A stretch of DNA of 64,000 nt from an uncultured Prevotellaceae bacterium (GTDB lineage: Bacteria; Bacteroidota; Bacteroidia; Bacteroidales; Bacteroidaceae): the NCBI GenBank assembly GCA_900315075.1, contig OMXV01000008.1, positions 1-64,000 on the forward strand, given 5' to 3'. Both the position numbers and the translations under genes were made by a program. This document shows positions 1-64,000 of the stretch, piece by piece. Positions within the stretch are counted from its first letter, which is position 1. Every line of letters starts with the position of its first letter. Under the pieces are notes generated by a model. The model did no database searches, had not been told where the DNA came from, and saw only the letters and a program-made list of their open reading frames with translations.

Positions 1-282
1 CCGGGCGGCGTCGTAGGATGTGCCGTAGATGGTCTTCCCGATGTCCTGCACGGTTGCCGATGTGCCCGAGCAGTACTTGTAGTTGGACCAGCTGTAGGTA
101 GACTTCGTGGTGGTCTCGCCCCACGCGTAGTAGTTGCCATACGCCTCCTGGGTGGATGCCCCGAGGTTGGTCTTCGCCCAGAGCGTCTTGCTGGTGAGGC
201 CCAGGTCGACGTACTCATGGGTGGCTGCCATCAGCGCCACCGGTGCCAAAAGTGCCAGTATCCAAAGCGATAGTCTTTTCAT
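1..282 (-). CDS. Secreted protein with YVDLGL-type repeat domain, 5' part only
   Basis: Only the first 94 codons lie in the window; the gene runs off the left edge. Translation starts at the ATG whose complement is at 280-282. The product opens with a signal peptide (MKRLSLWILALLAPVALMAA) and then has the pattern HEYVDLGL..KTLWAK.N.GA and YGNYYAWGETTTK, typical of the Fibrobacter-succinogenes-major-paralogue-like domain found in many Bacteroidota surface proteins, whose function is unknown. The stretch is visibly richer in G and C (about 60% in the first line) than the rest of the window. The following 287 bp are AT-rich and include the terminator of the operon ending at 570, so this is a separate transcription unit. 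The assignment rests on motif recall; the length is unknown. Confidence 0.7.
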   Translation of the reverse strand, partial: MKRLSLWILALLAPVALMAATHEYVDLGLTSKTLWAKTNLGASTQEAYGNYYAWGETTTKSTYSWSNYKYCSGTSATVQDIGKTIYGTSYDAAR

Positions 283-569
283 GTGTTTTTGATTTAAAAT
301 GGTTAATATATAATCTTTTTTAGGTTTATACCCAGATGATTTGAGATATAACAACGCCACAAAGATAGAGATTTTTTTTTAAATTGACTTGCTCAATTTA
401 AGCATTTATTTGTCGAATTTGAACAAAATAAGCAAATTGCAATCCCAAAAATCAAATAAAAGTGTTTTTCAAAGTATTTTGAGTCATCTACACGGGAGAG
501 TCCCTACAAAAAAGGAAAAGTAGAGACGCCACGTTGGCATCTCTACTTTAGTGTGGTGAAATGAACTCG
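283..569. other. Intergenic region between partial gene and SusCD operon end
   Basis: About 287 bp without a gene. It is strongly AT-rich from roughly 290 to 480 and holds the hairpin terminator at 520-546. The left part should carry the promoter of the partial gene that starts at 282, but no convincing TTTG/TAnnTTTG pair was identified. Confidence 0.5.
520..546 (-). terminator. Hairpin terminator after the FAS1/SusCD operon
   Basis: GTAGAGA at 520-526 pairs with TCTCTAC at 540-546, and inside it GCCA (528-531) pairs with TGGC (535-538) around a CGT loop. On the minus strand the hairpin is followed by CTTTTCCTTTTTT. It lies 24 bp past the stop of the last SusD gene, so it ends the minus-strand operon. 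Plus-strand sequence after it is only weakly T-rich. Confidence 0.8.
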
Positions 570-2354
570 TCAGAATCCTATTTGTCCGTTCCATTTGAGG
601 AACCAATTGTTAGAGTTGTTAAGGTCAACGGATATGAGTGAGCGCATAATGTCGCGCTGGTCATCACCCTTTCGACCATATACCTTGTTGGCAAGGAAAG
701 CAGGATCTCCCCTTCGCAATGCCACACGCATAAGGTCATAGAAACGTAACCCCTCAAAGGCAAACTCAAGTGCCCCTTCATCCACAATCATTTTCTCAAC
801 AGCATCAATCTGGTACTGTATCTGCTGGAGTGAATCGGTAATCAGTGTATCAACGGGCATCTGATAGTAGGCATTGCAATACGACCATCCAGAGCCACGA
901 GAGTGAATGCCCTGCATGTTCTCACCATACATTCCCATGGGTGTTGCCGTGATATACCGCTCATTGGGGAACGAGAATGTCGAGGCAATATAGGCAGAGT
1001 CAGCACGATAGTAAGGAATCACCTCCTCTTGAATCACCTGGTTGGATAATCCCCTCGCCAGGATTTGATAGGCGAATCGTGGATAGCCGGCACGGTTGAG
1101 TGCCTCGGCAAAATGTAGCCACACCATCTGCCGGCGCCATATATGCACATTTCGTGAGGCATACTTATTGATTTGTTGATATGCCACACGTTGTGAGTTA
1201 TAAATGGCATATCCATCGTTCCATGCTCTTGCAAGCCTTAGGTCACCAGTCAAATAGTCGTCGAGGTTATTGGGTGCATAGAGTGTGTCGCGGTCCTCCA
1301 CGTAACAGTATGTCTGTGCGGCCGAAAGATTGATAAGTCCATTGGATGGTACCAATTGAGCGGGATGATACTCACCTGTAGTGACATCAAACGAGTTGAA
1401 GATATTGCGTAACTCCGAGAAGTTACCCTCGGATGGTATGGAGTCGGCAGGAATCATCGTAATGAGTTCAGATTCGTCATTAGGACTAAGTGAGTAGCGT
1501 TCATTGGTGATTAAACTGAGCCAACTGTCACCCCGCATATTCCATGACGTGCCGAACCATTGCACACTTCCCAACCCTGTGGTATATGCCACATTAGTTC
1601 CGTTGCGTGTTGTGATGTAACGATAGTACCACTGGGCAGCCTCACGGTAGTGCCCTGCCCACAGGTTCAACTCGCCGAGCATCAAGGTCGTGGGGAAGTA
1701 GAAGAACCTGGAGTCGGTGCTGCGTATGATGCCATACTGTGGTATGTCGCCATAACGGAGCAGGTATTCGTCGGAGGCCAGTGGCGTAAGGTCTTGGATG
1801 AGCCACTCACAGACTTCTTGTATCCCTTTTTTCTCGTATGGTTTCTCTGCATCGAGTTTGGTAAGGATAGGTTCGGTAACAAATGGAATAGAACCATAGT
1901 TGAGCACCAGTTGCAGATAGGTCCACGCCCTAAAGCCCTTCACTACAGCATACTCCCGTTTGAAAATCTGCTCATTGCGACTGTTGACAAGAGCTGTATC
2001 TACTCGGGAGAGGAAATAGTTGCAATTGTTGATGACAGCATAATAGTCACGTGGATTATTATAGATATTGTCGTCGTCGGTATTGAAGAGCGCCACCTCA
2101 CGCAAGTCGGCCGACGTGGCATCTGCAATGTCAACCAAGTCACCTCGCACCTCTCCAAGGAGAATGGTACGATCGGCGAGTTTCTGCATCTTGTTGAGAA
2201 TGCCTGTCACGCCATAGATGGTATCGGTCGCATTATTAAGTTGATAATCCTCTGCGAATGCCACATGGTCGGATTCTTGTTCAAAGAAATCAGCGCAACT
2301 GCCCAGGAAGAACAATCCTGCACAAGCGAATATACTAAAAATGAACTTTTTCAT
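570..2354 (-). CDS. SusD/RagB-family surface lipoprotein
   Basis: 594 aa. The signal peptide ends in a lipobox (FFLGSC, Cys about residue 20) followed by ADFFEQES, the usual start of mature SusD proteins. The C-terminal region carries the RagB/SusD hallmark EFAFEGLRFYDLMRVALRRGD near residue 535. SusD proteins are outer-membrane lipoproteins that cap the SusC transporter and bind the ligand. This is the last gene of the seven-gene operon, 19 bp after its SusC partner. Its length (about 590 aa) is normal. The ligand cannot be read from the sequence; the local GH51/GH43 gene hints at arabinose-containing glycans, but FAS1 partners are unusual for a glycan locus. Confidence 0.93.
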   Translation of the reverse strand: MKKFIFSIFACAGLFFLGSCADFFEQESDHVAFAEDYQLNNATDTIYGVTGILNKMQKLADRTILLGEVRGDLVDIADATSADLREVALFNTDDDNIYNNPRDYYAVINNCNYFLSRVDTALVNSRNEQIFKREYAVVKGFRAWTYLQLVLNYGSIPFVTEPILTKLDAEKPYEKKGIQEVCEWLIQDLTPLASDEYLLRYGDIPQYGIIRSTDSRFFYFPTTLMLGELNLWAGHYREAAQWYYRYITTRNGTNVAYTTGLGSVQWFGTSWNMRGDSWLSLITNERYSLSPNDESELITMIPADSIPSEGNFSELRNIFNSFDVTTGEYHPAQLVPSNGLINLSAAQTYCYVEDRDTLYAPNNLDDYLTGDLRLARAWNDGYAIYNSQRVAYQQINKYASRNVHIWRRQMVWLHFAEALNRAGYPRFAYQILARGLSNQVIQEEVIPYYRADSAYIASTFSFPNERYITATPMGMYGENMQGIHSRGSGWSYCNAYYQMPVDTLITDSLQQIQYQIDAVEKMIVDEGALEFAFEGLRFYDLMRVALRRGDPAFLANKVYGRKGDDQRDIMRSLISVDLNNSNNWFLKWNGQIGF

Positions 2355-2373
2355 ATTTGGAACTTTTAAGTAA

Positions 2374-5300
2374 TTAGAGGTTGATCTTCACACCGGCTAC
2401 GAATGAACGGCTATGTGGCAAGAGTCCAAGGTCAATACCCTGTCCGATGACCCTTGAGGTCATACTAAACTCTGGGTCGGTACCGAGATATTTCGAGAAC
2501 GTAAGCAAGTTGTTACCCTGTACCCAAATTTGAAGTCCCTGAATGAACTCCGAGTTGAGTGGCAGGTTGTATGAGAGTGTAACCGACTTGAGCTTGAGGT
2601 AGCTACCATCCTCAATCCATCTGTCGCTGAATCTTGAGTTGCCCATTGGGTCTTGGAAGGTGGCTTTGGGAATAGAGGTCTGTTGTCCCTCAATTTGCCA
2701 CCTGGCAAGCATGGCAGAAGATTGGTTCATGAAGCGGCTACCACCCTCTGTTTGTGAACGCATGTAATTATATACATCATTACCCATAGAGTAATTGAAA
2801 CGCACATCGAGTTTAAATCGTTTGTATGCCAATGTGGTAAAGATATTGCCGTAGAAATCAGGGTTGGGGTCGCCGATGAACTGCCGGTCGGCCTCATTGA
2901 TTTCATGATTACCATCCACGTCCTCGAAACACACATCACCTGCCTGGAAATAGTTATGGGTCACGCCGTTGTCGCCCAAGACATACAGACCAGCCTGCTG
3001 AGCCTCCTCACTGGTAGCGAAGACACCCTTGGCCTTATATCCATAGAACATATTGGCAGCCTCACCCACTTGCGACCTGATAGTAGCTCCATAGAGTGCA
3101 TTGTCGATGAATTGTGCATTGTCAGTAAGTTCGGTAATTTTGTTCTTGTAGTGACCGATGCTTGCACCCAACTGCCACTGCCAATTTTTCTGTGCGATAA
3201 TCTTGAAAGCCACTGTAGCGTCAAAACCATTGTTCTCCAATTTTCCGCCATTAGACCAATTTTGGTCGAGACCAGAGAGGAAATTGAGCGACTGGAACAT
3301 AAGCAAGTTGGATGTGTTACTATGGAACCAGTTGAACGACAGAGAAAGTCTGTTGTTCAGCAGCCTTGTATCAAGTCCCAAGTTGATACGTTTGGTAGTT
3401 TCCCACTGTATTTCGGTGTTACCTATGCTGGCCAAAGACAATCCTGAAATTTCGGTCATAAACCTGGAGGCACGGAAGTAGCTACGTGCTGCATAGTAGT
3501 CGATGTCGTCATTGCCACTCACGTCGAATCCTGCCGACAGTTTCAAATAATCGATGCCTTTTACCTTTGCCAACCATGGTTCATTACTGGCCACCCATGC
3601 CACTTGAATCGACGGGAATATGCCCCAAACGGTGTCGAAAGCCTTTAAGCCATCAGCTTCAGAGCCAAATCGCGAACTGCTCTCGACAGTAAGGTTGGCC
3701 TGCAGATAGTAGCGTGTGAGCAAGTTGTAATTAGCCTGTGCATACCATGCCACCGAATTCCATGAATCTTTCGTACCGCTCGCATCACGGTTGAGCAACC
3801 CGGCATGCATGTGCGGAGTCTTGTCGGAACCAGTGTTATATCCCCATTGGTTGTTGAGTGTGTAATTCTCCCAAAGAATACGTGCACCTCCAAACAATTC
3901 GATGTAGTGTGCTCCATAACGGTTTGACCAATCGAGCCGTGTATCGCTCATCACAGAATTCTGTTTCGAAGCTAATGAGCGTACCTCATTCTCCCGATAA
4001 TCGTTAAGACTTGCCACATAGTAGTTGGGCACGCCACTAATGGGGATATAGAATTTCTCGTTGGTGTTGACAAGATTGTAGCTGAAATGCTCACTGAGCG
4101 TGAGATAGGGGTTGAAGCGATACTGTGGTCGCACCGAAAGGTTGAACATCGAGTTTTCGAAGCGGTTTTTATTCTCAGCATCTGCATATTTGTTCAATGC
4201 AAGTGGGTTGGCCAACTGCCAGTTGTAGTTGCCAAAATAGCTCAGCGCCTCGTTGAGATAAGACTCGTCCTCGATATCGATATGACTATTGCTCATCACT
4301 CCCCTACCATAGGTATATGGACTGAGGAAAGGACTCTTGACGTATGCCAAGAAAGCCGGTGAGGTGGGTGTTCCTTCATCATACCCCTTGGGGGCTCCAT
4401 CGTCGCGAATATTGCGTGTCTGGTTGGCGAATGAAGCATCGAATCTTACATTAAACTTATAGGTAAGTTTGATGTCGGTGTTGAATCGTATACTCAAGCG
4501 GTTCATATTATTGAACTTGAGTGTGCTCTGTCCTAAGGTGTATCCCACCGAGAGGTTGTAGTTGGCCACATGGTCACCACCCTCGACATTGATACCATAA
4601 TTTTGTGTTATCGCAGTGCGATAGACATATTCTTTCCAATCAGTATTGTTGTGATACTGTGGATAGTAGTAATAGTCGGGGTTCTCGTTGAGGAACTTAA
4701 ATTCATTGATACGTGTTCCTGTGGTCTTAAGTAGTTCGGATGCATATCCACGATATTGCTCCGCATCCATAATGGATATCATCTTGGGTTCGAGTGTCAC
4801 CCCAGCCGAGAGTGTGGCAGTGATACGTGTAGCCATCGACTTATTACGCCGTGTCTGAATCAGGATAACGCCATTGGCGCCTTTTGCTCCATAGAGTGCC
4901 GTACCATTTCTGAGAACAGTGACATTTTCAATATCGTTGGGATTGATATTATTGAGGATGTCATTGTAGAATCCACTGTGTATCATCTCGCGTCCATACT
5001 GTTGTTCGACAATAACCCCGTCGACAACAATGAGCGGCTGAGCATTGACGTTGAGCGAATTGAGTCCCTGGATGAACATCACATTTCCAATGCCCGGTGT
5101 ACCACTTCGACTGGTGTTATACACTTGTGCGCCAAGTTGGTTTTGCATTTCCTCCTTGATATTCAGGGCATTGGTATATGGGTTCTGTGGCATCGACTGA
5201 TCACCACGCACATTGGTCGTGGATGTATAGTCGGCCTGGAAAGTGGTAGGATACAGCAAGATGTCACGCTGCTGCGTGTCCTGCTGTAATCCGATAATAG

Positions 5301-5613
5301 CAAAATTGTAATCAGGGGCATCTACAGATAACGAGGAGGTGAAAGTAGGCACTTTCAGTTCGTATGTGCCGTCTTCTCCCGTGAGTTTCGAATAGCCTTC
5401 GATTTCGTTTGACCTGACAATGACACCCGGAACTGGAGCTTTGGTAAGCGCATTGATGACGCGTCCCGTGACTGTTCGTGTGTCATAGTCCATCTGTTTT
5501 CTTACCAGCACTTTCTGCGGCTTAGTATTGTAATCGTCGTCTTCATCCTGTGCCATGACTACGGCGGGGAATGCCAACGTAAGGATAAGTCCGAATATAA
5601 TATATCGTTTCAT
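2374..5613 (-). CDS. SusC/RagA-family TonB-dependent transporter
   Basis: 1079 aa. After a signal peptide ending VMAQ, an N-terminal carboxypeptidase-regulatory-like domain (TVTGRVINALTKAPVPGVIV, about 48-67) is followed by a plug domain (PLIVVDG near 195 and NDIENVTVLRNGTALYGAKG, then NGVILIQT) and a long beta-barrel ending in the SusC-type C-terminus (SFVAGVKINL). It should form the outer-membrane channel with the SusD encoded 19 bp downstream. The plug is atypical: where most SusC proteins read P.IRIRG it has GNVMFIQGLNSLN, and it is shorter than the second SusC of the operon. It starts 37 bp after the preceding FAS1 gene in the same transcript. Confidence 0.93.
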   Translation of the reverse strand: MKRYIIFGLILTLAFPAVVMAQDEDDDYNTKPQKVLVRKQMDYDTRTVTGRVINALTKAPVPGVIVRSNEIEGYSKLTGEDGTYELKVPTFTSSLSVDAPDYNFAIIGLQQDTQQRDILLYPTTFQADYTSTTNVRGDQSMPQNPYTNALNIKEEMQNQLGAQVYNTSRSGTPGIGNVMFIQGLNSLNVNAQPLIVVDGVIVEQQYGREMIHSGFYNDILNNINPNDIENVTVLRNGTALYGAKGANGVILIQTRRNKSMATRITATLSAGVTLEPKMISIMDAEQYRGYASELLKTTGTRINEFKFLNENPDYYYYPQYHNNTDWKEYVYRTAITQNYGINVEGGDHVANYNLSVGYTLGQSTLKFNNMNRLSIRFNTDIKLTYKFNVRFDASFANQTRNIRDDGAPKGYDEGTPTSPAFLAYVKSPFLSPYTYGRGVMSNSHIDIEDESYLNEALSYFGNYNWQLANPLALNKYADAENKNRFENSMFNLSVRPQYRFNPYLTLSEHFSYNLVNTNEKFYIPISGVPNYYVASLNDYRENEVRSLASKQNSVMSDTRLDWSNRYGAHYIELFGGARILWENYTLNNQWGYNTGSDKTPHMHAGLLNRDASGTKDSWNSVAWYAQANYNLLTRYYLQANLTVESSSRFGSEADGLKAFDTVWGIFPSIQVAWVASNEPWLAKVKGIDYLKLSAGFDVSGNDDIDYYAARSYFRASRFMTEISGLSLASIGNTEIQWETTKRINLGLDTRLLNNRLSLSFNWFHSNTSNLLMFQSLNFLSGLDQNWSNGGKLENNGFDATVAFKIIAQKNWQWQLGASIGHYKNKITELTDNAQFIDNALYGATIRSQVGEAANMFYGYKAKGVFATSEEAQQAGLYVLGDNGVTHNYFQAGDVCFEDVDGNHEINEADRQFIGDPNPDFYGNIFTTLAYKRFKLDVRFNYSMGNDVYNYMRSQTEGGSRFMNQSSAMLARWQIEGQQTSIPKATFQDPMGNSRFSDRWIEDGSYLKLKSVTLSYNLPLNSEFIQGLQIWVQGNNLLTFSKYLGTDPEFSMTSRVIGQGIDLGLLPHSRSFVAGVKINL

Positions 5614-5650
5614 ATAGGCTTACTGTTTATGGTTGATAGCGTTGGGATGA

Positions 5651-7357
5651 TTATTTCTCTTCATGAGGTTTAACAATAATACAGTCGATACGCAGAATCT
5701 GCGTATAAATATTGTCACGACGCTCACGGTTGGAGAGATTGCTGGCTAAGCGCAAAGTGGCCTGCGGCTCGACGAGTCCTACCGAACATGTCGGTACGCG
5801 AATCGTGCCGAGGAAGACAGTATCTACGACCTCAGGGTTGGTGGTGAAGTAACTCTGTTCGCCATTCATGAGAACGATGGAGTCACTACGTTCCTTACCG
5901 TCCTGCTCATGGAATTTATAGGAACAGCGGAACTTGCATGGTCTTCGTTGTGTCTCTGCCACCAAAGTGTCGCCGGCAACAGCAGGCACCATAACCACAT
6001 AGAGGTCATAATCAATATTAGAAAGCAACTCAGGCAGGTAATAGACGACCTCAGGATTGGTTGCTCCCAATGGGGAGATGACAGCAAAGCGGTTTCTCGA
6101 CACTTTGTTGTAGAATGGATTGGAACTTTCGACCGACCTATAGGAAGGGGTGGCAGTATTGTTCTCGTTCACCTCCTTGAAGACATCACGCGACTCTCCC
6201 TCATTAATGATGGTCTGATAGAAAGTCTGACGTTTATCTATTTTCCAGTCGTTTGCCTTCATTACCATGCCATTGCTACAATCGGTATTAACGGTTCCCG
6301 TGAAGATTCCTCCCTGGTCGAATGGTTTATCATACTGATAATAAGCTAAATCGCTGGAACCAAAGGTACTTTGTCTATAAAGGTAATCGACGGCATTGAC
6401 CGATACAGCCGAATCGCGTAGAGATTCATCCGTATTTTTTGTCCGGCTGAAAACTGTTCCCCTAATGATGGCTGTGCGTGTATTTGCCCATTGCATGGAG
6501 TCTCGCTTATCCACCGTATTATCATAGTTGTAATATGGTGTATATTCAGCCACCAGCCTATCCCAAACCTGATTGGTGGGAACCACCATCCAATAGGTGC
6601 TATCCTCGGAGTTGATTCTTCCAATACCCAAAGACGTACCCCTACCAGCATAGTCGTAGAGCAGTTCGTTCCTAAGCACTGTAACAGAGTCGAGATATAC
6701 GGTTTTTCCATCCTCTATACCTCCTGGTACACTCTCAGTTGGATCAAACTCATATTGGTTGTAACTATATAGGAAATTAGCCAGACTGTCAAGGTCTTTG
6801 TCGTAACGTATCCATTCAAAGACATTCCTGAAATAGTCGGCCTTCTCGCCGATGGTGAAAAGCACGCCATTGCTTGTCTGCTGATTTCGTGAGGCAATGG
6901 GCCTGTTGCCGAAGCGGTCGTTTGTGAGCACCATATACTTTCCGTTCATCATAGTAATGGAGTCGTTAGACAATGATGATACAGAATAGTTGTAAAGTGC
7001 GATATGATTTTGCAGAAATTCCTTGATGGTGGAATTCTCCTTGTCTTTCACCCCTCTGGCCTTTTCCTGTTGATAGACGGCAATGAGATTGTCGGCTTCA
7101 GCGGAAGAGAATGCACTATTGGTAGGTGCAAAGACCGTGAACATCTGTGAACTTGCAAGTGAGGCATCATAGCCCGTAGCCTGCACGACGCGTGCGAAAT
7201 TGCTCAATTCGCTGTTTTGCTGTATCGTCTGCCAGATGGACTGTCCGGCCGATACTGTCGGGCTATAGTGGTCGTTCCACTCGTCGGTACATGCCACCAA
7301 GGCAAGTGCAGCGACCGTGATGCCCAACATATTGCGAAAGTTATGATATATTCTCAT
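5651..7357 (-). CDS. FAS1 (fasciclin) domain surface lipoprotein
   Basis: 568 aa. The signal peptide ends in a lipobox (ALALVAC, Cys about 23). Residues about 38-160 form a FAS1 domain, with the H1 box TVFAPTNSAFSS and a leading IWQTIQQNSELSNFARVVQ helix. A second degenerate FAS1-like segment follows (SLANFLYSYNQYEF, then WMVVPTNQVWDRLVAEY near 255). The last 200 residues look like a beta-sandwich without a recognised family. FAS1 domains are adhesion or ligand-binding folds. Placement between a FAS1 gene (49 bp upstream) and a SusC gene (37 bp downstream) suggests it is an accessory surface-binding protein in the position held by SusE/SusF-type proteins in other loci. That role is inference. 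Confidence 0.85.
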   Translation of the reverse strand: MRIYHNFRNMLGITVAALALVACTDEWNDHYSPTVSAGQSIWQTIQQNSELSNFARVVQATGYDASLASSQMFTVFAPTNSAFSSAEADNLIAVYQQEKARGVKDKENSTIKEFLQNHIALYNYSVSSLSNDSITMMNGKYMVLTNDRFGNRPIASRNQQTSNGVLFTIGEKADYFRNVFEWIRYDKDLDSLANFLYSYNQYEFDPTESVPGGIEDGKTVYLDSVTVLRNELLYDYAGRGTSLGIGRINSEDSTYWMVVPTNQVWDRLVAEYTPYYNYDNTVDKRDSMQWANTRTAIIRGTVFSRTKNTDESLRDSAVSVNAVDYLYRQSTFGSSDLAYYQYDKPFDQGGIFTGTVNTDCSNGMVMKANDWKIDKRQTFYQTIINEGESRDVFKEVNENNTATPSYRSVESSNPFYNKVSRNRFAVISPLGATNPEVVYYLPELLSNIDYDLYVVMVPAVAGDTLVAETQRRPCKFRCSYKFHEQDGKERSDSIVLMNGEQSYFTTNPEVVDTVFLGTIRVPTCSVGLVEPQATLRLASNLSNRERRDNIYTQILRIDCIIVKPHEEK

Positions 7358-7406
7358 AATTATCTAATTCTATATTGATAAATCTAATTCCTGGTTCCCC
7401 TTAGAT

Positions 7407-9488
7407 TTAGAGGTCGTCCTCCTGTACGCCCTCATCGGTTACACCATATACACTCTTAGGTACCAGTTCGAGGTAATCGAGCATAATCTCGTTGTTACCT
7501 AGTCCCTCAGACACGCACCTGAACCGTAGGTAATGGTTCTCGCCTGGCTTGATATGCACGGTACACAGCACAATGCGCAGTGTAGCATAGATTTCGGCGA
7601 AATACTGTCCGGCATCCGAGGCACTACCCTTTCTGAATGCACCGTTGGCACCACGATAGAATCCTTTGTTCTTGAGGTCTTTACGTTCCTCGAGTTTTTC
7701 ATCCTCGGTCATCGTGGTGTTATACTCATTGTCGTGCGAGCCCCAGTATGCATTGCCAAGCAGTGACTCATCACGCAGGTCACGACGCATATCAAGTGGG
7801 ATACCTTGTGGTTCGCCATCGAAATACACCTGTGCGATACCGCGGATTGACATAGCAGCATATCCTAATCGTATCTGGTAGTCACCCTCAGTGGGCACTG
7901 GTGGAATGCGGAATGAGAGGTCGAAGTCACCGTTACACACAAACTCATCCCCACTATACGACCAATATCCGTAACGCGGACGGCGATAGACAAAGTAACC
8001 ATTGTTGCCCACAGTGACACCATCGAGATAGCCATTGGGGAAGAAATAGCAGGTACCTAACAATTCTTCATGACTATAGCGTGCATCATCGGAATAGAGA
8101 CCGTTGCCTTTATAGTTCATGCGCATATTGTTGGTCATCAGTTCTGGGAAGACTGCCGAGAGGTCCATACGCATACGACAGTTCATCACTTCGTTGATGA
8201 CTTTATTGTCATAGACGATTAGTTCATCTACATAGAAATAGCATCCGTTGAGAGCCTCACCACGATAGCCGTCACCAATGGTGGGCTGTATGTGCACACC
8301 CTCAAGCTGATATTGGTTGTCGTAGCGACGGTTGATGTACCTGTCGGTCAGGATACCTTGTCCCTGGAATTTACGCACAGTCAGTTTCTCCACTTTCATC
8401 ATGGTGTGTGGCATCAGCGTGCCATACCATTCAGTGGGGTTCATCTTCTGCGTGTCGATACCAATATCCTCGAGCACAGTCAGCAGGTTGTAACCATGCA
8501 CATTACGGTTGAGCAGATGGTAGGCGATAAGTCGGTTGAGCGGGTTGCGGCGGTCGGTGGCATTCTCAAGACTGTGCCAAGCCTCGTTTTGTCCTCCATA
8601 CATGGGGTCATACACCTCGCAGGCTTTCCTATAAAGGCCCTCTATATCGTGGATACCATATCTGTCGCTAAGCACTGCATCGGGTACGATGAATGCCGTA
8701 TATCCCAGCAACCTCTCCTTAGGTGCACGTGCAGCCTCACGAATGGGGTTGGCTGCATCACCGCCGGTATTGTAGTCGTGCCATTCCGGCTGTCCGTTGG
8801 TATTGAGTGGCTGGTGATAGCTCTCGTCCTTGTATCTATAGAGTGAGTCGCTAAGTCCTGTGAGCCGCAGTGCCTCGCTGAAAAGGCTTATGTTTGGATT
8901 CTGCCGTATAATATCGGGAAGCATACGATTTGAACTTTGCAGCACACGGTCGATAGGCTGTACGATACCATTCTCCACGGAGTCGTCCTGTAATTCGTAA
9001 TAGATATGCGCATCGTCGTTGAGAAAGACGACGGCATTGCTATCGTTATCGAGTTTTCGCGACACCTCAAGATATCTACTGTTCATGTTTGGTGTCGTAA
9101 GCACTCCATCAGGCATATCGAAAGTGGTGTACATCACATCCATGAGGTGTGTTCGGGCGATAGTATCGCAATCGGCCTTGCTAAGTTGGTCGATGGATGA
9201 ATAACCGCGCTCAGAGAGATAACGGTTGACAGCATCGTTGTCAGGTGCAAAACAGGTATAGGCACCGTACGCCGAAAGTAGGTCCATCAGGCCTGCACGA
9301 GTGACGATAGACGCAAACAGACTATATTGGTCTCTCGTCTGCAGATAGGTGCTCATCATTTCACCCTTGAAAGTATAGTAGTTTTCGCTGTCGGGCTCAT
9401 CGGAGCATCCCACCATCATGGTACACATCATACACAGTGTACCAATAAGTACAGCTATATTATTATTGATTGTCTTTATCATAGTCAT
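7407..9488 (-). CDS. FAS1 domain surface lipoprotein with CBM-like C-terminus
   Basis: 693 aa. A hydrophobic leader with lipobox MMVGC (Cys about 28) precedes a FAS1 domain (about 48-170, with AYTCFAPDNDAVNRYL). A second FAS1 repeat follows (about 190-420, ISLFSEALRLTGLSDSL, TAFIVPDAVLSDRYGI). Residues about 430-690 form a carbohydrate-binding-like beta-sandwich (FRIPPVPTEGDYQIRLGY, then IAQVYFDGEPQGIPLDMR, ending MLDYLELVPKSVYG). It sits 26 bp downstream of a SusD gene and 49 bp upstream of another FAS1 gene. The combination of FAS1 repeats and a possible glycan-binding sandwich supports a surface ligand-binding role; the ligand is unknown. An alternative start two codons in (MIKTIN) is possible. 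Confidence 0.86.
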   Translation of the reverse strand: MTMIKTINNNIAVLIGTLCMMCTMMVGCSDEPDSENYYTFKGEMMSTYLQTRDQYSLFASIVTRAGLMDLLSAYGAYTCFAPDNDAVNRYLSERGYSSIDQLSKADCDTIARTHLMDVMYTTFDMPDGVLTTPNMNSRYLEVSRKLDNDSNAVVFLNDDAHIYYELQDDSVENGIVQPIDRVLQSSNRMLPDIIRQNPNISLFSEALRLTGLSDSLYRYKDESYHQPLNTNGQPEWHDYNTGGDAANPIREAARAPKERLLGYTAFIVPDAVLSDRYGIHDIEGLYRKACEVYDPMYGGQNEAWHSLENATDRRNPLNRLIAYHLLNRNVHGYNLLTVLEDIGIDTQKMNPTEWYGTLMPHTMMKVEKLTVRKFQGQGILTDRYINRRYDNQYQLEGVHIQPTIGDGYRGEALNGCYFYVDELIVYDNKVINEVMNCRMRMDLSAVFPELMTNNMRMNYKGNGLYSDDARYSHEELLGTCYFFPNGYLDGVTVGNNGYFVYRRPRYGYWSYSGDEFVCNGDFDLSFRIPPVPTEGDYQIRLGYAAMSIRGIAQVYFDGEPQGIPLDMRRDLRDESLLGNAYWGSHDNEYNTTMTEDEKLEERKDLKNKGFYRGANGAFRKGSASDAGQYFAEIYATLRIVLCTVHIKPGENHYLRFRCVSEGLGNNEIMLDYLELVPKSVYGVTDEGVQEDDL

Positions 9489-9514
9489 AATCTTCTCGTA
9501 ATGATTAATGTGGG

Positions 9515-11245
9515 TTACTTACCGGTGGCAGAATTCTCGATGCTACTATCCTCGCCACTTCCGAAGGCAGGATTTTGCACAAGGTTCTTGTTCACCTTGA
9601 TTTCCTCAATGTTGTATGGCCAGAAGATGGCATCCATACGTGTCAGCTTACTATTGGCAATCGAGGCATTCTCGAGTCCTTTCTGTGCCACAGCGGTGCG
9701 CAGGTAGAGTGTGTTGCCATCACGCAGAGAACGTCTGACAAGGTCGTACCACCGCTTACCCTCGAAGAGGAACTCACGATGGCGCTCCTTCATCACCAAC
9801 TCTTCCATCTGTGCCTTCGTGCCATAGTCTGCCAGATGTAACGTATCTTTGTCGCTTAACGTCGCACGACAGAGACTACGCTTGTTGACAGCGTTAACAA
9901 GGTTGAAAGCCCTTTCCTGCAACTGTGCATTTTCCTCGCTTTCGCCATCGGTCATCATCTGTGTGAGAGCCTCTGCCTTGAGAAGCATGATGTCGGTGAG
10001 CCGGTAGATAATCCAGTTGGAGTGGTTTTTCTCATCGGCGTATGACAAGGTTGTTGTCACACTGGCAGAGGAAGCATTCTGGTCGAATGAGATGGTAGCA
10101 TCTGAATAGACATACTTGGCGATATTGGCCGACGTTGCAGAAATCTGGACCAAAGCCTCGTATGCCCGTGCGTCGTATTTATTTGAGAAGACGGCATAGG
10201 CACTGTTGATTTGGTCGAGACCCACATAGTCGGACGGCTTCACAAGGAAGATATGGTCTTTGTCGAAGCCATATTTCCTGCACACTGCCCAGTTGGTCAA
10301 GCGGTTATCATCATTCACGAAAGTGAGTTCAAAGATGCTCTCAGAGCTATTGCCTTTTCCAAAAATTTGGTAGTATGCATAGCCATACATGGATGTGGAA
10401 TAATTTTCCCTGAGCAAAGGGAATCCATTAAAGCGTGTCTGCATATCGCTAAGCAATTGTCCTTCTTTCTCCTTGGCATACCTCTGGTAAGCCTCGATAA
10501 CGAGGTCGGCATAACGAATACAGTTGGCATAGTCTTTCTTCCATAGATACATTTCACAGAGCATAGCATGGATAGCATCCTGTGTGATACGCCCCGTCTG
10601 GTAATTCTGACTTGTCTCCGGGTAACGTTTCACTGCGTCGTTCTGCACTTTTTCAAGGTCAGCAATCAGCAGGTTAAGCACCTCATTGAAAGGCGTTGCA
10701 GGGATATCCATCACCTGGTCATCGTCGAGATACGGTTCCGTTGTATAAGGAATATCACGGAAGGTACGTATGAGATAGAAGTAGCATAGGTCTCTGATAG
10801 CAGATGCCTCGGCGATGGTAGCCCGCAGTTCACTCTCGGTATAAGAGGGATCTTTCTCAGCCACAGAGGGGGCATAGTAGATGACGGTGTTGCATCGGTT
10901 GATGACATCGTAGAATCCACTCCATCCCGTATAATAGTTGGATGCGTTGATATTCTCTACAAGCAATCGATGGAGGTCGAGGTCTTTCTGCTGTGCCGTA
11001 CCAGTGGTATTGACATTCTCGGAACGGAACTCACCCCATGCCATCATACGTGAAATCACAGCATCGCTCTGCATACCCGAGTAGCATCCTGCAATGATAT
11101 TATCGACATCCTTTTTCTCGTTCCAGAACTGCTCAAGGATGATTTCATTTCGCGGTTCGATTTCGAGGAAGTCGCCACATGCCGTCAGCGTCAGTAACGA
11201 GATAACAGCACAACTCAGTATATTTTTGATATCATAATGTCTCAT
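9515..11245 (-). CDS. SusD/RagB-family surface lipoprotein
   Basis: About 576 aa from the ATG at 11245. The open frame extends nine codons upstream to 11272, but the internal Met starts a proper lipoprotein signal (MRHYDIKNILSCAVISLLTL, lipobox TLTAC) and is preferred. Mature start GDFLEIEPRNEI is the classic SusD sequence, and EFLFEGKRWYDLVRRSLRDGN near the C-terminus is the family signature. It is 33 bp downstream of its SusC partner. It is more typical of the family than the SusD at 570, so the two pairs are not recent identical copies. Confidence 0.94.
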   Translation of the reverse strand: MRHYDIKNILSCAVISLLTLTACGDFLEIEPRNEIILEQFWNEKKDVDNIIAGCYSGMQSDAVISRMMAWGEFRSENVNTTGTAQQKDLDLHRLLVENINASNYYTGWSGFYDVINRCNTVIYYAPSVAEKDPSYTESELRATIAEASAIRDLCYFYLIRTFRDIPYTTEPYLDDDQVMDIPATPFNEVLNLLIADLEKVQNDAVKRYPETSQNYQTGRITQDAIHAMLCEMYLWKKDYANCIRYADLVIEAYQRYAKEKEGQLLSDMQTRFNGFPLLRENYSTSMYGYAYYQIFGKGNSSESIFELTFVNDDNRLTNWAVCRKYGFDKDHIFLVKPSDYVGLDQINSAYAVFSNKYDARAYEALVQISATSANIAKYVYSDATISFDQNASSASVTTTLSYADEKNHSNWIIYRLTDIMLLKAEALTQMMTDGESEENAQLQERAFNLVNAVNKRSLCRATLSDKDTLHLADYGTKAQMEELVMKERHREFLFEGKRWYDLVRRSLRDGNTLYLRTAVAQKGLENASIANSKLTRMDAIFWPYNIEEIKVNKNLVQNPAFGSGEDSSIENSATGK

Positions 11246-11278
11246 AATCGTCTGTTTTTCGCTAATTATCATCCATAG

Positions 11279-14200
11279 TTAGAAGTCAACTGTAATACCA
11301 CCCGTAAAGGAGCGTGCCCTTGGGGTCTGTCCCCAGTCTGTAGCTGCTCCATATCCACCATAGTTCACCTCGGGGTCAACTCCTGAATATTTCGTAAGTA
11401 CGAAGGGGTTGTTGACACTGGCATAGAAATTCAAGCTGTTTATCCCTATATCTCGGAGGAATTTAGCTTTAAACAAATAGGAGATCTGTGTATAGTTCAT
11501 TCTTAAGAAACTACCATTCTCAACAAATCGGTCACTGATAAGAGTATTGTAATTGGTGGTATTTCCATACATAGCTCTTGGAATAGTGGTGACATCTCCC
11601 TCCTTACGCCATCTGTAGTTGACAGCCTGACTTTGGTTATTGTTGCTGGTCATTGCCTCATTGTTAAGCCTTGCCATATTGAGAATCTTGTTGCCCACAC
11701 GATAGGAGAACTGTGTCATTAATCTCCATTTATCATACTTGAGGACAAATCCAAATCCACCATACAGTTTTGGCAGTGAACTTCCTAAATACACAATATC
11801 GAGGGCATTAATATTGCCATCGTTATTGATATCTTCATAGATGGCATCACCTCCGGAGAATTTATAGTTTACAATCTGTGCCGGGTCGTTGGAATAACCA
11901 AACTGCATTCTTACCGGCATACCTTTATCATCGATAATGACATTGCCATCTGCATTAATAGCAACAGGAGCTGTCTTTCCTTCGGCTATAAACTGGCTAC
12001 GCTGCTCATCGTTCATGTCGGCAAAGGTATCATAATTGTACTGATACACTCCTTTGTAACGGAATCCATAGATGGCACCGAAGGGGTTGTGCAGTTGTAC
12101 ACGCTGCAAAACCTTGGCATTCTCGTATGTAAACACCGAGTTAAGATTCTTGAGAAGGTTTTCGTCCAAAGACAAAATTTCGTTTCTGTTGTTACCAAAA
12201 TTGACATTGAAGTCGAGAGAGAATTTACCTTTCTCGATGACCTTATTGCCATTGATATAGAACTCCCATCCCATATTGCTCATCTTACCATTGTTTTTAT
12301 AGTCCAAACGGGTGTATCCCGCATTAGACGGTATGCGGAAACCTCCCATGAGCATGTCCTTGGTTGTATTCTTGTACAAGTCGAGTGTGAATCTGAGTTT
12401 GTCGTTCCAGAATCCCAGTTCCAGTCCTGCTTCAAGTTTCACAATCGTCTCCCACTGCAAGTCGTTAAGTCTGATATTGATAGGTTTCATGGCCGCCATA
12501 TCGAGATAAGTATCAGTCTGTGCATACTTGCTGGTGTAGAGATAGTCGCTCCTGGGTGCCGAACCAGAGATACTCCAACCCGCACGAACACCTAAGGTCG
12601 AGATAGTCTTATCCTCATATAATTTCTGCATGAATTTTTCCTTCACAATATTCCATCTGAAGGTAGCTCCAGGGAAATATCCCCATCTACGACCAGGTCC
12701 AAATTTCGTAGTACCCGTGACATTCACGTTGGTATAGAAAATGTAGCGATCAAGGAGAATATAGTTGACCAAGCCCGTGAAATATAGCGACCTCCACTCT
12801 CCAAAGCTACTGTTCAGTCCTGTGATAAGGCCTCCTGCGTCAGGACTTGTGATATTTCCCGAGGGCAGTCCCTTACCATTGTTGTACTGTCCGCTTGATG
12901 AGCCAGAGACAAGTTCCATCATAGCCTTGGCCAGTATTTTATGATTATCAGACCCTGTAAATGGTGTGAGTTCCAACTCTTGTCTTGTAGTAAGCTGTAC
13001 ATTCTTGGAATTACCATTATAGGATGTATTATGCCCACTCTGCCATGTGGTAGAAACCAGTTCTGAAGGATAATAACTATCAATATACCTATTAGCTATA
13101 TTCATATTCACCGACCCTTTCCAATCGAGCTGCCAGTGGTCTTTGTCAAGTCCAAGCAGTCGATAACGCATGATGAGTTCAGGCACCATATCGTAGGAAC
13201 GTGATTCATATTTTGCCAAATTAGCAGATGCTACAGGATTGACATATCTGCGCTGGTCATTTTCAAACACGGCAGACCCCATATTTGGTCCACTTTGGAG
13301 CATATTGTAATAGCGGTCGGTATTCTCACCCGTCACTCGGTCCTGCTCATAAATACTCATGTTAGGCATCTTCACCAAGGCGATGGAAAGCAGGTTGTCG
13401 GAGTTCTGATGGTTGTTCGTGTAGGTAAGAGCGAAGTTAGTGGACACGCGAATACGCTCAGAGATATCGTAGTCGAGGTTGACACGAGTGGAGAAACGGT
13501 CAAGTTGCTGTTTGATAATTGAACCCGTCTCATGATCGTAACCACCAGAAATACGGAATTTGGCTTTTTCACCACCTCCGGTGATAGTGATATGATGATT
13601 CTGACGGACTCCCCATTGTGTGACCGCATCCACCCAGTCGGTGTTGTTGTTATACTGCTCATATTCCGAGAACTGCGGATCGTAGTTGATTTCAGGAACA
13701 TTCGATGCAGCATTACTCTGTTCTGGGTTGAAATAGCTCTCCTTGAGCAACATGGTATAGTCATCGCCAGAAAGCAAGTCATATCCCTTTGGCTGGTAAG
13801 TACCCGAGAGTTTAAAGGAGTAAGTAAGATGTGGCCGTCCGATGGTACCACGTTTAGTGGTGATTTCGATGACGCCATTACCTCCACGTGGTCCATAGAT
13901 AGAGGTGGAGGCACCCTTAAGCACCTGAATATCCTCAATATCTTCGGGGTTGATACGCAATAGTTGTGCAAACTGCTCATCGCTCGACGAACCGAGGTCG
14001 AATGTAGCAAGTTCTCCTGTTTCATCCTCCCAAATATTTTCGTCGATGACGATAAGAGGATTGGCATTGGTCAGCGAAGATAGTGAGTTGGTACCACGCA
14101 GACGCATGGTAGAACCCGAACCGAGGTTACCTGAGTTGGCCACGATATCAAGACCTGCAATACGTCCTTGCATAGCCTCTTCGATAGATGTCACTGAAAG

Positions 14201-14620
14201 ACCGTCAAGGTTTTTTGTAGAGAGCGACTGTGTGGAGAATGAAACCTCATCTTCTGCCAGTGCCAGTCCATTACCTCTCAGTCGTTTTTTCGCCGTGACG
14301 GTGACTTCCTTGAGTTGTCCTTCTGACTCCAAGACCACGTCATAGACAGTCTTGTTGATAGGCAACGTCATTTTCTTGTATCCCACGTATGAGAACTGGA
14401 TTTTGTCCTTTGGGTTCTTGATTTTCATGGAGAAGTTACCATTAATATCCGTAATGGCACTCTCGATGACACGCCCATTGCCATCCACCTCACATACGAC
14501 AGCACCAATCAGAGGGTCGTTTTCATCGCTTACCGTACCCGACACCTGTGTAATCTGTGCCTGCATGGCCACTGCGAACAACAGTGACCATAATGTTAGT
14601 ATGATTCTATATCTTTTCAT
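11279..14620 (-). CDS. SusC/RagA-family TonB-dependent transporter
   Basis: 1113 aa. The signal peptide (LLFAVAMQAQ) is followed by a carboxypeptidase-regulatory-like domain (VSGTVSDENDPLIGAVV, about 27-100), a TonB-box-like segment (LKEVTVTAKK), a plug with STMRLRGTNSLS, PLIVIDENIWED and IEDIQVLKGASTSIYGPRG, and a barrel ending ARSFTGGITVDF. It should import the ligand captured by the SusD encoded 33 bp downstream. Its ATG overlaps the stop codon of the FAS1 gene by 4 bp (ATGA), so the two are probably translationally coupled. Confidence 0.95.
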   Translation of the reverse strand: MKRYRIILTLWSLLFAVAMQAQITQVSGTVSDENDPLIGAVVCEVDGNGRVIESAITDINGNFSMKIKNPKDKIQFSYVGYKKMTLPINKTVYDVVLESEGQLKEVTVTAKKRLRGNGLALAEDEVSFSTQSLSTKNLDGLSVTSIEEAMQGRIAGLDIVANSGNLGSGSTMRLRGTNSLSSLTNANPLIVIDENIWEDETGELATFDLGSSSDEQFAQLLRINPEDIEDIQVLKGASTSIYGPRGGNGVIEITTKRGTIGRPHLTYSFKLSGTYQPKGYDLLSGDDYTMLLKESYFNPEQSNAASNVPEINYDPQFSEYEQYNNNTDWVDAVTQWGVRQNHHITITGGGEKAKFRISGGYDHETGSIIKQQLDRFSTRVNLDYDISERIRVSTNFALTYTNNHQNSDNLLSIALVKMPNMSIYEQDRVTGENTDRYYNMLQSGPNMGSAVFENDQRRYVNPVASANLAKYESRSYDMVPELIMRYRLLGLDKDHWQLDWKGSVNMNIANRYIDSYYPSELVSTTWQSGHNTSYNGNSKNVQLTTRQELELTPFTGSDNHKILAKAMMELVSGSSSGQYNNGKGLPSGNITSPDAGGLITGLNSSFGEWRSLYFTGLVNYILLDRYIFYTNVNVTGTTKFGPGRRWGYFPGATFRWNIVKEKFMQKLYEDKTISTLGVRAGWSISGSAPRSDYLYTSKYAQTDTYLDMAAMKPINIRLNDLQWETIVKLEAGLELGFWNDKLRFTLDLYKNTTKDMLMGGFRIPSNAGYTRLDYKNNGKMSNMGWEFYINGNKVIEKGKFSLDFNVNFGNNRNEILSLDENLLKNLNSVFTYENAKVLQRVQLHNPFGAIYGFRYKGVYQYNYDTFADMNDEQRSQFIAEGKTAPVAINADGNVIIDDKGMPVRMQFGYSNDPAQIVNYKFSGGDAIYEDINNDGNINALDIVYLGSSLPKLYGGFGFVLKYDKWRLMTQFSYRVGNKILNMARLNNEAMTSNNNQSQAVNYRWRKEGDVTTIPRAMYGNTTNYNTLISDRFVENGSFLRMNYTQISYLFKAKFLRDIGINSLNFYASVNNPFVLTKYSGVDPEVNYGGYGAATDWGQTPRARSFTGGITVDF

Positions 14621-17247
14621 GGTCTATTGCTCTGGTTTCTGATTTCATTGAGTTCCTGCTGCCAGGTTTTTGCCTTCAGGTCGTTGTTGAAGAGTAGTAC
14701 ACCATCGATGAGATGAACCACAGCGTCTGACGCGGAATTAATCGACATGTTGTTGCCTGACCCACTGAACCAGTACTCACGACATATTTTGTTGTATAGT
14801 CCATTGTTAGTGATGACATGGCGGGTGTTGCCCAACTGGTCGGTAACTGTCAGTGCGGATGGCCCCGCATTGACTTCAAGTGAGAAGAATCGCTGGTTTT
14901 CAGGATTGAGTTTAGCCGTCTCAAACTTAGTGTTGTTGACAGGGTCGCAGCCGATATACACTGCATTATCCTGAATGTGGTATCGCACAAAATTGAAGAT
15001 ACGGTTACGGATAGCGGCACGTGCTGCCCTTACCTTGGCATCATCGTCGTTCCATGCCTCGAGTGTCTGAGCCTCATAGTCATCCCATGTAGGTAAGTAA
15101 CCCTCGTCGATTAACTGTTGTATCGACTCGTTTGTAGGCACATAGACGGTATAATTGAACTTATCGAAAAGTCGGATGTTGTAGTTGTTGGTAGGATCCA
15201 CGCATTTGTAGTTACCATCCTGAGTGATAAGGAGGTTGTACTTGGTGGAGTCTTCATCGTTGCCGCTGAGCAGGTCGAGGAAGAGGCTCATCTGCTCATG
15301 TTCCTTGAGTGTAGCATAGACCGACTTGCTGGCACCGAGAATCATGCCATCGTTGGTGACATACGATTTTCCATTGCCCGAAGTGCTTTGGTCATAGATG
15401 GTCGAGACGGTGAGGGGATTGCCAGTCTCCATCTGGTAGCCACCGCTGACAGTCATTCTCCATGGCTGTCCGGCATCGGTGACTTTCACCACCGAACCAC
15501 CCTTGGTCTTGTAATACTGCTGTCCACTCTCTACGTCACCCACCACAATCAGCATATCGAGCAAGTCGGTAAGACGGTTGCGGATTTGTGCCTGCGGTGC
15601 ATTACCGAGAGGTGAACCCACGGTATAGTTGCCAGTTTCCGGGTCGATGATAATCTGGTATCTTCTTGCCTTTACACGGCTGTCGAGAACTGCCTTGGGA
15701 TCCCAGTAAAACTCATACAAAGTCTGAATGGGTTCGCCATAGGTAGTTGGGTCGATGTAGTAGAGCATGGCATTATTGGTAGGTATAAAGAAACTGTAGT
15801 ACGACTCCATAGAGTTGAGGTATGGACTGAAGTCATACTGTGTGATAGCCCAGTAGATGATGCTCATCACATCCTGGTGAATCAGTGCCGGGAACGACAC
15901 GCTGGAATAGGCACTGGGAGCGAATACATGGTTGGAGAGATAGACCACACCATTGCATCCCATGAAGCACGAGTCGATATGCTCTGGTTTCACACCCATT
16001 TCCATCTTTGCATCGTTGAGGATAGAACCGAACTTCGAAGGCACAGACGAAGTAAACGAGTTGAGCATATTGACATTGAGGAGCTCGGCAAGCACCAAAT
16101 CGGGAATGGAATCCCACTCATGGTACTCATCCTGCAGCACTTTTCCGTCATGCTCCCACCAATACTCCAATGCCTGATTATTTGGCACAATCATCACGGC
16201 GGCATCGTTGCTGATACCCTGATTGGTGGTGGCATTGTAGTTAAAATATTGGTTCCATCCCGGGTCGTAGGTCAGTGTAGCCTCAACAGCCTCATCATCG
16301 GGGTCGGTTTGCAGACGAGCACGTCCACTGGATATATTGGAATAATACCTAAGCACATAGACGGAGTCGAGACGACCTGTCTTCTCATACCATGAGCGGC
16401 TTGCAGGCTCGCTGTAATATGGAGCCGAATATCTGTCGATAAGATGTGACCACAAACTCATGTTGGGGTGCTGTCTCAGAATCTCAGCGATATTGCTCGA
16501 CGACTCTATCACGCCCGACACCTTCTGTATATAACCGTTTTTACAGGTGATGTCACGTTCGATGACTTTCTTTCCATTTACCCAAGCATCGCTGACAGAG
16601 TTTGACTCGCCATTGGTCAGGATGGCCAGGTCTTGGTCGGTAATCTGATTGGTGTGCATAAAGGCAGGCATGAAGTGAATCATGGGCGATGCCGTAGCGT
16701 CTTTTAAGATGAGAATACCGTTCTTTTTCTCACGATGCTTGTCCCAGACATGGGTGTTTGGCATTTGTGAGGGCAGCAACACCGATACAGAGTCGAACTC
16801 AGATACAGCAGTTGCTCTACGCATACACATTCCCTCCTGAGGTGGGTTGCCGCTCAGGTTGGACAAAAGTTCAATGAGGTAGGCATTGTTAACCATGGAG
16901 TTGTTGAGCAACAGTTTTTTCTGCGACTCCGACAGCTGCTCATAGCTTCTCACACCCCATTTGTTGGTGCGGAACCATTCAGCATACGAATTGTCGTCGG
17001 CGACAAATAACGTCTTAGAGCCTGTCCTGCTCAACACTTCCGTCTGGCCAAGGTCATCGATGAGCCTCAGCGTGGTCTGGTAGTTGCCATCTTCTTGCAG
17101 TCGCTCATATATGGAGTTTCCCAGCCATTCCGGCTGTCCGGTGAGTAGGTCGTCGGAACACGACGACACCACCGAGGCTCCTATGAGCAGACAACTGAAG
17201 GCTACTGCCATCATACGTCCGTTGTTTAGGATCTTTCTTTTTTTCAT
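14617..17247 (-). CDS. Large FAS1-repeat surface lipoprotein, first gene of operon
   Basis: 876 aa. Signal peptide with lipobox SVVSSC (Cys about 30), then several fasciclin-like segments: about 45-140 (KTLFVADDNSYAEWF), about 250-440 (AEILRQHPNMSLWSHLIDRY, AVMIVPNNQALEYWW), about 465-590 (YSFFIPTNNAMLYYIDP) and about 660-870 (YTVYVPTNESIQQLIDEG, ending HLIDGVLLFN). It is the promoter-proximal gene of the seven-gene operon and overlaps the next SusC gene by 4 bp. FAS1 repeats act as adhesion or binding modules; here a surface binding role next to the SusCD pair is inferred. Repeat boundaries are approximate and the middle repeats are degenerate. No promoter matching the Bacteroidota consensus was found just upstream; a REP-like element lies there instead. 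Confidence 0.85.
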   Translation of the reverse strand: MKKRKILNNGRMMAVAFSCLLIGASVVSSCSDDLLTGQPEWLGNSIYERLQEDGNYQTTLRLIDDLGQTEVLSRTGSKTLFVADDNSYAEWFRTNKWGVRSYEQLSESQKKLLLNNSMVNNAYLIELLSNLSGNPPQEGMCMRRATAVSEFDSVSVLLPSQMPNTHVWDKHREKKNGILILKDATASPMIHFMPAFMHTNQITDQDLAILTNGESNSVSDAWVNGKKVIERDITCKNGYIQKVSGVIESSSNIAEILRQHPNMSLWSHLIDRYSAPYYSEPASRSWYEKTGRLDSVYVLRYYSNISSGRARLQTDPDDEAVEATLTYDPGWNQYFNYNATTNQGISNDAAVMIVPNNQALEYWWEHDGKVLQDEYHEWDSIPDLVLAELLNVNMLNSFTSSVPSKFGSILNDAKMEMGVKPEHIDSCFMGCNGVVYLSNHVFAPSAYSSVSFPALIHQDVMSIIYWAITQYDFSPYLNSMESYYSFFIPTNNAMLYYIDPTTYGEPIQTLYEFYWDPKAVLDSRVKARRYQIIIDPETGNYTVGSPLGNAPQAQIRNRLTDLLDMLIVVGDVESGQQYYKTKGGSVVKVTDAGQPWRMTVSGGYQMETGNPLTVSTIYDQSTSGNGKSYVTNDGMILGASKSVYATLKEHEQMSLFLDLLSGNDEDSTKYNLLITQDGNYKCVDPTNNYNIRLFDKFNYTVYVPTNESIQQLIDEGYLPTWDDYEAQTLEAWNDDDAKVRAARAAIRNRIFNFVRYHIQDNAVYIGCDPVNNTKFETAKLNPENQRFFSLEVNAGPSALTVTDQLGNTRHVITNNGLYNKICREYWFSGSGNNMSINSASDAVVHLIDGVLLFNNDLKAKTWQQELNEIRNQSNRP

Positions 17248-17346
17248 AGATTTATTTAGTTTTGAGTTTTAAGTTTTAAAAATTGAGATTTTATAGTTTG
17301 TGAGCTGCAGTGAAACCGCACCATACGGAAAAACTTATGATGAGAA

Positions 17347-17397
17347 TTTTCAAATATCGTGCAAACATTCATCAGACATCGTCTGATAATCTTCAAC
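17347..17397. repeat. REP-like palindromic element, short form
   Basis: TTTTCAAATATCGTGCAAAC (17347-17366) is followed directly by a palindrome, ATCAGAC (17371-17377) / GTCTGAT (17381-17387), and ATAATCTTCAA. The same 20-mer and the same palindrome with its flanks occur at 27977-28067, where they are separated by an extra 43 bp. It lies between the GH51-GH43 gene and the FAS1/SusCD operon. Confidence 0.75.
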
Positions 17398-17401
17398 AGT
17401 A

Positions 17402-17455
17402 ATGTCCCTTTAACTACTTTTTAACTACCCTTTAACTACTTTTTAACTACCCTTG
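17402..17455. repeat. TTTAACTAC word array
   Basis: Four to five tandem copies of a 10-12 bp unit built on TTTAACTAC, opened by ATGTCCC. The array runs into the 3' end of the GH51-GH43 gene: its last two codons and TAA stop (minus strand GGT AGT TAA) are part of the array. Related arrays lie at 41408-41466, 46313-46370 and, inverted, 47555-47612. Confidence 0.85.
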
Positions 17456-20400
17456 ATTTTTTTCAATTGTTGAATCATCTCTTCGTATTCACGATTGGAG
17501 ACGCCAATGGTGGAGAGTAGTTTCTCGGTCTTGGCGATGATATCGGCATAGACCTGTTTTCCCGTTTCTTTATGGAGTTGACGAACCTCCGACAACAAGT
17601 CGTTGGTCTCTCCCCAAAGGCAGAGGAAGTCATACTCCTGCTGAGTGAGTTTAAGGATCGAACCATGCTGTGCAGCAACCTTTCCTGTCATATAAGCAGG
17701 TGTTCCCACCTCAAGGCAATGGATGTCCATATCGCGTGTCTTGTAGCCATAGTCGGTACCATAGTTTTGATAGCTTAATTTCCATTTATCTGAACCGATG
17801 GGTCTCCACATCGTGATAGCCTCGATGTTTTGATTGCCATTGTCTCCTACGTGCCATCCTTGTGTCACAGTCCATACAGTTGTTCCCTTTGCTTTTGGCG
17901 ATGGCACCAACTGCGTAGCTGTGGCACGGTCGAAGCCACGTGTTTTCTCGCATTTATAGACCATAACATACTGCTGGTCGGGCTCATTCCATACGATGTC
18001 GGCATCGATAATATCGTATCCTGGGTCGAAATATACTCTCGGTGGTGTGAGAATGTTCAGCTGTTCGTCGATAAGCTGGTAGTAAATACGGTGACGGTCG
18101 GGAAATCCCACACTATAGTAGAGCACATATTTCCCTGTCTGCCGGTCGTAGATGACCTGAGGTGCCCATGCTGCTGTCATCTGCTCTGCTGTAATACCTC
18201 CAAGGGCTTTCAGGTTGGCCTTCGATTCAAGGTCGATATTTACATTTTTCGTCCAGTGTACGAGGTCGGGGGATATAAGCAAATTCATAATATGGTTGCT
18301 TGTCCATCCCAAGCGACTTGTCATATCGGTGGCCACCATCATAAACTGTCCGTTCTCCATACGACACACATACGAGTCGCGCATACCTCCGGTCACAGAG
18401 AGGCGCTTGGTATCCATCACCTCAGCACCATTCATGATGTCATCCCACACTTTTCCATCTTTGCTCAAAGCATAACTGGTGAATTCTCCATGCCGATTCA
18501 TGTGTGAGAAAAGGTAGGCGCACTTGCCTTCATCCTCTGCCTTGTATGCCGGATATTCCACAGGTTTCTCCACCACCTCTGCAGCCACATCTCCTACGGG
18601 CAGCCGATAGACACACAATGAATAGGGAGGCACCTGCAGTGTAGCGGTATTACCGGGTGTGATATCGAGGTTGGTCAGAGGCGTTGGACTCACACGCTCG
18701 GGGTTCGACATAGTGTTCTCCTCATTACCATTAACCGCAGCAAGACGCTGAACTGTGCCCTGCCCTGTGAGACGCATATTTTTCAGATTGATTGTCAGTG
18801 GCTGAGCCTCGTCGTCGGGATTGACAACCTTAAGTATCATTGTGCGCTCCTGCTCATCAAGTTGCACACACTGATAAAGTTTCTGCTGTTGTTTCTGCGG
18901 GAAAGCATGCACAAGATTATTGTCGATGAAACATCTCACGCTGTCGGTGTCCACTTCTACACGGAGGTCGTACCACCGATTAGGCTCAATTTTACCCGAT
19001 GCGGTGACAACAGTGGTCTTTGCCCCACCCTGACACATTTCCACGGCATGCTGGGTGTTGTTCCATCCACCGATATTCCACCAAGTATAATTCTGTGCGT
19101 CTTGATAGTCGAAAACGACGAGGAAGCCTTCTGCACCATCATCCTTTTTCGCACGAACATTATATATATATTTATCAGCGGTGAATGATTTGTTGCAGAC
19201 TGTCATGCTAAATTCGCCGTCACCTGTCTGTTTATATGCCGCACCATCAATTTTCCACTTGCCATTCTGTGCTTTCCAATTGTCTGCAGCAGCGAAATCA
19301 TCGCTGACGGCTTTTTCTGTATTACTGCCTGTATATGCAGTGACGCTGACATCGTCGAAGGAAGCCTTTGTGTTCCATGTAGCCAACGCCACTTGATGGT
19401 TCTTCGACAGTGTGCGCATGTTGCCTGTCTCTGTCCATTTCAGGTTTTGATGCCCAACATTGGAGGCCATCATCTGCTGAACATAGTAACTTGGTGTCAC
19501 GAAATGCGAAGCCGCATTGAAGTGAATCATGTCGTAGTCCCAGCGAGGGTCGCTCTCGTGCATAAAGATGGGTGCAAACGATGCCATGCGGCAAACATCC
19601 GAGTTTCGCTCCATGCCAAGCATATAAATGGCTTCGCCAAGTGCCGAACTAATAGTACCGTAGCGGCCGAAGGTGCCACGCTGATTGGCGGCATACTCCC
19701 CATTATAGACAAGCACATCGCGTGAATAATTGTCATATTTGCGGTAGTTGTCGCGCATCCATGAAAAACTGCGATAATAATGTTCATCGACCAGTTCCAC
19801 AGGATAGTAGTTACGCCATGAGGGATTGTCGGTACCCCAAGACTCTACGTTGCCGATAGTGATGATATCGGGGTATTTCTCCTTGATGGCAGTATAGAAC
19901 ATATTGTAGCGCTCTGCATATTGTTCGCTTTGCTGTCCACGTCCACTTTGGTAGTTTTCGTTGCCTATCTCAACAAACTTCAGATGATATGGCTCGGGGT
20001 GTCCATTGGCGATACGTCGTGCCCCCCATGTGGTGGTGGCATCGCCATTGGCATATTCGAGGGCATCGAGGGCATCTTGCACCAGTGCCTTGGTCTCATC
20101 GAGCGTGAAAGTATAGCCGTGACCCAATCCAACGTTGACCACAAAAAGTGGTGCAGCCCCTAAGTCCTCACATAATTGCAAGTACTCGTCATATCCCAGT
20201 CCGTCGGTAGAATAATAACGCCAATTACGGTTGAGGTGCCCTGGCCGTTGCTCCACGGGTCCGATGGTTTTCTTCCACTGGAAGGCATTGTCGTATGTCC
20301 CCTCTCCCTCGACATAGCACCCTCCGGGGAATCTGAGGAAAGTGGGATGTGTGTCATAGAGGCGCTGTGCCAAGTCAGGACGCAAACCATTGGGACGATT

Positions 20401-21042
20401 GCGCCATGTATAGGGGAAGAGCGACACCATATCAACGTAGATGGTACCGCTTTTTTTGAATAGCAAAGCCAACTGTCCCTTGGGGTCTGTAGTCGTTGCC
20501 TTGATGGTGGCTGTCAGTTTGTTCCACTGACCAGGAACTATATTGCCTGTGAGCATAGTCTCGCCAAGAGATGTTGTGCCGTCTTTGGCCACAAGGCGAG
20601 CAATAATCTGGTTTGAAAAAACATTATCTCCCTTTACCCACATCGAGAAGGTGTAGGTTGAATCAGCTACGATGCCCATTCCCCAAAATCCTTCGTTGCG
20701 AATACCTTTTTCAGTCAATTTGGATTTTTTAGACACTGTAACTTTGAGTGCCTGCTTCTGTGCTTCGTTGAGCAGTTGTTTGTCTGTGAGCGACATATCC
20801 ACGCCTCCCATAGACACCCATCCTTGCAATCCTTCGTCAAACGAGCGGTTTTGCACCAATTCGGCATAGAGCCCCCCATCTCCCGCATGGTTGATTTCCT
20901 CGAAGAAGAGTCCATACTGGTAAGGGCTGGTGAGGGGTCCTCTGCTTGTGGCATCGATATTCATCACGACCTGGGCTTTTGCACCGATGACAGAAAAGAA
21001 AAGGGCTGCTGAAAGTAATAGGTTTTTTAGGTTGGCACTCAT
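17443..21042 (-). CDS. GH51 alpha-L-arabinofuranosidase fused to a GH43-like domain
   Basis: About 1199 aa from the ATG at 21042, chosen because it begins a signal peptide (MSANLKNLLLSAALFFSVIG, cleavage after AKA). The frame is open 15 codons further upstream, but that extension is charged. Residues about 25-570 are GH51, with a CBM4-like insert near 65-205, the acid/base Glu in VEIGNENY (about 362) and the nucleophile Glu in YNGEYAAN (about 449). A LamG-like sandwich (about 580-715) splits the GH51 C-terminal part. From about 840 to 1150 comes a five-bladed-propeller GH43-like domain (YLFSHMNRHGEFTSYALS, GGMRDSYVCRMENGQF, DIIDADIVWNE). It should remove arabinose side chains from arabinoxylan or arabinan. 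The GH43 part reads RDS where related enzymes have RDP. It precedes the SusCD operon on the same strand. Confidence 0.9.
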   Translation of the reverse strand: MSANLKNLLLSAALFFSVIGAKAQVVMNIDATSRGPLTSPYQYGLFFEEINHAGDGGLYAELVQNRSFDEGLQGWVSMGGVDMSLTDKQLLNEAQKQALKVTVSKKSKLTEKGIRNEGFWGMGIVADSTYTFSMWVKGDNVFSNQIIARLVAKDGTTSLGETMLTGNIVPGQWNKLTATIKATTTDPKGQLALLFKKSGTIYVDMVSLFPYTWRNRPNGLRPDLAQRLYDTHPTFLRFPGGCYVEGEGTYDNAFQWKKTIGPVEQRPGHLNRNWRYYSTDGLGYDEYLQLCEDLGAAPLFVVNVGLGHGYTFTLDETKALVQDALDALEYANGDATTTWGARRIANGHPEPYHLKFVEIGNENYQSGRGQQSEQYAERYNMFYTAIKEKYPDIITIGNVESWGTDNPSWRNYYPVELVDEHYYRSFSWMRDNYRKYDNYSRDVLVYNGEYAANQRGTFGRYGTISSALGEAIYMLGMERNSDVCRMASFAPIFMHESDPRWDYDMIHFNAASHFVTPSYYVQQMMASNVGHQNLKWTETGNMRTLSKNHQVALATWNTKASFDDVSVTAYTGSNTEKAVSDDFAAADNWKAQNGKWKIDGAAYKQTGDGEFSMTVCNKSFTADKYIYNVRAKKDDGAEGFLVVFDYQDAQNYTWWNIGGWNNTQHAVEMCQGGAKTTVVTASGKIEPNRWYDLRVEVDTDSVRCFIDNNLVHAFPQKQQQKLYQCVQLDEQERTMILKVVNPDDEAQPLTINLKNMRLTGQGTVQRLAAVNGNEENTMSNPERVSPTPLTNLDITPGNTATLQVPPYSLCVYRLPVGDVAAEVVEKPVEYPAYKAEDEGKCAYLFSHMNRHGEFTSYALSKDGKVWDDIMNGAEVMDTKRLSVTGGMRDSYVCRMENGQFMMVATDMTSRLGWTSNHIMNLLISPDLVHWTKNVNIDLESKANLKALGGITAEQMTAAWAPQVIYDRQTGKYVLYYSVGFPDRHRIYYQLIDEQLNILTPPRVYFDPGYDIIDADIVWNEPDQQYVMVYKCEKTRGFDRATATQLVPSPKAKGTTVWTVTQGWHVGDNGNQNIEAITMWRPIGSDKWKLSYQNYGTDYGYKTRDMDIHCLEVGTPAYMTGKVAAQHGSILKLTQQEYDFLCLWGETNDLLSEVRQLHKETGKQVYADIIAKTEKLLSTIGVSNREYEEMIQQLKKIKGS

Positions 21043-21092
21043 AAGATTATATAGTAAAGCAAAACGTCTGTGTTGGAGAAAACGCAAAATGC

Positions 21093-21118
21093 TAAGGTGT
21101 TTACGAAATCACACCTTA
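21093..21118. other. Small inverted repeat upstream of the GH51-GH43 gene
   Basis: TAAGGTGT (21093-21100) and ACACCTTA (21111-21118) form an 8-bp stem with a 10-nt loop, about 50 bp before the GH51-GH43 start. It could be an operator for a dimeric regulator or part of a leader hairpin; nothing in the sequence decides between these. Confidence 0.45.
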
Positions 21119-21132
21119 ATAAAATAAAAAGA

Positions 21133-21173
21133 AGAGAGCGGGAAACACCATTTTTTGGCATATCCTGCTCTCT
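21133..21173 (-). terminator. Hairpin terminator after the three-module secreted protein
   Basis: AGAGAGCGGGA (21133-21143) pairs with TCCTGCTCTCT (21163-21173) with one mismatch. On the minus strand it is followed by TCTTTTTATTTTATT, and on the plus strand by TTTTTT, so it may work in both directions. It lies 34 bp past the stop of the gene ending at 21207. Confidence 0.75.
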
Positions 21174-21206
21174 TTTTTCGATTAATACATCATCTTCGTC
21201 ATATGA

Positions 21207-24200
21207 TTACTTGACGAGGATTTTCTGTATCTTCACTGAGCCGTCGCTCATAGTCTGCTTCACGATATTGACACCCTTCTGCAGGCTCTGGGCACGTGCA
21301 CCGTTGAGTGTGTAGATTTCCACCTTCACGGTGCTTACGGCCTGTGCCTCATCGATACCCTCAGCATCGCCATTTGGCTGGATGGCACTGTTCTCGCCGT
21401 AGTAGTAGAGGCGGAAATTGTCCATAATCAGCCAGTCGCCAGCAACATAAGTTCCTGGTTTCTTCACACCGATGCGAAGTTTGCCATTGTCAACCCTTAC
21501 AAATACGCTGTTCTGGTAGGGCTGGTCGTCAAATTCACACCATGAGAGGAATGAAAGCATCGTGTTAGGCTCATACAGTACGGTGCCGTCATCTGCAGTG
21601 ACAGTGGTCTGTCCGTCGATTCCCGGATCTTCGGCAACAGCGCCAGAAGCAAGAGCCTTGATAGGCACAGAGCTGATGACATCGTTGGTCATACCATAGA
21701 GATATGCACTGCTGGAGTCAGGATTTGCAACGAATGCCTTATAGTCGTCGGCAGAATAGCCGAGGCGGCACATAGCAGAACACTTGATTTCATAAATACC
21801 TGCGGGCAGTCCTTCAACATCCTGATAGATATCCACATCGCTCTTCTGATAGAACTCGATGGCTGGTGTACCTGTATTGGCGGTCTGTGCAAAGGCACCG
21901 AGTGTGCCAGCCCATCCTGTCTGTGAGTCGTTACCATCCTCATCGTTGAAGTTTGGACAACTCATGACAGCTGTGACATTGACAGGATTTGCATCTGATG
22001 CCTCACCCATGAGCAGGATACGCATCTCAGAGATTCTCTTCAGATACTCTGGCACCTGTTCGTTGGTGATGGTCTTGTTGGCAAGACCAGTCTCAACTTC
22101 GTCAAAGAGTGCGCTTGCAGCTTCCATAGTAGCAGGTGCACAGTCGGCTGTCAGCATAGCGGCACCGAGGTTGGCAAGAGCGGAACGCAGTTTCTCATAT
22201 AGAGCGATAGAAGCGTTAGCATTGTCGCGAGCGTCGAAGAGAGCTGCCAATGCATCAAACATAGCCTTACCATCATTACCGGCAAGAGCGGCGTTACCTG
22301 CTGCAATAGCATTGTTCACCTCGTCGATGGTTGTCTGTGGCATATCGGCATCAGCGAAAGCCTGCAATTCAGCGATAGCCTTCTGAAGTTCTGGACGGAT
22401 AGCGTCGGCATTGAATCCTTTATAAACCATGCGGAAGTTGTCCCAGATAGCCCAGTTAGGACCAGTGAGGTCACCCTTCACACCGAGACGGAGTTCTCCA
22501 CCTTCCTTAGCTACGATACCGAATGCTGAGCTAACATACATACCAGCTGAGAATGCCTGTCCGGCACTGACCATGGTGTTGGGATACCAATTGATACTGT
22601 CGGATGGTGCCCATGCGCCTTCGGTATAAACAGTGTTGACAGCCACTGGCTCGTCGAATACACACTTAAACTCTGAGGTGTTGTTGTTGACATAAACCCA
22701 TACTGGGCAAATCTGTCCACCTGTGTTGTAGAGGTCGTAAGCGGTCTGGTCTCTCTGCAGACGGAAGAATCCCTGAAGTGAAATCTCATAGACACCAAGC
22801 GGAGCCTCTTTCACTACCTGGTAGATATCAAAGTTAGCACGGTCGTAAGCCTCAGCACACTTGTTGTTGGCTGGTCCACCGATGACGGGGCCACCTTCCC
22901 AACCCTTTGTGCCTTCCTCGTATCTTGGGTTGACAAGATACATCTCGGTCACGTCGGTATTCTCCTTGATAGCATTCTTGGCAGCATACTCAGCCATCTC
23001 ACGCAGGCGCTGTGCCTCTGCAAGCACCTCCTCGGTGGTCTTGCTGTGATCCTGCTGGAACTTGCGATAGTTCATGCCGTCGAAGCCCTCGTCCATGTAG
23101 TCAACGAAGTCGTCGAAACGCTCATCGTCAAGGTCGAGCTGAGGATTAGCGGCGATGTTGATAGCATAGGCCACAGCCTCATTGTAGGTAGCCCAAGCAG
23201 CCTGGTTGTCATCGACAGCCTTGCTGGCTTCCTCAATATTCTTCACGGCAGTCACCACCTCTTCATATGTAGAAGCGCCCATGGCAGCAGCTACGGCAGC
23301 CTTGTAAGCATCGTTAACGGCGGTGGTGTAGTAAGTAAAGTTGTCCACGTCACGTGGGTTCTTCACGAGATTTTGTACCCAGAGCTGGTAAGCATCAGCC
23401 TTGCTTCCGTAATAGACGAGTTCCCATCCCACGAAGCATGTCCAGTCGGAACCGAGTGACACGGTCTTCTTCAGACCAATGTTGAATTCGGTGTCATTGG
23501 TACCGAAGACGAGCAGGTTGTCATCATAGCGGTTGTTGTTGATGTATATTTCTGCCGACTCACGCATGTTGGGGATATAGACGGTCTTGCCATCTGCAGA
23601 TGTAACAGTCACCTCAGTGCCATTTCCGTAGGAATCCTCCACAGCACCAGCATAGATAGACATCAGCGGTGTGGTGAATGTCTCTCCACTTGCTGTGGCA
23701 TACATCAATGCATTCTTGGCATCCTGACCCTTGAGGAAGTTGTCGTAAGCACCTCCGGAGAAGCCACCGTCACGATAGTAACCCTTGACTTTCAGACCAT
23801 AGACACCTCTTGGCATCGTGGTAAGCTTCTGATACATGTCATAGGTCTTGTTGTAGAACTCAGCGACATTGTACTGCAAGTCAGGAGCTGTTCCACTCCA
23901 ACCATTGCTGTTGCCCTCATATTTGGGGTTGATAATCGAACCGGTCATATCCATTGGATTTGCCACCGATGCATTATCCTGTGCTGCTGCGAGCACAGCC
24001 TCTTTCACTGCCTGGATAGCAGCCTCGAGTTCCTCCAAAGTAGAACTCTCATTCTCATAGACAGCCTTTGGTCCACTGACATCCACACCCTGTGCCTCAG
24101 CGGCATCGATAGCGTCTTTCAGTTCCTGTGCCTTGAGATAGATTTCCAACATTGGCAAATAGGCTTCGTAATCAGCCTCATTGACCAGAGCCCAGTCAAT

Positions 24201-24746
24201 GTAGTGTCCCTCACCCTCTGAGAGGAATGGCGACAGTGCGGTGTTGGTGGCCGACTCTGTCACATCGAGACCTACATAGAGATTGGGATACGAAGTCCAG
24301 TTGAGTGTAGGGTTGATGATGGGGTCATCAGCCACATGCAGGCGGAAGGTTGAGCCATGCTCTTCCACAGCCCATCCATAGTTGGCCTGACCGTTGCGGT
24401 CCACGTACATCTGTGTCTCACTGTCGAAGAACACCTGCATCCAAGCATTTTTCCCAACAGAGAAATCATTGAAAAGGTAGGCCTCGCCACCCTCATACAG
24501 GGTGAAAGCCACTTTCAGACCTTTTCCATCCACGCTGGCCTGTGTTCCCCAAGCGTTTCCTTCCATGAAAAACATCTTGGCCTGTGTGTTGTAGAGATAA
24601 TAGTAGGTCTCAGTGTCGGGACTGGCAGCAAATCCCTGCAAATTGGCAGGAACCGGCCTTTGACGGACACCATTGACCAACTCAGCGCTGGCACTGCTGC
24701 CAATCAGCAACAATGCTCCCAAAACGAGTAGTTTTGAAAATTTCAT
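21207..24746 (-). CDS. Large secreted protein with three repeated beta-sandwich modules
   Basis: 1179 aa with a signal peptide (LLIGSSASA). After an N-terminal domain rich in aromatic residues (about 45-190, ETYYYLYNTQAKMFF), three related modules occur at about 263-447, 596-777 and 919-1118. Each has an early N.(K/R)YE..GW-like start, a central D.YQ....P.GVY.....G..R strand pair, a PN.M segment, and a closing W...DNFR.VYYG. Helical spacers (FIVAR-like, Ala/Glu rich) separate them. The tail (VEIYTLNGAR, GVNIVKQTMSDGSVKIQK) resembles a T9SS-type C-terminal signal. No catalytic domain is recognised; glycan binding is the likeliest role by fold resemblance. The same module recurs in the proteins at 28096 and 33492. 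A terminator follows it. Confidence 0.75.
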   Translation of the reverse strand: MKFSKLLVLGALLLIGSSASAELVNGVRQRPVPANLQGFAASPDTETYYYLYNTQAKMFFMEGNAWGTQASVDGKGLKVAFTLYEGGEAYLFNDFSVGKNAWMQVFFDSETQMYVDRNGQANYGWAVEEHGSTFRLHVADDPIINPTLNWTSYPNLYVGLDVTESATNTALSPFLSEGEGHYIDWALVNEADYEAYLPMLEIYLKAQELKDAIDAAEAQGVDVSGPKAVYENESSTLEELEAAIQAVKEAVLAAAQDNASVANPMDMTGSIINPKYEGNSNGWSGTAPDLQYNVAEFYNKTYDMYQKLTTMPRGVYGLKVKGYYRDGGFSGGAYDNFLKGQDAKNALMYATASGETFTTPLMSIYAGAVEDSYGNGTEVTVTSADGKTVYIPNMRESAEIYINNNRYDDNLLVFGTNDTEFNIGLKKTVSLGSDWTCFVGWELVYYGSKADAYQLWVQNLVKNPRDVDNFTYYTTAVNDAYKAAVAAAMGASTYEEVVTAVKNIEEASKAVDDNQAAWATYNEAVAYAINIAANPQLDLDDERFDDFVDYMDEGFDGMNYRKFQQDHSKTTEEVLAEAQRLREMAEYAAKNAIKENTDVTEMYLVNPRYEEGTKGWEGGPVIGGPANNKCAEAYDRANFDIYQVVKEAPLGVYEISLQGFFRLQRDQTAYDLYNTGGQICPVWVYVNNNTSEFKCVFDEPVAVNTVYTEGAWAPSDSINWYPNTMVSAGQAFSAGMYVSSAFGIVAKEGGELRLGVKGDLTGPNWAIWDNFRMVYKGFNADAIRPELQKAIAELQAFADADMPQTTIDEVNNAIAAGNAALAGNDGKAMFDALAALFDARDNANASIALYEKLRSALANLGAAMLTADCAPATMEAASALFDEVETGLANKTITNEQVPEYLKRISEMRILLMGEASDANPVNVTAVMSCPNFNDEDGNDSQTGWAGTLGAFAQTANTGTPAIEFYQKSDVDIYQDVEGLPAGIYEIKCSAMCRLGYSADDYKAFVANPDSSSAYLYGMTNDVISSVPIKALASGAVAEDPGIDGQTTVTADDGTVLYEPNTMLSFLSWCEFDDQPYQNSVFVRVDNGKLRIGVKKPGTYVAGDWLIMDNFRLYYYGENSAIQPNGDAEGIDEAQAVSTVKVEIYTLNGARAQSLQKGVNIVKQTMSDGSVKIQKILVK

Positions 24747-24826
24747 AGGCTTTGAATTTGGTAAAAAAAAGTTATTAGTAAAGAAATAAAAAATGTATCA
24801 GTTGGTTAGTTTCTTGGTTTTGCGGA

Positions 24827-24834
24827 CAAAAATA
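24827..24834 (-). promoter_or_regulatory. -7 box (TATTTTTG) for the gene starting at 24746
   Basis: CAAAAATA on the plus strand reads TATTTTTG on the minus strand, matching the Bacteroidota -7 consensus TAnnTTTG. It lies about 80 bp upstream of the start codon. No perfect TTTG element was found at the expected distance, so this is a half-supported promoter. Confidence 0.5.
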
Positions 24835-25111
24835 GAAAAAAAATCTTAAATAACATATAATTTTTCCCTATTTTTTTTATTAGCATAGCATTTTAAGTGT
24901 ATTTTTTACAATTTTCGAACACAAATGCCGAAAAATCGACCTATTTTTCAGAAAAAAGAGTTTTTCTGAGGTTTTAAGTGAAGAGGAAGAAATGATGCCA
25001 AGTTTTGAATAATTATATGTCATGTTCGCAGATTGGCAAGATGATATATATGTGGATATTATAAATTAGGAACAACGGAGAACTCCATTCACGATTTATT
25101 TGTGAATAATC

Positions 25112-25143
25112 TTTGTTACAATGAAGGAAAATGTTTATTTTTG
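25112..25143 (+). promoter_or_regulatory. Bacteroidota promoter for the GH30/39-like gene
   Basis: TTTG at 25112-25115, a 20-bp spacer, and TATTTTTG at 25136-25143 match the TTTG-N19-21-TAnnTTTG consensus of the Bacteroidota primary sigma factor. Transcription should start near 25150, giving a leader of about 45 nt before the ATG at 25195. Confidence 0.75.
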
Positions 25144-25194
25144 CAGCTGATATGAAAAATAAGTGTAACTCCTAACTTATAACTCCAACCACCT

Positions 25195-27921
25195 ATGACA
25201 CGAACCTATCACATTCTACTAACCGCCATCATAGCACTCGTGTTCTCATTGAATATGAATGGACAAGACATCTCCCGCCCACCCCATGCTTCTCAATACG
25301 CAAAGGTTGTGGACCGCGGTGTCGCCATTCCCTACAGCTACGGAGGCGAAGGCATCCGCTATACTGCTCTTTTCGGCATGGATACAGCCTGGGATAGCGA
25401 AAGCAACGTGCGCCGAGGCACCGCTTTCATCGGCAAGGAACACATGGGTACCGGACGCATCTCCTTCCAGCCCGACTATTTCGTAGATGCCAATGGCGAA
25501 CTCACCGAAAGTCAGAAATCTGCTCTCAGAAGTCGTATCAGCCATATTAAGCTCTCAGGGGTGACCAATGTGCTGATGAACTGCGACCACGAAGCCATGA
25601 CGAGAACCAACTACCAATACAAGGGGAAGCCCGAGGAATGGTATAAGGTCATCAAGGCCAGCGTGCGTTATGCCCAAAGTCTTGGCATCAATGTAGTGGC
25701 CGTGGCACCTTTCAATGAACCCGACTACACAGGATGGAACGAAGGCAGCAAGGCCGACTTCCGCGCCATCTGCGAACTGCTGAGTCAGGATGCCGACTTC
25801 AACAATATCCGCATCAGTGCCGGCAACACCCTTAACTGCGACCGTGCCAGCGAATGGTACAACTACATGAAGCCTTACGTACAGGAAGGCTGTACCCACC
25901 AGTTGGCAGGAAGTTTCGACAACTACGCCAATTTCTTCACGGAGGTATATAACGATGGCAACTATGGCACCGGCGATGAACTTCATAATGTTATGGAAGC
26001 CATCGTAGGCTTAGAATATGGTATGCAGTCGGGTATCTGGTGGGGTTTTGATGCCCTTGCCCGTGGTAATTTCTGCAAGGCTAACAGCGGTGCAGGAGCA
26101 CGTTTAGGTTATGGTGAGAACCGCCCTGCGTGGTCAGCGGGCGGCGTCTATCGTCTTCCTGATGGCCATGTGAATGCTATCCTCGGCACCAGCGAGCGGC
26201 AAGCCACCAATTCCACCTATCAGTTGCTGAGCACTGATGGCAGCGTCTATTACGATGGTTGGGGACCGATGAGTGCCTTCTCCATTGAGATGCCCGGCGG
26301 AACAGGTTACCAGAAAGGACAGACAAGTGCCGAGCGATGCATACAGATTATCCGCGGGTCCGACGTGCCTCCCGTGGCACCTCTCGAAGGCGGTACATTT
26401 GTCATCATGAACAAAAATTCCAAAAAGGTCCTCGGAGTGCAAGGTAATACTCTCTCCGCCGGCCGCAACATTGTGCAGCAGACATACGACCCCACTAACC
26501 CCGCCAATCACCATCATTGGTATGTCGAGCCTGTGAGCAACCGTGTGGGCGGCGACTTCAGTTATGCTTACATACGCAGTGCCAACAACAACAGTCTGCT
26601 TCTCGACGTAAAAGATTGGTCTTTGGGTTCCGGTGGACAAATCATCCTATGGAATGGCGATGGCAGCACCATTGAACAATGGTATTTCGAATATGCCGGC
26701 GATGGCGACTTCTTCATCCGCTCACGCCACAGTTCCCACTGCTTAGAAGTGCGGAGCAACAGCACTGCCAACGGAGGCATGGTACAACAAGGAGCCTTCA
26801 CTGGGGCCGACAACCAGCGGTGGCGACTATTACCCATTGGCACAGCATGCGAGACTGATGCACCTGCAGCGCCAAAAGGCCTTTCCGCCACAGCAAACAA
26901 CCATTCGGTACTTCTCACATGGGATGCTAACAGCGAGGAAGACCTCGCAGGATATTACATCCTCCGTGGAGAGAAGGTTTCCGCCGATAGTATCTCGTGG
27001 AATGTTATCGGGCGCGACGTGACCACTACCACCTTCCTCGACAACACTTGTAGCACTGATATCGACTATCTTTATCAGTTGCAGGCCGTAGATAAATCTG
27101 GTAACCGCTCCATAGCATCAGATGCCTTTGCCGTCAATATCACACCCTCCAACGGCCTTATAGCCAGATATACTTTCGAGGATATACTCCTCGACGAAAC
27201 GCCCAACGAGATGGATGCCTTATGCAACGGCAATCCCACCTATCAAGCCAACCAGAAACATGAGGGAGCCAAATCACTTTATCTGAGTGGCACCACCTAT
27301 CTGCAATTGCCCCCGAAAGTGGCCGACCACCGGTCGCTGACCGTATGCACATGGGTATATTGGCAGGGTGGCACTGCCTGGCAGCGTCTCTTTGACTTTG
27401 GCAACGGCACAGACCAGTATTTCTTCCTCACACCAAGCAACGGCACTCTGATGCGCTTAGCTATCAAGAATGGAGGCGAAGAGCAGACACTCTCCACCGA
27501 CCGTCTCGCCACTTATAAATGGAAGCATATCGCTGTGACCATGGGTGAAGATGGTGTAACCCTCTATATTGATGGAGAAGCAGCAGCGCATAGCGATGCC
27601 ATCGACATCCGACCCACCGACTTCCATCCTGTGCTGAACCTTGTTGGATGCAGCCAGTTTGCTGCCGACCCCATCTTCAAAGGTTGTATCGACGATTTCC
27701 GCATTTACGACTATGCCCTCAGCGCTGATGAAATTGCTGCCATCGTAACGGGAACAGAGGGTGTCAAAGAGAACATCCAACAACCCCATATCCTCAAGAC
27801 CGAATACTACAGTCCCAACGGAATCCGCTTCACCACCCCACAGCACGGCATCAACATCGTGAAAGAATACTATGAGGACGGTAATGTGAGGAGCAGAATA
27901 GAGGTAAGAGGGGGCTTTTAG
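25195..27921 (+). CDS. Secreted GH30/GH39-like glycosidase with lectin, FN3 and LamG domains
   Basis: 908 aa with an N-terminal signal peptide (ending MNGQ). Residues about 35-390 form a clan-A-type TIM barrel: acid/base candidate Glu175 in APFNEPDY and nucleophile candidate Glu268 in HNVMEAIVG, then IWWGFDAL. A ricin-type lectin domain follows (about 398-535, FVIMNKNSKKVLGVQGN, NQRWRLLP), then an FN3 domain (about 545-650) and a LamG/concanavalin-like domain (about 660-825, GLIARYTFED, WKHIAVTMGEDGVTLYIDG). The tail shares NG.R...GINIVK with the protein encoded divergently at 24746. Substrate specificity is open; xylan- or galactan-type substrates are known for GH30, beta-xylosides for GH39. 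The exact GH family is uncertain, the glycosidase call less so. Confidence 0.8.
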   Translation: MTRTYHILLTAIIALVFSLNMNGQDISRPPHASQYAKVVDRGVAIPYSYGGEGIRYTALFGMDTAWDSESNVRRGTAFIGKEHMGTGRISFQPDYFVDANGELTESQKSALRSRISHIKLSGVTNVLMNCDHEAMTRTNYQYKGKPEEWYKVIKASVRYAQSLGINVVAVAPFNEPDYTGWNEGSKADFRAICELLSQDADFNNIRISAGNTLNCDRASEWYNYMKPYVQEGCTHQLAGSFDNYANFFTEVYNDGNYGTGDELHNVMEAIVGLEYGMQSGIWWGFDALARGNFCKANSGAGARLGYGENRPAWSAGGVYRLPDGHVNAILGTSERQATNSTYQLLSTDGSVYYDGWGPMSAFSIEMPGGTGYQKGQTSAERCIQIIRGSDVPPVAPLEGGTFVIMNKNSKKVLGVQGNTLSAGRNIVQQTYDPTNPANHHHWYVEPVSNRVGGDFSYAYIRSANNNSLLLDVKDWSLGSGGQIILWNGDGSTIEQWYFEYAGDGDFFIRSRHSSHCLEVRSNSTANGGMVQQGAFTGADNQRWRLLPIGTACETDAPAAPKGLSATANNHSVLLTWDANSEEDLAGYYILRGEKVSADSISWNVIGRDVTTTTFLDNTCSTDIDYLYQLQAVDKSGNRSIASDAFAVNITPSNGLIARYTFEDILLDETPNEMDALCNGNPTYQANQKHEGAKSLYLSGTTYLQLPPKVADHRSLTVCTWVYWQGGTAWQRLFDFGNGTDQYFFLTPSNGTLMRLAIKNGGEEQTLSTDRLATYKWKHIAVTMGEDGVTLYIDGEAAAHSDAIDIRPTDFHPVLNLVGCSQFAADPIFKGCIDDFRIYDYALSADEIAAIVTGTEGVKENIQQPHILKTEYYSPNGIRFTTPQHGINIVKEYYEDGNVRSRIEVRGGF

Positions 27922-27976
27922 TTAGGTGTTAGAAGCGTGTCGACATAACGACATAACGATAATCTTCAATTTTCAA

Positions 27977-28067
27977 TTTTCAAATATCGTGCAAACCGAG
28001 TGAAATGAAACTTGTTTCAATTTCCGAGGTGCAGCCGATATTCATCAGACATCGTCTGATAATCTTC
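27977..28067. repeat. REP-like palindromic element, long form
   Basis: TTTTCAAATATCGTGCAAAC (27977-27996), a 43-bp segment (27997-28039) with its own hairpin TGAAAC (28006-28011)/GTTTCA (28014-28019) followed by CCGAGGTGCAGCC, then the palindrome ATCAGAC (28044-28050)/GTCTGAT (28054-28060) and AATCTTC. The outer parts match 17347-17397. It is flanked by TTTTCAAT words on both sides. It lies in the 174-bp gap between two large secreted-protein genes. Confidence 0.78.
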
Positions 28068-28095
28068 AATTTTCAATTTTCAATCTTCAATATAT

Positions 28096-31000
28096 ATGAA
28101 CCATCCATTTCAGCGTCTCGCAGTCTGCATGTTTTTCATGCTTGTCAGTTTTATTGGTGCAATAGCCAATACCCGTGTCACCGTCAGTCAGGTGAGCGAA
28201 GAGGTGAACATCACCGACGATGTCGATTATGTTATTACTTCTGCCACACCTTTTACAGGCAATGGCACGGTAAATATCATTAATACCGAGCACGCCGTGC
28301 TGATATTCAACGCCCTGAAACCCTCTGAGGCCATCAGGCAACTCGCACGCGTGAAAATCAATGGTGAAACAGCTACCAACAAAGTCAACTGCCAAGTGAA
28401 AATCTACAACCGTGGCAGCATCGTGATGCCCTACTCTAATGACATCTGCCCCCTGACGGTCTACTCCGAGGCCAATTTTCAAGGCAATGCGGTGAATGCA
28501 TTCGGACTGGAGAACAGCGGAGGATTTATGAATACCCTTAGCGAAGAGAAACTCAACAATAAGATCCATAGTTTCAAACTCAAACGGGGATATATGGTCA
28601 CCTTCTCCACCCGTCCCCGCGGCCGTGGCTATAGCCGTTGCTTCATCGCCGATACCAAAGACATTGAAATGGCTGTACTACCCACCGTGCTCGATGGACG
28701 AATCTCTTCCTATCGTATCTTCAAGTGGAACGACACCAGCAAGTCGGGTATTGCCAACGACACCCGAAGCGACCCCGTGAGCAAACTCAATGTCACCTCA
28801 TGCTATTCCTTTGGACTGGGAGAAAGCCGCGACCCCGACTGCGAGTGTGTGCCTCACCATATCTATGAAGACTGGCCCTCGGCAAGTGCCTGCGGCAGTG
28901 TGACCTACTCCCCCCATATGAAGACCAACAACGAACCAGGCAACTCCGCTGACGACCATCCACAGACCGTGAACGAGATTCTTAACAACTGGGAGAACCT
29001 GATGGCCACGGGTATGCGCCTTTGCTCACCCTCATCGCATGACGGCAGCCTAAACCATTTGCACGCTTTCCTCGACTCCATCGATGCTCGCGGCTGGCGA
29101 TGCGACATTATCGACTTACACTGCTACTGGACAGAAGGGAGCTTCAACAATATCAAGGGTTCATGGGTGGATCGCCACCATCGTCCGATTTGGATTTCAG
29201 AGTGGGTATGGGGCGCTTCATGGAACAACAATGGCATCTTCGGTGTTGCCACTGGCAGTCACCGCGACAACCCCACAGAAAGTGAACTCAACCAGAACAA
29301 AAATGCTGTGCAAAGCATCTGTACAAAACTCAATTCATGGGACTATATCGAGCGCTACTTCTATTGGAACAGCGAAGCCAACTGCTCGAAACTATACATG
29401 AATGGCTCACTCACACCTGCCGGTGAATACTATGCAAACATGAACACCGGCATTGGTTACAATGGCCGCTATGAGTTTGTGCCCACCAACCCACGAACAT
29501 CAGCACCCTCAGCATTCACCGTCGGTTACGACAAAAACAGTCACCATGCCACCCTCACCTGGAAGGATGCCAATGGTGAATTCAATAACACCATGACCGT
29601 AGAACGAAAAGTCTATGGCGGCAATTGGGAAGCCATTGCCGTCATCCCGCAGGAGGAAGACCCCGAACAATACAACTTTGTGGATGAAGCCTCGGACGAC
29701 GGCATCGTCTATCGCATCCATATTGTGGACTACAAGGGCGACCACCTCTATACACCCGAGGTCACCGCCATGCCCGACGTGGTGGAAGCCGGCGAGGCCA
29801 TCAATGTCGCGGGCACCCCGATGTATTTAGGTGGCAACCTGTTCATCAATGGCGACTTCACCCTGGGTATGACCGACTGGCAAGACGGAACTGGCAACGA
29901 CATCCAGAAACCCTATTTCTCGGTAGCATCCGTTGGTGGTCCTCAGAATGGTCCCTACCTACAGTCGTGGACCAACCAGGCAGCCGACCAAGCAGGTTCG
30001 CTTCGCAAGGTGATTGATATCCAGCCCAACCAAGACTATTACTTCTCTGCTCATAGTAACGGCAACGGCGGCAGTTATCAACGCATCAGTTTTACCACCG
30101 ATGGCAAAAACGAGGGCGCAGCCATCAAGCGTTTCGACAAATCAACCCAGTGGACTCACTATTTCACCACATTTAACTCTGCCAACTACGAAAAAGCCCT
30201 ATTGGCATTCCGTTGGCTTGGCGCACAGGCACAGTTTGCCAACCTCACCCTATGCCGCCTTTTTACCAACCGCGAGGATGCTATCGCCGACGGTGTTCAG
30301 ATGGCATTACTCCGTGCACAAGCACTCATAAACTACAATACTACAGCGCCTGCCCTAAACCAACAGTTGCAAGCAACGATAGACCAAGTAAGTGCCCTTG
30401 CCACACCTGACGCCCAGGCATTGCAATCGCTCGAAAAAGCCATCGCCACTGTGCTGCAAGGGATGAACAACAAACCAGCGCTTGACGAATTGATTGCTTC
30501 GGCAGAGGCAAGTCTCACACTCGACCTTCCCAATACAGAGCCGCTGCAGCAGGCAATAGACGAAGCCAAGAACAGCACAGACTACACCTCCTCTTTACAA
30601 CAGTTGCGTGCTGCATGGGAGGCATATCTACCACTATCGGAAACATCCTATCTGAAATCGCCCGACTTCGACGGCACTGAAGGATGGACACTGCGCTGTG
30701 GCACCTATACACAGGGTTCTCAATATCCTGCCACAAAAAACGGCCGCACCTGCTGGCTCGCACAATGGTACGACCAACCTGCATCAATGGGCAAGACCCT
30801 CACCATGCAGGTGAAACAAGATATCACCTCGGGCATCACCCATGGCATCTATATGCTGCAATGTGAGGCCACCACTGAGCACAATTGTCTCTCCGACCAA
30901 CATGGCTACCTCATCGCAAATGGTGACACCCTCACCACCAATGTTCTCTACTACGACCGTCAGGACCTGCCTACAGTGCCATCTGCAGACGTATGGCAAA

Positions 31001-31785
31001 CACTGACCACTAAGCCTATCTATCTCGACGATGATGTGCCCCTAGAAGTAGGATTCATCGGTTCGAAACTAGGTGCAGAGGATGGCACATGGTTGGAATA
31101 TGGCAATGCCTCGTCAACCAACGACCTACGAGAGGGCAGTTGGTGTGCCACAGGGTTCCGTTTGCTCTACCATCCCCTCTACCGTCGCACAATGGAAGAA
31201 ACACAGTGGGGCACCATCTGTCTTCCCTATGCAGCCACGGCATCCCCGGGCGTGAAAGTTTACCAAATTGCAGGTTTACTCGCCGACTCCACAAAAATAT
31301 GTCTGGAAGAGGTCACACAGATGGAGGCAGGAATGCCGTATATCTATCATTCGGAAGGTAGTGAAGTAACATTCTATGAGACTGGGGACGCCGTGGAAGA
31401 GGCCCTTACGGGCAATAACAACCTGAGGGGCTACCTGAAAACCAACTCACGTACTAACATAGGTAACTACGTCATGGTGGGCGATGGTTTCTATCTCGTC
31501 ACCTCGGGTCATCGCCAGCGCATGGCCAACTACACAGCCCTCATCCGAACCAAGGAAGGTATGACAATCCTCGACTCCTTCGACGGTCCAACCCTGACCA
31601 TCTCAGAAACGCCCTGGAATGAAGTGGCCGACGGCATCGCCACCATCACCTTGCCCAATTCTCACCCAAATGGCCTCTACACCATCGACGGTCGCCAAAT
31701 CCACGACAACAGTCATCTACCCGCCGGGATTTATATTCAGGTGAAAGACGGGAAAACGATGAAGATATTGAAGATTGAAAATTGA
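28096..31785 (+). CDS. Secreted multidomain glycosidase-like protein with GH128-type catalytic core
   Basis: 1229 aa, signal peptide ending about residue 25. A beta-rich N-terminal domain (about 28-200) precedes a 'glycosyl hydrolase catalytic core' (about 230-450): candidate acid/base Glu280 in KTNNEPGN and candidate nucleophile Glu369 in RPIWISEW, with IIDLHCYW between. Both match the PF11790/GH128 pattern, whose studied members cut beta-1,3-glucan. Then come an FN3-like domain (about 468-565), a CBM4/9-like sandwich (about 580-725), a helical FIVAR-like region (about 730-850), one copy of the local beta-sandwich module (about 855-1030), a WGTICLPY module and a T9SS-like tail (GLYTIDGRQI, LPAGIYIQVKDGK). 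The stop codon lies inside a TTGAAGATTGAAAAT word array. The substrate is unknown. Confidence 0.75.
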   Translation: MNHPFQRLAVCMFFMLVSFIGAIANTRVTVSQVSEEVNITDDVDYVITSATPFTGNGTVNIINTEHAVLIFNALKPSEAIRQLARVKINGETATNKVNCQVKIYNRGSIVMPYSNDICPLTVYSEANFQGNAVNAFGLENSGGFMNTLSEEKLNNKIHSFKLKRGYMVTFSTRPRGRGYSRCFIADTKDIEMAVLPTVLDGRISSYRIFKWNDTSKSGIANDTRSDPVSKLNVTSCYSFGLGESRDPDCECVPHHIYEDWPSASACGSVTYSPHMKTNNEPGNSADDHPQTVNEILNNWENLMATGMRLCSPSSHDGSLNHLHAFLDSIDARGWRCDIIDLHCYWTEGSFNNIKGSWVDRHHRPIWISEWVWGASWNNNGIFGVATGSHRDNPTESELNQNKNAVQSICTKLNSWDYIERYFYWNSEANCSKLYMNGSLTPAGEYYANMNTGIGYNGRYEFVPTNPRTSAPSAFTVGYDKNSHHATLTWKDANGEFNNTMTVERKVYGGNWEAIAVIPQEEDPEQYNFVDEASDDGIVYRIHIVDYKGDHLYTPEVTAMPDVVEAGEAINVAGTPMYLGGNLFINGDFTLGMTDWQDGTGNDIQKPYFSVASVGGPQNGPYLQSWTNQAADQAGSLRKVIDIQPNQDYYFSAHSNGNGGSYQRISFTTDGKNEGAAIKRFDKSTQWTHYFTTFNSANYEKALLAFRWLGAQAQFANLTLCRLFTNREDAIADGVQMALLRAQALINYNTTAPALNQQLQATIDQVSALATPDAQALQSLEKAIATVLQGMNNKPALDELIASAEASLTLDLPNTEPLQQAIDEAKNSTDYTSSLQQLRAAWEAYLPLSETSYLKSPDFDGTEGWTLRCGTYTQGSQYPATKNGRTCWLAQWYDQPASMGKTLTMQVKQDITSGITHGIYMLQCEATTEHNCLSDQHGYLIANGDTLTTNVLYYDRQDLPTVPSADVWQTLTTKPIYLDDDVPLEVGFIGSKLGAEDGTWLEYGNASSTNDLREGSWCATGFRLLYHPLYRRTMEETQWGTICLPYAATASPGVKVYQIAGLLADSTKICLEEVTQMEAGMPYIYHSEGSEVTFYETGDAVEEALTGNNNLRGYLKTNSRTNIGNYVMVGDGFYLVTSGHRQRMANYTALIRTKEGMTILDSFDGPTLTISETPWNEVADGIATITLPNSHPNGLYTIDGRQIHDNSHLPAGIYIQVKDGKTMKILKIEN

Positions 31786-31811
31786 AGATTAAAAATTGAA
31801 AAGTAGTTAAA

Positions 31812-32243
31812 GTGAAAAAAAACATCTTATTATTTAGTTGTCTGCTTTGTTGCTGTATCATGAGCGCACAAAGCATGAAAATGGTTGTTGACAAGAAAGG
31901 CAATGTCGTAGGGCGTTATGTGAAGACCAATGCCACCACCTACACCGTGGATGTACAGGACACCTACGACGTGCCGAAAGCCGGCAACCGTGTAGTTACT
32001 TATAGTGCCGCTGCTGGCCAAGGTATCGTCTATCGTAACCAGGAGCGTAAGGGGAATATCAATGTACGTAAAGGCCCATCACTCAACCATTCCGTCATTG
32101 GTAAGATTGTGGAGCCCGACGGTGTGCCCGACACCTATCCTTGCCTTGGCAAAGTAAATGGTTGGTACAAAATCCGTTTCAACGGCAAAATCGGTTATGT
32201 CAGGGAAGACATGGCCGAGTGGGACGGTATGGACACATTCTAA
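31812..32243 (+). CDS. Small secreted protein with a bacterial SH3 domain
   Basis: 143 aa, read from a GTG start at 31812; the next codons give a signal peptide (KKNILLFSCLLCCCIMSAQ), which supports that start. The C-terminal half is a bacterial SH3 domain (NINVRKGPSLNHSVIGKI, GWYKIRFNGKIGYVREDMAEW). Such domains bind peptidoglycan or other ligands in the cell envelope. It lies 26 bp after the GH128-like gene, with a GTAGTTAAAG word just in front of its start, so it may be co-transcribed. No catalytic domain is attached. Confidence 0.75.
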   Translation: MKKNILLFSCLLCCCIMSAQSMKMVVDKKGNVVGRYVKTNATTYTVDVQDTYDVPKAGNRVVTYSAAAGQGIVYRNQERKGNINVRKGPSLNHSVIGKIVEPDGVPDTYPCLGKVNGWYKIRFNGKIGYVREDMAEWDGMDTF

Positions 32244-32273
32244 GCGAAAAGGGTAAAATCAGAACTCAAAAAG

Positions 32274-33458
32274 ATGGGCGAAAGTTGCCAGACACGCCGT
32301 ATGTTTGGGCACAATTATGCTGTGCCTGGGACATACGAGGTGACAATAGTGGTTGCTGGAAGACAGCCTGTGTTTGGTGAGATTATTGGTACCTCAAAAA
32401 CTGTTGGTGACAGGCCACGCCTCAAGCCATCTAAACTGGGGCAGATTGTTCTTGATAATGAGATACCCAAGATACATCATTATTACCCGATGGTCGAAGT
32501 GTGGCAGGTATGCCTCATGCCCGACCACCTGCACATGATTGTGCGCATCAACCAACCATTGCCCAAGGGGAAGCATCTGGGTATTATCTTGGGAGCTTTC
32601 AAGGGCGGCATAAGCCGTGCATGGTGGAAGCTAAGGGGCACCGTGGCTAACGCCACAGCCACAGTGGCAACAACAGAGACAACCACGGGAGCGGCAACAG
32701 GGGAAACCACGGGAGCAGCAACAGGGGAAACCACAGGAGCTGCGGTTGGAATAACCATGGGGAAAGCCACGGTGGCGATGGCAGGAGCGGCGATGGGAGC
32801 CACTGTGTCTGCGGCATCAGCCGCAGAACAACGTACGCCCCTCTTTGAGCCAAACTACAACGACCACATCCTAATGCGCGACGGTCAGCTGGCAAATTGG
32901 AAGCGTTACCTCCGCGACAATCCACTCCGCTATATAATGCGACGTGAATACCCCAACCTGTTCCAGCGAGCCTTATGTGTCACCATTGGTGGCGTGCGCT
33001 ATAGCGCTTTCGGCAACATGCTCCTACTGCGCCAGCCTGAGAAGCACCAAGTGTTCTTCCACCGCCGCACCAATGGTATACCGACAGAAGACACTGATTT
33101 CTGGAAGACAGAGAGCCAACGGCTGATTTCTGCAGCCAATAGTGGCGACGTGCTGGTTACGCCTGGTGTTTCAGAATGTGAGAAACGGATAAAGAACATG
33201 GCGCTGAAGCAACGGCTACGATTGATTCACCTGCAAGCTGAGCCCATCGGCAAATATTGGAAACCCGAGTTGAGCCGTTTCGAGGCATGTGCATACGGTT
33301 CGCTACTGATTCTTGCCCCTTGGCCCGAGGATATGCCAATCTTTAGCAGCAACTATGAGAAATTCCATTATCTAAACCAGTTGGCTAAGACCATCTGCTC
33401 TATAGGGGCTGAGACACAGGTGACAGTGCAAGGTTTACGCCTTGCACACAATAGCTGA
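32274..33458 (+). CDS. REP-associated tyrosine transposase-like protein with extra C-terminal domain
   Basis: 394 aa. The N-terminal part is a Y1/HUH nuclease: GTYEVTIVVAGRQPVFGEI, the metal-binding HUH motif in MPDHLHMIV (His85, His87) and the catalytic tyrosine candidate in NYNDHI (Tyr195), followed by RYLRDNPLRY. Between motif and tyrosine lies a low-complexity Thr/Ala/Gly stretch (121-186) coded by tandem repeats. From about 230 a further 160 residues form a Rossmann-like domain (GDVLVTPGVSECEKRI, FEACAYGSLLILAPW) that ordinary RAYTs lack. RAYTs act on REP palindromes, and REP-like elements lie nearby. The frame is intact. It is 30 bp downstream of the SH3 gene and convergent with the HExxH protein. 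Confidence 0.82.
   Translation: MGESCQTRRMFGHNYAVPGTYEVTIVVAGRQPVFGEIIGTSKTVGDRPRLKPSKLGQIVLDNEIPKIHHYYPMVEVWQVCLMPDHLHMIVRINQPLPKGKHLGIILGAFKGGISRAWWKLRGTVANATATVATTETTTGAATGETTGAATGETTGAAVGITMGKATVAMAGAAMGATVSAASAAEQRTPLFEPNYNDHILMRDGQLANWKRYLRDNPLRYIMRREYPNLFQRALCVTIGGVRYSAFGNMLLLRQPEKHQVFFHRRTNGIPTEDTDFWKTESQRLISAANSGDVLVTPGVSECEKRIKNMALKQRLRLIHLQAEPIGKYWKPELSRFEACAYGSLLILAPWPEDMPIFSSNYEKFHYLNQLAKTICSIGAETQVTVQGLRLAHNS
32634..32831 (+). repeat. In-frame minisatellite inside the RAYT-like gene
   Basis: About 200 bp coding for a Thr/Ala/Gly-rich linker (residues 121-186). It includes a 24-bp unit, GGAGCNGCAACAGGGGAAAC plus CACG, repeated about 2.5 times and degenerate copies around it. The unit length is a multiple of three, so copy-number change keeps the frame. 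Confidence 0.8.
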
Positions 33459-33491
33459 AAAGAGAGGGCTTAATAACTTAGAGACATCTCA

Positions 33492-36400
33492 TCACTTTCC
33501 GCAGACCACCGCCTTGCCATTGACGATATAAAGGCCACGGGGGAGGTTGTCAAGACCATCTGTGGTAGGTAGAAGCTTCCGTCCATCCAGACTATAGACA
33601 CCGGAACGTGCCACAGAATTGTCCTGAATTTGAATTGGCATGATGCCCTCTACCTCCTCTGGGCTAAGACTTCCGAAGAAACAGAGGCGGAAATTATCGA
33701 ATATCACCCAGTAATAACCACTCATCGAAGTGCTGATGAGTCCCACTTTCAATTGGCCGCCATTGGTAGTCAATTTTGTAGTGACTTGACTCTCGTACAA
33801 TCCTTTACTGAAATATTTGCTCGCAGCCTCCATATTGTTAGGGATGTAGAGACCGTTGACGCTCGACTCATTACCACCAAGTTTGCTCTGCTGTGCACCA
33901 TCCATGATATGGGCCACCTTTGCGCTCTTGGTGCCAGCATAGATAAAGGCCGTTACTGGTACGCCCACGCAGTCGCTGGCTCTGCCAGGTCTTTGAAATG
34001 CCTTGGCACGCCACTGGTATGTACCCGCCGGCAGATGTTTGATTGTCTGATTGAAGTCGAACGTCCGTTCATAATATTCTCCGCAAGAATAACTGATGGT
34101 GGGCGAATCCGACCATCCCTCCGTGGCATCCATGCCTGGGTTCTTCACTAAATAGGTCAAGTCGAAAGGCTTTGTCATATCGGTGGGCGTCACCTGACAA
34201 AGGAAGTTGAACGCAGCATCGTTAGCTTCGTCGAGCAAGGGTTGTATCTCCGACGACGAAGTGGCATTCTGTAAAGCTGCCTCTAAGTTGGCAATTAGCG
34301 TATTGATGGTTTCATCGGCACCCGCCACATCCTCGGTATGCGGCACAGCAACAAGAGCTTTGATGCGCTCCAATAGTTGGGTGGCGTTGGCTTTCACCTC
34401 AGTCAGCATCAGTTCCGAGAGCGTCTCCATATTCTCTTCAGTAAGGATGAGCCAACGCTGTGCAGTGGCGGCATTGGCGATATCAAAGGTCTTAGCACTG
34501 ACATTGCCATTCTCATCCGCCTGCAGACACGGTGGTGTCCAGTCTGAGGTGGGATGAATCATCCAGTAGCCACGCATTCCCGTCTTGCCCACATTCACAC
34601 GTCCTTTCATCAGGTGGATGTTTTCCATCGCTGTGGGTGCAGTCCTTGCAACCGTCTTGAAACCACCACTATAAGTCATATACTGACCTGTGGCGGCATT
34701 TCGCAACTGATAGTACTGGTTGGAAGGAGTGAAGGTGATATACCATGCCGCGCTGTCATTCGCCAACGCCTCAGCGTTACCCATTACCTTCCACGTTAGT
34801 GTGTTCTTGCTCGTTGGCACCAAATAGGACGTGTAGAGGCCACGATTCTCATCCTCACACTTGATATAGTACTTTGTATTGTCCTCATGCTCGAAGGCAT
34901 AGTAAGGTTCGGCATAAAGTTGACTGGTGTGTTGCAGTCCGTCCTCCCCCAACGCCTGACATACCAATCCATTGCCGATGTATAGCACGTCGCTGCCATT
35001 ATCCTCGTTGGCACCATTGATACCGTATGGCCACATGTGTTGGTAGTCACCGTTGAGTTGTTCGGTGGTGCTGTTGTCCCAGAAACGAAGCACCTCTGTG
35101 ACACGGTCGCCAAGCCACAGGCCAGAACCTGTAGCGTATCCTGCAGCATTTGATGTTCCCGAGCGCAGGTTGAAGCGCGCCCACTCGGTATTAGCCCATG
35201 GGATGACACCCACACCATGGAGCATCTCGTGCATGATGGTTCCAGGACGCTGGTACGACTGGTTAGAGCCTACGCTCATCCATCCACCATAGGAACATTC
35301 TGCCGTAGGCACACCAGCATTATAGCCGATGCTGGTATTAAACCCTTTCATTTCAGTGAGGTTGTTCCACCAATCGATGGCGGTCTGGGCTGCGTCACGG
35401 ATACGTTGGTCGGCAGCAGCGTCATTACTTTGTCGGATATTGAAAGTAATCTGTCCTTTCGGAATTGTATAGAAGCGGATAACATCGCCATATCCCACCT
35501 GTCGGCCTTTGGTGATAGCGTAAGCACGCATATAATACTTCGTTGCTGGTTTCAGGTTTTCCAGCCAGTATATAACACCGTTATTGTTCAAGATACGCTG
35601 TGTGGTATTGTCGCGGAAAGTGGGTTCCGGAGATTCACTCCAACAGAAACCCTGCTCCATAATCTGGCTTGCGGGAACTCCCGAAACGCTCATACGTCCA
35701 AATGCCATGGTGGCACCACGAGCATAGCGCTTGTCGGTCACTACTACTGGAACAGCCCCCGTGGGGTTGGCCCACAGGAAGTCGTCCATCGCCTGGGTAA
35801 GTAAAGACATGGCCACATCCACTAGTTCGATAGTGGCATCATCGTCGGACATCACAGCTTGGGCAGCCTCAATGGCAGTCCACAGTTCTGCAGCACCATT
35901 GGCACTGCCGTCACCATAGAGGACGACAGCCTGGTCTATCAATGCCTGAAGTTTCATCTTATATACATCCATATCGGCTTTACCGAAAGGCGTGTCACGA
36001 AGTAGCTTCACATAGTCGAGAACAGGCTTTGCGAAATTGGCTGAGCCTTTATCATCATTTGCATGATAGCCTATCTGAATGATTCCCTCCTGTGTTTCGA
36101 CCACCTCAAAATACACAGTGTCGGTAAACCACTCGCCGATGGGAAAAGACGACACACTTGAGTTGACCATCATTTTTCCCTTTGGACGCCATCCTACACG
36201 ACTACGGCCCTGAGTCTTGTCACCACAGTTGTACCATGCCGAGACTAAGGCGTATTGACCTGGCGGCAAAATTACATTCTGATAGAAGAGCATCGACTGA
36301 TTCCATCCAGTGCTCAGCGCTAAAACGCCGCCATTGGAAGTGCCGTCCTGACCTACTGCAGGAATGGGGGCACCGTTGAACGTCTTTTGGGTGCCAAGTT

Positions 36401-36632
36401 GATAGACACCTGTAATAGTGTAATTGACACTGATGTTCTTCGTCCAGCCTTTTACCTCAAGGATTTCCTGTGCGACGTTGCCGACATCGTCGATAGTATA
36501 GTCGAAGTCGCTATCAAAGCCGGAATTGGCCAGATAGGTACGCGTGATATCATATTGAGGTTGTGCTTTCACATAATGAGCCAACATGAGAGCCAATGCT
36601 GACAATAGGAAAATTCTAATTTTAGTGGTCAT
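33492..36632 (-). CDS. Secreted HExxH protein with binding modules and T9SS-like tail
   Basis: 1046 aa, signal peptide ending VKAQ. An N-terminal sandwich (about 30-212, LANSGFDSDFDY) and a helical spacer lead to an FN3-like domain (about 295-392), then a zincin-like domain with IMHEMLHGVGVIPW: His468, Glu469, His472 and Gly475 fit HExxHxxG, but the residue three further on is Pro478 rather than His or Asp. A ricin-like region follows (about 590-750, TKYYIKCEDENRGLYTSYL, TGQYMTYSGGF), then a FIVAR-like spacer, one copy of the local beta-sandwich module (about 850-1005, ending WVIFDNFRLCFFG) and a tail SGVYSLDGRKLL/LPRGLYIVNGK. It could be a glycoprotein-directed peptidase; activity is unproven. 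It is a single-gene minus-strand unit. Confidence 0.75.
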   Translation of the reverse strand: MTTKIRIFLLSALALMLAHYVKAQPQYDITRTYLANSGFDSDFDYTIDDVGNVAQEILEVKGWTKNISVNYTITGVYQLGTQKTFNGAPIPAVGQDGTSNGGVLALSTGWNQSMLFYQNVILPPGQYALVSAWYNCGDKTQGRSRVGWRPKGKMMVNSSVSSFPIGEWFTDTVYFEVVETQEGIIQIGYHANDDKGSANFAKPVLDYVKLLRDTPFGKADMDVYKMKLQALIDQAVVLYGDGSANGAAELWTAIEAAQAVMSDDDATIELVDVAMSLLTQAMDDFLWANPTGAVPVVVTDKRYARGATMAFGRMSVSGVPASQIMEQGFCWSESPEPTFRDNTTQRILNNNGVIYWLENLKPATKYYMRAYAITKGRQVGYGDVIRFYTIPKGQITFNIRQSNDAAADQRIRDAAQTAIDWWNNLTEMKGFNTSIGYNAGVPTAECSYGGWMSVGSNQSYQRPGTIMHEMLHGVGVIPWANTEWARFNLRSGTSNAAGYATGSGLWLGDRVTEVLRFWDNSTTEQLNGDYQHMWPYGINGANEDNGSDVLYIGNGLVCQALGEDGLQHTSQLYAEPYYAFEHEDNTKYYIKCEDENRGLYTSYLVPTSKNTLTWKVMGNAEALANDSAAWYITFTPSNQYYQLRNAATGQYMTYSGGFKTVARTAPTAMENIHLMKGRVNVGKTGMRGYWMIHPTSDWTPPCLQADENGNVSAKTFDIANAATAQRWLILTEENMETLSELMLTEVKANATQLLERIKALVAVPHTEDVAGADETINTLIANLEAALQNATSSSEIQPLLDEANDAAFNFLCQVTPTDMTKPFDLTYLVKNPGMDATEGWSDSPTISYSCGEYYERTFDFNQTIKHLPAGTYQWRAKAFQRPGRASDCVGVPVTAFIYAGTKSAKVAHIMDGAQQSKLGGNESSVNGLYIPNNMEAASKYFSKGLYESQVTTKLTTNGGQLKVGLISTSMSGYYWVIFDNFRLCFFGSLSPEEVEGIMPIQIQDNSVARSGVYSLDGRKLLPTTDGLDNLPRGLYIVNGKAVVCGK

Positions 36633-36697
36633 ATTGATGGGGAGTTAACAAGTTGACAAGCTATTTGTATTAGTTAGGCATAGTGCTCTTGCGGATG

Positions 36698-36705
36698 CAA
36701 ATATA
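36698..36705 (-). promoter_or_regulatory. -7 box (TATATTTG) for the HExxH protein gene
   Basis: CAAATATA on the plus strand reads TATATTTG on the minus strand, 65 bp before the ATG at 36632. The upstream TTTG element is not exact. TTGACAAG-type words lie between box and start codon. Confidence 0.5.
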
Positions 36706-36754
36706 GCGATTTCCACCGAATAAATCGAAATGAATGCGAAAAAAATGCATTTTG

Positions 36755-36786
36755 TTTGGTTTTGCGTGTAAAGGGAATTATATTTG
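36755..36786 (+). promoter_or_regulatory. Bacteroidota promoter for the DUF554 gene
   Basis: TTTG at 36755-36758, a 20-bp spacer and TATATTTG at 36779-36786. The start codon is at 36807, so the leader is only about 15 nt. This also rules out the longer open frame beginning at 36756, which would start inside the promoter. Confidence 0.78.
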
Positions 36787-36806
36787 CAAACGCAAATCTC
36801 AAAAAA

Positions 36807-37502
36807 ATGATAGGAACCATTGTCAATACCGCTACCATTATTGTGGGTAGCATTATTGGTGCGCTGCTTCACCGTGGCATCAAGGAAAAATATAAAGAGG
36901 TGCTATATACAAGTTTAGGATTAGCATCGTTAGCCATCGGCCTAAATGCCACCATCTCACATTTCAGTCAATCGGAATACCCTGTGCTTTTTATTGTTTC
37001 ATTAGCAATCGGCGGTGTTGTGGGTACCGCTCTCAATATTGACGGTCGTTTTAAACGTTTAGTAGATAAATATTCCAAACAAAGCGATAACAAGAAAAGC
37101 CGTCTTGCCGACGGCCTTGCCACTGCTATCCTACTCTATTGCATCGGCCCCTTGTCGATGCTCGGACCAGTTATCTCTGCCTTGAAAGGCGACCATACTT
37201 TCCTGTTCACCAATGCCACACTCGATTTTGTGTCGTCGATGGTATTTGCCTCCACCTACGGCATAGGTATGGTTTTGGCGGCTCCCGTCTTATTCTGCTG
37301 GCAGGGGATGTTTTGGTTAATAGCCCATGTTTCTTCTTCCGCCATCAGCGATGCCCTGATGGCAGAACTACTGATTGTTGGTGGTCTCCTAATTACCGGC
37401 AGCGGTCTTTCACTTCTTCAACTGAAAGACTGCCGCACACTCAACCTACTCCCTGCCCTCTTGGTTCCCGTCATCTGGTTCCTACTCCGCGGTATATTCT
37501 GA
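36807..37502 (+). CDS. DUF554 family integral membrane protein
   Basis: 231 aa from the ATG at 36807 (MIGTIVNTATIIVGSIIGAL), chosen because upstream codons overlap the promoter. It has six or seven hydrophobic segments and the DUF554 patterns GTIVNT, GSIIGALLHRGI, GLASLAIGLN and CIGPLSMLGP. The family is widespread in bacteria as an inner-membrane protein of unknown function, proposed to be a transporter. Length is normal for the family. It stands alone on the plus strand between minus-strand genes, with its own promoter. Confidence 0.9.
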   Translation: MIGTIVNTATIIVGSIIGALLHRGIKEKYKEVLYTSLGLASLAIGLNATISHFSQSEYPVLFIVSLAIGGVVGTALNIDGRFKRLVDKYSKQSDNKKSRLADGLATAILLYCIGPLSMLGPVISALKGDHTFLFTNATLDFVSSMVFASTYGIGMVLAAPVLFCWQGMFWLIAHVSSSAISDALMAELLIVGGLLITGSGLSLLQLKDCRTLNLLPALLVPVIWFLLRGIF

Positions 37503-37552
37503 AATTCGAGGGGAAGTAAGTACTTTTTAAAGTGGACTCAGCAACAAATTAT

Positions 37553-38764
37553 TCATTTTAATGAAAAAGGAGAGGATGTGCCACTTGTGCTGATGAAATT
37601 GCCTGTATATTGATTGTTTCTCAGCGTACCTACCAATTTTCCTGAAACATTTTCATGCATATCGCTTACTTGGAGGACAAGTTTTCCAGACTTAGGGTCG
37701 TATGAAATCAAATCCACACCCCGTTGTACGTCGAACCCCTCTAATGCCGGTCCATGGGAATTGTACATTAGGGAACCAACTTTCTCGTCGAAGAGTAGCC
37801 GTGTGCCACATCCTCCCATGACGCCCTCGTATGAGAACGACAAAGGCGTGTCGGCACTCTCGACGATGCCATGTTCCTTGACATATTCCTCATATTCGTT
37901 TCCCGTAGGCTGAAAAAGAGCCAAAAACTCTTCCATGGTCACCCCTTTGACGATAAGGCTCTCGCTGACATCACTCTCAATCGAAGAGCCAAGTTTTTGA
38001 GTCTTTAGCAAGACTGAAGCACCGGGAGCGATATCTTTTCCTGGCACCACCTCTTCGCCCATCGAACCACCGCCCCAATATCCTTCCTTATAAATAATGT
38101 AATAGGCACTACCTGGTACAGTAAATTCGGTATTATTTTTAACATCGAAGGTTGCGCCTTTGGCATAGACCCACTCACCTTCGTGATATTCATTACCGTA
38201 TGTCCCCGAATTTTCGATACGTATGCCATTTTTCAACTTACGGTTAAACTTGTCGAGCAGATATTGTGAGAGTCCACGGTCTTTCATTCTATCAGCCAGT
38301 TCACCATCCGTAAGTTCAGGTTTCCATTGTCCTGTTTTCTTGGCGAAGGCAAGAAAATCTGAGTCGTAGGCAAAAAGGCCATGCGATTTCTCTACCCTGA
38401 TATCTCCATTCTTGTCTTTCACGATGGTCATATCCGCACCATTACCAAAACTCACAAAATAAGTGTCCTTGACTTTTGTTTTTTCGATTATCAGGCTGTC
38501 CTCATTCCATTTTAAGGTCAGAGAATCAGCTTTTGCTGCATCGGGATAAACAGTACGGACAGACATCAAGTCGTTGCGACTGACTTGTTTTGCCAGTTCC
38601 ACCACCTTTGCTTTCAGTTGTTTTTCGACGTTCACCTGTTTCGTTCCACCATTTTCCTGATCCTTATCATCATTGAACAACAGATAATAAGCTGCACCTG
38701 CCAACAAGGGCAAAGCAACCAAAATGATAAGAATGAGTCCTAAATGTGTTTTTTCGTTTTTCAT
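37553..38764 (-). CDS. Membrane-anchored protein of unknown function
   Basis: 403 aa. One N-terminal transmembrane helix (LGLILIILVALPLLAGAAYYLL, about 8-29) is followed by an acidic/basic linker and a soluble part. The region 85-130 has a short beta-hairpin-like design (VSFGNGADMTIVKDKNGDI) and 180-250 contains NSGTYGNEYHEGEWVYAKGATFDVKNN. No known domain is recognised. It is likely to be exposed to the periplasm. It is monocistronic: TTGACAAG-type words precede it and a terminator hairpin from the next minus-strand gene lies upstream. Confidence 0.7.
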   Translation of the reverse strand: MKNEKTHLGLILIILVALPLLAGAAYYLLFNDDKDQENGGTKQVNVEKQLKAKVVELAKQVSRNDLMSVRTVYPDAAKADSLTLKWNEDSLIIEKTKVKDTYFVSFGNGADMTIVKDKNGDIRVEKSHGLFAYDSDFLAFAKKTGQWKPELTDGELADRMKDRGLSQYLLDKFNRKLKNGIRIENSGTYGNEYHEGEWVYAKGATFDVKNNTEFTVPGSAYYIIYKEGYWGGGSMGEEVVPGKDIAPGASVLLKTQKLGSSIESDVSESLIVKGVTMEEFLALFQPTGNEYEEYVKEHGIVESADTPLSFSYEGVMGGCGTRLLFDEKVGSLMYNSHGPALEGFDVQRGVDLISYDPKSGKLVLQVSDMHENVSGKLVGTLRNNQYTGNFISTSGTSSPFSLK

Positions 38765-38770
38765 GTTTTT

Positions 38771-38812
38771 TTAAGTTGACAAGTTAACAAGTTGACAAGT
38801 TGACAAATTATT
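38771..38812. repeat. TTGACAAG word array
   Basis: AAGTTGACAAGTTAACAAG followed by two more TTGACAAG/TTGACAAA copies, just upstream of the start codon at 38764. Two copies of the same word lie upstream of the gene starting at 36632 (36644-36661). Confidence 0.8.
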
Positions 38813-38874
38813 TGCCGTATTTACAATACCATGAGTTTCTAACTACCAACTAAGAATTCTATTCTCACCACTGA

Positions 38875-38902
38875 AGCAGGGCAGACATAAGTCTGCCCTG
38901 CT
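38875..38902 (-). terminator. Perfect 12-bp hairpin after the DUF4380 gene
   Basis: AGCAGGGCAGAC (38875-38886) and GTCTGCCCTGCT (38891-38902) form a perfect stem with an ATAA loop, 8 bp past the stop codon of the minus-strand gene at 38910. There is no long T tract on either side, so termination strength is uncertain. Confidence 0.65.
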
Positions 38903-38909
38903 GAAAGAA

Positions 38910-39797
38910 TTATTTCAACATTTTCTTGACTGTTTTCAAGAGTTTTTTGGAAGGTTGTGGCGTGGTGTCCACTGCCGTCATCATCCATCTCACTGTCATG
39001 GAGAGCGACTCACCAGGCTGTAATGACTGATAGGCACCTTGACTTTCCAGTTCAATGTACGACTTCCCTCGGTTGACATAGACTTGAATCTCTGCCTCCT
39101 TGGGTGCAGGCTGTGATGGATTTAGGTCATCAAACTTCTTCACCAACAGCAACCCGTTGCCACAAAAAGCCAACCATCCTTTGCCATCAGCATTGATTTT
39201 TCGGTTTTCATTCGTCACATCGGTACGATACCATACAGCCTTGTCGGAAGCCTTGAAATCAAGCACACCTGCGGGGGTGATACCTTCAACTTTGGCATCG
39301 AAGAAGATGAGTCCCTCGTCGTTGGTTACACGAGTGATTTCCCATGGCGCCACTTTCCTCTCCTGTTTATCCTCATTAATAATAGTATAGGTAATAACGA
39401 AACACTTCTTTTTAGGATTGGAAGCAAACTCCTTGCGAATTCTGAATTTCAGTTTCTCCGACACCTGGCTGGTAAGTATCAGCCGATCATCTGCTTGTTC
39501 CACTGTATAGGGCTGTTTGTCGTACTCTGGCACGGGAGGCCAGTTCCATTCCACCTGCGGACTTGTCCAAAAGGTGCTTCCGAAAGATTCCGGCCAACGT
39601 GACTGCGAGATAACCTCTGCACCTTTATATGTGAACGACAGGATTTTTGCGCCATGGGCGGCATCCACCACCATCACGAGGTCGCCTTCGGTAAGTTCAT
39701 ACTTGCCCTCGCCTGCATCCTTGATACCCATTGCATTAGCGTGGATACCAAAGCAACAGACACAGAGGAGGATGAATAATGTTTTGAATGTTTTCAT
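38910..39797 (-). CDS. DUF4380 family secreted protein (aldose-epimerase-like fold)
   Basis: 295 aa from the ATG at 39797, which opens a signal peptide (MKTFKTLFILLCVCCFGIHANA); 21 upstream codons are open but cross a hairpin and are excluded. The body has the galactose-mutarotase-like beta-sandwich pattern of DUF4380: DLVMVVDAAHGAKILSFTYKG, STFWTSPQVEWNWPPVPEY, APWEITRV and a C-terminal TVRWMM strand. Members sit near glycoside hydrolases in Bacteroidota, suggesting sugar binding or epimerase-like activity, which is not shown. It follows the GH43-lectin gene by 93 bp on the same strand, with a hairpin between them. Confidence 0.78.
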   Translation of the reverse strand: MKTFKTLFILLCVCCFGIHANAMGIKDAGEGKYELTEGDLVMVVDAAHGAKILSFTYKGAEVISQSRWPESFGSTFWTSPQVEWNWPPVPEYDKQPYTVEQADDRLILTSQVSEKLKFRIRKEFASNPKKKCFVITYTIINEDKQERKVAPWEITRVTNDEGLIFFDAKVEGITPAGVLDFKASDKAVWYRTDVTNENRKINADGKGWLAFCGNGLLLVKKFDDLNPSQPAPKEAEIQVYVNRGKSYIELESQGAYQSLQPGESLSMTVRWMMTAVDTTPQPSKKLLKTVKKMLK

Positions 39798-39843
39798 ATT
39801 AATATGATTTTTCTTGTGCCCTTTCAAGGCGCATTTTCTGCAA

Positions 39844-39876
39844 CTGCCAGCCCAGAGCATCGCCCTGGGCTGGCAG
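39844..39876 (-). terminator. Strong hairpin between GH43-lectin and DUF4380 genes
   Basis: CTGCCAGCCCAG (39844-39855) and CTGGGCTGGCAG (39865-39876) are perfect 12-bp arms with a 9-nt loop. It lies 14 bp beyond the GH43 stop codon. No T tract follows, so it may act as a partial terminator or protect the 3' end of the GH43 message. Confidence 0.6.
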
Positions 39877-39890
39877 CTCGTTGGCCGTCA

Positions 39891-41348
39891 TCAATGCTGA
39901 CGGAAGTTCCACTTCGAGTTATCGCTCGAGAAATCGTATGGTGCGAGTGTGGCTGTACAGTCGCCTGCTGAATAGAGCACATAGCGAGTGTTGAGTCCCT
40001 CCTGACCTGGGATTTGCTTGGGCATGATACGATAAGTGCCATCAGTGAGCTGTTCGATACGCCAAAGCTGTTCGGGAGCACCAGTGAACTCAGTGGAGTT
40101 CAGTTCGAGGTTGGCAGTGGCAGTGAGCGCCCTATTGGTACCCTCAATAACAATTTTCACGTACGGTCCACCGAGGAAGCCACCGGCCTCTGGCACCACT
40201 TTCACACTCCACAACTGATGTGGACGGAACATATAGTCGTTGATTCTCACAGGAATGTCGCCTTTTGGCCATGTGTCAATCACATCCTGCAGTGTCTGGT
40301 TGGCGATAGGTTTCACAGGCTCGTCGTTGTTGCGGTTGAACCATCCCCTTCTCTCTTGCTGGATGCGCACGAAATCTACAGCCAATTCGAGAGCGTAACC
40401 ACGACGTTCCGACTCAATCTCGTATGTTCCCTCCTTGAAGCGTTCGCCGGCAATGGGCCATCCGTTACGCCACAACAGAGGACGCAAGCCTAAGACACTG
40501 CGACCACCCTGCTCGAAGTCAGCCTCATAGTGGCACGACATAATCTCGACACCCTCGTCGATGATGGTACGACCAAAATGTCCTGGACCTGTCACACGGT
40601 CACCAGCAGCGATAACCATCCTGCCACCGCCATGATACATATCGCGCCCAACATTGTCGAGATAGGGTCCTGTGACATTGCGAGAACGTCCCACCACAAT
40701 ATTGTAGGTGGAATTGACACCATCGCAGCATGTGCCGTGGGTGCCCAGGAGGTAATACCATCCGTCACGATAGATAAGGTCGGTGGCCTCGCAGTCGATG
40801 GCAACATCTTTTGGTTCATTGCCTGCCACACGCAATCCTGTTGCAGGGTCGAGTTCAATCATGCGAATGGTACCGAAATAAGTGCCGTATGTAGCCCACA
40901 TACGCCCTGTTGTCGGGTCGAGGAGCAAACAGGGGTCAATAGCGTCGTTGTCTTCCATACCATCCGACGATGCCACCTCAATGGCCTCAGTGAATTTGAA
41001 ATCGGGTGACTTGGGGTCGAGAGTCTTATTCCACATCGTTAGGATACGACCATTGTGACCACCACCGAGTCCGCCACCAGTAGCGCCATAGATAATCAGA
41101 TAACGGTCGCCAATTATCATTGCATCGGGTGCAGCACCACCACCGGGACGTTCTGCCCCACTGTGCCACGACCAACCGTCCTCTGAAATCAGTCCACCGC
41201 CACCTGTTCCGAAAGTATAGTATTTGCCATCACATTCCACGATGGTCGATGGGTCGTGGATATAAGGCTGTCCAACTTGTGCCACTGTGGAGACTGCCCC
41301 ACAAATAAACATTGCGCCACACGCTGCAAAAAAATGTCTGTATTTCAT
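39891..41348 (-). CDS. GH43 arabinanase/arabinosidase-like enzyme with lectin-like C-terminus
   Basis: 485 aa, signal peptide ending TVAQ. Residues about 27-315 form a five-bladed beta-propeller of GH43 with the three acidic residues in place: Asp32 in YIHDPSTI (general base), Asp138 in NDAIDPCLLL, and Glu187 in AIDCEATDLIY (general acid). This arrangement fits the endo-arabinanase-like branch. Residues about 330-485 resemble a ricin-type lectin domain (YVKIVIEGTNRALTATANLEL, PEQLWRIEQLTDGTYRI). It would cut arabinose-containing chains outside the cytoplasm. A hairpin separates it from the DUF4380 gene downstream, and repeat words separate it from the GH43 gene upstream at 41497. Confidence 0.88.
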   Translation of the reverse strand: MKYRHFFAACGAMFICGAVSTVAQVGQPYIHDPSTIVECDGKYYTFGTGGGGLISEDGWSWHSGAERPGGGAAPDAMIIGDRYLIIYGATGGGLGGGHNGRILTMWNKTLDPKSPDFKFTEAIEVASSDGMEDNDAIDPCLLLDPTTGRMWATYGTYFGTIRMIELDPATGLRVAGNEPKDVAIDCEATDLIYRDGWYYLLGTHGTCCDGVNSTYNIVVGRSRNVTGPYLDNVGRDMYHGGGRMVIAAGDRVTGPGHFGRTIIDEGVEIMSCHYEADFEQGGRSVLGLRPLLWRNGWPIAGERFKEGTYEIESERRGYALELAVDFVRIQQERRGWFNRNNDEPVKPIANQTLQDVIDTWPKGDIPVRINDYMFRPHQLWSVKVVPEAGGFLGGPYVKIVIEGTNRALTATANLELNSTEFTGAPEQLWRIEQLTDGTYRIMPKQIPGQEGLNTRYVLYSAGDCTATLAPYDFSSDNSKWNFRQH

Positions 41349-41407
41349 ATTTTGAATATTTATTATTTAGGAGTTTGGAAGTCTAGAAGTCTAGGAGTTT
41401 GGACATT

Positions 41408-41466
41408 TGTCCCTTTAACTACCTTTTAACTGCTCTTTAACTACCTTTTAACTACTTTTTAACTAC
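41408..41466. repeat. TTTAACTAC word array
   Basis: TGTCCC followed by five copies of (T)TTAACTAC with 1-3 nt spacers. It sits in the 148-bp gap between two GH43 genes, next to direct repeats of GGAGTTTGGA and AGTCTAGAAGTCTAG at 41371-41403. Confidence 0.85.
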
Positions 41467-41496
41467 ACCTTGATACTCTTCAACAACCTTTTTCTA

Positions 41497-43527
41497 TTAT
41501 TTTCCCTTCACAATTTTGTAGTTAGTCACTGGTTTTCCATTGGAGTCGATGAATCTCACACAGAAGTCACTCATACCAGGTCCATTGATGACTGTACCAC
41601 GAATGACATTGCGTCCTTTCTTCAGGGTAAGACGTGGCGACATGCCATCGTCGCGCACCATACGCCGGTCGTTGGAGAGCAACAATGCCTCCTCGCCGTT
41701 GACCCACCACATAGAAGCGCCATTAGAACCGACAGCCAGTCGGACATCCTTTATTTCCTCGGGACAGTCGATAACGGTGACAGCCCAGAAGTGCACGCCA
41801 TAGACCTGCTTGCCCAAGAGGTCGGCGAAGCGGAAGAGTTTCACGTTGTAATTGGCGCTTTCCATATCATGCCATGTGAGTGTCTGCTTGCCCACCTTTA
41901 CCTTCTGCCCATCTTTGGGCAACATGGTGTATTGTCCCTTGAAAGCCTCAGTACCAAACTGCTCTCTGAGATAGGTATCGGTGAAAACCGTATTGCTGGG
42001 ATTTGGTTTGTCGATTGGTTCCAGGAGCATCCATCTGCGGATGAAGCCCTCCTTATCAGGCTCTGAGACATCGCTTGTGGGTTTGCTGAAGTATTCCGGA
42101 CGATTCTTGAACATCACCCAGTCAACAGCTACGCCCTCACCCTCGCAGGTCACCACCAGGTCGGTTACACCATTGGGTGTGTATTCAAGAGGTGTAGTGA
42201 GTGTGAGCCACTGTCCGCTCATGTTGCGGCGGAAAGGACCACCCTCGCTGACGACAGTCATCTTAATCTTTCCAATCACCTTGCCTTTGACATCTTTTTC
42301 ACGGACATAGAATTCAGTGTTGGCATTTGCCTTGGCGCATACCACCATGTAACCATTCTTGACACCTGAGAAATCAACATCGTTGAATTTCACCCAGCTG
42401 CCTTTATTGGGCAGGTCTGTAAACCATCCGCGGAAGCAATTAGTGGTGTCATGATAGGCGATAGACGCATCGCTGCTGATATCGCTATAACGATCTAACT
42501 CTATTTTGCTTAATGCTGGTCTGATACCCACGCCACGGAGAGTCTCCTTCACCTCTTTAATAGTGCCATCGGCATTAAAGAAGACCTTCTCAATACAAGC
42601 TGAGCGGCGCTTGTCCATAGATGGCGAATAATAGTTGCGGTGATAGAAGATGTACCACTGACCTTTATATTCTATAAGACTGTGGTGGTTGGTCCAACAG
42701 CCATTGTCGTGCTCTGCCATGATAATACCCTTGAATGTCCAAGGTCCAAGTGGATTCTTCGACATAGCGTAGGCTAATGTCTCTGTGCCACCCTCGGTAC
42801 GCACCCATGGGAAACTAAGGTAATACCAGTCGCCGCGCTTGAAGGCGAAGGGGCCTTCCTTGAAACCATCGGGCAGTCCTTCCATTGTTTCACCACCAAC
42901 GAGCATAGCGGGACGTTGCTGGTTGGCATTGTTTTCACCTGGTCGCTGTGGGAAGGTCATTTCCTTCAACTCACCGTCGAGCTCTTTCATATTGTCCTTC
43001 AGCTTTGCACCGCGGATGCCCATGCCCGACCAATATAGATAGGCAGAGCCATCATCGTCGATGAGCACACAAGGGTCAATGCCCGACACGCCTTTGATAG
43101 GTTCTTTCTCTAAGGTGAAAGGTCCCTCGGGACGGTCAGCAGTGGCCACACCGATAGAGAAACCACGTCCTTGCTTCGAACCATTAGGGAAGAAGAAGTA
43201 ATATTTGCCGTTCTTATACGCACAGTCAGGTGCCCACATGGAGTAACCCTCGGGATTTCCCCAGGGCACGTTCTCCTGTGAGATAATCATACCATGGTCG
43301 GTCCAATCGCAGAGATTTTCCGACGAGAAGACATGGTAGTCGGCCATGCAGAACCAGTCCTGCCGTTGTCCTTCGGGAGCAGGAATGTCGTGCGATGGAT
43401 AAACATACACCTTGCCATTGAACACACGAGCAGTGGGATCGGCACAAAACTGGTCGTGGATGATAGGATTTTGTGCTTGGAGCGATAGTGTCATTCCAAG
43501 CATCAGTAAAGTTAAGTTTTTCTTCAT
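41497..43527 (-). CDS. GH43 family enzyme with CBM6-like domain
   Basis: 676 aa from the ATG at 43527, which begins a signal peptide (MKKNLTLLMLGMTLSLQAQ); the frame is open 17 codons further upstream but without signal-like features. Residues about 22-340 form a GH43 propeller: catalytic Asp30 in FCADPTARVF, the second Asp in SGIDPCVLIDDDGSAYLYW, and a general-acid Glu in GFKEGPFAFKRG. A CBM6-like sandwich follows (about 375-490, GVKNGYMVVCAKA, VAVDWVMFKN), and then a third beta-rich region (about 510-676). Related enzymes act as beta-xylosidases, arabinofuranosidases or exo-galactosidases, so the substrate is not fixed by sequence. A -7-like TACATTTG (minus strand) lies at 43581-43588. Confidence 0.88.
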   Translation of the reverse strand: MKKNLTLLMLGMTLSLQAQNPIIHDQFCADPTARVFNGKVYVYPSHDIPAPEGQRQDWFCMADYHVFSSENLCDWTDHGMIISQENVPWGNPEGYSMWAPDCAYKNGKYYFFFPNGSKQGRGFSIGVATADRPEGPFTLEKEPIKGVSGIDPCVLIDDDGSAYLYWSGMGIRGAKLKDNMKELDGELKEMTFPQRPGENNANQQRPAMLVGGETMEGLPDGFKEGPFAFKRGDWYYLSFPWVRTEGGTETLAYAMSKNPLGPWTFKGIIMAEHDNGCWTNHHSLIEYKGQWYIFYHRNYYSPSMDKRRSACIEKVFFNADGTIKEVKETLRGVGIRPALSKIELDRYSDISSDASIAYHDTTNCFRGWFTDLPNKGSWVKFNDVDFSGVKNGYMVVCAKANANTEFYVREKDVKGKVIGKIKMTVVSEGGPFRRNMSGQWLTLTTPLEYTPNGVTDLVVTCEGEGVAVDWVMFKNRPEYFSKPTSDVSEPDKEGFIRRWMLLEPIDKPNPSNTVFTDTYLREQFGTEAFKGQYTMLPKDGQKVKVGKQTLTWHDMESANYNVKLFRFADLLGKQVYGVHFWAVTVIDCPEEIKDVRLAVGSNGASMWWVNGEEALLLSNDRRMVRDDGMSPRLTLKKGRNVIRGTVINGPGMSDFCVRFIDSNGKPVTNYKIVKGK

Positions 43528-43875
43528 ATATAATTTAGATATGTTTTCAGTACAAAATAAAGGAAAAATAATCAACAATCCAAATGTAGTTCTTACATTT
43601 TATTTATTTGGTACATTCTATAATATTTTTGAAACTAATCAAAAAAAAACAATGTTGGTATTAGGATGTTCATGTCAACAATTAGCGACAGATGGGTAAA
43701 ATAAAAAAAACGCCACAACATATTCGATTTTCTATTAATTGTATTAACTTTGCAGCGAATATAACACTTTTGACAGCTGTGCCCAACCTTGCCATGCGGG
43801 TATCTCTCCATTGGTTAGGTTCGATTATGGGAAAGCTAGCGTTGACAGTCTCTTATTACGCCAATATCTAAAATT
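43528..43875. other. Divergent intergenic region with long GH5 leader
   Basis: 348 bp between divergent GH43 and GH5 genes. The left part is AT-rich and carries possible -7 boxes for both directions (minus TACATTTG at 43581-43588; plus TAACTTTG at 43745-43752). The last 120 bp before the GH5 gene have a higher GC content and could form an mRNA leader. Confidence 0.55.
43745..43752 (+). promoter_or_regulatory. -7 box (TAACTTTG) for the GH5 gene
   Basis: TAACTTTG matches TAnnTTTG. No exact TTTG lies 19-21 bp upstream, which would fit a promoter that depends on an activator. It predicts a leader of about 115 nt. Confidence 0.5.
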
Positions 43876-45561
43876 ATGATGAAAAAATTACTTACATTAG
43901 TTTCTGCCATTTTCATGGCGATGACAAGTTATGCCCAAGAAGTGGCTCCAGACAACAATGGAATGACACAGAGTGCTCAGGAATGGACACGCGATGTGGT
44001 GATGGGCTGGAACCTCGGCAATTCGTTGGAATGCCCTAATACAGAGACAGAATGGGGTAATCCCAAGACCACCAAAGCAATGATTCACGCTGTCAGAGAG
44101 TCCGGATTCAATGCTATCCGCATCCCTGTGAGATGGATCAACCATGTGACCAATCAAAGCACAATGACTATTGACCCCAATTGGCTCGCCCGGGTGAAAG
44201 AAGTGGTGGACTGGGCCTTGGAGGAGGACATGTATGTAATGATTAACTCCCATCATGAAGAATGGTATGACCGCAATCCTTACTACAACAAACAAGAGGA
44301 AAACAACGCCAAAATCTATGCGATGTGGACTTCTATAGCCACCTATTTCCGCGACTATGGCGAGAAGCTCATTTTTGCCGGCACCAATGAAATAACCGTT
44401 AACTGGGCTGCCCCCACCACAGAGCAGCAAGCTGTACAAAACAGCTACAACCAGACTTTTGTCAATGCCGTGCGTGCCACAGGAGGCAAAAATTATTATC
44501 GCAACCTCGTGGTGCAGACTTTTGCCTGCAGCCCTTATCACGGACTGAATGGTTTTACCATCCCTAACGACCCTGTGGAAGGCCGTCTGAGTGTGGAATT
44601 CCATTATTATGACCCCTATGAATACTGTGGCAACTGCACCTATTATTATTGGGGCAATGCCTATAAGGACAAAGGACGAATCCTCACCAGCAGCACAGAG
44701 CAAACCATCACCAATCTCTTCGACCGTATCACAAATACATGGTCCAAGAAAGGTCTTGGTGTGGTCATGGGCGAATATGGCGTATCTAATCACTACACAG
44801 AGGATGATAAGCAGACACAACAGGAAAACATGCAATATTATCTGAAATGTGTGACAAGTGAAGCTCGCCAACATGGTTTTGCCGCCTTCGTCTGGGATAA
44901 CAACGCCTTCAACAATGGTCCAGAGAACTTCGGCATTTTCAAGCGTTGGCAGAACATGGCTGTAGGGAACACCTATTTCCTAATGGGCATCTCCGAGGGT
45001 GCCGGTTCTGAATACAAAGAACCTGAGCAATATGAGGATGACCCCGCCGGCGGGATTATCTTCTGGGAGGGAGATGCCTTACTTGACTGGGGTAACGGTC
45101 TGCAACTGACTGTTCCGTCCTCTGTATTCGAAGGAAAGAGCAGTGCTGTACAGTTAGTGCTCTCCTACACACAGGATTACAACGACTATGATGACATCCA
45201 ACTGTTTTATGGCGACTGGAGTTCAATGCTTCCCTATACAGTAGGAGGCAATTCGTTCACTGGCGATTTCAGCCCCAGCAATGTCTATTCCACAGGCAGT
45301 GGAACAAGTCACGTCACAGCCATGTCGTTCGACGAGAGCACTTTGAGTACAATCTTGCAAAAGGGCATCGTCATACAAGGCCATGGCATCCGCCTCACCA
45401 AGGTGGCAATCAATGATCCAACAGGTATATTTACTCCCATAATCTCCCCCACCCCATCTGCCATCTACACTATCGACGGACGACGAGTGTCACAACCTCA
45501 GCCAGGTCAGCTATACATTCAATATGGGAAGAAGTATTTAGAGGTGAGAGGTAAGAGGTAA
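43876..45561 (+). CDS. GH5 endoglucanase-like enzyme (GH5_4-like)
   Basis: 561 aa, signal peptide ending SYAQ. Residues about 35-375 are a GH5 TIM barrel with GWNLGNSLECP, TEWGNPKTT and GFNAIRIPVRW, all typical of the GH5_4 type. The acid/base Glu172 is in FAGTNEI and the nucleophile Glu300 in VVMGEYGVSN. The usual E-x-x-NEP motif reads AGTNEI here. Studied GH5_4 enzymes cut beta-1,4-glucan, xyloglucan or xylan. A beta-sandwich of about 130 residues follows (FWEGDALLDWGNGLQL), then a T9SS-like tail (AIYTIDGRRV, GQLYIQYGKK). The final codons and stop belong to a GAGGTAAG word array. Start could be at either of two adjacent ATGs. Confidence 0.9.
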   Translation: MMKKLLTLVSAIFMAMTSYAQEVAPDNNGMTQSAQEWTRDVVMGWNLGNSLECPNTETEWGNPKTTKAMIHAVRESGFNAIRIPVRWINHVTNQSTMTIDPNWLARVKEVVDWALEEDMYVMINSHHEEWYDRNPYYNKQEENNAKIYAMWTSIATYFRDYGEKLIFAGTNEITVNWAAPTTEQQAVQNSYNQTFVNAVRATGGKNYYRNLVVQTFACSPYHGLNGFTIPNDPVEGRLSVEFHYYDPYEYCGNCTYYYWGNAYKDKGRILTSSTEQTITNLFDRITNTWSKKGLGVVMGEYGVSNHYTEDDKQTQQENMQYYLKCVTSEARQHGFAAFVWDNNAFNNGPENFGIFKRWQNMAVGNTYFLMGISEGAGSEYKEPEQYEDDPAGGIIFWEGDALLDWGNGLQLTVPSSVFEGKSSAVQLVLSYTQDYNDYDDIQLFYGDWSSMLPYTVGGNSFTGDFSPSNVYSTGSGTSHVTAMSFDESTLSTILQKGIVIQGHGIRLTKVAINDPTGIFTPIISPTPSAIYTIDGRRVSQPQPGQLYIQYGKKYLEVRGKR

Positions 45562-45582
45562 GAGATAAGAGGTAAGAGAAAT
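45541..45582. repeat. GAGGTAAGA word array
   Basis: Four to five copies of (GA)GAGGTAAGA/AGATAAGA. The array codes for the last residues (VRGKR) and TAA stop of the GH5 gene. Similar words lie at 46150-46205 and, inverted, at 47733-47845. Confidence 0.8.
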
Positions 45583-45633
45583 GATTTGTGGGAATAGGGA
45601 TACTCGAATTATTCAGAATAAAAACTCAATGGT

Positions 45634-46149
45634 ATGAAAAGGATTATCTTATTTGTCCTGCTGATGACAGTGGCGTTCACAAGCTATGCACAGACTTTCA
45701 CACCGAAAGACACCCCGCAGTTGGAATTTGTGATGCAGCTTCGTGTAACACTCGGACAGATGTACTCTGTAGGTGATACCCCACGTGGCAAACGTAATGT
45801 CATCCCTATTACAGGTGGCACCTTTGAGGGTCCAAAAATCAAGGGCACCATCCTCAACGGAGGTGCCGACTATCAGATGTCAAGTCCCGATGGAAAGCGT
45901 ACAGAAATAGAGGCCATCTATTCTATCTGTACTGACGACGGTGTGTATATCCACATCCGCAACTGTGGCATTATCTCCAGCGGGACGGATGCAGAGGGTC
46001 ATCCTTCGTTCTATTTCAAATGTGCCCCAAAGTTCGAAGCCCCCAGCAATAGTTCTTACGCTTGGCTCAACAATGCCATCTTTGTCTGCCAACCCGACTG
46101 GTCGGGTCAAGGCGGTGGCATCACCCTGAATGTTTGGATGGTTAAATAG
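45634..46149 (+). CDS. DUF3237 family secreted protein
   Basis: 171 aa, with a signal peptide (LFVLLMTVAFTSYAQ). The body fits DUF3237: LEFVMQLRVTLGQM, GGTFEGPKIKGTILNGGADYQM, YSICTDDGVYIHIRNCGI. It is a small beta-barrel-like family of unknown biochemical role, often near sugar-metabolism genes. It lies 72 bp after the GH5 gene and may share its transcript, although a word array lies between them. Its stop is at the edge of the left arm of the long inverted repeat. Confidence 0.82.
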   Translation: MKRIILFVLLMTVAFTSYAQTFTPKDTPQLEFVMQLRVTLGQMYSVGDTPRGKRNVIPITGGTFEGPKIKGTILNGGADYQMSSPDGKRTEIEAIYSICTDDGVYIHIRNCGIISSGTDAEGHPSFYFKCAPKFEAPSNSSYAWLNNAIFVCQPDWSGQGGGITLNVWMVK

Positions 46150-46372
46150 TTAGAAGTGACTTAGAGGCAAGGGGTAAGAGGTGAGAGGTAAGAGGTGAGA
46201 GAATACCACTGCCGCTTTCGAAATGGAGTGAATGGGCATTTGTCAGAACTCCTGTAACACCTGAACTCCTGCAACTCCTAATTTTCAATTTTCAATCTTC
46301 AATCTTCAATGGTAATGTCCCTTTAACTACTCTTTAACTCCCCTTTAACTACTTTTTAACTACTTTTCAATC
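46150..46372. repeat. Left arm of composite inverted repeat around the AI-2E gene
   Basis: Built from GAGGTAAGA words, a unique core (46191-46242, including CCACTGCCGCTTTCGAAATG), ACTCCTG words, TTTTCAATC words and a TTTAACTAC array (46313-46370). The reverse complement of 47555-47852 has the same parts in the same order; the core differs by one base over about 52 bp and the TTTAACTAC array by two over about 54 bp. Confidence 0.9.
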
Positions 46373-46383
46373 TTCAATACCAA

Positions 46384-47550
46384 TTAACTACTTTTCTTAT
46401 CAGATGTTTTATTTGATTGGTGTTGAGAAGTAGGTTTGCCGGTGAAGTCAAAATTGGCGAAATTGTTTCTCGCCACAGCCGTTTCTTCTTCTCCCACAAT
46501 ATATCTCTGATAATATGCGATGAGGATGGTAGTAAGAGGCAGTGCAATAATCAGTCCGATAAAACCGAGCAATGCACCCCAAACTGATAGCGAAAGTAAG
46601 AGGATGGCCGGGTTGAGTCTCATAGCCTTTCCCATAATTTTGGGCGTGACGACCATATCTGAGATGATTTGCACAATGATAAACACCAATACTGCCATTC
46701 CAAAAATCATCCAGAAATTCTGCCCAGTATCAGCCGCCTTTAGCAGTGAGAGAAACGCCGTTGGAATCAATGCGAATGTATGCAGATATGGTACAAGATC
46801 CATGATACCAATGAGAATACCCATACCTATAGCCATGGGGAAGTCGATGATGGTAAAACCGATGCAGAACATTACCCCCATGATGAGCGCCACCAGTCCT
46901 TGGCCGCGAATGTAATTATTCAATTCACGCTCCACGTCAACCATCAATTCACTCCAGAAAGGTCGTGATTTCTTGGGGAACAGCTTAATCCAGTTGGCAG
47001 TGAGGTATTCATAGTCGAGCAATATAAAAAAGGTATATAATAATGCTATACACGATGCAACAATGCTGAAAATCACATTGGCAGTTTTACCAAGGAAGCT
47101 AAATGCCTGCGGCAAAGCACTCTTGACAGTATCGATGAAGTCTGGACTTTTGAAAAACTCATCCAATTTTTCACGATTCTCGTTCAGCCAATCATGAATT
47201 TGGGCAGCGATGCCTCCTTCAGCGACATTTTGGTTCAGATATTTCATCAAAACGACACCCAACCGCTCAAACTGCTGTATCATCGGTGGAATGATAAGAT
47301 AAATAACCAAACCCACGACCAAAGTGACAAAAATCAACGCTACGACAATTGACAGCGCACGCGAAGGCACATGCAATTTATATTGCACAAACTTCACAAT
47401 GGGATAAAGCAAGTAAGCAATAAACCAACCAATGAAAAAAGGTAGTAAAACACTGCTCAACTTGCCTGTCAGCCATATCACACCGATTGCGATGACTGCT
47501 ATGATGACCCATCGGATAAATCTATCGAATGTTATTTTTCCCTCAAGCAT
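46384..47550 (-). CDS. AI-2E family transporter (TqsA/YdiK-like)
   Basis: 388 aa integral membrane protein with about eight transmembrane segments arranged as in the AI-2E family: FIGWFIAYLLYPIVKF near 38-53, the long helical middle region, a GLVALIMGVMFCIGF helix and the C-terminal PLTTILIAYYQRYIVG. Members export varied small molecules or ions; the name comes from one E. coli member and says little about the substrate here. The gene is tightly bracketed by an inverted repeat: the right arm starts 5 bp upstream of its ATG and the left arm ends 12 bp beyond its stop. Its promoter must therefore lie in or beyond the repeat. Confidence 0.92.
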   Translation of the reverse strand: MLEGKITFDRFIRWVIIAVIAIGVIWLTGKLSSVLLPFFIGWFIAYLLYPIVKFVQYKLHVPSRALSIVVALIFVTLVVGLVIYLIIPPMIQQFERLGVVLMKYLNQNVAEGGIAAQIHDWLNENREKLDEFFKSPDFIDTVKSALPQAFSFLGKTANVIFSIVASCIALLYTFFILLDYEYLTANWIKLFPKKSRPFWSELMVDVERELNNYIRGQGLVALIMGVMFCIGFTIIDFPMAIGMGILIGIMDLVPYLHTFALIPTAFLSLLKAADTGQNFWMIFGMAVLVFIIVQIISDMVVTPKIMGKAMRLNPAILLLSLSVWGALLGFIGLIIALPLTTILIAYYQRYIVGEEETAVARNNFANFDFTGKPTSQHQSNKTSDKKSS

Positions 47551-47554
47551 GATT

Positions 47555-47852
47555 TGAAAAGTAGTTAAAGAGTAGTTAAAAGGGAGTTAAAGAGTAGTTA
47601 AAGGGACATTAGCATTGAAGATTGATGATTGATGATTGATGATTGAAGATTGAAAATTAGAAGTTGCAGGAGTTCAGAAGCTGCAGGAGTTCAGGCAAAT
47701 GCCCATTCACACCATTTCGAAAGCGGCAGTGGTATTCTCTCACCTCTTATCTCTCACCCCTTACCTCTGAGATACCCCTTACCTCTGAGATACCCCTTAC
47801 CTCTGAGATACCCCTTACCTCTGAGGTACCTCTTATCACTAAGTTACTTCTA
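47555..47852. repeat. Right arm of composite inverted repeat around the AI-2E gene
   Basis: Reverse complement of the left arm at 46150-46372, with the same word order. It is longer because of an 18-bp tandem array (47761-47829). Its outer end reaches the tdk stop codon at 47850-47852 (TAGAAGTAACTTAG on the minus strand, against TAGAAGTGACTTAG in the left arm). Confidence 0.9.
47761..47829. repeat. 18-bp tandem repeat, about four copies
   Basis: TTACCTCTGAGATACCCC repeats three times, followed by a partial fourth copy with G for A (GAGGTACC). No unique spacers separate the copies. It lies between tdk and the AI-2E gene, within the right arm of the inverted repeat. Confidence 0.92.
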
Positions 47853-48437
47853 TCCTTTCTCGCCACTCACCACTAAATTATAGCATTCACGGCAAAGAGG
47901 CTCATAGGTGGCTTTTTCACCGAGGAGCACACGTTTGTCGCTGTTCACCAGTCGGTGACTGATATAAGCAAGTGCACCACATCTCATACAAATGGCATGC
48001 ACCTTTGTCACATCATCTGCAATGGCACACAATGCCGGCATCGGACCAAAAGGTTTTCCCTGGAAATCCATGTCAAGACCAGCTATAATTACCCTAACAC
48101 CACGGTTGGCCAACTGTGTGCACACATCCACGAGTCCATTGTCAAGAAATTGTGCCTCGTCAATACCTACCACATCAACATCGCCCGCTAAAAGCAGAAT
48201 TGACGCCGACGCATCCACCGGAGTACTGGTGATGGAATTGTGGTCATGGCTGACCACCTCCTCATCGGAGTAACGCGTGTCGATAGCAGGTTTGAATATT
48301 TCTACTTTCTGTTTTGCAAACACAGCTCTTTTCATCCTGCGGATAAGTTCCTCGGTTTTTCCCGAGAACATCGAACCGCACACCACTTCAATTCTTCCGG
48401 GGCGGTGTATCTCCCCTGTAGTCGTTTCTATCATCAT
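47850..48437 (-). CDS. tdk: Thymidine kinase
   Basis: 195 aa, type II thymidine kinase, which phosphorylates thymidine to dTMP in the salvage pathway. The P-loop GSMFSGKT is at 21-28, the DEAQF motif with the catalytic Glu at about 94, and paired zinc-binding cysteines (CMRCG and CRECYN) in the C-terminal lasso domain. Length is standard. Two adjacent ATGs begin the gene; the first is 5 bp from its -7 box. It is divergent from rsmI. Confidence 0.96.
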
Positions 48438-48442
48438 GTTTG

Positions 48443-48473
48443 CAAAGTTACAAAGATTATTGGAAACAACAAA
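48443..48473 (-). promoter_or_regulatory. tdk promoter, nearly leaderless
   Basis: On the minus strand TTTG (48473-48470), a 19-bp spacer and TAACTTTG (48450-48443). Only five bases separate the -7 box from the first ATG at 48437, so the transcript would have little or no leader. Confidence 0.75.
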
Positions 48474-48558
48474 TTTTTTTCCTTTGATATAGAAATAAAA
48501 ATAAAAAAACGTAAAAAGACGTTGCTTTCGTTACTAAAACGTAAAAAAATAGGCATTT

Positions 48559-48591
48559 TTTGTGTTATTTGCTCGATTTGATGTATTTTTG
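48559..48591 (+). promoter_or_regulatory. rsmI promoter, nearly leaderless
   Basis: TTTG at 48559-48562, a 21-bp spacer and TATTTTTG at 48584-48591. The ATG at 48600 is eight bases beyond the -7 box. The box overlaps the GTG at 48591, which therefore is not the start codon. Confidence 0.72.
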
Positions 48592-48599
48592 TGGCGAAT

Positions 48600-49271
48600 A
48601 TGGGTATTTTGTATGTTGTCCCCACCCCTGTGGGCAATCTTGAGGATATCACGCTGCGCGCGCTGAGAATACTCCGTGAAGCCGACTTGATACTTGCCGA
48701 GGACACCCGAACATCGGGTATCCTACTAAAGCATTATGACATTCACAACCAATTGATGTCACACCATAAATTCAATGAACATGGCACATCGGCTGCTATT
48801 GTGGAGCGTCTAAAAGCAGGGCAGACAATAGCACTTATCAGCGATGCCGGTACACCAGGTATCAGCGACCCGGGATTCTTCCTTGTCCGTGAGGCTGTGA
48901 ACGCTGGCATCGAGGTGCAATGTCTCCCAGGTGCTACAGCATTTGTACCAGCATTAGTGGCTTCAGGGCTCCCCGACGACCGTTTTTGCTTTGAGGGGTT
49001 TCTCCCCCAAAAGAAAGGCCGCCAGACACGTCTTCAGTCACTAAGTCAAGAGAGTCGGACCATGGTCTTCTACGAATCGCCCTACCGATTGTTGAAGACA
49101 CTTCAACAGTTTTCGGAAATCTTTGGCGCTGAGCGCCGGGCCTGCGTAGCACGCGAGATTTCCAAAGTCCATGAAGAGTGCGTCAGAGGCACACTTTCCG
49201 AGCTAATAGCCCATTTCACAGAACATTCCCCCCGCGGTGAAATTGTCATTATAGTGAGCGGTGCCAATTAA
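48600..49271 (+). CDS. rsmI: 16S rRNA (cytidine1402-2'-O)-methyltransferase
   Basis: 223 aa from ATG 48600 (MGILYVVPTPVGNLEDITLR); the GTG three codons earlier overlaps the promoter and is excluded. Hallmarks of the tetrapyrrole-methylase-fold RsmI family: PTPVGNLEDIT at the start, AEDTRTSGILLKHY, LISDAGTPGISDPG, LPGATAFVPALVASG and FYESPYRL. It methylates the ribose of C1402 in the decoding centre using S-adenosylmethionine. At about 223 residues it lacks the C-terminal extension of E. coli RsmI, as is usual in Bacteroidota. The coiled-coil lipoprotein gene follows after a word array. Confidence 0.95.
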   Translation: MGILYVVPTPVGNLEDITLRALRILREADLILAEDTRTSGILLKHYDIHNQLMSHHKFNEHGTSAAIVERLKAGQTIALISDAGTPGISDPGFFLVREAVNAGIEVQCLPGATAFVPALVASGLPDDRFCFEGFLPQKKGRQTRLQSLSQESRTMVFYESPYRLLKTLQQFSEIFGAERRACVAREISKVHEECVRGTLSELIAHFTEHSPRGEIVIIVSGAN

Positions 49272-49274
49272 TTC

Positions 49275-49317
49275 AAAAACTCATAAACTCATAAACTTAC
49301 AAACTCACAAACTCAAA
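49275..49317. repeat. ACTCATAAA word array
   Basis: AAACTCATAAACTCATAAAC followed by TTACAAACTCACAAACTC, directly in front of the start codon at 49320. The same word recurs at 62075-62122 in front of the sugar symporter gene. Confidence 0.8.
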
Positions 49318-49319
49318 AT

Positions 49320-50177
49320 ATGAAAAAATTACTTATTTTCGCTGTCTGTCTGCTGGTAATGGCAGCTTGTAAAAAAGAAGAGAAACCCGTAGCCATTGTA
49401 GAAGAGCAAAAAATCGACCAAAACGACTCCCTGTTGAAAGTGATTGAGCAGAAGGACAATGAGCTCAACGACCTTTTTGCCACTTTCAATCAAATTCAGG
49501 AAGGTCTGAACCAGATTGCTGAAGCTGAGAACTATGTTTCGATGGCCAAAGAAGGCGAAAGCACGGAGAAGATGAAACAAATCTCCGACAAGATGCAGTT
49601 TATCCAGAACAAGATGAAGGAAAACCGCGAGCTTTTAGATAAAATGAAAGAGCAATTGCACCAAAGCAGTCTCAAGGGTGATGAGCTGAAGAAAACCATC
49701 GAAAGTCTTGTGGCACAGTTGGAAGAAAGAGACCTGAAACTCCAGCAACTACGACAGGAACTCGAAGCCAAGGACATCCATATCACAGAACAAGACCAGA
49801 AAATCAATGACCAAAACAAAGACATTGAAGATCTGAAGAATGAGAGCACCGACAAGTCGCGCACTATCGACGAGCAAGACAAAGCGCTGCACACTGCCTA
49901 CTATGTCTTCGGCACCAAAGAAGAGCTGAAGGAGCAAAACATTCTCAGCAAGAAAGAAGTACTTAGGAGTGATTTTAATAAAAATTATTTTACAAAAATC
50001 GACATACGTATTGAAAAGGAGGTTAAACTCTACAGCAAGAAAGCAGAACTACTCACCTCACACCCGAAAGGAAGTTACACCTTGGCACCAGATGCTTCTG
50101 GCCAGCAAGTGATTCGTATCACCGACCCCGACAAGTTCTGGAGCACAAGCAAATATATGGTGATATTGGTGAAATAA
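49320..50177 (+). CDS. Coiled-coil surface lipoprotein (possibly Cbp1-like)
   Basis: 285 aa. The signal peptide ends in a lipobox (LLVMAAC, Cys16) followed by a lysine/glutamate-rich start. Residues about 35-195 are predicted coiled coil, with heptad-like Leu/Ile spacing (ELNDLFATFNQIQEG, LEERDLKLQQLRQELEAKD). The C-terminal 90 residues are globular (AYYVFGTKEELKEQNILSKK, KGSYTLAPDASGQQVIRITD) and end in ILVK. The layout recalls the Cbp1 collagen-binding glycoprotein of Bacteroides fragilis, but this is from memory of the family and unproven. A D-S-L site (NDSLL) fits the Bacteroidota O-glycosylation motif. It precedes a long gap with a perfect hairpin. Confidence 0.72.
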   Translation: MKKLLIFAVCLLVMAACKKEEKPVAIVEEQKIDQNDSLLKVIEQKDNELNDLFATFNQIQEGLNQIAEAENYVSMAKEGESTEKMKQISDKMQFIQNKMKENRELLDKMKEQLHQSSLKGDELKKTIESLVAQLEERDLKLQQLRQELEAKDIHITEQDQKINDQNKDIEDLKNESTDKSRTIDEQDKALHTAYYVFGTKEELKEQNILSKKEVLRSDFNKNYFTKIDIRIEKEVKLYSKKAELLTSHPKGSYTLAPDASGQQVIRITDPDKFWSTSKYMVILVK

Positions 50178-50212
50178 TGCTATTCAAATTTTGTAAATAT
50201 ATTGACAACATA

Positions 50213-50254
50213 TTTTCTGATTTATCCGAAAAAAATATCGGATAAATCAGAAAA
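50213..50254 (+). terminator. Perfect 17-bp hairpin after the coiled-coil lipoprotein gene
   Basis: TTTTCTGATTTATCCGA (50213-50229) and TCGGATAAATCAGAAAA (50238-50254) pair perfectly with an 8-nt A-rich loop. It is followed by TTTATTATTT. The AT-rich stem and position 36 bp after the stop codon fit a terminator, although it could also be a binding site or REP-like element. Confidence 0.7.
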
Positions 50255-50288
50255 TTTATTATTTCGGAAATCGGAGCACTATGATTAT

Positions 50289-50355
50289 TCAGAGTAATCA
50301 GAGTAATCAGAGTATTCTGAGTATTCCGAGTATTCTGAGTAATCAGAGGATTCCG
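50289..50355. repeat. 9-bp word array AGTAATCAG / AGTATTCTG
   Basis: Seven to eight units alternating AGAGTAATC, AGAGTATTC, TGAGTATTC and CGAGTATTC. Neighbouring units are partly complementary (CAGAGTATTCTG is nearly palindromic), so the array can fold. Confidence 0.8.
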
Positions 50356-50479
50356 AATATCCTAAACTTTTGGAGGTATTTTTGAGAGACAAAGAGTACT
50401 ATCAACTGTTAAAAATAAGTAGTATTTGTATCTGATTTTTTGTGTTTATTAAAAGAATATTCACTTTTTTAGCATTTTC

Positions 50480-50511
50480 TTTGCACTTCAAAGGAAAAAT
50501 GGCTATTTTTG
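50480..50511 (+). promoter_or_regulatory. Promoter of the third SusCD operon
   Basis: TTTG at 50480-50483, a 20-bp spacer, and TATTTTTG at 50504-50511. The leader to the SusC ATG at 50561 is about 43 nt. Confidence 0.78.
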
Positions 50512-50560
50512 CAGACTGTATATAAAAAAACAGCCAAATCGCAAATAAAAATAACTATCT

Positions 50561-53500
50561 ATGAGAAAAAAACTATGCTTGATTTTTTCCTGTCTATTCG
50601 TTTTTATAGGAATGGCAGTGGCACAAAACACAGTGTCGGGCATTGTGGTGTCGGCAGATGATGGCGAACCTATCATTGGTGCAGCCGTCAAGGTAAAAGG
50701 CACACAGATAGCAACAGTGACCGACATTGATGGTAAGTTTACTATCCACACATCCACAGCAAAACCTACGATTGAAGTGTCGTACGTAGGTATGAAGACA
50801 GAGACGCTGAAAGGTGGCACCAACATGAAAGTAGTGCTTTCTTCCGACTCGCAGACCCTGAGTGAGGTGGTGGTGACAGGTATGCAACAGATGGACAAGC
50901 GTCTGTTTACAGGTGCTACCGCAAAAGTGGATGCCGAAAAAGCCAAACTTGATGGTGTGGCCGACGTTACCCGTGCCCTCGAAGGTCGTGTTGCCGGTGT
51001 GTCTATGCAGAACGTCTCAGGAACTTTCGGTACAGCTCCTAAAATCCGTGTCCGTGGTGCTACCTCCATCTATGGTAGTTCATCACCTCTGTGGGTGGTC
51101 GATGGTGTGATAATGGAGGATGCCGTAAGCGTTTCCGCTGATGATCTTTCCTCTGGTGACGCCGAGACCCTGATTTCCAATGCTATCGCCGGTCTTAACG
51201 CCGACGACATCGAGAGTTTCCAAGTGCTGAAAGACGGTAGTGCCACCTCAATCTACGGTGCACGTGCCATGGCTGGTGTGGTGGTCATCACCACCAAGAA
51301 AGGTCGTGCCGGACACAGCAGCATCAACTATACAGGTGAGTTCACCTATCGTATGAAGCCCAGCTATGCCAACTACAACATCTCCAACTCGCAGGAGCAG
51401 ATGGGTATCTACCGAGAGATGGAAAAGAAAGGTTGGTTGGAGTTCGCCGCATTGGCCAATGGTTCCTCTGCAGGTCTTTATGGTAGAATGTATGCCTTGA
51501 TGGACCAATATCAGAATGGTCAATTCGGACTGCCTTTCACAGAGGCAGCCATGAACCAGTATCTGCAACAGGCTGAGTTCCGCAACACCGACTGGTTTGA
51601 CCTGCTCTTCAACAACAACCTTGTTCAGGACCACTCCATCAGTATCAGTACTGGTACCGACAATGCAAACCTCTATGCATCACTCTCGGCCATGAACGAC
51701 CCAGGATGGTATAAGGACAGCAAGGTACAGCGCTACACTGCCAACGTGAACGCCTCGTTCAACATCTCGAAATGGCTCACCCTGACCATGCGTACCAACA
51801 GTTCATACCGTGACCAAAAAGCTCCGGGTACACTTAACCAAAGCACTGACGTGGTGAGCGGTACCGTGAGTCGTAACTTTGACATCAATCCATTCAGTTT
51901 CTGTTTGAACACATCGCGCACGCTCGACCCCAACCAGGTCTATACCCGTAACTATGCACCATTCAACATCTTCGACGAGTTGGCAAACAACTACATCGAC
52001 GTGAATGTGATGGACACCAAGTTCCAGGGCGAATTGTCATGGAAACCATTTGTAGGACTGGAACTGAAAGCACTCGGCTCCTATCGTATCAACCGCTCAG
52101 AGCGTGAGCATTTCACCCTCAACAAATCCAATCAGGCAGAAGCTTACCGCGCTGGTGTTGACAACCCCAACGTGATGTACAGCAACCCATACCTCTACCA
52201 AGATCGCGACCAGCCAAACTCACTGCCTATGTCGGTGATGACCGTGGGAGGTATTTATACCATCAACCGAAACTCTGTTAAGCAGCTCGACTTCCGTGGC
52301 AGTGTTAATTATAATAAGGTGTGGAACGACACCCATATCCTGAACCTCTTCGGTGGTATGGAAGCCAACCGCGCCGACTATGATGCCACAGAGCATGTCA
52401 CCATGGGTGTCGATTACGACAACAGCCGCATCGTGGTGAAAGACTACTTCCGTGAGAAGCAGATGAAGGAAGAAGGCACTGAGACCGACAACTTCGCCAA
52501 GTCGTGGAACCGCCGCTTGGCTTACTTTGCCAATGCCAACTACTCTTACAAAGGCCGTTATTCTCTCAACCTGACGGGTCGCTACGATGGCTCCAACCAA
52601 TTAGGCAAGGCTCGCAAGTCGCGCTGGCTCCCCACATGGAACGTGTCATTAGGCTGGAACGCCCATGAGGAAAGTTGGTTCCAAAACTGGATGGACAAGA
52701 CCAACGGAGCCTTCTCACACGCTTCACTTCGCTTGTCTTACTCACTTGTAGGTGAGCAGACCACAGCTTCCAATGCAAAAGCCATCTACGTGGCCACCAA
52801 TATCTGGCGTCCCTGGGGCGACCAGCAAGAGACAGGTATAGATTTGAATCAACTACCAAACTCCGAGCTGACTTACGAGAAGAAACACGAGTTCAACGTG
52901 GGTGTAGATTTAGGATTCCTGCAGAACCGCATCAACATCACCTCTGATGTCTATTGGCGCGACAACTTCGACCTGATGGGCTACCTCAACACCCCGGGTG
53001 CCGGTGGTGAAATCCGCAAATTCGCCAATGTGGCATCCATGAAATCACATGGTGTGGAAGCTACTATCTCTACCCAAAACATCGTGACTCAGAACTTCTC
53101 ATGGAATACTGACCTTACCTTTGCTTACAATTACACCGAGATTACCGACCTGCTTTCACAGACCCGTGTCATCGACCTGGTACAGAGCTATGGTTTCGCC
53201 CGTGAGGGATATCCCCACCGTGCACTCTTCTCCATCCCGTTTGTAGGTCTCAACGACGAAGGTATCCCCACCATCATCAACGAAGAAGGCGATGTGACTA
53301 CTACAAGCATCAACTTCCAGGAATATGACAAACTTGACTTCCTGAAATATGAAGGTCCGTCGGAGCCTACCTATACTGGTGGTCTCAACAATATGGTTCG
53401 TTGGAAGAACTGGCGTCTGAACGTGTTTATCACCTATTCTTTCGGCAACAAGCTGCGTCTTGACCCCTGCTTCTCATCAGCCTACTCCGACCAGACTGCT

Positions 53501-53881
53501 ATGCCTAAGGAGTTTAAGAACCGCTGGGTGGTACCAGGCGACGAACTCAAGACCACTATTCCCGCTATTGCCAGCCGCCGTCAGTACTACAATGACTACA
53601 CTTTGGGCTATGCCTATAGTGCCTATAACTACTCCACTGCCCGTGTGGCCGATGGTGGTTTCATCCGTATGAAGGATATTTCACTGACTTATGATTTCAA
53701 TCCCAACCTGCTCCGTAAGGTAGGTTTGCACACCGCATCGCTGAAACTCGATGCCACCAACTTGTTCCTGATTTACTCAGACAAGAAACTTAACGGACAA
53801 GACCCAGAGTTTGTCAACTCTGGTGGTGTGGCCTCACCTCTGTCAAAGCAATTCACCCTGACCGTGCGTATGGGTATCTAA
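50561..53881 (+). CDS. SusC/RagA-family TonB-dependent transporter
   Basis: 1106 aa. Signal peptide ending AVAQ, carboxypeptidase-regulatory-like domain (TVSGIVVSADDGEPIIGAAV, about 22-100), TonB-box-like LSEVVVTGMQ, a plug with PKIRVRGATSIYG, PLWVVDG and IESFQVLKDGSATSIYGARA, and a beta-barrel ending FTLTVRMGI. It should form the import channel with the SusD gene 36 bp downstream. The operon also encodes a metallopeptidase and DUF4302, so peptides are a plausible cargo, as in RagAB of Porphyromonas; this is inference. It has its own well-formed promoter. Confidence 0.95.
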   Translation: MRKKLCLIFSCLFVFIGMAVAQNTVSGIVVSADDGEPIIGAAVKVKGTQIATVTDIDGKFTIHTSTAKPTIEVSYVGMKTETLKGGTNMKVVLSSDSQTLSEVVVTGMQQMDKRLFTGATAKVDAEKAKLDGVADVTRALEGRVAGVSMQNVSGTFGTAPKIRVRGATSIYGSSSPLWVVDGVIMEDAVSVSADDLSSGDAETLISNAIAGLNADDIESFQVLKDGSATSIYGARAMAGVVVITTKKGRAGHSSINYTGEFTYRMKPSYANYNISNSQEQMGIYREMEKKGWLEFAALANGSSAGLYGRMYALMDQYQNGQFGLPFTEAAMNQYLQQAEFRNTDWFDLLFNNNLVQDHSISISTGTDNANLYASLSAMNDPGWYKDSKVQRYTANVNASFNISKWLTLTMRTNSSYRDQKAPGTLNQSTDVVSGTVSRNFDINPFSFCLNTSRTLDPNQVYTRNYAPFNIFDELANNYIDVNVMDTKFQGELSWKPFVGLELKALGSYRINRSEREHFTLNKSNQAEAYRAGVDNPNVMYSNPYLYQDRDQPNSLPMSVMTVGGIYTINRNSVKQLDFRGSVNYNKVWNDTHILNLFGGMEANRADYDATEHVTMGVDYDNSRIVVKDYFREKQMKEEGTETDNFAKSWNRRLAYFANANYSYKGRYSLNLTGRYDGSNQLGKARKSRWLPTWNVSLGWNAHEESWFQNWMDKTNGAFSHASLRLSYSLVGEQTTASNAKAIYVATNIWRPWGDQQETGIDLNQLPNSELTYEKKHEFNVGVDLGFLQNRINITSDVYWRDNFDLMGYLNTPGAGGEIRKFANVASMKSHGVEATISTQNIVTQNFSWNTDLTFAYNYTEITDLLSQTRVIDLVQSYGFAREGYPHRALFSIPFVGLNDEGIPTIINEEGDVTTTSINFQEYDKLDFLKYEGPSEPTYTGGLNNMVRWKNWRLNVFITYSFGNKLRLDPCFSSAYSDQTAMPKEFKNRWVVPGDELKTTIPAIASRRQYYNDYTLGYAYSAYNYSTARVADGGFIRMKDISLTYDFNPNLLRKVGLHTASLKLDATNLFLIYSDKKLNGQDPEFVNSGGVASPLSKQFTLTVRMGI

Positions 53882-53917
53882 CAGTCAACTTGTAAAACAT
53901 CAAAAAGCAACTATATA

Positions 53918-55663
53918 ATGAATTCCATCAAATATCTTTACATATTCTTCGGTACGCTGGTAGCTCTGTCGCTGAATTCGTGCAGCGAGAGTTTCCTGGA
54001 CCATGTGCCCGATGAGCGCACCGAGATAGACTCAGAGCAGAAAGTAATCGACCTGCTGAAGACGGCCTATCCCGTGGCCAACACCATGTGGGTGGGAGAG
54101 ATTTCAAGCGACAACCTCATTGATAACCAAGCTCCCCACCTGCCCACCAAGCCATGGGACAAACAGATTTTGACTCACTACAACTATGGCACCTATGACC
54201 GCTGGGACGAGGAACTTTTCCGGTTCCAGCCCGTGACCTTGGGTACTTATAGCGACAGCGACTCCCCCGGCCGCATATGGGGAGGCTATTATGCCTCTAT
54301 CGCTACCTGCAACGCCGCACTCAAAGCACTTGACGAAATCAAAGCTGAGACAGGACAGGAAACCGACAGAATGCGTGCTGCCCGTGCTGAGGCTCTGCTT
54401 ATTCGCGCCTATAGCCATTTCTGTCTGTCAAACGTGTTCTGCCAGGCTTACAAAGACCCAGAGCGTAGCCGTTTGGACATAGGTATCCCTTACGTGACCG
54501 AGATGGAAGACGTTGTACAAAAAGAATATGACCGTGGCAACGTAGCTGAAGTGTATGATAAGATTGAGGCCGACCTCCTGGCAGGCCTTGCCGGAGTAGA
54601 TGAGTTGTACTACACCCAGCCAAAATGGCACTTCAACGTCAATGCCGCCCATGCCTTTGCCGCCCGTTTCTATCTCTATAAGCGCGAATGGGCAAAAGTG
54701 ATAGAGCACGCCAACTATGTCTTGGGTACCGACAACAACACATTGCTGAACATGATGATGGACTACTCGGTATTCACCGACTGCTCCACTGGTTCCGACT
54801 ATAGCCTTGCATGGCAAAGCCCAAATCAGAACAACAACCTGATGCTCATCGGCACCTACTCGCTGATGTATCGCCGCTGCTTCGGCTATCGCTACTCCTG
54901 CGCAGGTCCTCCTGCCCGTGATGTGTTCCTGATTAATGCCCGCCACGACTTCTGGCGCTCCTACTATGTATGCCCAATCGGACTAGTTTCTGGTATGGTC
55001 TTTGGTAACAACACCCACGACTACGGTTATATAAACAGTAAGATTTTTGAGCAGTTTGAATATAGCGACAAGATTGCAGGTATCGGCTATCCCCACATTA
55101 TCGTCCGTGCATTTACCGCCAACGAGCTCCTCTTGGAGCGTGCCGAGGCCAAGATTATGCTAGGACAGATTGACGCTGGTGCTGAAGACTTATGCGCCTA
55201 CTGGAACAACAGTATTGATAAATTCTCAGAAGCCGACTACAAGAGTTACTACGAGGGTGGCTACATCAACTATATCACTAAGGACATGATTGTGAAATGG
55301 TATAGCAATCCATCCCATGGTAACTGCCATGAGAACTGGGACTTCACACAGACAAATGTCAGTCCATCATATGTTGTCACAGCAGAACAGGTTCCATTTA
55401 TGAACTGCGTGAATGAGTTCCGTCGCTTCGAGACCATGTTTGAGGGTCTGCGTTTCTTTGACTTGAAACGTTGGGGTGTAGAATACAGCCATGTCTGTGG
55501 ACTCTATTCAGAAGAAATACATCTCACTGGTTCAGATCCTCACCGCGCCATCGAAGTACCTTGGGAGACCATCTCCGCTGGTATGGAGTCATCCTATGGG
55601 GCACCTAAGGACAACCAGACCAACCAATTGATTTTCAACCCAGAAGATTTCAGAATCAAATAG
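53918..55663 (+). CDS. SusD/RagB-family surface lipoprotein
   Basis: 581 aa. Lipobox LSLNSC (Cys about 22), then SESFLDHVPDERTEID as in SusD mature starts. TPR-like helices include AEALLIRAYSHFCLSNVFCQAY, and the C-terminal signature is RRFETMFEGLRFFDLKRWG. It would cap the SusC barrel and bind the ligand. It lies 36 bp after susC and 17 bp before the metallopeptidase gene. Confidence 0.95.
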   Translation: MNSIKYLYIFFGTLVALSLNSCSESFLDHVPDERTEIDSEQKVIDLLKTAYPVANTMWVGEISSDNLIDNQAPHLPTKPWDKQILTHYNYGTYDRWDEELFRFQPVTLGTYSDSDSPGRIWGGYYASIATCNAALKALDEIKAETGQETDRMRAARAEALLIRAYSHFCLSNVFCQAYKDPERSRLDIGIPYVTEMEDVVQKEYDRGNVAEVYDKIEADLLAGLAGVDELYYTQPKWHFNVNAAHAFAARFYLYKREWAKVIEHANYVLGTDNNTLLNMMMDYSVFTDCSTGSDYSLAWQSPNQNNNLMLIGTYSLMYRRCFGYRYSCAGPPARDVFLINARHDFWRSYYVCPIGLVSGMVFGNNTHDYGYINSKIFEQFEYSDKIAGIGYPHIIVRAFTANELLLERAEAKIMLGQIDAGAEDLCAYWNNSIDKFSEADYKSYYEGGYINYITKDMIVKWYSNPSHGNCHENWDFTQTNVSPSYVVTAEQVPFMNCVNEFRRFETMFEGLRFFDLKRWGVEYSHVCGLYSEEIHLTGSDPHRAIEVPWETISAGMESSYGAPKDNQTNQLIFNPEDFRIK

Positions 55664-55680
55664 AAAAGGAGGGAAAAAAG

Positions 55681-56895
55681 ATGAGAAACAAACTTTATTT
55701 ATTACTCTTGGCAACGATTGCCATGGTAGGCATCGGATTCACCGCATGCTCTGAAGACGATTTCACCGACTCCATCTTCGACACGAAAGATTATCCACTG
55801 GACCGCCATGCTTATTCTTTCCCACTCGACACCTTCCTCAAGGTCAACTTTCTCGAGCCATATAACTTGAAGTTTATCTACCGCATGGAGGACATCGGTT
55901 CCGACATGAACAAGAACCTTACACCTGCTTCATACGAAACCAGTATGCAGTTGGCTGTTTTGGCAAAATACTTGTGGTATGATGTTTATGAGATGTATGG
56001 AGGTCCTGAGTTCCTCAAGAAAAATAGTCCCCGTATCATTCACGTGATTGGATCTAAGTCGTATAACACCTCACAGGGCACCGAGACCTTAGGTGTGGCT
56101 GAAGGAGGACTGAAAATCACCCTCTACAATGTGAACAACCTGAACGTGAACGACATCGACATGATGAACGAATACTTCTTCAAGACGATGCACCACGAGT
56201 TTGCGCATATTCTTGACCAAACCCGCATCCACCCAACTGCATTCAACTTGCTCTGTAACGGACAGTACGACGCATCGAGCTGGAGTGACACTCCCGACTC
56301 CGTGGCTGCCGGCCGTGGTTTCATGTCACCATACGCCTCCAGTTCCACAAGTGAAGACTGGGTGGAAACCCTCGCCAACTACGTCACCCTCGATACTTTG
56401 GCATTCGAACGTCTGATGGGTGCTGCCAGCTATGAGTGGGAACTCATCGACATGGAATATAGCGACTATCTGAAGCGCAGACAAGGTGCTGAATCGCTCG
56501 ACACCGTGGGCTATTTTAAGTTTTCTACTGGTGGAGGCGACAACAAGTGCTACCGCCGTCGCTGCGCCCGCAACGCCGACGACACTGTGGCTCTGGATGA
56601 AAATGGACAAGTTCAATGGCTACATACAACTGGTCGCGACGGTGTCGCCATCATCAACCAGAAACTCGACTATGTACGTGGTTGGCTGAAAGACAACTGG
56701 GGTATCTCCCTCGACGACCTGCGCCGGGAAGTACAACAACGCCAGTACCTCACCAATCCTGATGGAAGTTTCGTCTTCACCAGTTATGGTACTCTTGTTA
56801 ACCGCCTGACATCTCCCCTACCAGACGAGCCAAATGTCATGCTGATGACAAGACTGCTCATGCAAGTTCTCCAATACAATAAACTCCAACAATAA
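55681..56895 (+). CDS. Putative zinc-binding metallopeptidase lipoprotein
   Basis: 404 aa. Signal peptide with lipobox GFTAC (Cys23). The zincin motif HHEFAHILDQ has His172, Glu173 and His176, and downstream GFMSPYASSSTSEDWVETLANYV provides the conserved Ser-Glu-Asp-x-x-Glu region seen in the SusD-linked zinc-binding metallopeptidase family (PF15890-type). It is anchored at the cell surface or in the periplasm and may trim peptides or glycoproteins for the SusCD pair. Translation starts 17 bp after susD; the DUF4302 gene starts 13 bp after its stop. Confidence 0.88.
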   Translation: MRNKLYLLLLATIAMVGIGFTACSEDDFTDSIFDTKDYPLDRHAYSFPLDTFLKVNFLEPYNLKFIYRMEDIGSDMNKNLTPASYETSMQLAVLAKYLWYDVYEMYGGPEFLKKNSPRIIHVIGSKSYNTSQGTETLGVAEGGLKITLYNVNNLNVNDIDMMNEYFFKTMHHEFAHILDQTRIHPTAFNLLCNGQYDASSWSDTPDSVAAGRGFMSPYASSSTSEDWVETLANYVTLDTLAFERLMGAASYEWELIDMEYSDYLKRRQGAESLDTVGYFKFSTGGGDNKCYRRRCARNADDTVALDENGQVQWLHTTGRDGVAIINQKLDYVRGWLKDNWGISLDDLRREVQQRQYLTNPDGSFVFTSYGTLVNRLTSPLPDEPNVMLMTRLLMQVLQYNKLQQ

Positions 56896-56908
56896 GTAAG
56901 CCAACGAT

Positions 56909-58273
56909 ATGAAAAAGATACTAACATTAACGTTCATATTGGTTTCGGCACTGACCTATACGTCGTGTACGAACGAAGAAGACCTCATCTTCGACAAGAG
57001 TGCAGCAGAGCGTCTGAACGAGGCCAGCGACCTCTATTCCAGTCGTTTGATGGCATCACCCAATGGATGGGCTATGCAACTCTATCCCACCAACGACCCT
57101 GAGTATCCCTACGGCAACGGCTATCTGCTGCTCTGCCGCTTCAATGGCGACCATTCGGTGAACGTGTCGATGGACAACGTGTTCTCCGACAACAAATACA
57201 AAGAGGACACCTCACTGTGGGAAGTTATCACCGACAACGGACCTGTGCTGTCATTCAACTCACACAACGACTGTCTGCATGCCTTCTCCGACCCTGAGGA
57301 CCTGCCATTTACCGGAACTGACGACGACCCCAATGATGAGACAGGAACAGGTGCTGGTGGCGACTACGAATTTATCATCGTGGATGCTCCCGAGGATGCC
57401 TCGTACATGATGCTCAAAGGCAAAAAACGTGGAACCTACAATCTGCTCACCCCGATTGAGCAAGGTGTGGAATATAGCGACTATTTGGCCGACGTGAAGG
57501 CTTTCCAGAATAAGATGTTCTCGGCCTCTGTTCCCACATTCGATGTCATGTACCTCAAGGAAAGCACTTTCAAAATTACAGGTGCCAACGATGGTATCCC
57601 CAACATCTTCCCATACGATGGCGACGAGATTATCGACGAGAGTTTCAATGCCTTCTTGATGACTAAACGTGGCAACGACTACTACCTCCGTTTCCGCGAT
57701 GCAATTTCCATCAACGACGATGAAAAAGTACAGGAATTCCGCTACAACAGCGAGCGCGACGTCTTTGAGAGTGTGGATAATGCAGAATACTATATCGATG
57801 GCGACGACCCCGTGCGCTTCTTCAAGGAAGTGACTATTGTGAACGGTCTCTCTAATTATGGCTGGCAATTCACTCCCAATAGTGACATGTCGGCTTCTAT
57901 GAAAGCCATTGTCGATAATGTGGTGGCAGAATTCAAGTCACGCAAGAACACACTCCAGAGCATATCCTATCACCTTGTCAACTCAAAACCTACGCTTCAC
58001 ATCCAGTACCGGACCAGCACAGGAACGACAGCTAATGCATACTTCAACGTGAATATCCAAGAGACAGAAGATGGTGCAAGTTTCACAATTGTGGAAAGTG
58101 TAGGTCAGGCTGGTCAACTACTCAATGTACTCCCCTCACTGAATGACTTGGTGACGAACATTCTTCAGGGTACATTCCGCATCAGTGGAGGTTATACCAA
58201 GTTTGACCTGAATTATGTAACCTTCACTTCCAGTGTCGACCCTGACAAATGGATAATTATGTCATTAAAATAG
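56909..58273 (+). CDS. DUF4302 family surface lipoprotein
   Basis: 454 aa. Lipobox LTYTSC (Cys about 20) followed by TNEEDLIFDKSAAERLNEA, and the DUF4302 core SPNGWAMQLYPTNDPEYPYGNGYLLLCRF. Later segments include FEFIIVDAPEDASYMMLKGKK-like strands and an all-beta pattern. The family is found next to SusD-linked metallopeptidases in Bacteroidota; its function is unknown, but its place in the operon suggests a surface ligand-binding role comparable to SusE/F. The next gene starts 26 bp after the stop. Confidence 0.86.
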   Translation: MKKILTLTFILVSALTYTSCTNEEDLIFDKSAAERLNEASDLYSSRLMASPNGWAMQLYPTNDPEYPYGNGYLLLCRFNGDHSVNVSMDNVFSDNKYKEDTSLWEVITDNGPVLSFNSHNDCLHAFSDPEDLPFTGTDDDPNDETGTGAGGDYEFIIVDAPEDASYMMLKGKKRGTYNLLTPIEQGVEYSDYLADVKAFQNKMFSASVPTFDVMYLKESTFKITGANDGIPNIFPYDGDEIIDESFNAFLMTKRGNDYYLRFRDAISINDDEKVQEFRYNSERDVFESVDNAEYYIDGDDPVRFFKEVTIVNGLSNYGWQFTPNSDMSASMKAIVDNVVAEFKSRKNTLQSISYHLVNSKPTLHIQYRTSTGTTANAYFNVNIQETEDGASFTIVESVGQAGQLLNVLPSLNDLVTNILQGTFRISGGYTKFDLNYVTFTSSVDPDKWIIMSLK

Positions 58274-58299
58274 TACTAATCATAAAAATCAGTTTACGT

Positions 58300-60009
58300 A
58301 TGAAAAGAACATTTTTACTTACTTTAGCATTGTGCATGCTTTCCACTCTCAGCTTTGCTCAGAGTGAAATGGTCCTTGAGAGGGTTGCCCCTATGACAAA
58401 ATCTTCCCTAAAAGGACTTGTCAAGCCATCAATTACGACTGCACAAACACGACCACGCCGCTCAGTGGCCGATGGTGTTTACTACACTCATGAGAGAGGC
58501 GTGATGTATTCAGGTTATACATTCGATGGCCGAGGCTACAGAGGTACACTTCTCAATTACCCACCTTTCCAAAATGTAATATTCCTTAACAAGTCGGGTA
58601 GCCTTGACATCAATTGGTCTATCAACGGTAAAGACTACACTGAAGACATGGATTCCAAGACGGGGGATTTCCTATATGGTTCTTTGCCTAAGACAACCTT
58701 AACAGAGGAAGGTCTTAGCAGCTTCTACACGCCAACCCTCACAAAAGGCAAGTCGTCTTATACTTATCTTGATACAAATTATAGAGGCGAAGTCAACCAA
58801 GACGGCTCAAGCATTATTGTTACAAATTCTCCTGACTGGGATCTTTCCTACACATTCAGCGACTATGCCACTAATATCCTTTACGGAGGTGGCTGGGTAG
58901 ATTCATATACAGGAACAGAAGACGACACATATATTTTCGGTTCTGGAACTGTTACATTCAACGATATTGGTACTACCAAATCCTTCGCCGTTTCCCAATG
59001 CTTTCCAGCTCCAATATCACCTTTCATAGCTAATAATATTTCCATCCATACCATGTCGGTGACCAAGCCTATAGCTGAAGGCAAGAAATTATTCATGGAA
59101 ATTCGGAATGTAGAAACCTTGGAAGATGGTAGTTTGACTTTCGGCGATGAAGTCTATGAGACCCTTGAAGCCACAGCAGACGACGTAGAATTAGCATGGA
59201 CCTACTCCGATGGCGACAATGTATATAATGTGCATTTCTATAAAAAAGAAGTCGATGACTTCGGCATTGAGGCTAATGCGCCATTCGTTCTCGACAAAGA
59301 CTTCTGCGTAGTTATTGGAGGCTTGTCGGATGAGGGAATAGACTGTGGCTTTATGGGACTAACAGCTGTTACTGAAGATTTGGATTACCTTCAAAGTGCA
59401 GAACCACTCATTGAGACACAAGATGGCAAAATATACTCTTTCAATTATGGTATTCCAATGACACTGCCTTGCAACTTCTGGGGTTTCTTTGATGCTGTAG
59501 AAGTGCCCACAATACTTTACGCATCTGACGATACAGCATTCGAAGATTGCAACATACTCCGTGTATCAGATGATGGCAAGATTGTGTTGAACGAAAAGTA
59601 TCCTGAAATATTTGACTCAAATGTCTATGTCATCGTTGCTCGTGACTGGGAGGATGCTGATGGTAATGAAAACTACTATTTCGATGCTCCTGAATGGATT
59701 TCCGACATAACCATTTACGAGACAGAAAGTTCTGAGGAAACAGGCATGTATCTTGTCACCATTCTTGCAGAGCCACTGCCCGAGGGCGTTACAGGCCGTA
59801 CTGGACAAATGTATTTGAAAGGTATTGGTGGTCTTACTTCTGCTGATCCCATCATCGTGCTTCAAGGTGACGCTACAGTTGATGGCATCCAGGAAGTGAG
59901 AACCAAGAAAGTTGCCAACACACAGCGCTACAACCTCAATGGTATGCGCATGAATGGCAATGTCAAGGGTGTAGTCATCCAGAATGGTCGCAAGTACATC
60001 CAGAAATAA
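58300..60009 (+). CDS. Secreted protein of unknown function with T9SS-like tail
   Basis: 569 aa from the ATG at 58300, which opens a signal peptide (MKRTFLLTLALCMLSTLSFA); an earlier in-frame ATG at 58249 overlaps the DUF4302 gene and adds a non-signal stretch. No known domain is seen. The body is beta-rich and acidic, with many Asp/Gly/Tyr (TGTEDDTYIFGSGTVTFND) and a Thr/Tyr-rich N-terminal third. The tail TQRYNLNGMRM/GVVIQNGRKYIQK resembles the C-terminal sorting tails elsewhere in the window. It is the last gene of the third SusCD operon and may be a secreted substrate-facing factor. It ends in a GAGGTTATGAGGTAG word region. Confidence 0.72.
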   Translation: MKRTFLLTLALCMLSTLSFAQSEMVLERVAPMTKSSLKGLVKPSITTAQTRPRRSVADGVYYTHERGVMYSGYTFDGRGYRGTLLNYPPFQNVIFLNKSGSLDINWSINGKDYTEDMDSKTGDFLYGSLPKTTLTEEGLSSFYTPTLTKGKSSYTYLDTNYRGEVNQDGSSIIVTNSPDWDLSYTFSDYATNILYGGGWVDSYTGTEDDTYIFGSGTVTFNDIGTTKSFAVSQCFPAPISPFIANNISIHTMSVTKPIAEGKKLFMEIRNVETLEDGSLTFGDEVYETLEATADDVELAWTYSDGDNVYNVHFYKKEVDDFGIEANAPFVLDKDFCVVIGGLSDEGIDCGFMGLTAVTEDLDYLQSAEPLIETQDGKIYSFNYGIPMTLPCNFWGFFDAVEVPTILYASDDTAFEDCNILRVSDDGKIVLNEKYPEIFDSNVYVIVARDWEDADGNENYYFDAPEWISDITIYETESSEETGMYLVTILAEPLPEGVTGRTGQMYLKGIGGLTSADPIIVLQGDATVDGIQEVRTKKVANTQRYNLNGMRMNGNVKGVVIQNGRKYIQK

Positions 60010-60185
60010 GGTAATGAGGTAGCGTAGCGTGTTGGTTTTAAGGTTATAAGGTTATGAGGTAGCGTAGCGTGTTGGTTATGAGGTTGTGAGGTTGTGAGGT
60101 GAAAAATGCAAGTAAAACACAATCACATCTCACCTGATAACCTACAAGCGAAGCGACCTCACAACCTTATAACCTAAAAACCTAA
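60010..60185. repeat. GGTTATGAGG word array forming an inverted repeat
   Basis: A 24-bp direct repeat (ATGAGGTAGCGTAGCGTGTT plus GGTT) occurs at 60014-60037 and 60054-60077. The block at about 60036-60085 is an imperfect inverted copy of about 60131-60183 (shared GGTTATAAGGTT, GTGAGGT and AGCG words). It ends just before the terminator at 60188. Confidence 0.82.
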
Positions 60186-60187
60186 CA

Positions 60188-60225
60188 AAAAATTGGGGGT
60201 GGCAATGATGCCACCCCCAATTTTT
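60188..60225 (+). terminator. Strong terminator of the third SusCD operon
   Basis: AAAAATTGGGGGTGGCA (60188-60204) and TGCCACCCCCAATTTTT (60209-60225) are perfect 17-bp arms with an ATGA loop. The GC-rich core and the A/T ends give a U tract in both directions. Confidence 0.93.
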
Positions 60226-60235
60226 ATGGATAGTC

Positions 60236-60266
60236 TTTGTCAATTCAGAAATAATTTCTACCTTTG
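60236..60266 (+). promoter_or_regulatory. Promoter of the M6 metalloprotease gene
   Basis: TTTG at 60236-60239, a 19-bp spacer and TACCTTTG at 60259-60266. The ATG at 60287 follows after about 20 nt. It starts just 11 bp beyond the terminator, so the protease is transcribed separately from the SusCD operon. Confidence 0.8.
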
Positions 60267-60286
60267 CATCAATCAAAATAACATAC

Positions 60287-62074
60287 ATGATGAAAAGAAT
60301 ACTACTATCCTTACTCATCGTGCTCTTTGCGGTGACTATGAGCGCAGTACCATCCCTTAGGACATGGCGCACATACACCCAGAGCGACGGCACAAAAATT
60401 GAACTAATGCTCGTGGGTGACGAAAATTTTCACTACTTCACCACAACCGATGGCATTGCCGTGATGGAAGATCATGGCAGCTACTATTATGCCGACATCA
60501 CCGGCCGGCATCTGCAACGAAGCAACTTGTTGGCACATGCTCCACAGTTGCGCACAGCTGAAGAAAAGGCCGCCTTGGCACAGTTGGGAAACGGCAAAGA
60601 CTCCAACCTCCGTCGTATTCGCGCCAACGCTCCACAATTGACTACTCCACGTCGAGTAGGCGACCCAAGCTCATATATCGGCAGCAAACGCGGACTCATT
60701 ATCTTAGTGAGTTTCGATGATCTCGAATTCCAAGGCGATGACCCCAAAGCCATCTGGACAGACTTAACCAATAAAGAAGGCTACACCAACAACCAAGGTG
60801 CAAAAGGCAGCGTTCACGACTACTTCCTTGATCAAAGCCGTGGATTATTCGACCTCTCCTTCGACGTAGTAGGTCCTTACAAAGCCCCGAAGAGTGTCAC
60901 TTACTACGGTGAAAACAACAATAGAGGCGGTGACCAGTGGCAACGTGTCATCGAACTGCTGAAATTTGCCTGTGAGTCGGCAGACGAAGACGTTAACTAT
61001 AAAGACTACGACTGGGACGGCGATGGCGAGGTGGACCAGGTATTTATGCTCTATGCCGGTATGGGTGAAGCCAGTGGTGGCGAGAGCTATACCATCTGGC
61101 CCCATGAGTCACAAATCGGCAAATGGCCCGTTGCCTATCGCTTAGACAACACCATCATCAACACATACGCCTGTGGCGAGGAACTCAACTATTACGGTCA
61201 ACTCACAGGCATCGGCACTTTCTGTCATGAGTTCTCACACTGCTTAGGACTCCCCGATTTCTATGACACACGTGCCAACAGCGGCACAGCCAACACCAAT
61301 TATGGTATGGGCACGTGGGACGTGATGTGTGGCGGTAGTTACAACAGCAACAGTTGGGTACCAGCAGCATACACTGGTTATGAGCGCAAATTCTGTGGAT
61401 GGATAGAATACAAAGAACTAACCGACCCTTGCAAAGTGTCGTCATTGGCACCAATCGCAGAAAACGGCGATGTATTCTGCTACCGGAACCCCCAACACCC
61501 AGACGAGTATTATCTCTTTGAGCATCGTAACAATACCGTGGGATGGGACCGTGGTGTCGCCAGTAGAGGACTGCTCATCTATCACGTCAACTACGTCGCA
61601 GACCGTTGGCATAACAACACCCCCAACAATGGCGAAGCCGGAGTAGAGTGTATGGCCGCAGTGGCTGCTGACAACAGTCGTTCGGAATATACCGAGAATG
61701 GTGACCTCTTCCCCTATACCTCGACTATCCCTGTACGCACCTATAATGAATTCTCCGATGAAACGACACCTGCCGACATTCTCTACTACCCCAATACCGA
61801 CGGCACCAAGCTGTTGCACATCAAACTGAGCAAAATCACCTATACAAAGAAGACAAAGACTGTCTCTTTCGTATTCAACGATGGCACAGACGAATATGTC
61901 GATACAGGGATTGATGAAAGCACCATTACGCTATTCAACAAAGGTGTTGCCGGTATATACGACCTCAATGGCCTTCGTATGAATGCCACAGAGCAGACAC
62001 TCTCCACCCTACCCCGAGGCCTCTACATTATTAAGTCGGCTAACGGCAGTACAAAGAAAGTGATGGTGAAGTGA
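60287..62074 (+). CDS. M6-family secreted metalloprotease
   Basis: 595 aa. Signal peptide (ILLSLLIVLFAVTMSA), a propeptide-like region to about 130, and an M6 (immune-inhibitor-A-type) catalytic domain. The zinc motif CHEFSHCLGLPDFYD has His314, Glu315, His318 and Asp324 (HExxHxxGxxD), followed by YGMGTWDVMCGG, the expected Met-turn region. A calcium-loop-like DWDGDGEVD lies at 242-250. The tail (GIYDLNGLRM, LPRGLYIIKSANG) is T9SS-like, so it is probably secreted or displayed on the surface. It is near the metallopeptidase/SusCD operon but has its own promoter. Start may be the second ATG one codon in. Confidence 0.92.
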   Translation: MMKRILLSLLIVLFAVTMSAVPSLRTWRTYTQSDGTKIELMLVGDENFHYFTTTDGIAVMEDHGSYYYADITGRHLQRSNLLAHAPQLRTAEEKAALAQLGNGKDSNLRRIRANAPQLTTPRRVGDPSSYIGSKRGLIILVSFDDLEFQGDDPKAIWTDLTNKEGYTNNQGAKGSVHDYFLDQSRGLFDLSFDVVGPYKAPKSVTYYGENNNRGGDQWQRVIELLKFACESADEDVNYKDYDWDGDGEVDQVFMLYAGMGEASGGESYTIWPHESQIGKWPVAYRLDNTIINTYACGEELNYYGQLTGIGTFCHEFSHCLGLPDFYDTRANSGTANTNYGMGTWDVMCGGSYNSNSWVPAAYTGYERKFCGWIEYKELTDPCKVSSLAPIAENGDVFCYRNPQHPDEYYLFEHRNNTVGWDRGVASRGLLIYHVNYVADRWHNNTPNNGEAGVECMAAVAADNSRSEYTENGDLFPYTSTIPVRTYNEFSDETTPADILYYPNTDGTKLLHIKLSKITYTKKTKTVSFVFNDGTDEYVDTGIDESTITLFNKGVAGIYDLNGLRMNATEQTLSTLPRGLYIIKSANGSTKKVMVK

Positions 62075-62128
62075 GGCTCAAAAACTCAAGAACTCATAAA
62101 CTAAAAAACTCATAAACTTAAATTCAAG
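62075..62128. repeat. ACTCATAAA word array
   Basis: AAAACTCAAGAACTCATAAAC followed by TAAAAAACTCATAAACTTAAATTC, between the M6 protease and symporter genes. It shares its unit with 49275-49317. Confidence 0.75.
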
Positions 62129-62135
62129 AAATCTT

Positions 62136-63611
62136 ATGCAAACTCAAAGTGGTAACAAAATCTACTTGTTCTCCATCGTGTTAGTAGCAGTCCTTGGAGG
62201 TCTGCTCTTCGGATACGACACCGCCGTTATTTCTGGCGCAGAAAAAGGTCTTCAGGCATTCTTCAAAGAAGCTAAGGACTTCAGTTACACAGATGGCTGG
62301 CATGGTTTCACATCAGCTTCAGCACTCATTGGTTGTATTATTGGTTCAGCCCTCTCAGGACTCCTTGCCACCCGCTTAGGCCGTAAGAAGTCACTAATTA
62401 TAGCCGGTTTGTTGTTCTTTATTTCAGCATTAGGCTCCATGAGGCCAGAGTTTTTGTTCTTTGAAGCAGGCAAGCCTACCTATTCTCTACTTATTATGTT
62501 CAACATCTATCGTGTTATCGGTGGTATCGGTGTAGGTCTGGCCTCTGCTATTTGCCCTATGTATATTGGAGAAGTAGCCCCCTCCAACATCCGTGGTATG
62601 CTTGTGAGCTGGAACCAGTTTGCGATCATCTTCGGTCAGTTGGTGGTCTATTTTGTCAACTTCTTCATTCTTGGCGACCACATTCAGCCTGTTGTCGAGG
62701 AAATGGGTAAAGGTATTGCCGCCATCACCCCAGCCGCACAATGGACCGTTACCACAGGTTGGCGCTATATGTTCGGTTCCGAGGCTGTACCTGCCGGACT
62801 CTTCGCATTGCTTATCTGCTTTGTACCTGAGACCCCACGTTATCTCGTCAGTGTGGGTAAGGACCAGCAGGCTTTAGGTATTTTGTCGAAAATTAATGGT
62901 TCAGAGAAAGCCAGCCAGATTCTACAGAATATCAAAGAAACAATGACAGTAAAGACCGAGCGTCTGATGACCTATGGTGCACTCTGTATCTTCATCGGCA
63001 TCATGCTCTCTGTCTTCCAACAAGCAGTAGGTATCAATGCTGTTCTCTATTATGCACCACGTATCTTTGGCGATATGGGCATGGAGAATCCTATGGTAGT
63101 GACCGTGTTCATGGGCGTTATCAACATTCTGTTCACTCTTGTTGCCATCTTCACTGTTGAAAAATGGGGCCGTAAACCACTGTTGATTTGTGGTTCTATC
63201 GGTATGGCCATCGGTGCCTTTGGTGTAGCAGTCACTTTCGGCCATGCAGGTCTTGAGATGGTGACAGCCATTAGCATCATGGTCTATTCTGCCTCGTTTA
63301 TGTTCTCATGGGGTCCCATTACCTGGGTACTCATCGCTGAGATTTTCCCCAACACCATCCGTGGTGGTGCCGTGGCTATTGCTGTGGCATTCCAATGGAT
63401 ATTCAACTTTATCGTGTCCTCCACATTCGTTCCTATGTTCAACATGCATCTCTCCGAGGGCGATGACTTCGGCCATTGGTTCACCTATGGTCTATATGGT
63501 TGCATCTGCGTCATCGCTGCCATCTTCGTCTGGCGTCTGGTACCCGAAACAAAGGGCAAGACATTGGAAGACATGAGCCGTCTGTGGCTTGACAGAAAAA
63601 ACAAGAAATAA
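62136..63611 (+). CDS. xylE: XylE-like sugar:H+ symporter (MFS sugar porter family)
   Basis: 491 aa with 12 transmembrane segments. It carries the sugar-porter signatures GGLLFGYDTAVISGAEKG, RLGRKKSL, PETPRYLV and the C-terminal PETKGKTLEDM, and the sugar-binding FQQAVGINAVLYYAPRIF. Its start and central region (ASALIGCIIGSALSG, IRGMLVSWNQFAIIFGQLVVY) follow E. coli XylE closely, and so D-xylose uptake with a proton is the best call; glucose or arabinose cannot be excluded. It fits the xylan/arabinan-degrading enzymes elsewhere in the window. The metF gene begins 3 bp after its stop. Confidence 0.88.
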   Translation: MQTQSGNKIYLFSIVLVAVLGGLLFGYDTAVISGAEKGLQAFFKEAKDFSYTDGWHGFTSASALIGCIIGSALSGLLATRLGRKKSLIIAGLLFFISALGSMRPEFLFFEAGKPTYSLLIMFNIYRVIGGIGVGLASAICPMYIGEVAPSNIRGMLVSWNQFAIIFGQLVVYFVNFFILGDHIQPVVEEMGKGIAAITPAAQWTVTTGWRYMFGSEAVPAGLFALLICFVPETPRYLVSVGKDQQALGILSKINGSEKASQILQNIKETMTVKTERLMTYGALCIFIGIMLSVFQQAVGINAVLYYAPRIFGDMGMENPMVVTVFMGVINILFTLVAIFTVEKWGRKPLLICGSIGMAIGAFGVAVTFGHAGLEMVTAISIMVYSASFMFSWGPITWVLIAEIFPNTIRGGAVAIAVAFQWIFNFIVSSTFVPMFNMHLSEGDDFGHWFTYGLYGCICVIAAIFVWRLVPETKGKTLEDMSRLWLDRKNKK

Positions 63612-63614
63612 AAG

Positions 63615-64000
63615 ATGAGCCTGACAGAAATAATCGGCTTGTCGCCCGAATCCCGTAACTTCTCCTTCGAGGTACTCCCGCCACTGAAAGGCAATGGCAC
63701 CGAGGGATTGTTCCGAACAATAGAGAAGCTTTGCGAATTCGACCCGCTCTATATCAATATTACGACGCATCACAGCGAATACGTATATAAAGAGCTTGAC
63801 AATGGACTGCTGGAACGGCACCGCGTGCGGCGCCGTCCCGGCACCATTGCTATTGCAGCGGCCATTCAAAACCACTTCGACATCCCCGTCATCCCCCACA
63901 TCATCTGCAGTGGCACAACGGTAGAGAATATCGAATATGAGTTGCTCGACCTGCAGTTCCTTGGTATCAGCAACCTATTGCTGCTTCGTGGTGACAAGGC
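63615..64000 (+). CDS. metF: Methylenetetrahydrofolate reductase, 5' part only
   Basis: The first 128 codons, running off the right edge. The product starts MSLTEIIGLSPESRNFSFEV with the MTHFR motif FSFEVLPPLKG, then YINITTHHSEYVY, ERHRVRRRPGTIAIAAAIQ, PHIICSG and LLLLRGDKA, all in MetF positions for the FAD-binding TIM barrel. The enzyme reduces 5,10-methylene-THF to 5-methyl-THF for methionine synthesis. It starts 3 bp after the symporter stop and so may be co-transcribed with it, although the two functions are unrelated. Confidence 0.93.
   Translation, partial: MSLTEIIGLSPESRNFSFEVLPPLKGNGTEGLFRTIEKLCEFDPLYINITTHHSEYVYKELDNGLLERHRVRRRPGTIAIAAAIQNHFDIPVIPHIICSGTTVENIEYELLDLQFLGISNLLLLRGDK

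Follow-up and report, generated by a model that had tools for sequence, protein, structure and literature searches.

Two SusC–SusD pairs and three FAS1 lipoproteins form, in the order FAS1a-SusC1-SusD1-FAS1b-FAS1c-SusC2-SusD2, one conserved gene cassette in which each position has its own protein family. The cassette occurs in many Bacteroidota, in several families of the class. We regard it as a new variant of SusCD systems; it is well supported as a unit, and its mechanism is in part what we infer from the data below. In our opinion it probably encodes an outer-membrane machine of seven components, inherited as one, that imports complex glycans.

The cassette and its second copy in the same genome

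The window, by which we mean the whole stretch of 64,000 nucleotides that was analysed, lies at the beginning of contig C104, in an assembly of 4.5 Mb (completeness 99.99, contamination 6.96). The original prediction placed seven genes at 570–17247; all seven open reading frames are found there, on the minus strand and in the order first described (Table 1). From FAS1a to SusD2 the intergenic gaps are −4, 6, 26, 49, 37 and 19 bp, the 6 bp between SusC1 and SusD1 becoming 33 bp, as in the first description, if a later ATG of SusD1 is used. Both SusC proteins pass the TIGR04056 cut-off of 368 bits. Both SusD proteins are above the cut-offs of the SusD families PF07980 and PF14322, SusD2 barely so for PF07980 (23.2 vs 23.1 bits), and the three FAS1 proteins score 50.9, 49.4 and 39 bits against PF02469 (cut-off 22).

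Table 1. Coordinates of the cassette genes and of two adjoining features in the window.
Feature	Coordinates	Strand	Description	Evidence
FAS1a, position 1	14617..17247	-	876-aa lipoprotein, tandem FAS1 domains	PF02469 E 1e-9; sequence only
SusC1, position 2	11279..14620	-	1113 aa, TonB-dependent outer-membrane barrel, TonB box LKEVTVTA	TIGR04056 623 bits
SusD1, position 3	9515..11272	-	585 aa, lid lipoprotein	PF07980 E 1e-23, PF14322 E 1e-13
FAS1b, position 4	7407..9488	-	693 aa, two FAS1 domains and predicted C-terminal CBM35-like sandwich	PF02469 E 7e-13; AlphaFold2
FAS1c, position 5	5651..7357	-	568 aa, two FAS1 domains and predicted C-terminal CBM35-like sandwich	PF02469 E 2e-13; AlphaFold2
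SusC2, position 6	2374..5613	-	1079 aa, SusC-family barrel without recognisable TonB box	TIGR04056 547 bits
SusD2, position 7	570..2354	-	594 aa, lid lipoprotein	PF14322 E 2e-8, PF07980 E 6e-5
Strong terminator-like hairpin, 3' of SusD2	517..549	-	15 pairs and T-run	consensus match only
Neighbour outside the cassette	17443..21087	-	GH51-type alpha-L-arabinofuranosidase with CBM4/9	PF22848 E 2e-49, PF06964 E 1e-26

The statement that the operon encodes no enzyme stands for 570–17247, where a Pfam/NCBIfam scan finds none among the seven cassette genes, but it does not extend to the surroundings: CAZyme genes lie directly around the cassette, and the GH51-type gene, on the same strand, ends 195 bp upstream of FAS1a. 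At the other side, beyond the cassette terminator, positions 1–282 (minus strand) hold the start of an apparently secreted protein (VDLGL..YYAWGET-type), truncated by the contig end.

When SusC1 is searched against its own genome, the closest other place is on contig C16 (37% over residues 5–1113, E 9.8e-173), the next best single piece after it reaching only 3.5e-54. This place (L006) is a diverged second cassette, with all seven genes encoded on one strand and their order unchanged, the proteins being 760, 1102, 526, 604, 569, 1066 and 580 aa long, in order. An ExbB-like proton-channel gene with a divergent start (L006 16409–17302, plus strand) adjoins this second cassette; further away are a thyA-like gene and other housekeeping genes (assigned by eye).

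Conservation and co-inheritance

The linkage of FAS1 genes to SusCD was checked across genomes and holds there; the same heptad recurs in many of them, and so lies far beyond chance. Among the 90 distinct cassette loci examined, which were found via SusC1 or FAS1 queries, all seven genes are present in 69, with score thresholds of our own choice and position HMMs trained on 28 of these same loci. The order is canonical in 66 loci (one with an extra FAS1b), and three keep all seven genes in another order: FAS1a comes last in L009, FAS1b comes last in L011 and first in L017. A contig or fetch end cuts 16 loci, and five are without one recognised member (FAS1b in L016 and L020, FAS1c in L080 and L175, SusD2 in L082). 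SusC1 and SusC2 are both present in 74/74 uncut loci. Two duplicates (L068 and L165) and two non-cassettes (L117 and L125) were removed from this tally; on reading of the loci, L020 was placed with the incomplete cassettes and L081 with the cut ones.

L017 had been a candidate for a cassette devoid of FAS1b, which is rejected since FAS1b sits ahead of FAS1a. Nor is L020 a plain loss of FAS1b, as an orphan FAS1b lies on the same contig (L162). In L016, FAS1b lies neither within the operon nor directly beside it. A constant eighth gene 3' of SusD2 was also rejected, the flanking proteins being singletons or falling into groups of at most three.

The operon had been read as a FAS1-SusC-SusD unit present twice, with one more FAS1 gene. 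This reading has to be given up because FAS1a, FAS1b and FAS1c each belong to a family of their own and are not copies of one: the position HMMs, built from 28 loci, place 189/189 proteins from 27 held-out loci correctly. The unit is the whole heptad.

In a FastTree phylogeny of 75 SusC sequences, the 27 SusC1 fall into one clade (support 100) and the 27 SusC2 into another (support 99), both separate from the 21 other SusC, of which 19 are from the host's own genome; the tree is midpoint-rooted, and such a root does not fix a sister relation between SusC1 and SusC2. The two subtrees have largely matching subgroups. Trees of the seven genes, from 54 loci, have pairwise 31–41 of 51 splits in common and distances that correlate with r 0.84–0.94, an agreement that comes partly from shared species history; with permuted labels, SusC1 and SusC2 have on average 0.26 splits in common, and two at most. 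In several genomes there are two or more cassettes from different clades, and each of these is intact. A single assembly of the cassette, followed by inheritance as a unit, is the simplest interpretation.

One genome of 2.7 Mb (G108) holds nine cassettes (L009, L011, L016, L163, L164 and L166–L169, L016 being the one without FAS1b), two of them on one contig, which suggests that the cassette may be a main uptake route for some lineages.

Taxonomic spread

A SusC1 search of 247 genomes of the order matched at least 39 places in at least 24 genomes at E 1e-140, a lower bound since at most three candidates per genome were scored. Thirty-seven of these places were fetched, the remaining two being the window and C16, and FAS1 genes lie in the run of genes of SusC1 in 37/37. 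Among 296 genomes of the phylum, with two candidates scored per genome, at least seven match at E 1e-125, the host included, and the places outside its genome are complete cassettes in 7/7.

Searches with FAS1 models lead to the same cassettes and to other FAS1 genes. With PF02469, 16 of 99 genomes of the order match, and cassettes are found in 11 (that of G038 being split over contigs); near the other FAS1 loci of the matched genomes, SusC or SusD was found in 0/9, one 94-residue fragment of G038 being left out. The FAS1b profile matches 40 of 395 genomes of the class at E 1e-25. The match is near-full-length in nine (E ≤1e-90), for which the locus context was read except in G712 and G862; the other 31 genomes give weak matches to its FAS1 part, the longest covering 6–358 of 546 positions. 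Other FAS1 genes in the sampled genomes match the FAS1 part only of this profile and mostly do not lie beside SusCD.

The exception is L117, in a Prolixibacteraceae MAG, in which a non-cassette SusC–SusD pair is followed by a three-domain FAS1 protein of 447 aa (4268–11233, plus strand). This looks like a second, separate FAS1–SusCD association.

A scan of named genomes with the FAS1b alignment confirmed 301 places. Among the best 80, 29 are cassettes or cut cassettes, and the other 51 are different FAS1 proteins, orphan FAS1b-like proteins or unlabelled. The carriers among these 80 include Paraprevotella clara YIT 11840, MAGs of Prevotella and of other Bacteroidaceae/Prevotellaceae, a Muribaculaceae MAG, Leeuwenhoekiella nanhaiensis, a Salegentibacter MAG, Algibacter miyuki and Chitinophagaceae bacterium PMP191F; Sphingobacterium faecale has a variant cassette. 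FAS1b-like orphans lie off cassettes in L074, L076, L077, L083, L103, L104, L106, L110, L112, L120, L138 and L162, mostly in Bacteroidaceae/Bacteroidales MAGs, and may serve cassettes in trans.

The FAS1 lipoproteins

The lipobox cysteine is invariant in each of the three families (Cys30 of FAS1a in 34/34 aligned sequences, Cys28 of FAS1b in 35/35, and that of FAS1c in 35/35). An acidic signal for surface export would follow this cysteine, from which the window proteins read CSDDL, CSDEP and CTDEW. At each FAS1 position, 40/54 rows have at least one acidic residue at +2 to +5, a count that has no control and in which some rows, including that of the window FAS1a, used the wrong cysteine.

A custom FAS1 HMM finds three domains in FAS1a, whose relatives mostly have three to five; this assignment is by sequence, while the FAS1 folds of FAS1b and FAS1c are predicted by AlphaFold2 and VIA-align. 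The FAS1b model (pLDDT 82.7) has FAS1 domains at about 35–427 and a C-terminal sandwich at about 436–682, and in the FAS1c model they span about 28–376 and 379–568, respectively, so that the proposal of two FAS1 proteins ending in a beta-sandwich agrees with the models. The FAS1b model aligns with periostin/TGFBIp, with a xanthan-lyase domain, with MiXBM and with CBM35; at the level of sequence, no match of the C-terminal sandwiches to the CBM35 family was found. The FAS1 fold itself is common to periostin, TGFBIp and bacterial FAS1 proteins. Since these lipoproteins are conserved in a SusCD operon and two of them appear to end in CBM-like sandwiches, the best reading is that they act as surface binding proteins.

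The TonB box of SusC1 and SusC2

When SusC is loaded, it is the TonB box that becomes exposed to TonB (PMC7618045). In the window SusC1, the segment LKEVTVTA aligns with the TonB box of other SusC, ahead of the plug; in the window SusC2 and its close relatives, this segment is shortened. At the aligned columns, a strict pattern, [ED][VI]x[VI], is matched by 20/21 other SusC, 36/56 SusC1 and 0/56 SusC2, and a looser one by 20/21, 44/56 and 6/56, respectively, the control with shifted segments giving 0–6 of 56. These counts treat as misses one SusC1 row without residues there (the shortened L064 frame) and two SusC2 rows with few. With a position-specific matrix of the TonB box, built from other SusC, 20/21 other SusC (leave-one-out), 48/86 SusC1 and 3/76 SusC2 exceed the 95th percentile of their own shuffles, the last being the chance level. 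Some SusC2, such as those of L036, L045 and L057, have a half-like segment at the site. The TonB box has thus been lost from SusC2 and is often retained in SusC1, and SusC2 probably does not pump in the usual way.

Relation to known systems

Among solved structures, SusC homologues and RagA come closest to SusC1 and SusC2 (best E 3e-88 for SusC1, 2e-81 for SusC2). The closest of these SusC sequences, 8aa4 and 5t3r, are named SusC homolog; we take them to be the dextran and levan SusC. Like the cassette, the starch utilisation system SusC-D-E-F has non-enzymatic surface binding lipoproteins beside SusCD; however, SusE/F are without FAS1 domains and that system has a single SusCD pair. RagAB of Porphyromonas, a peptide importer, is also a TonB-dependent transporter of the SusCD type (sequence matches include 6sli), but it is a single pair and has no FAS1 proteins. 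To our knowledge, solved SusCD complexes use one SusCD species.

The levan and dextran utilisomes of gut Bacteroides combine, as the cassette would, SusC barrels, SusD lids and further surface lipoproteins of the same locus, and their components are in a stable complex (PMC7618045). They differ in that one SusC/SusD species forms a homodimer, whereas the cassette has two diverged pairs, and in that they have one binding protein and one enzyme where the cassette has three FAS1 lipoproteins and no enzyme. The levan SusC has a TonB box (D82–G88; PMC7618045), unlike the SusC2 of the cassette.

A two-pair SusCD cassette with FAS1 proteins is not described in the literature searched, a weak indication given that subscription journals and bioRxiv were mostly outside the search. 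What comes nearest is a figure legend, for a cellulose-type PUL of Gramella, that names a FAS1 gene (PMC4891872). A highly transcribed FAS1 gene of a mussel symbiont is mentioned with no link to SusCD (PMC10199937), and the term FAS1 does not occur in the available text on the BAM complex of Flavobacterium (PMC12611786).

Proposed function and alternatives

In the import machine that we propose, the three FAS1 lipoproteins would stand in for surface glycan-binding proteins of the SusE/F type, making up a layer outside the cell for capture and scaffolding. SusC1–SusD1 would be a TonB-powered pedal-bin transporter, and SusC2–SusD2 a paralogous partner pair that lost its TonB box, which most likely completes an asymmetric (hetero) dimer with SusC1–SusD1 and acts as a docking platform. 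A powered and an unpowered partner are the best explanation because the second barrel lost its TonB box while the pair stays together; the fact that levan SusCD is a dimer (PMC7618045) suggests that the two pairs may form a hetero-dimer. A stronger form of this proposal, which we put forward tentatively and with some doubt, is that of an obligate asymmetric dual-barrel importer, consisting of a SusC1D1–SusC2D2 hetero-dimer under a canopy of three fasciclin proteins, one SusC partner being permanently unpowered. A single TonB-powered barrel would then serve two lids or two substrate chambers.

Polysaccharide utilisation loci often contain tandem SusCD pairs, and the cassette could consist of two independent TonB-driven transporters for two related oligosaccharides, grouped in one operon, with FAS1a–c as ordinary binders and a SusC2 whose TonB box has diverged. 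The half-like segments and the few SusC2 that match the looser pattern would fit, but we find this rather unlikely: no uncut locus is without either SusC, their trees mirror one another, and the strict pattern does not occur in any SusC2 aligned. Animal FAS1 domains bind proteins and RagAB-type SusCD import peptides, so that the cassette could also import another large ligand (protein, peptide, glycoconjugate) or work in surface adhesion, its FAS1 domains being protein-binding modules as in periostin/TGFBIp; the cassettes that sit among housekeeping genes would be consistent with it. Such a function is unlikely in our view, considering the CBM35-like domains predicted in two of the three FAS1 proteins and the CAZyme or sulfatase genes that adjoin a good part of the cassettes.

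As for the idea that nothing sets this locus apart from other polysaccharide utilisation loci and that its FAS1 proteins were recruited locally, L117 and the Gramella figure legend do provide FAS1 genes in comparable surroundings. We nevertheless hardly give it credit: several families of the class share these seven protein families, mostly in one order, the other FAS1 genes of the sampled genomes are beside SusCD in 0/9 loci, and the held-out position assignments, the gene-tree agreement and the locus tally speak against it.

If the asymmetric import machine exists as proposed, heteromeric SusCD machines are possible and a SusC can dispense with TonB coupling, while fasciclin domains constitute a class of their own among surface proteins linked to uptake. 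In Bacteroidota of the gut and the environment, nutrient uptake is dominated by SusCD systems. Through the difference in TonB boxes between the paired SusC, the reason for SusCD dimers can be tested directly.

Neighbouring genes and candidate substrate

Among 20 neighbours of cassettes scanned singly with Pfam, five have GH domains (GH51, GH2, GH95, GH5 and MGH1-like), three have CBM or lectin-like domains and five have no Pfam family, the rest being miscellaneous, including an ATP-synthase-type and an ExbB-like protein. For 51 further neighbours, the families listed (25 of 65) include at least three sulfatases, at least two each of GH88, GH43, SASA esterases and hybrid two-component parts, a single GH78, and housekeeping families; ten of the 51 were read singly, and comprise a sulfatase, SASA esterases, GH8, a sugar transporter, a hybrid regulator, a chaperonin and others. 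A homologue of the window GH51-type gene directly follows another cassette (L013). These neighbours fit glycan import, with substrates that vary by cassette, although not for every cassette, some of which sit among housekeeping genes.

In the window, the surroundings comprise GH51, two GH43, GH5, a GH-cc protein and lectin-domain proteins. From the neighbouring GH51/GH43 genes, an arabinose-rich hemicellulose or pectin is a candidate substrate of the window cassette. Near the CAZyme genes, two large similar proteins of 1179 and 1046 aa are encoded at 21207–24746 and 33492–36632 (minus strand), with no Pfam family at the thresholds used. A separate operon at 50561–62074 (plus strand) encodes SusC, SusD, a putative zinc metallopeptidase Mx1, DUF4302, a 586-aa protein with no Pfam match and an M6 peptidase; it looks like a protease-type SusCD locus.
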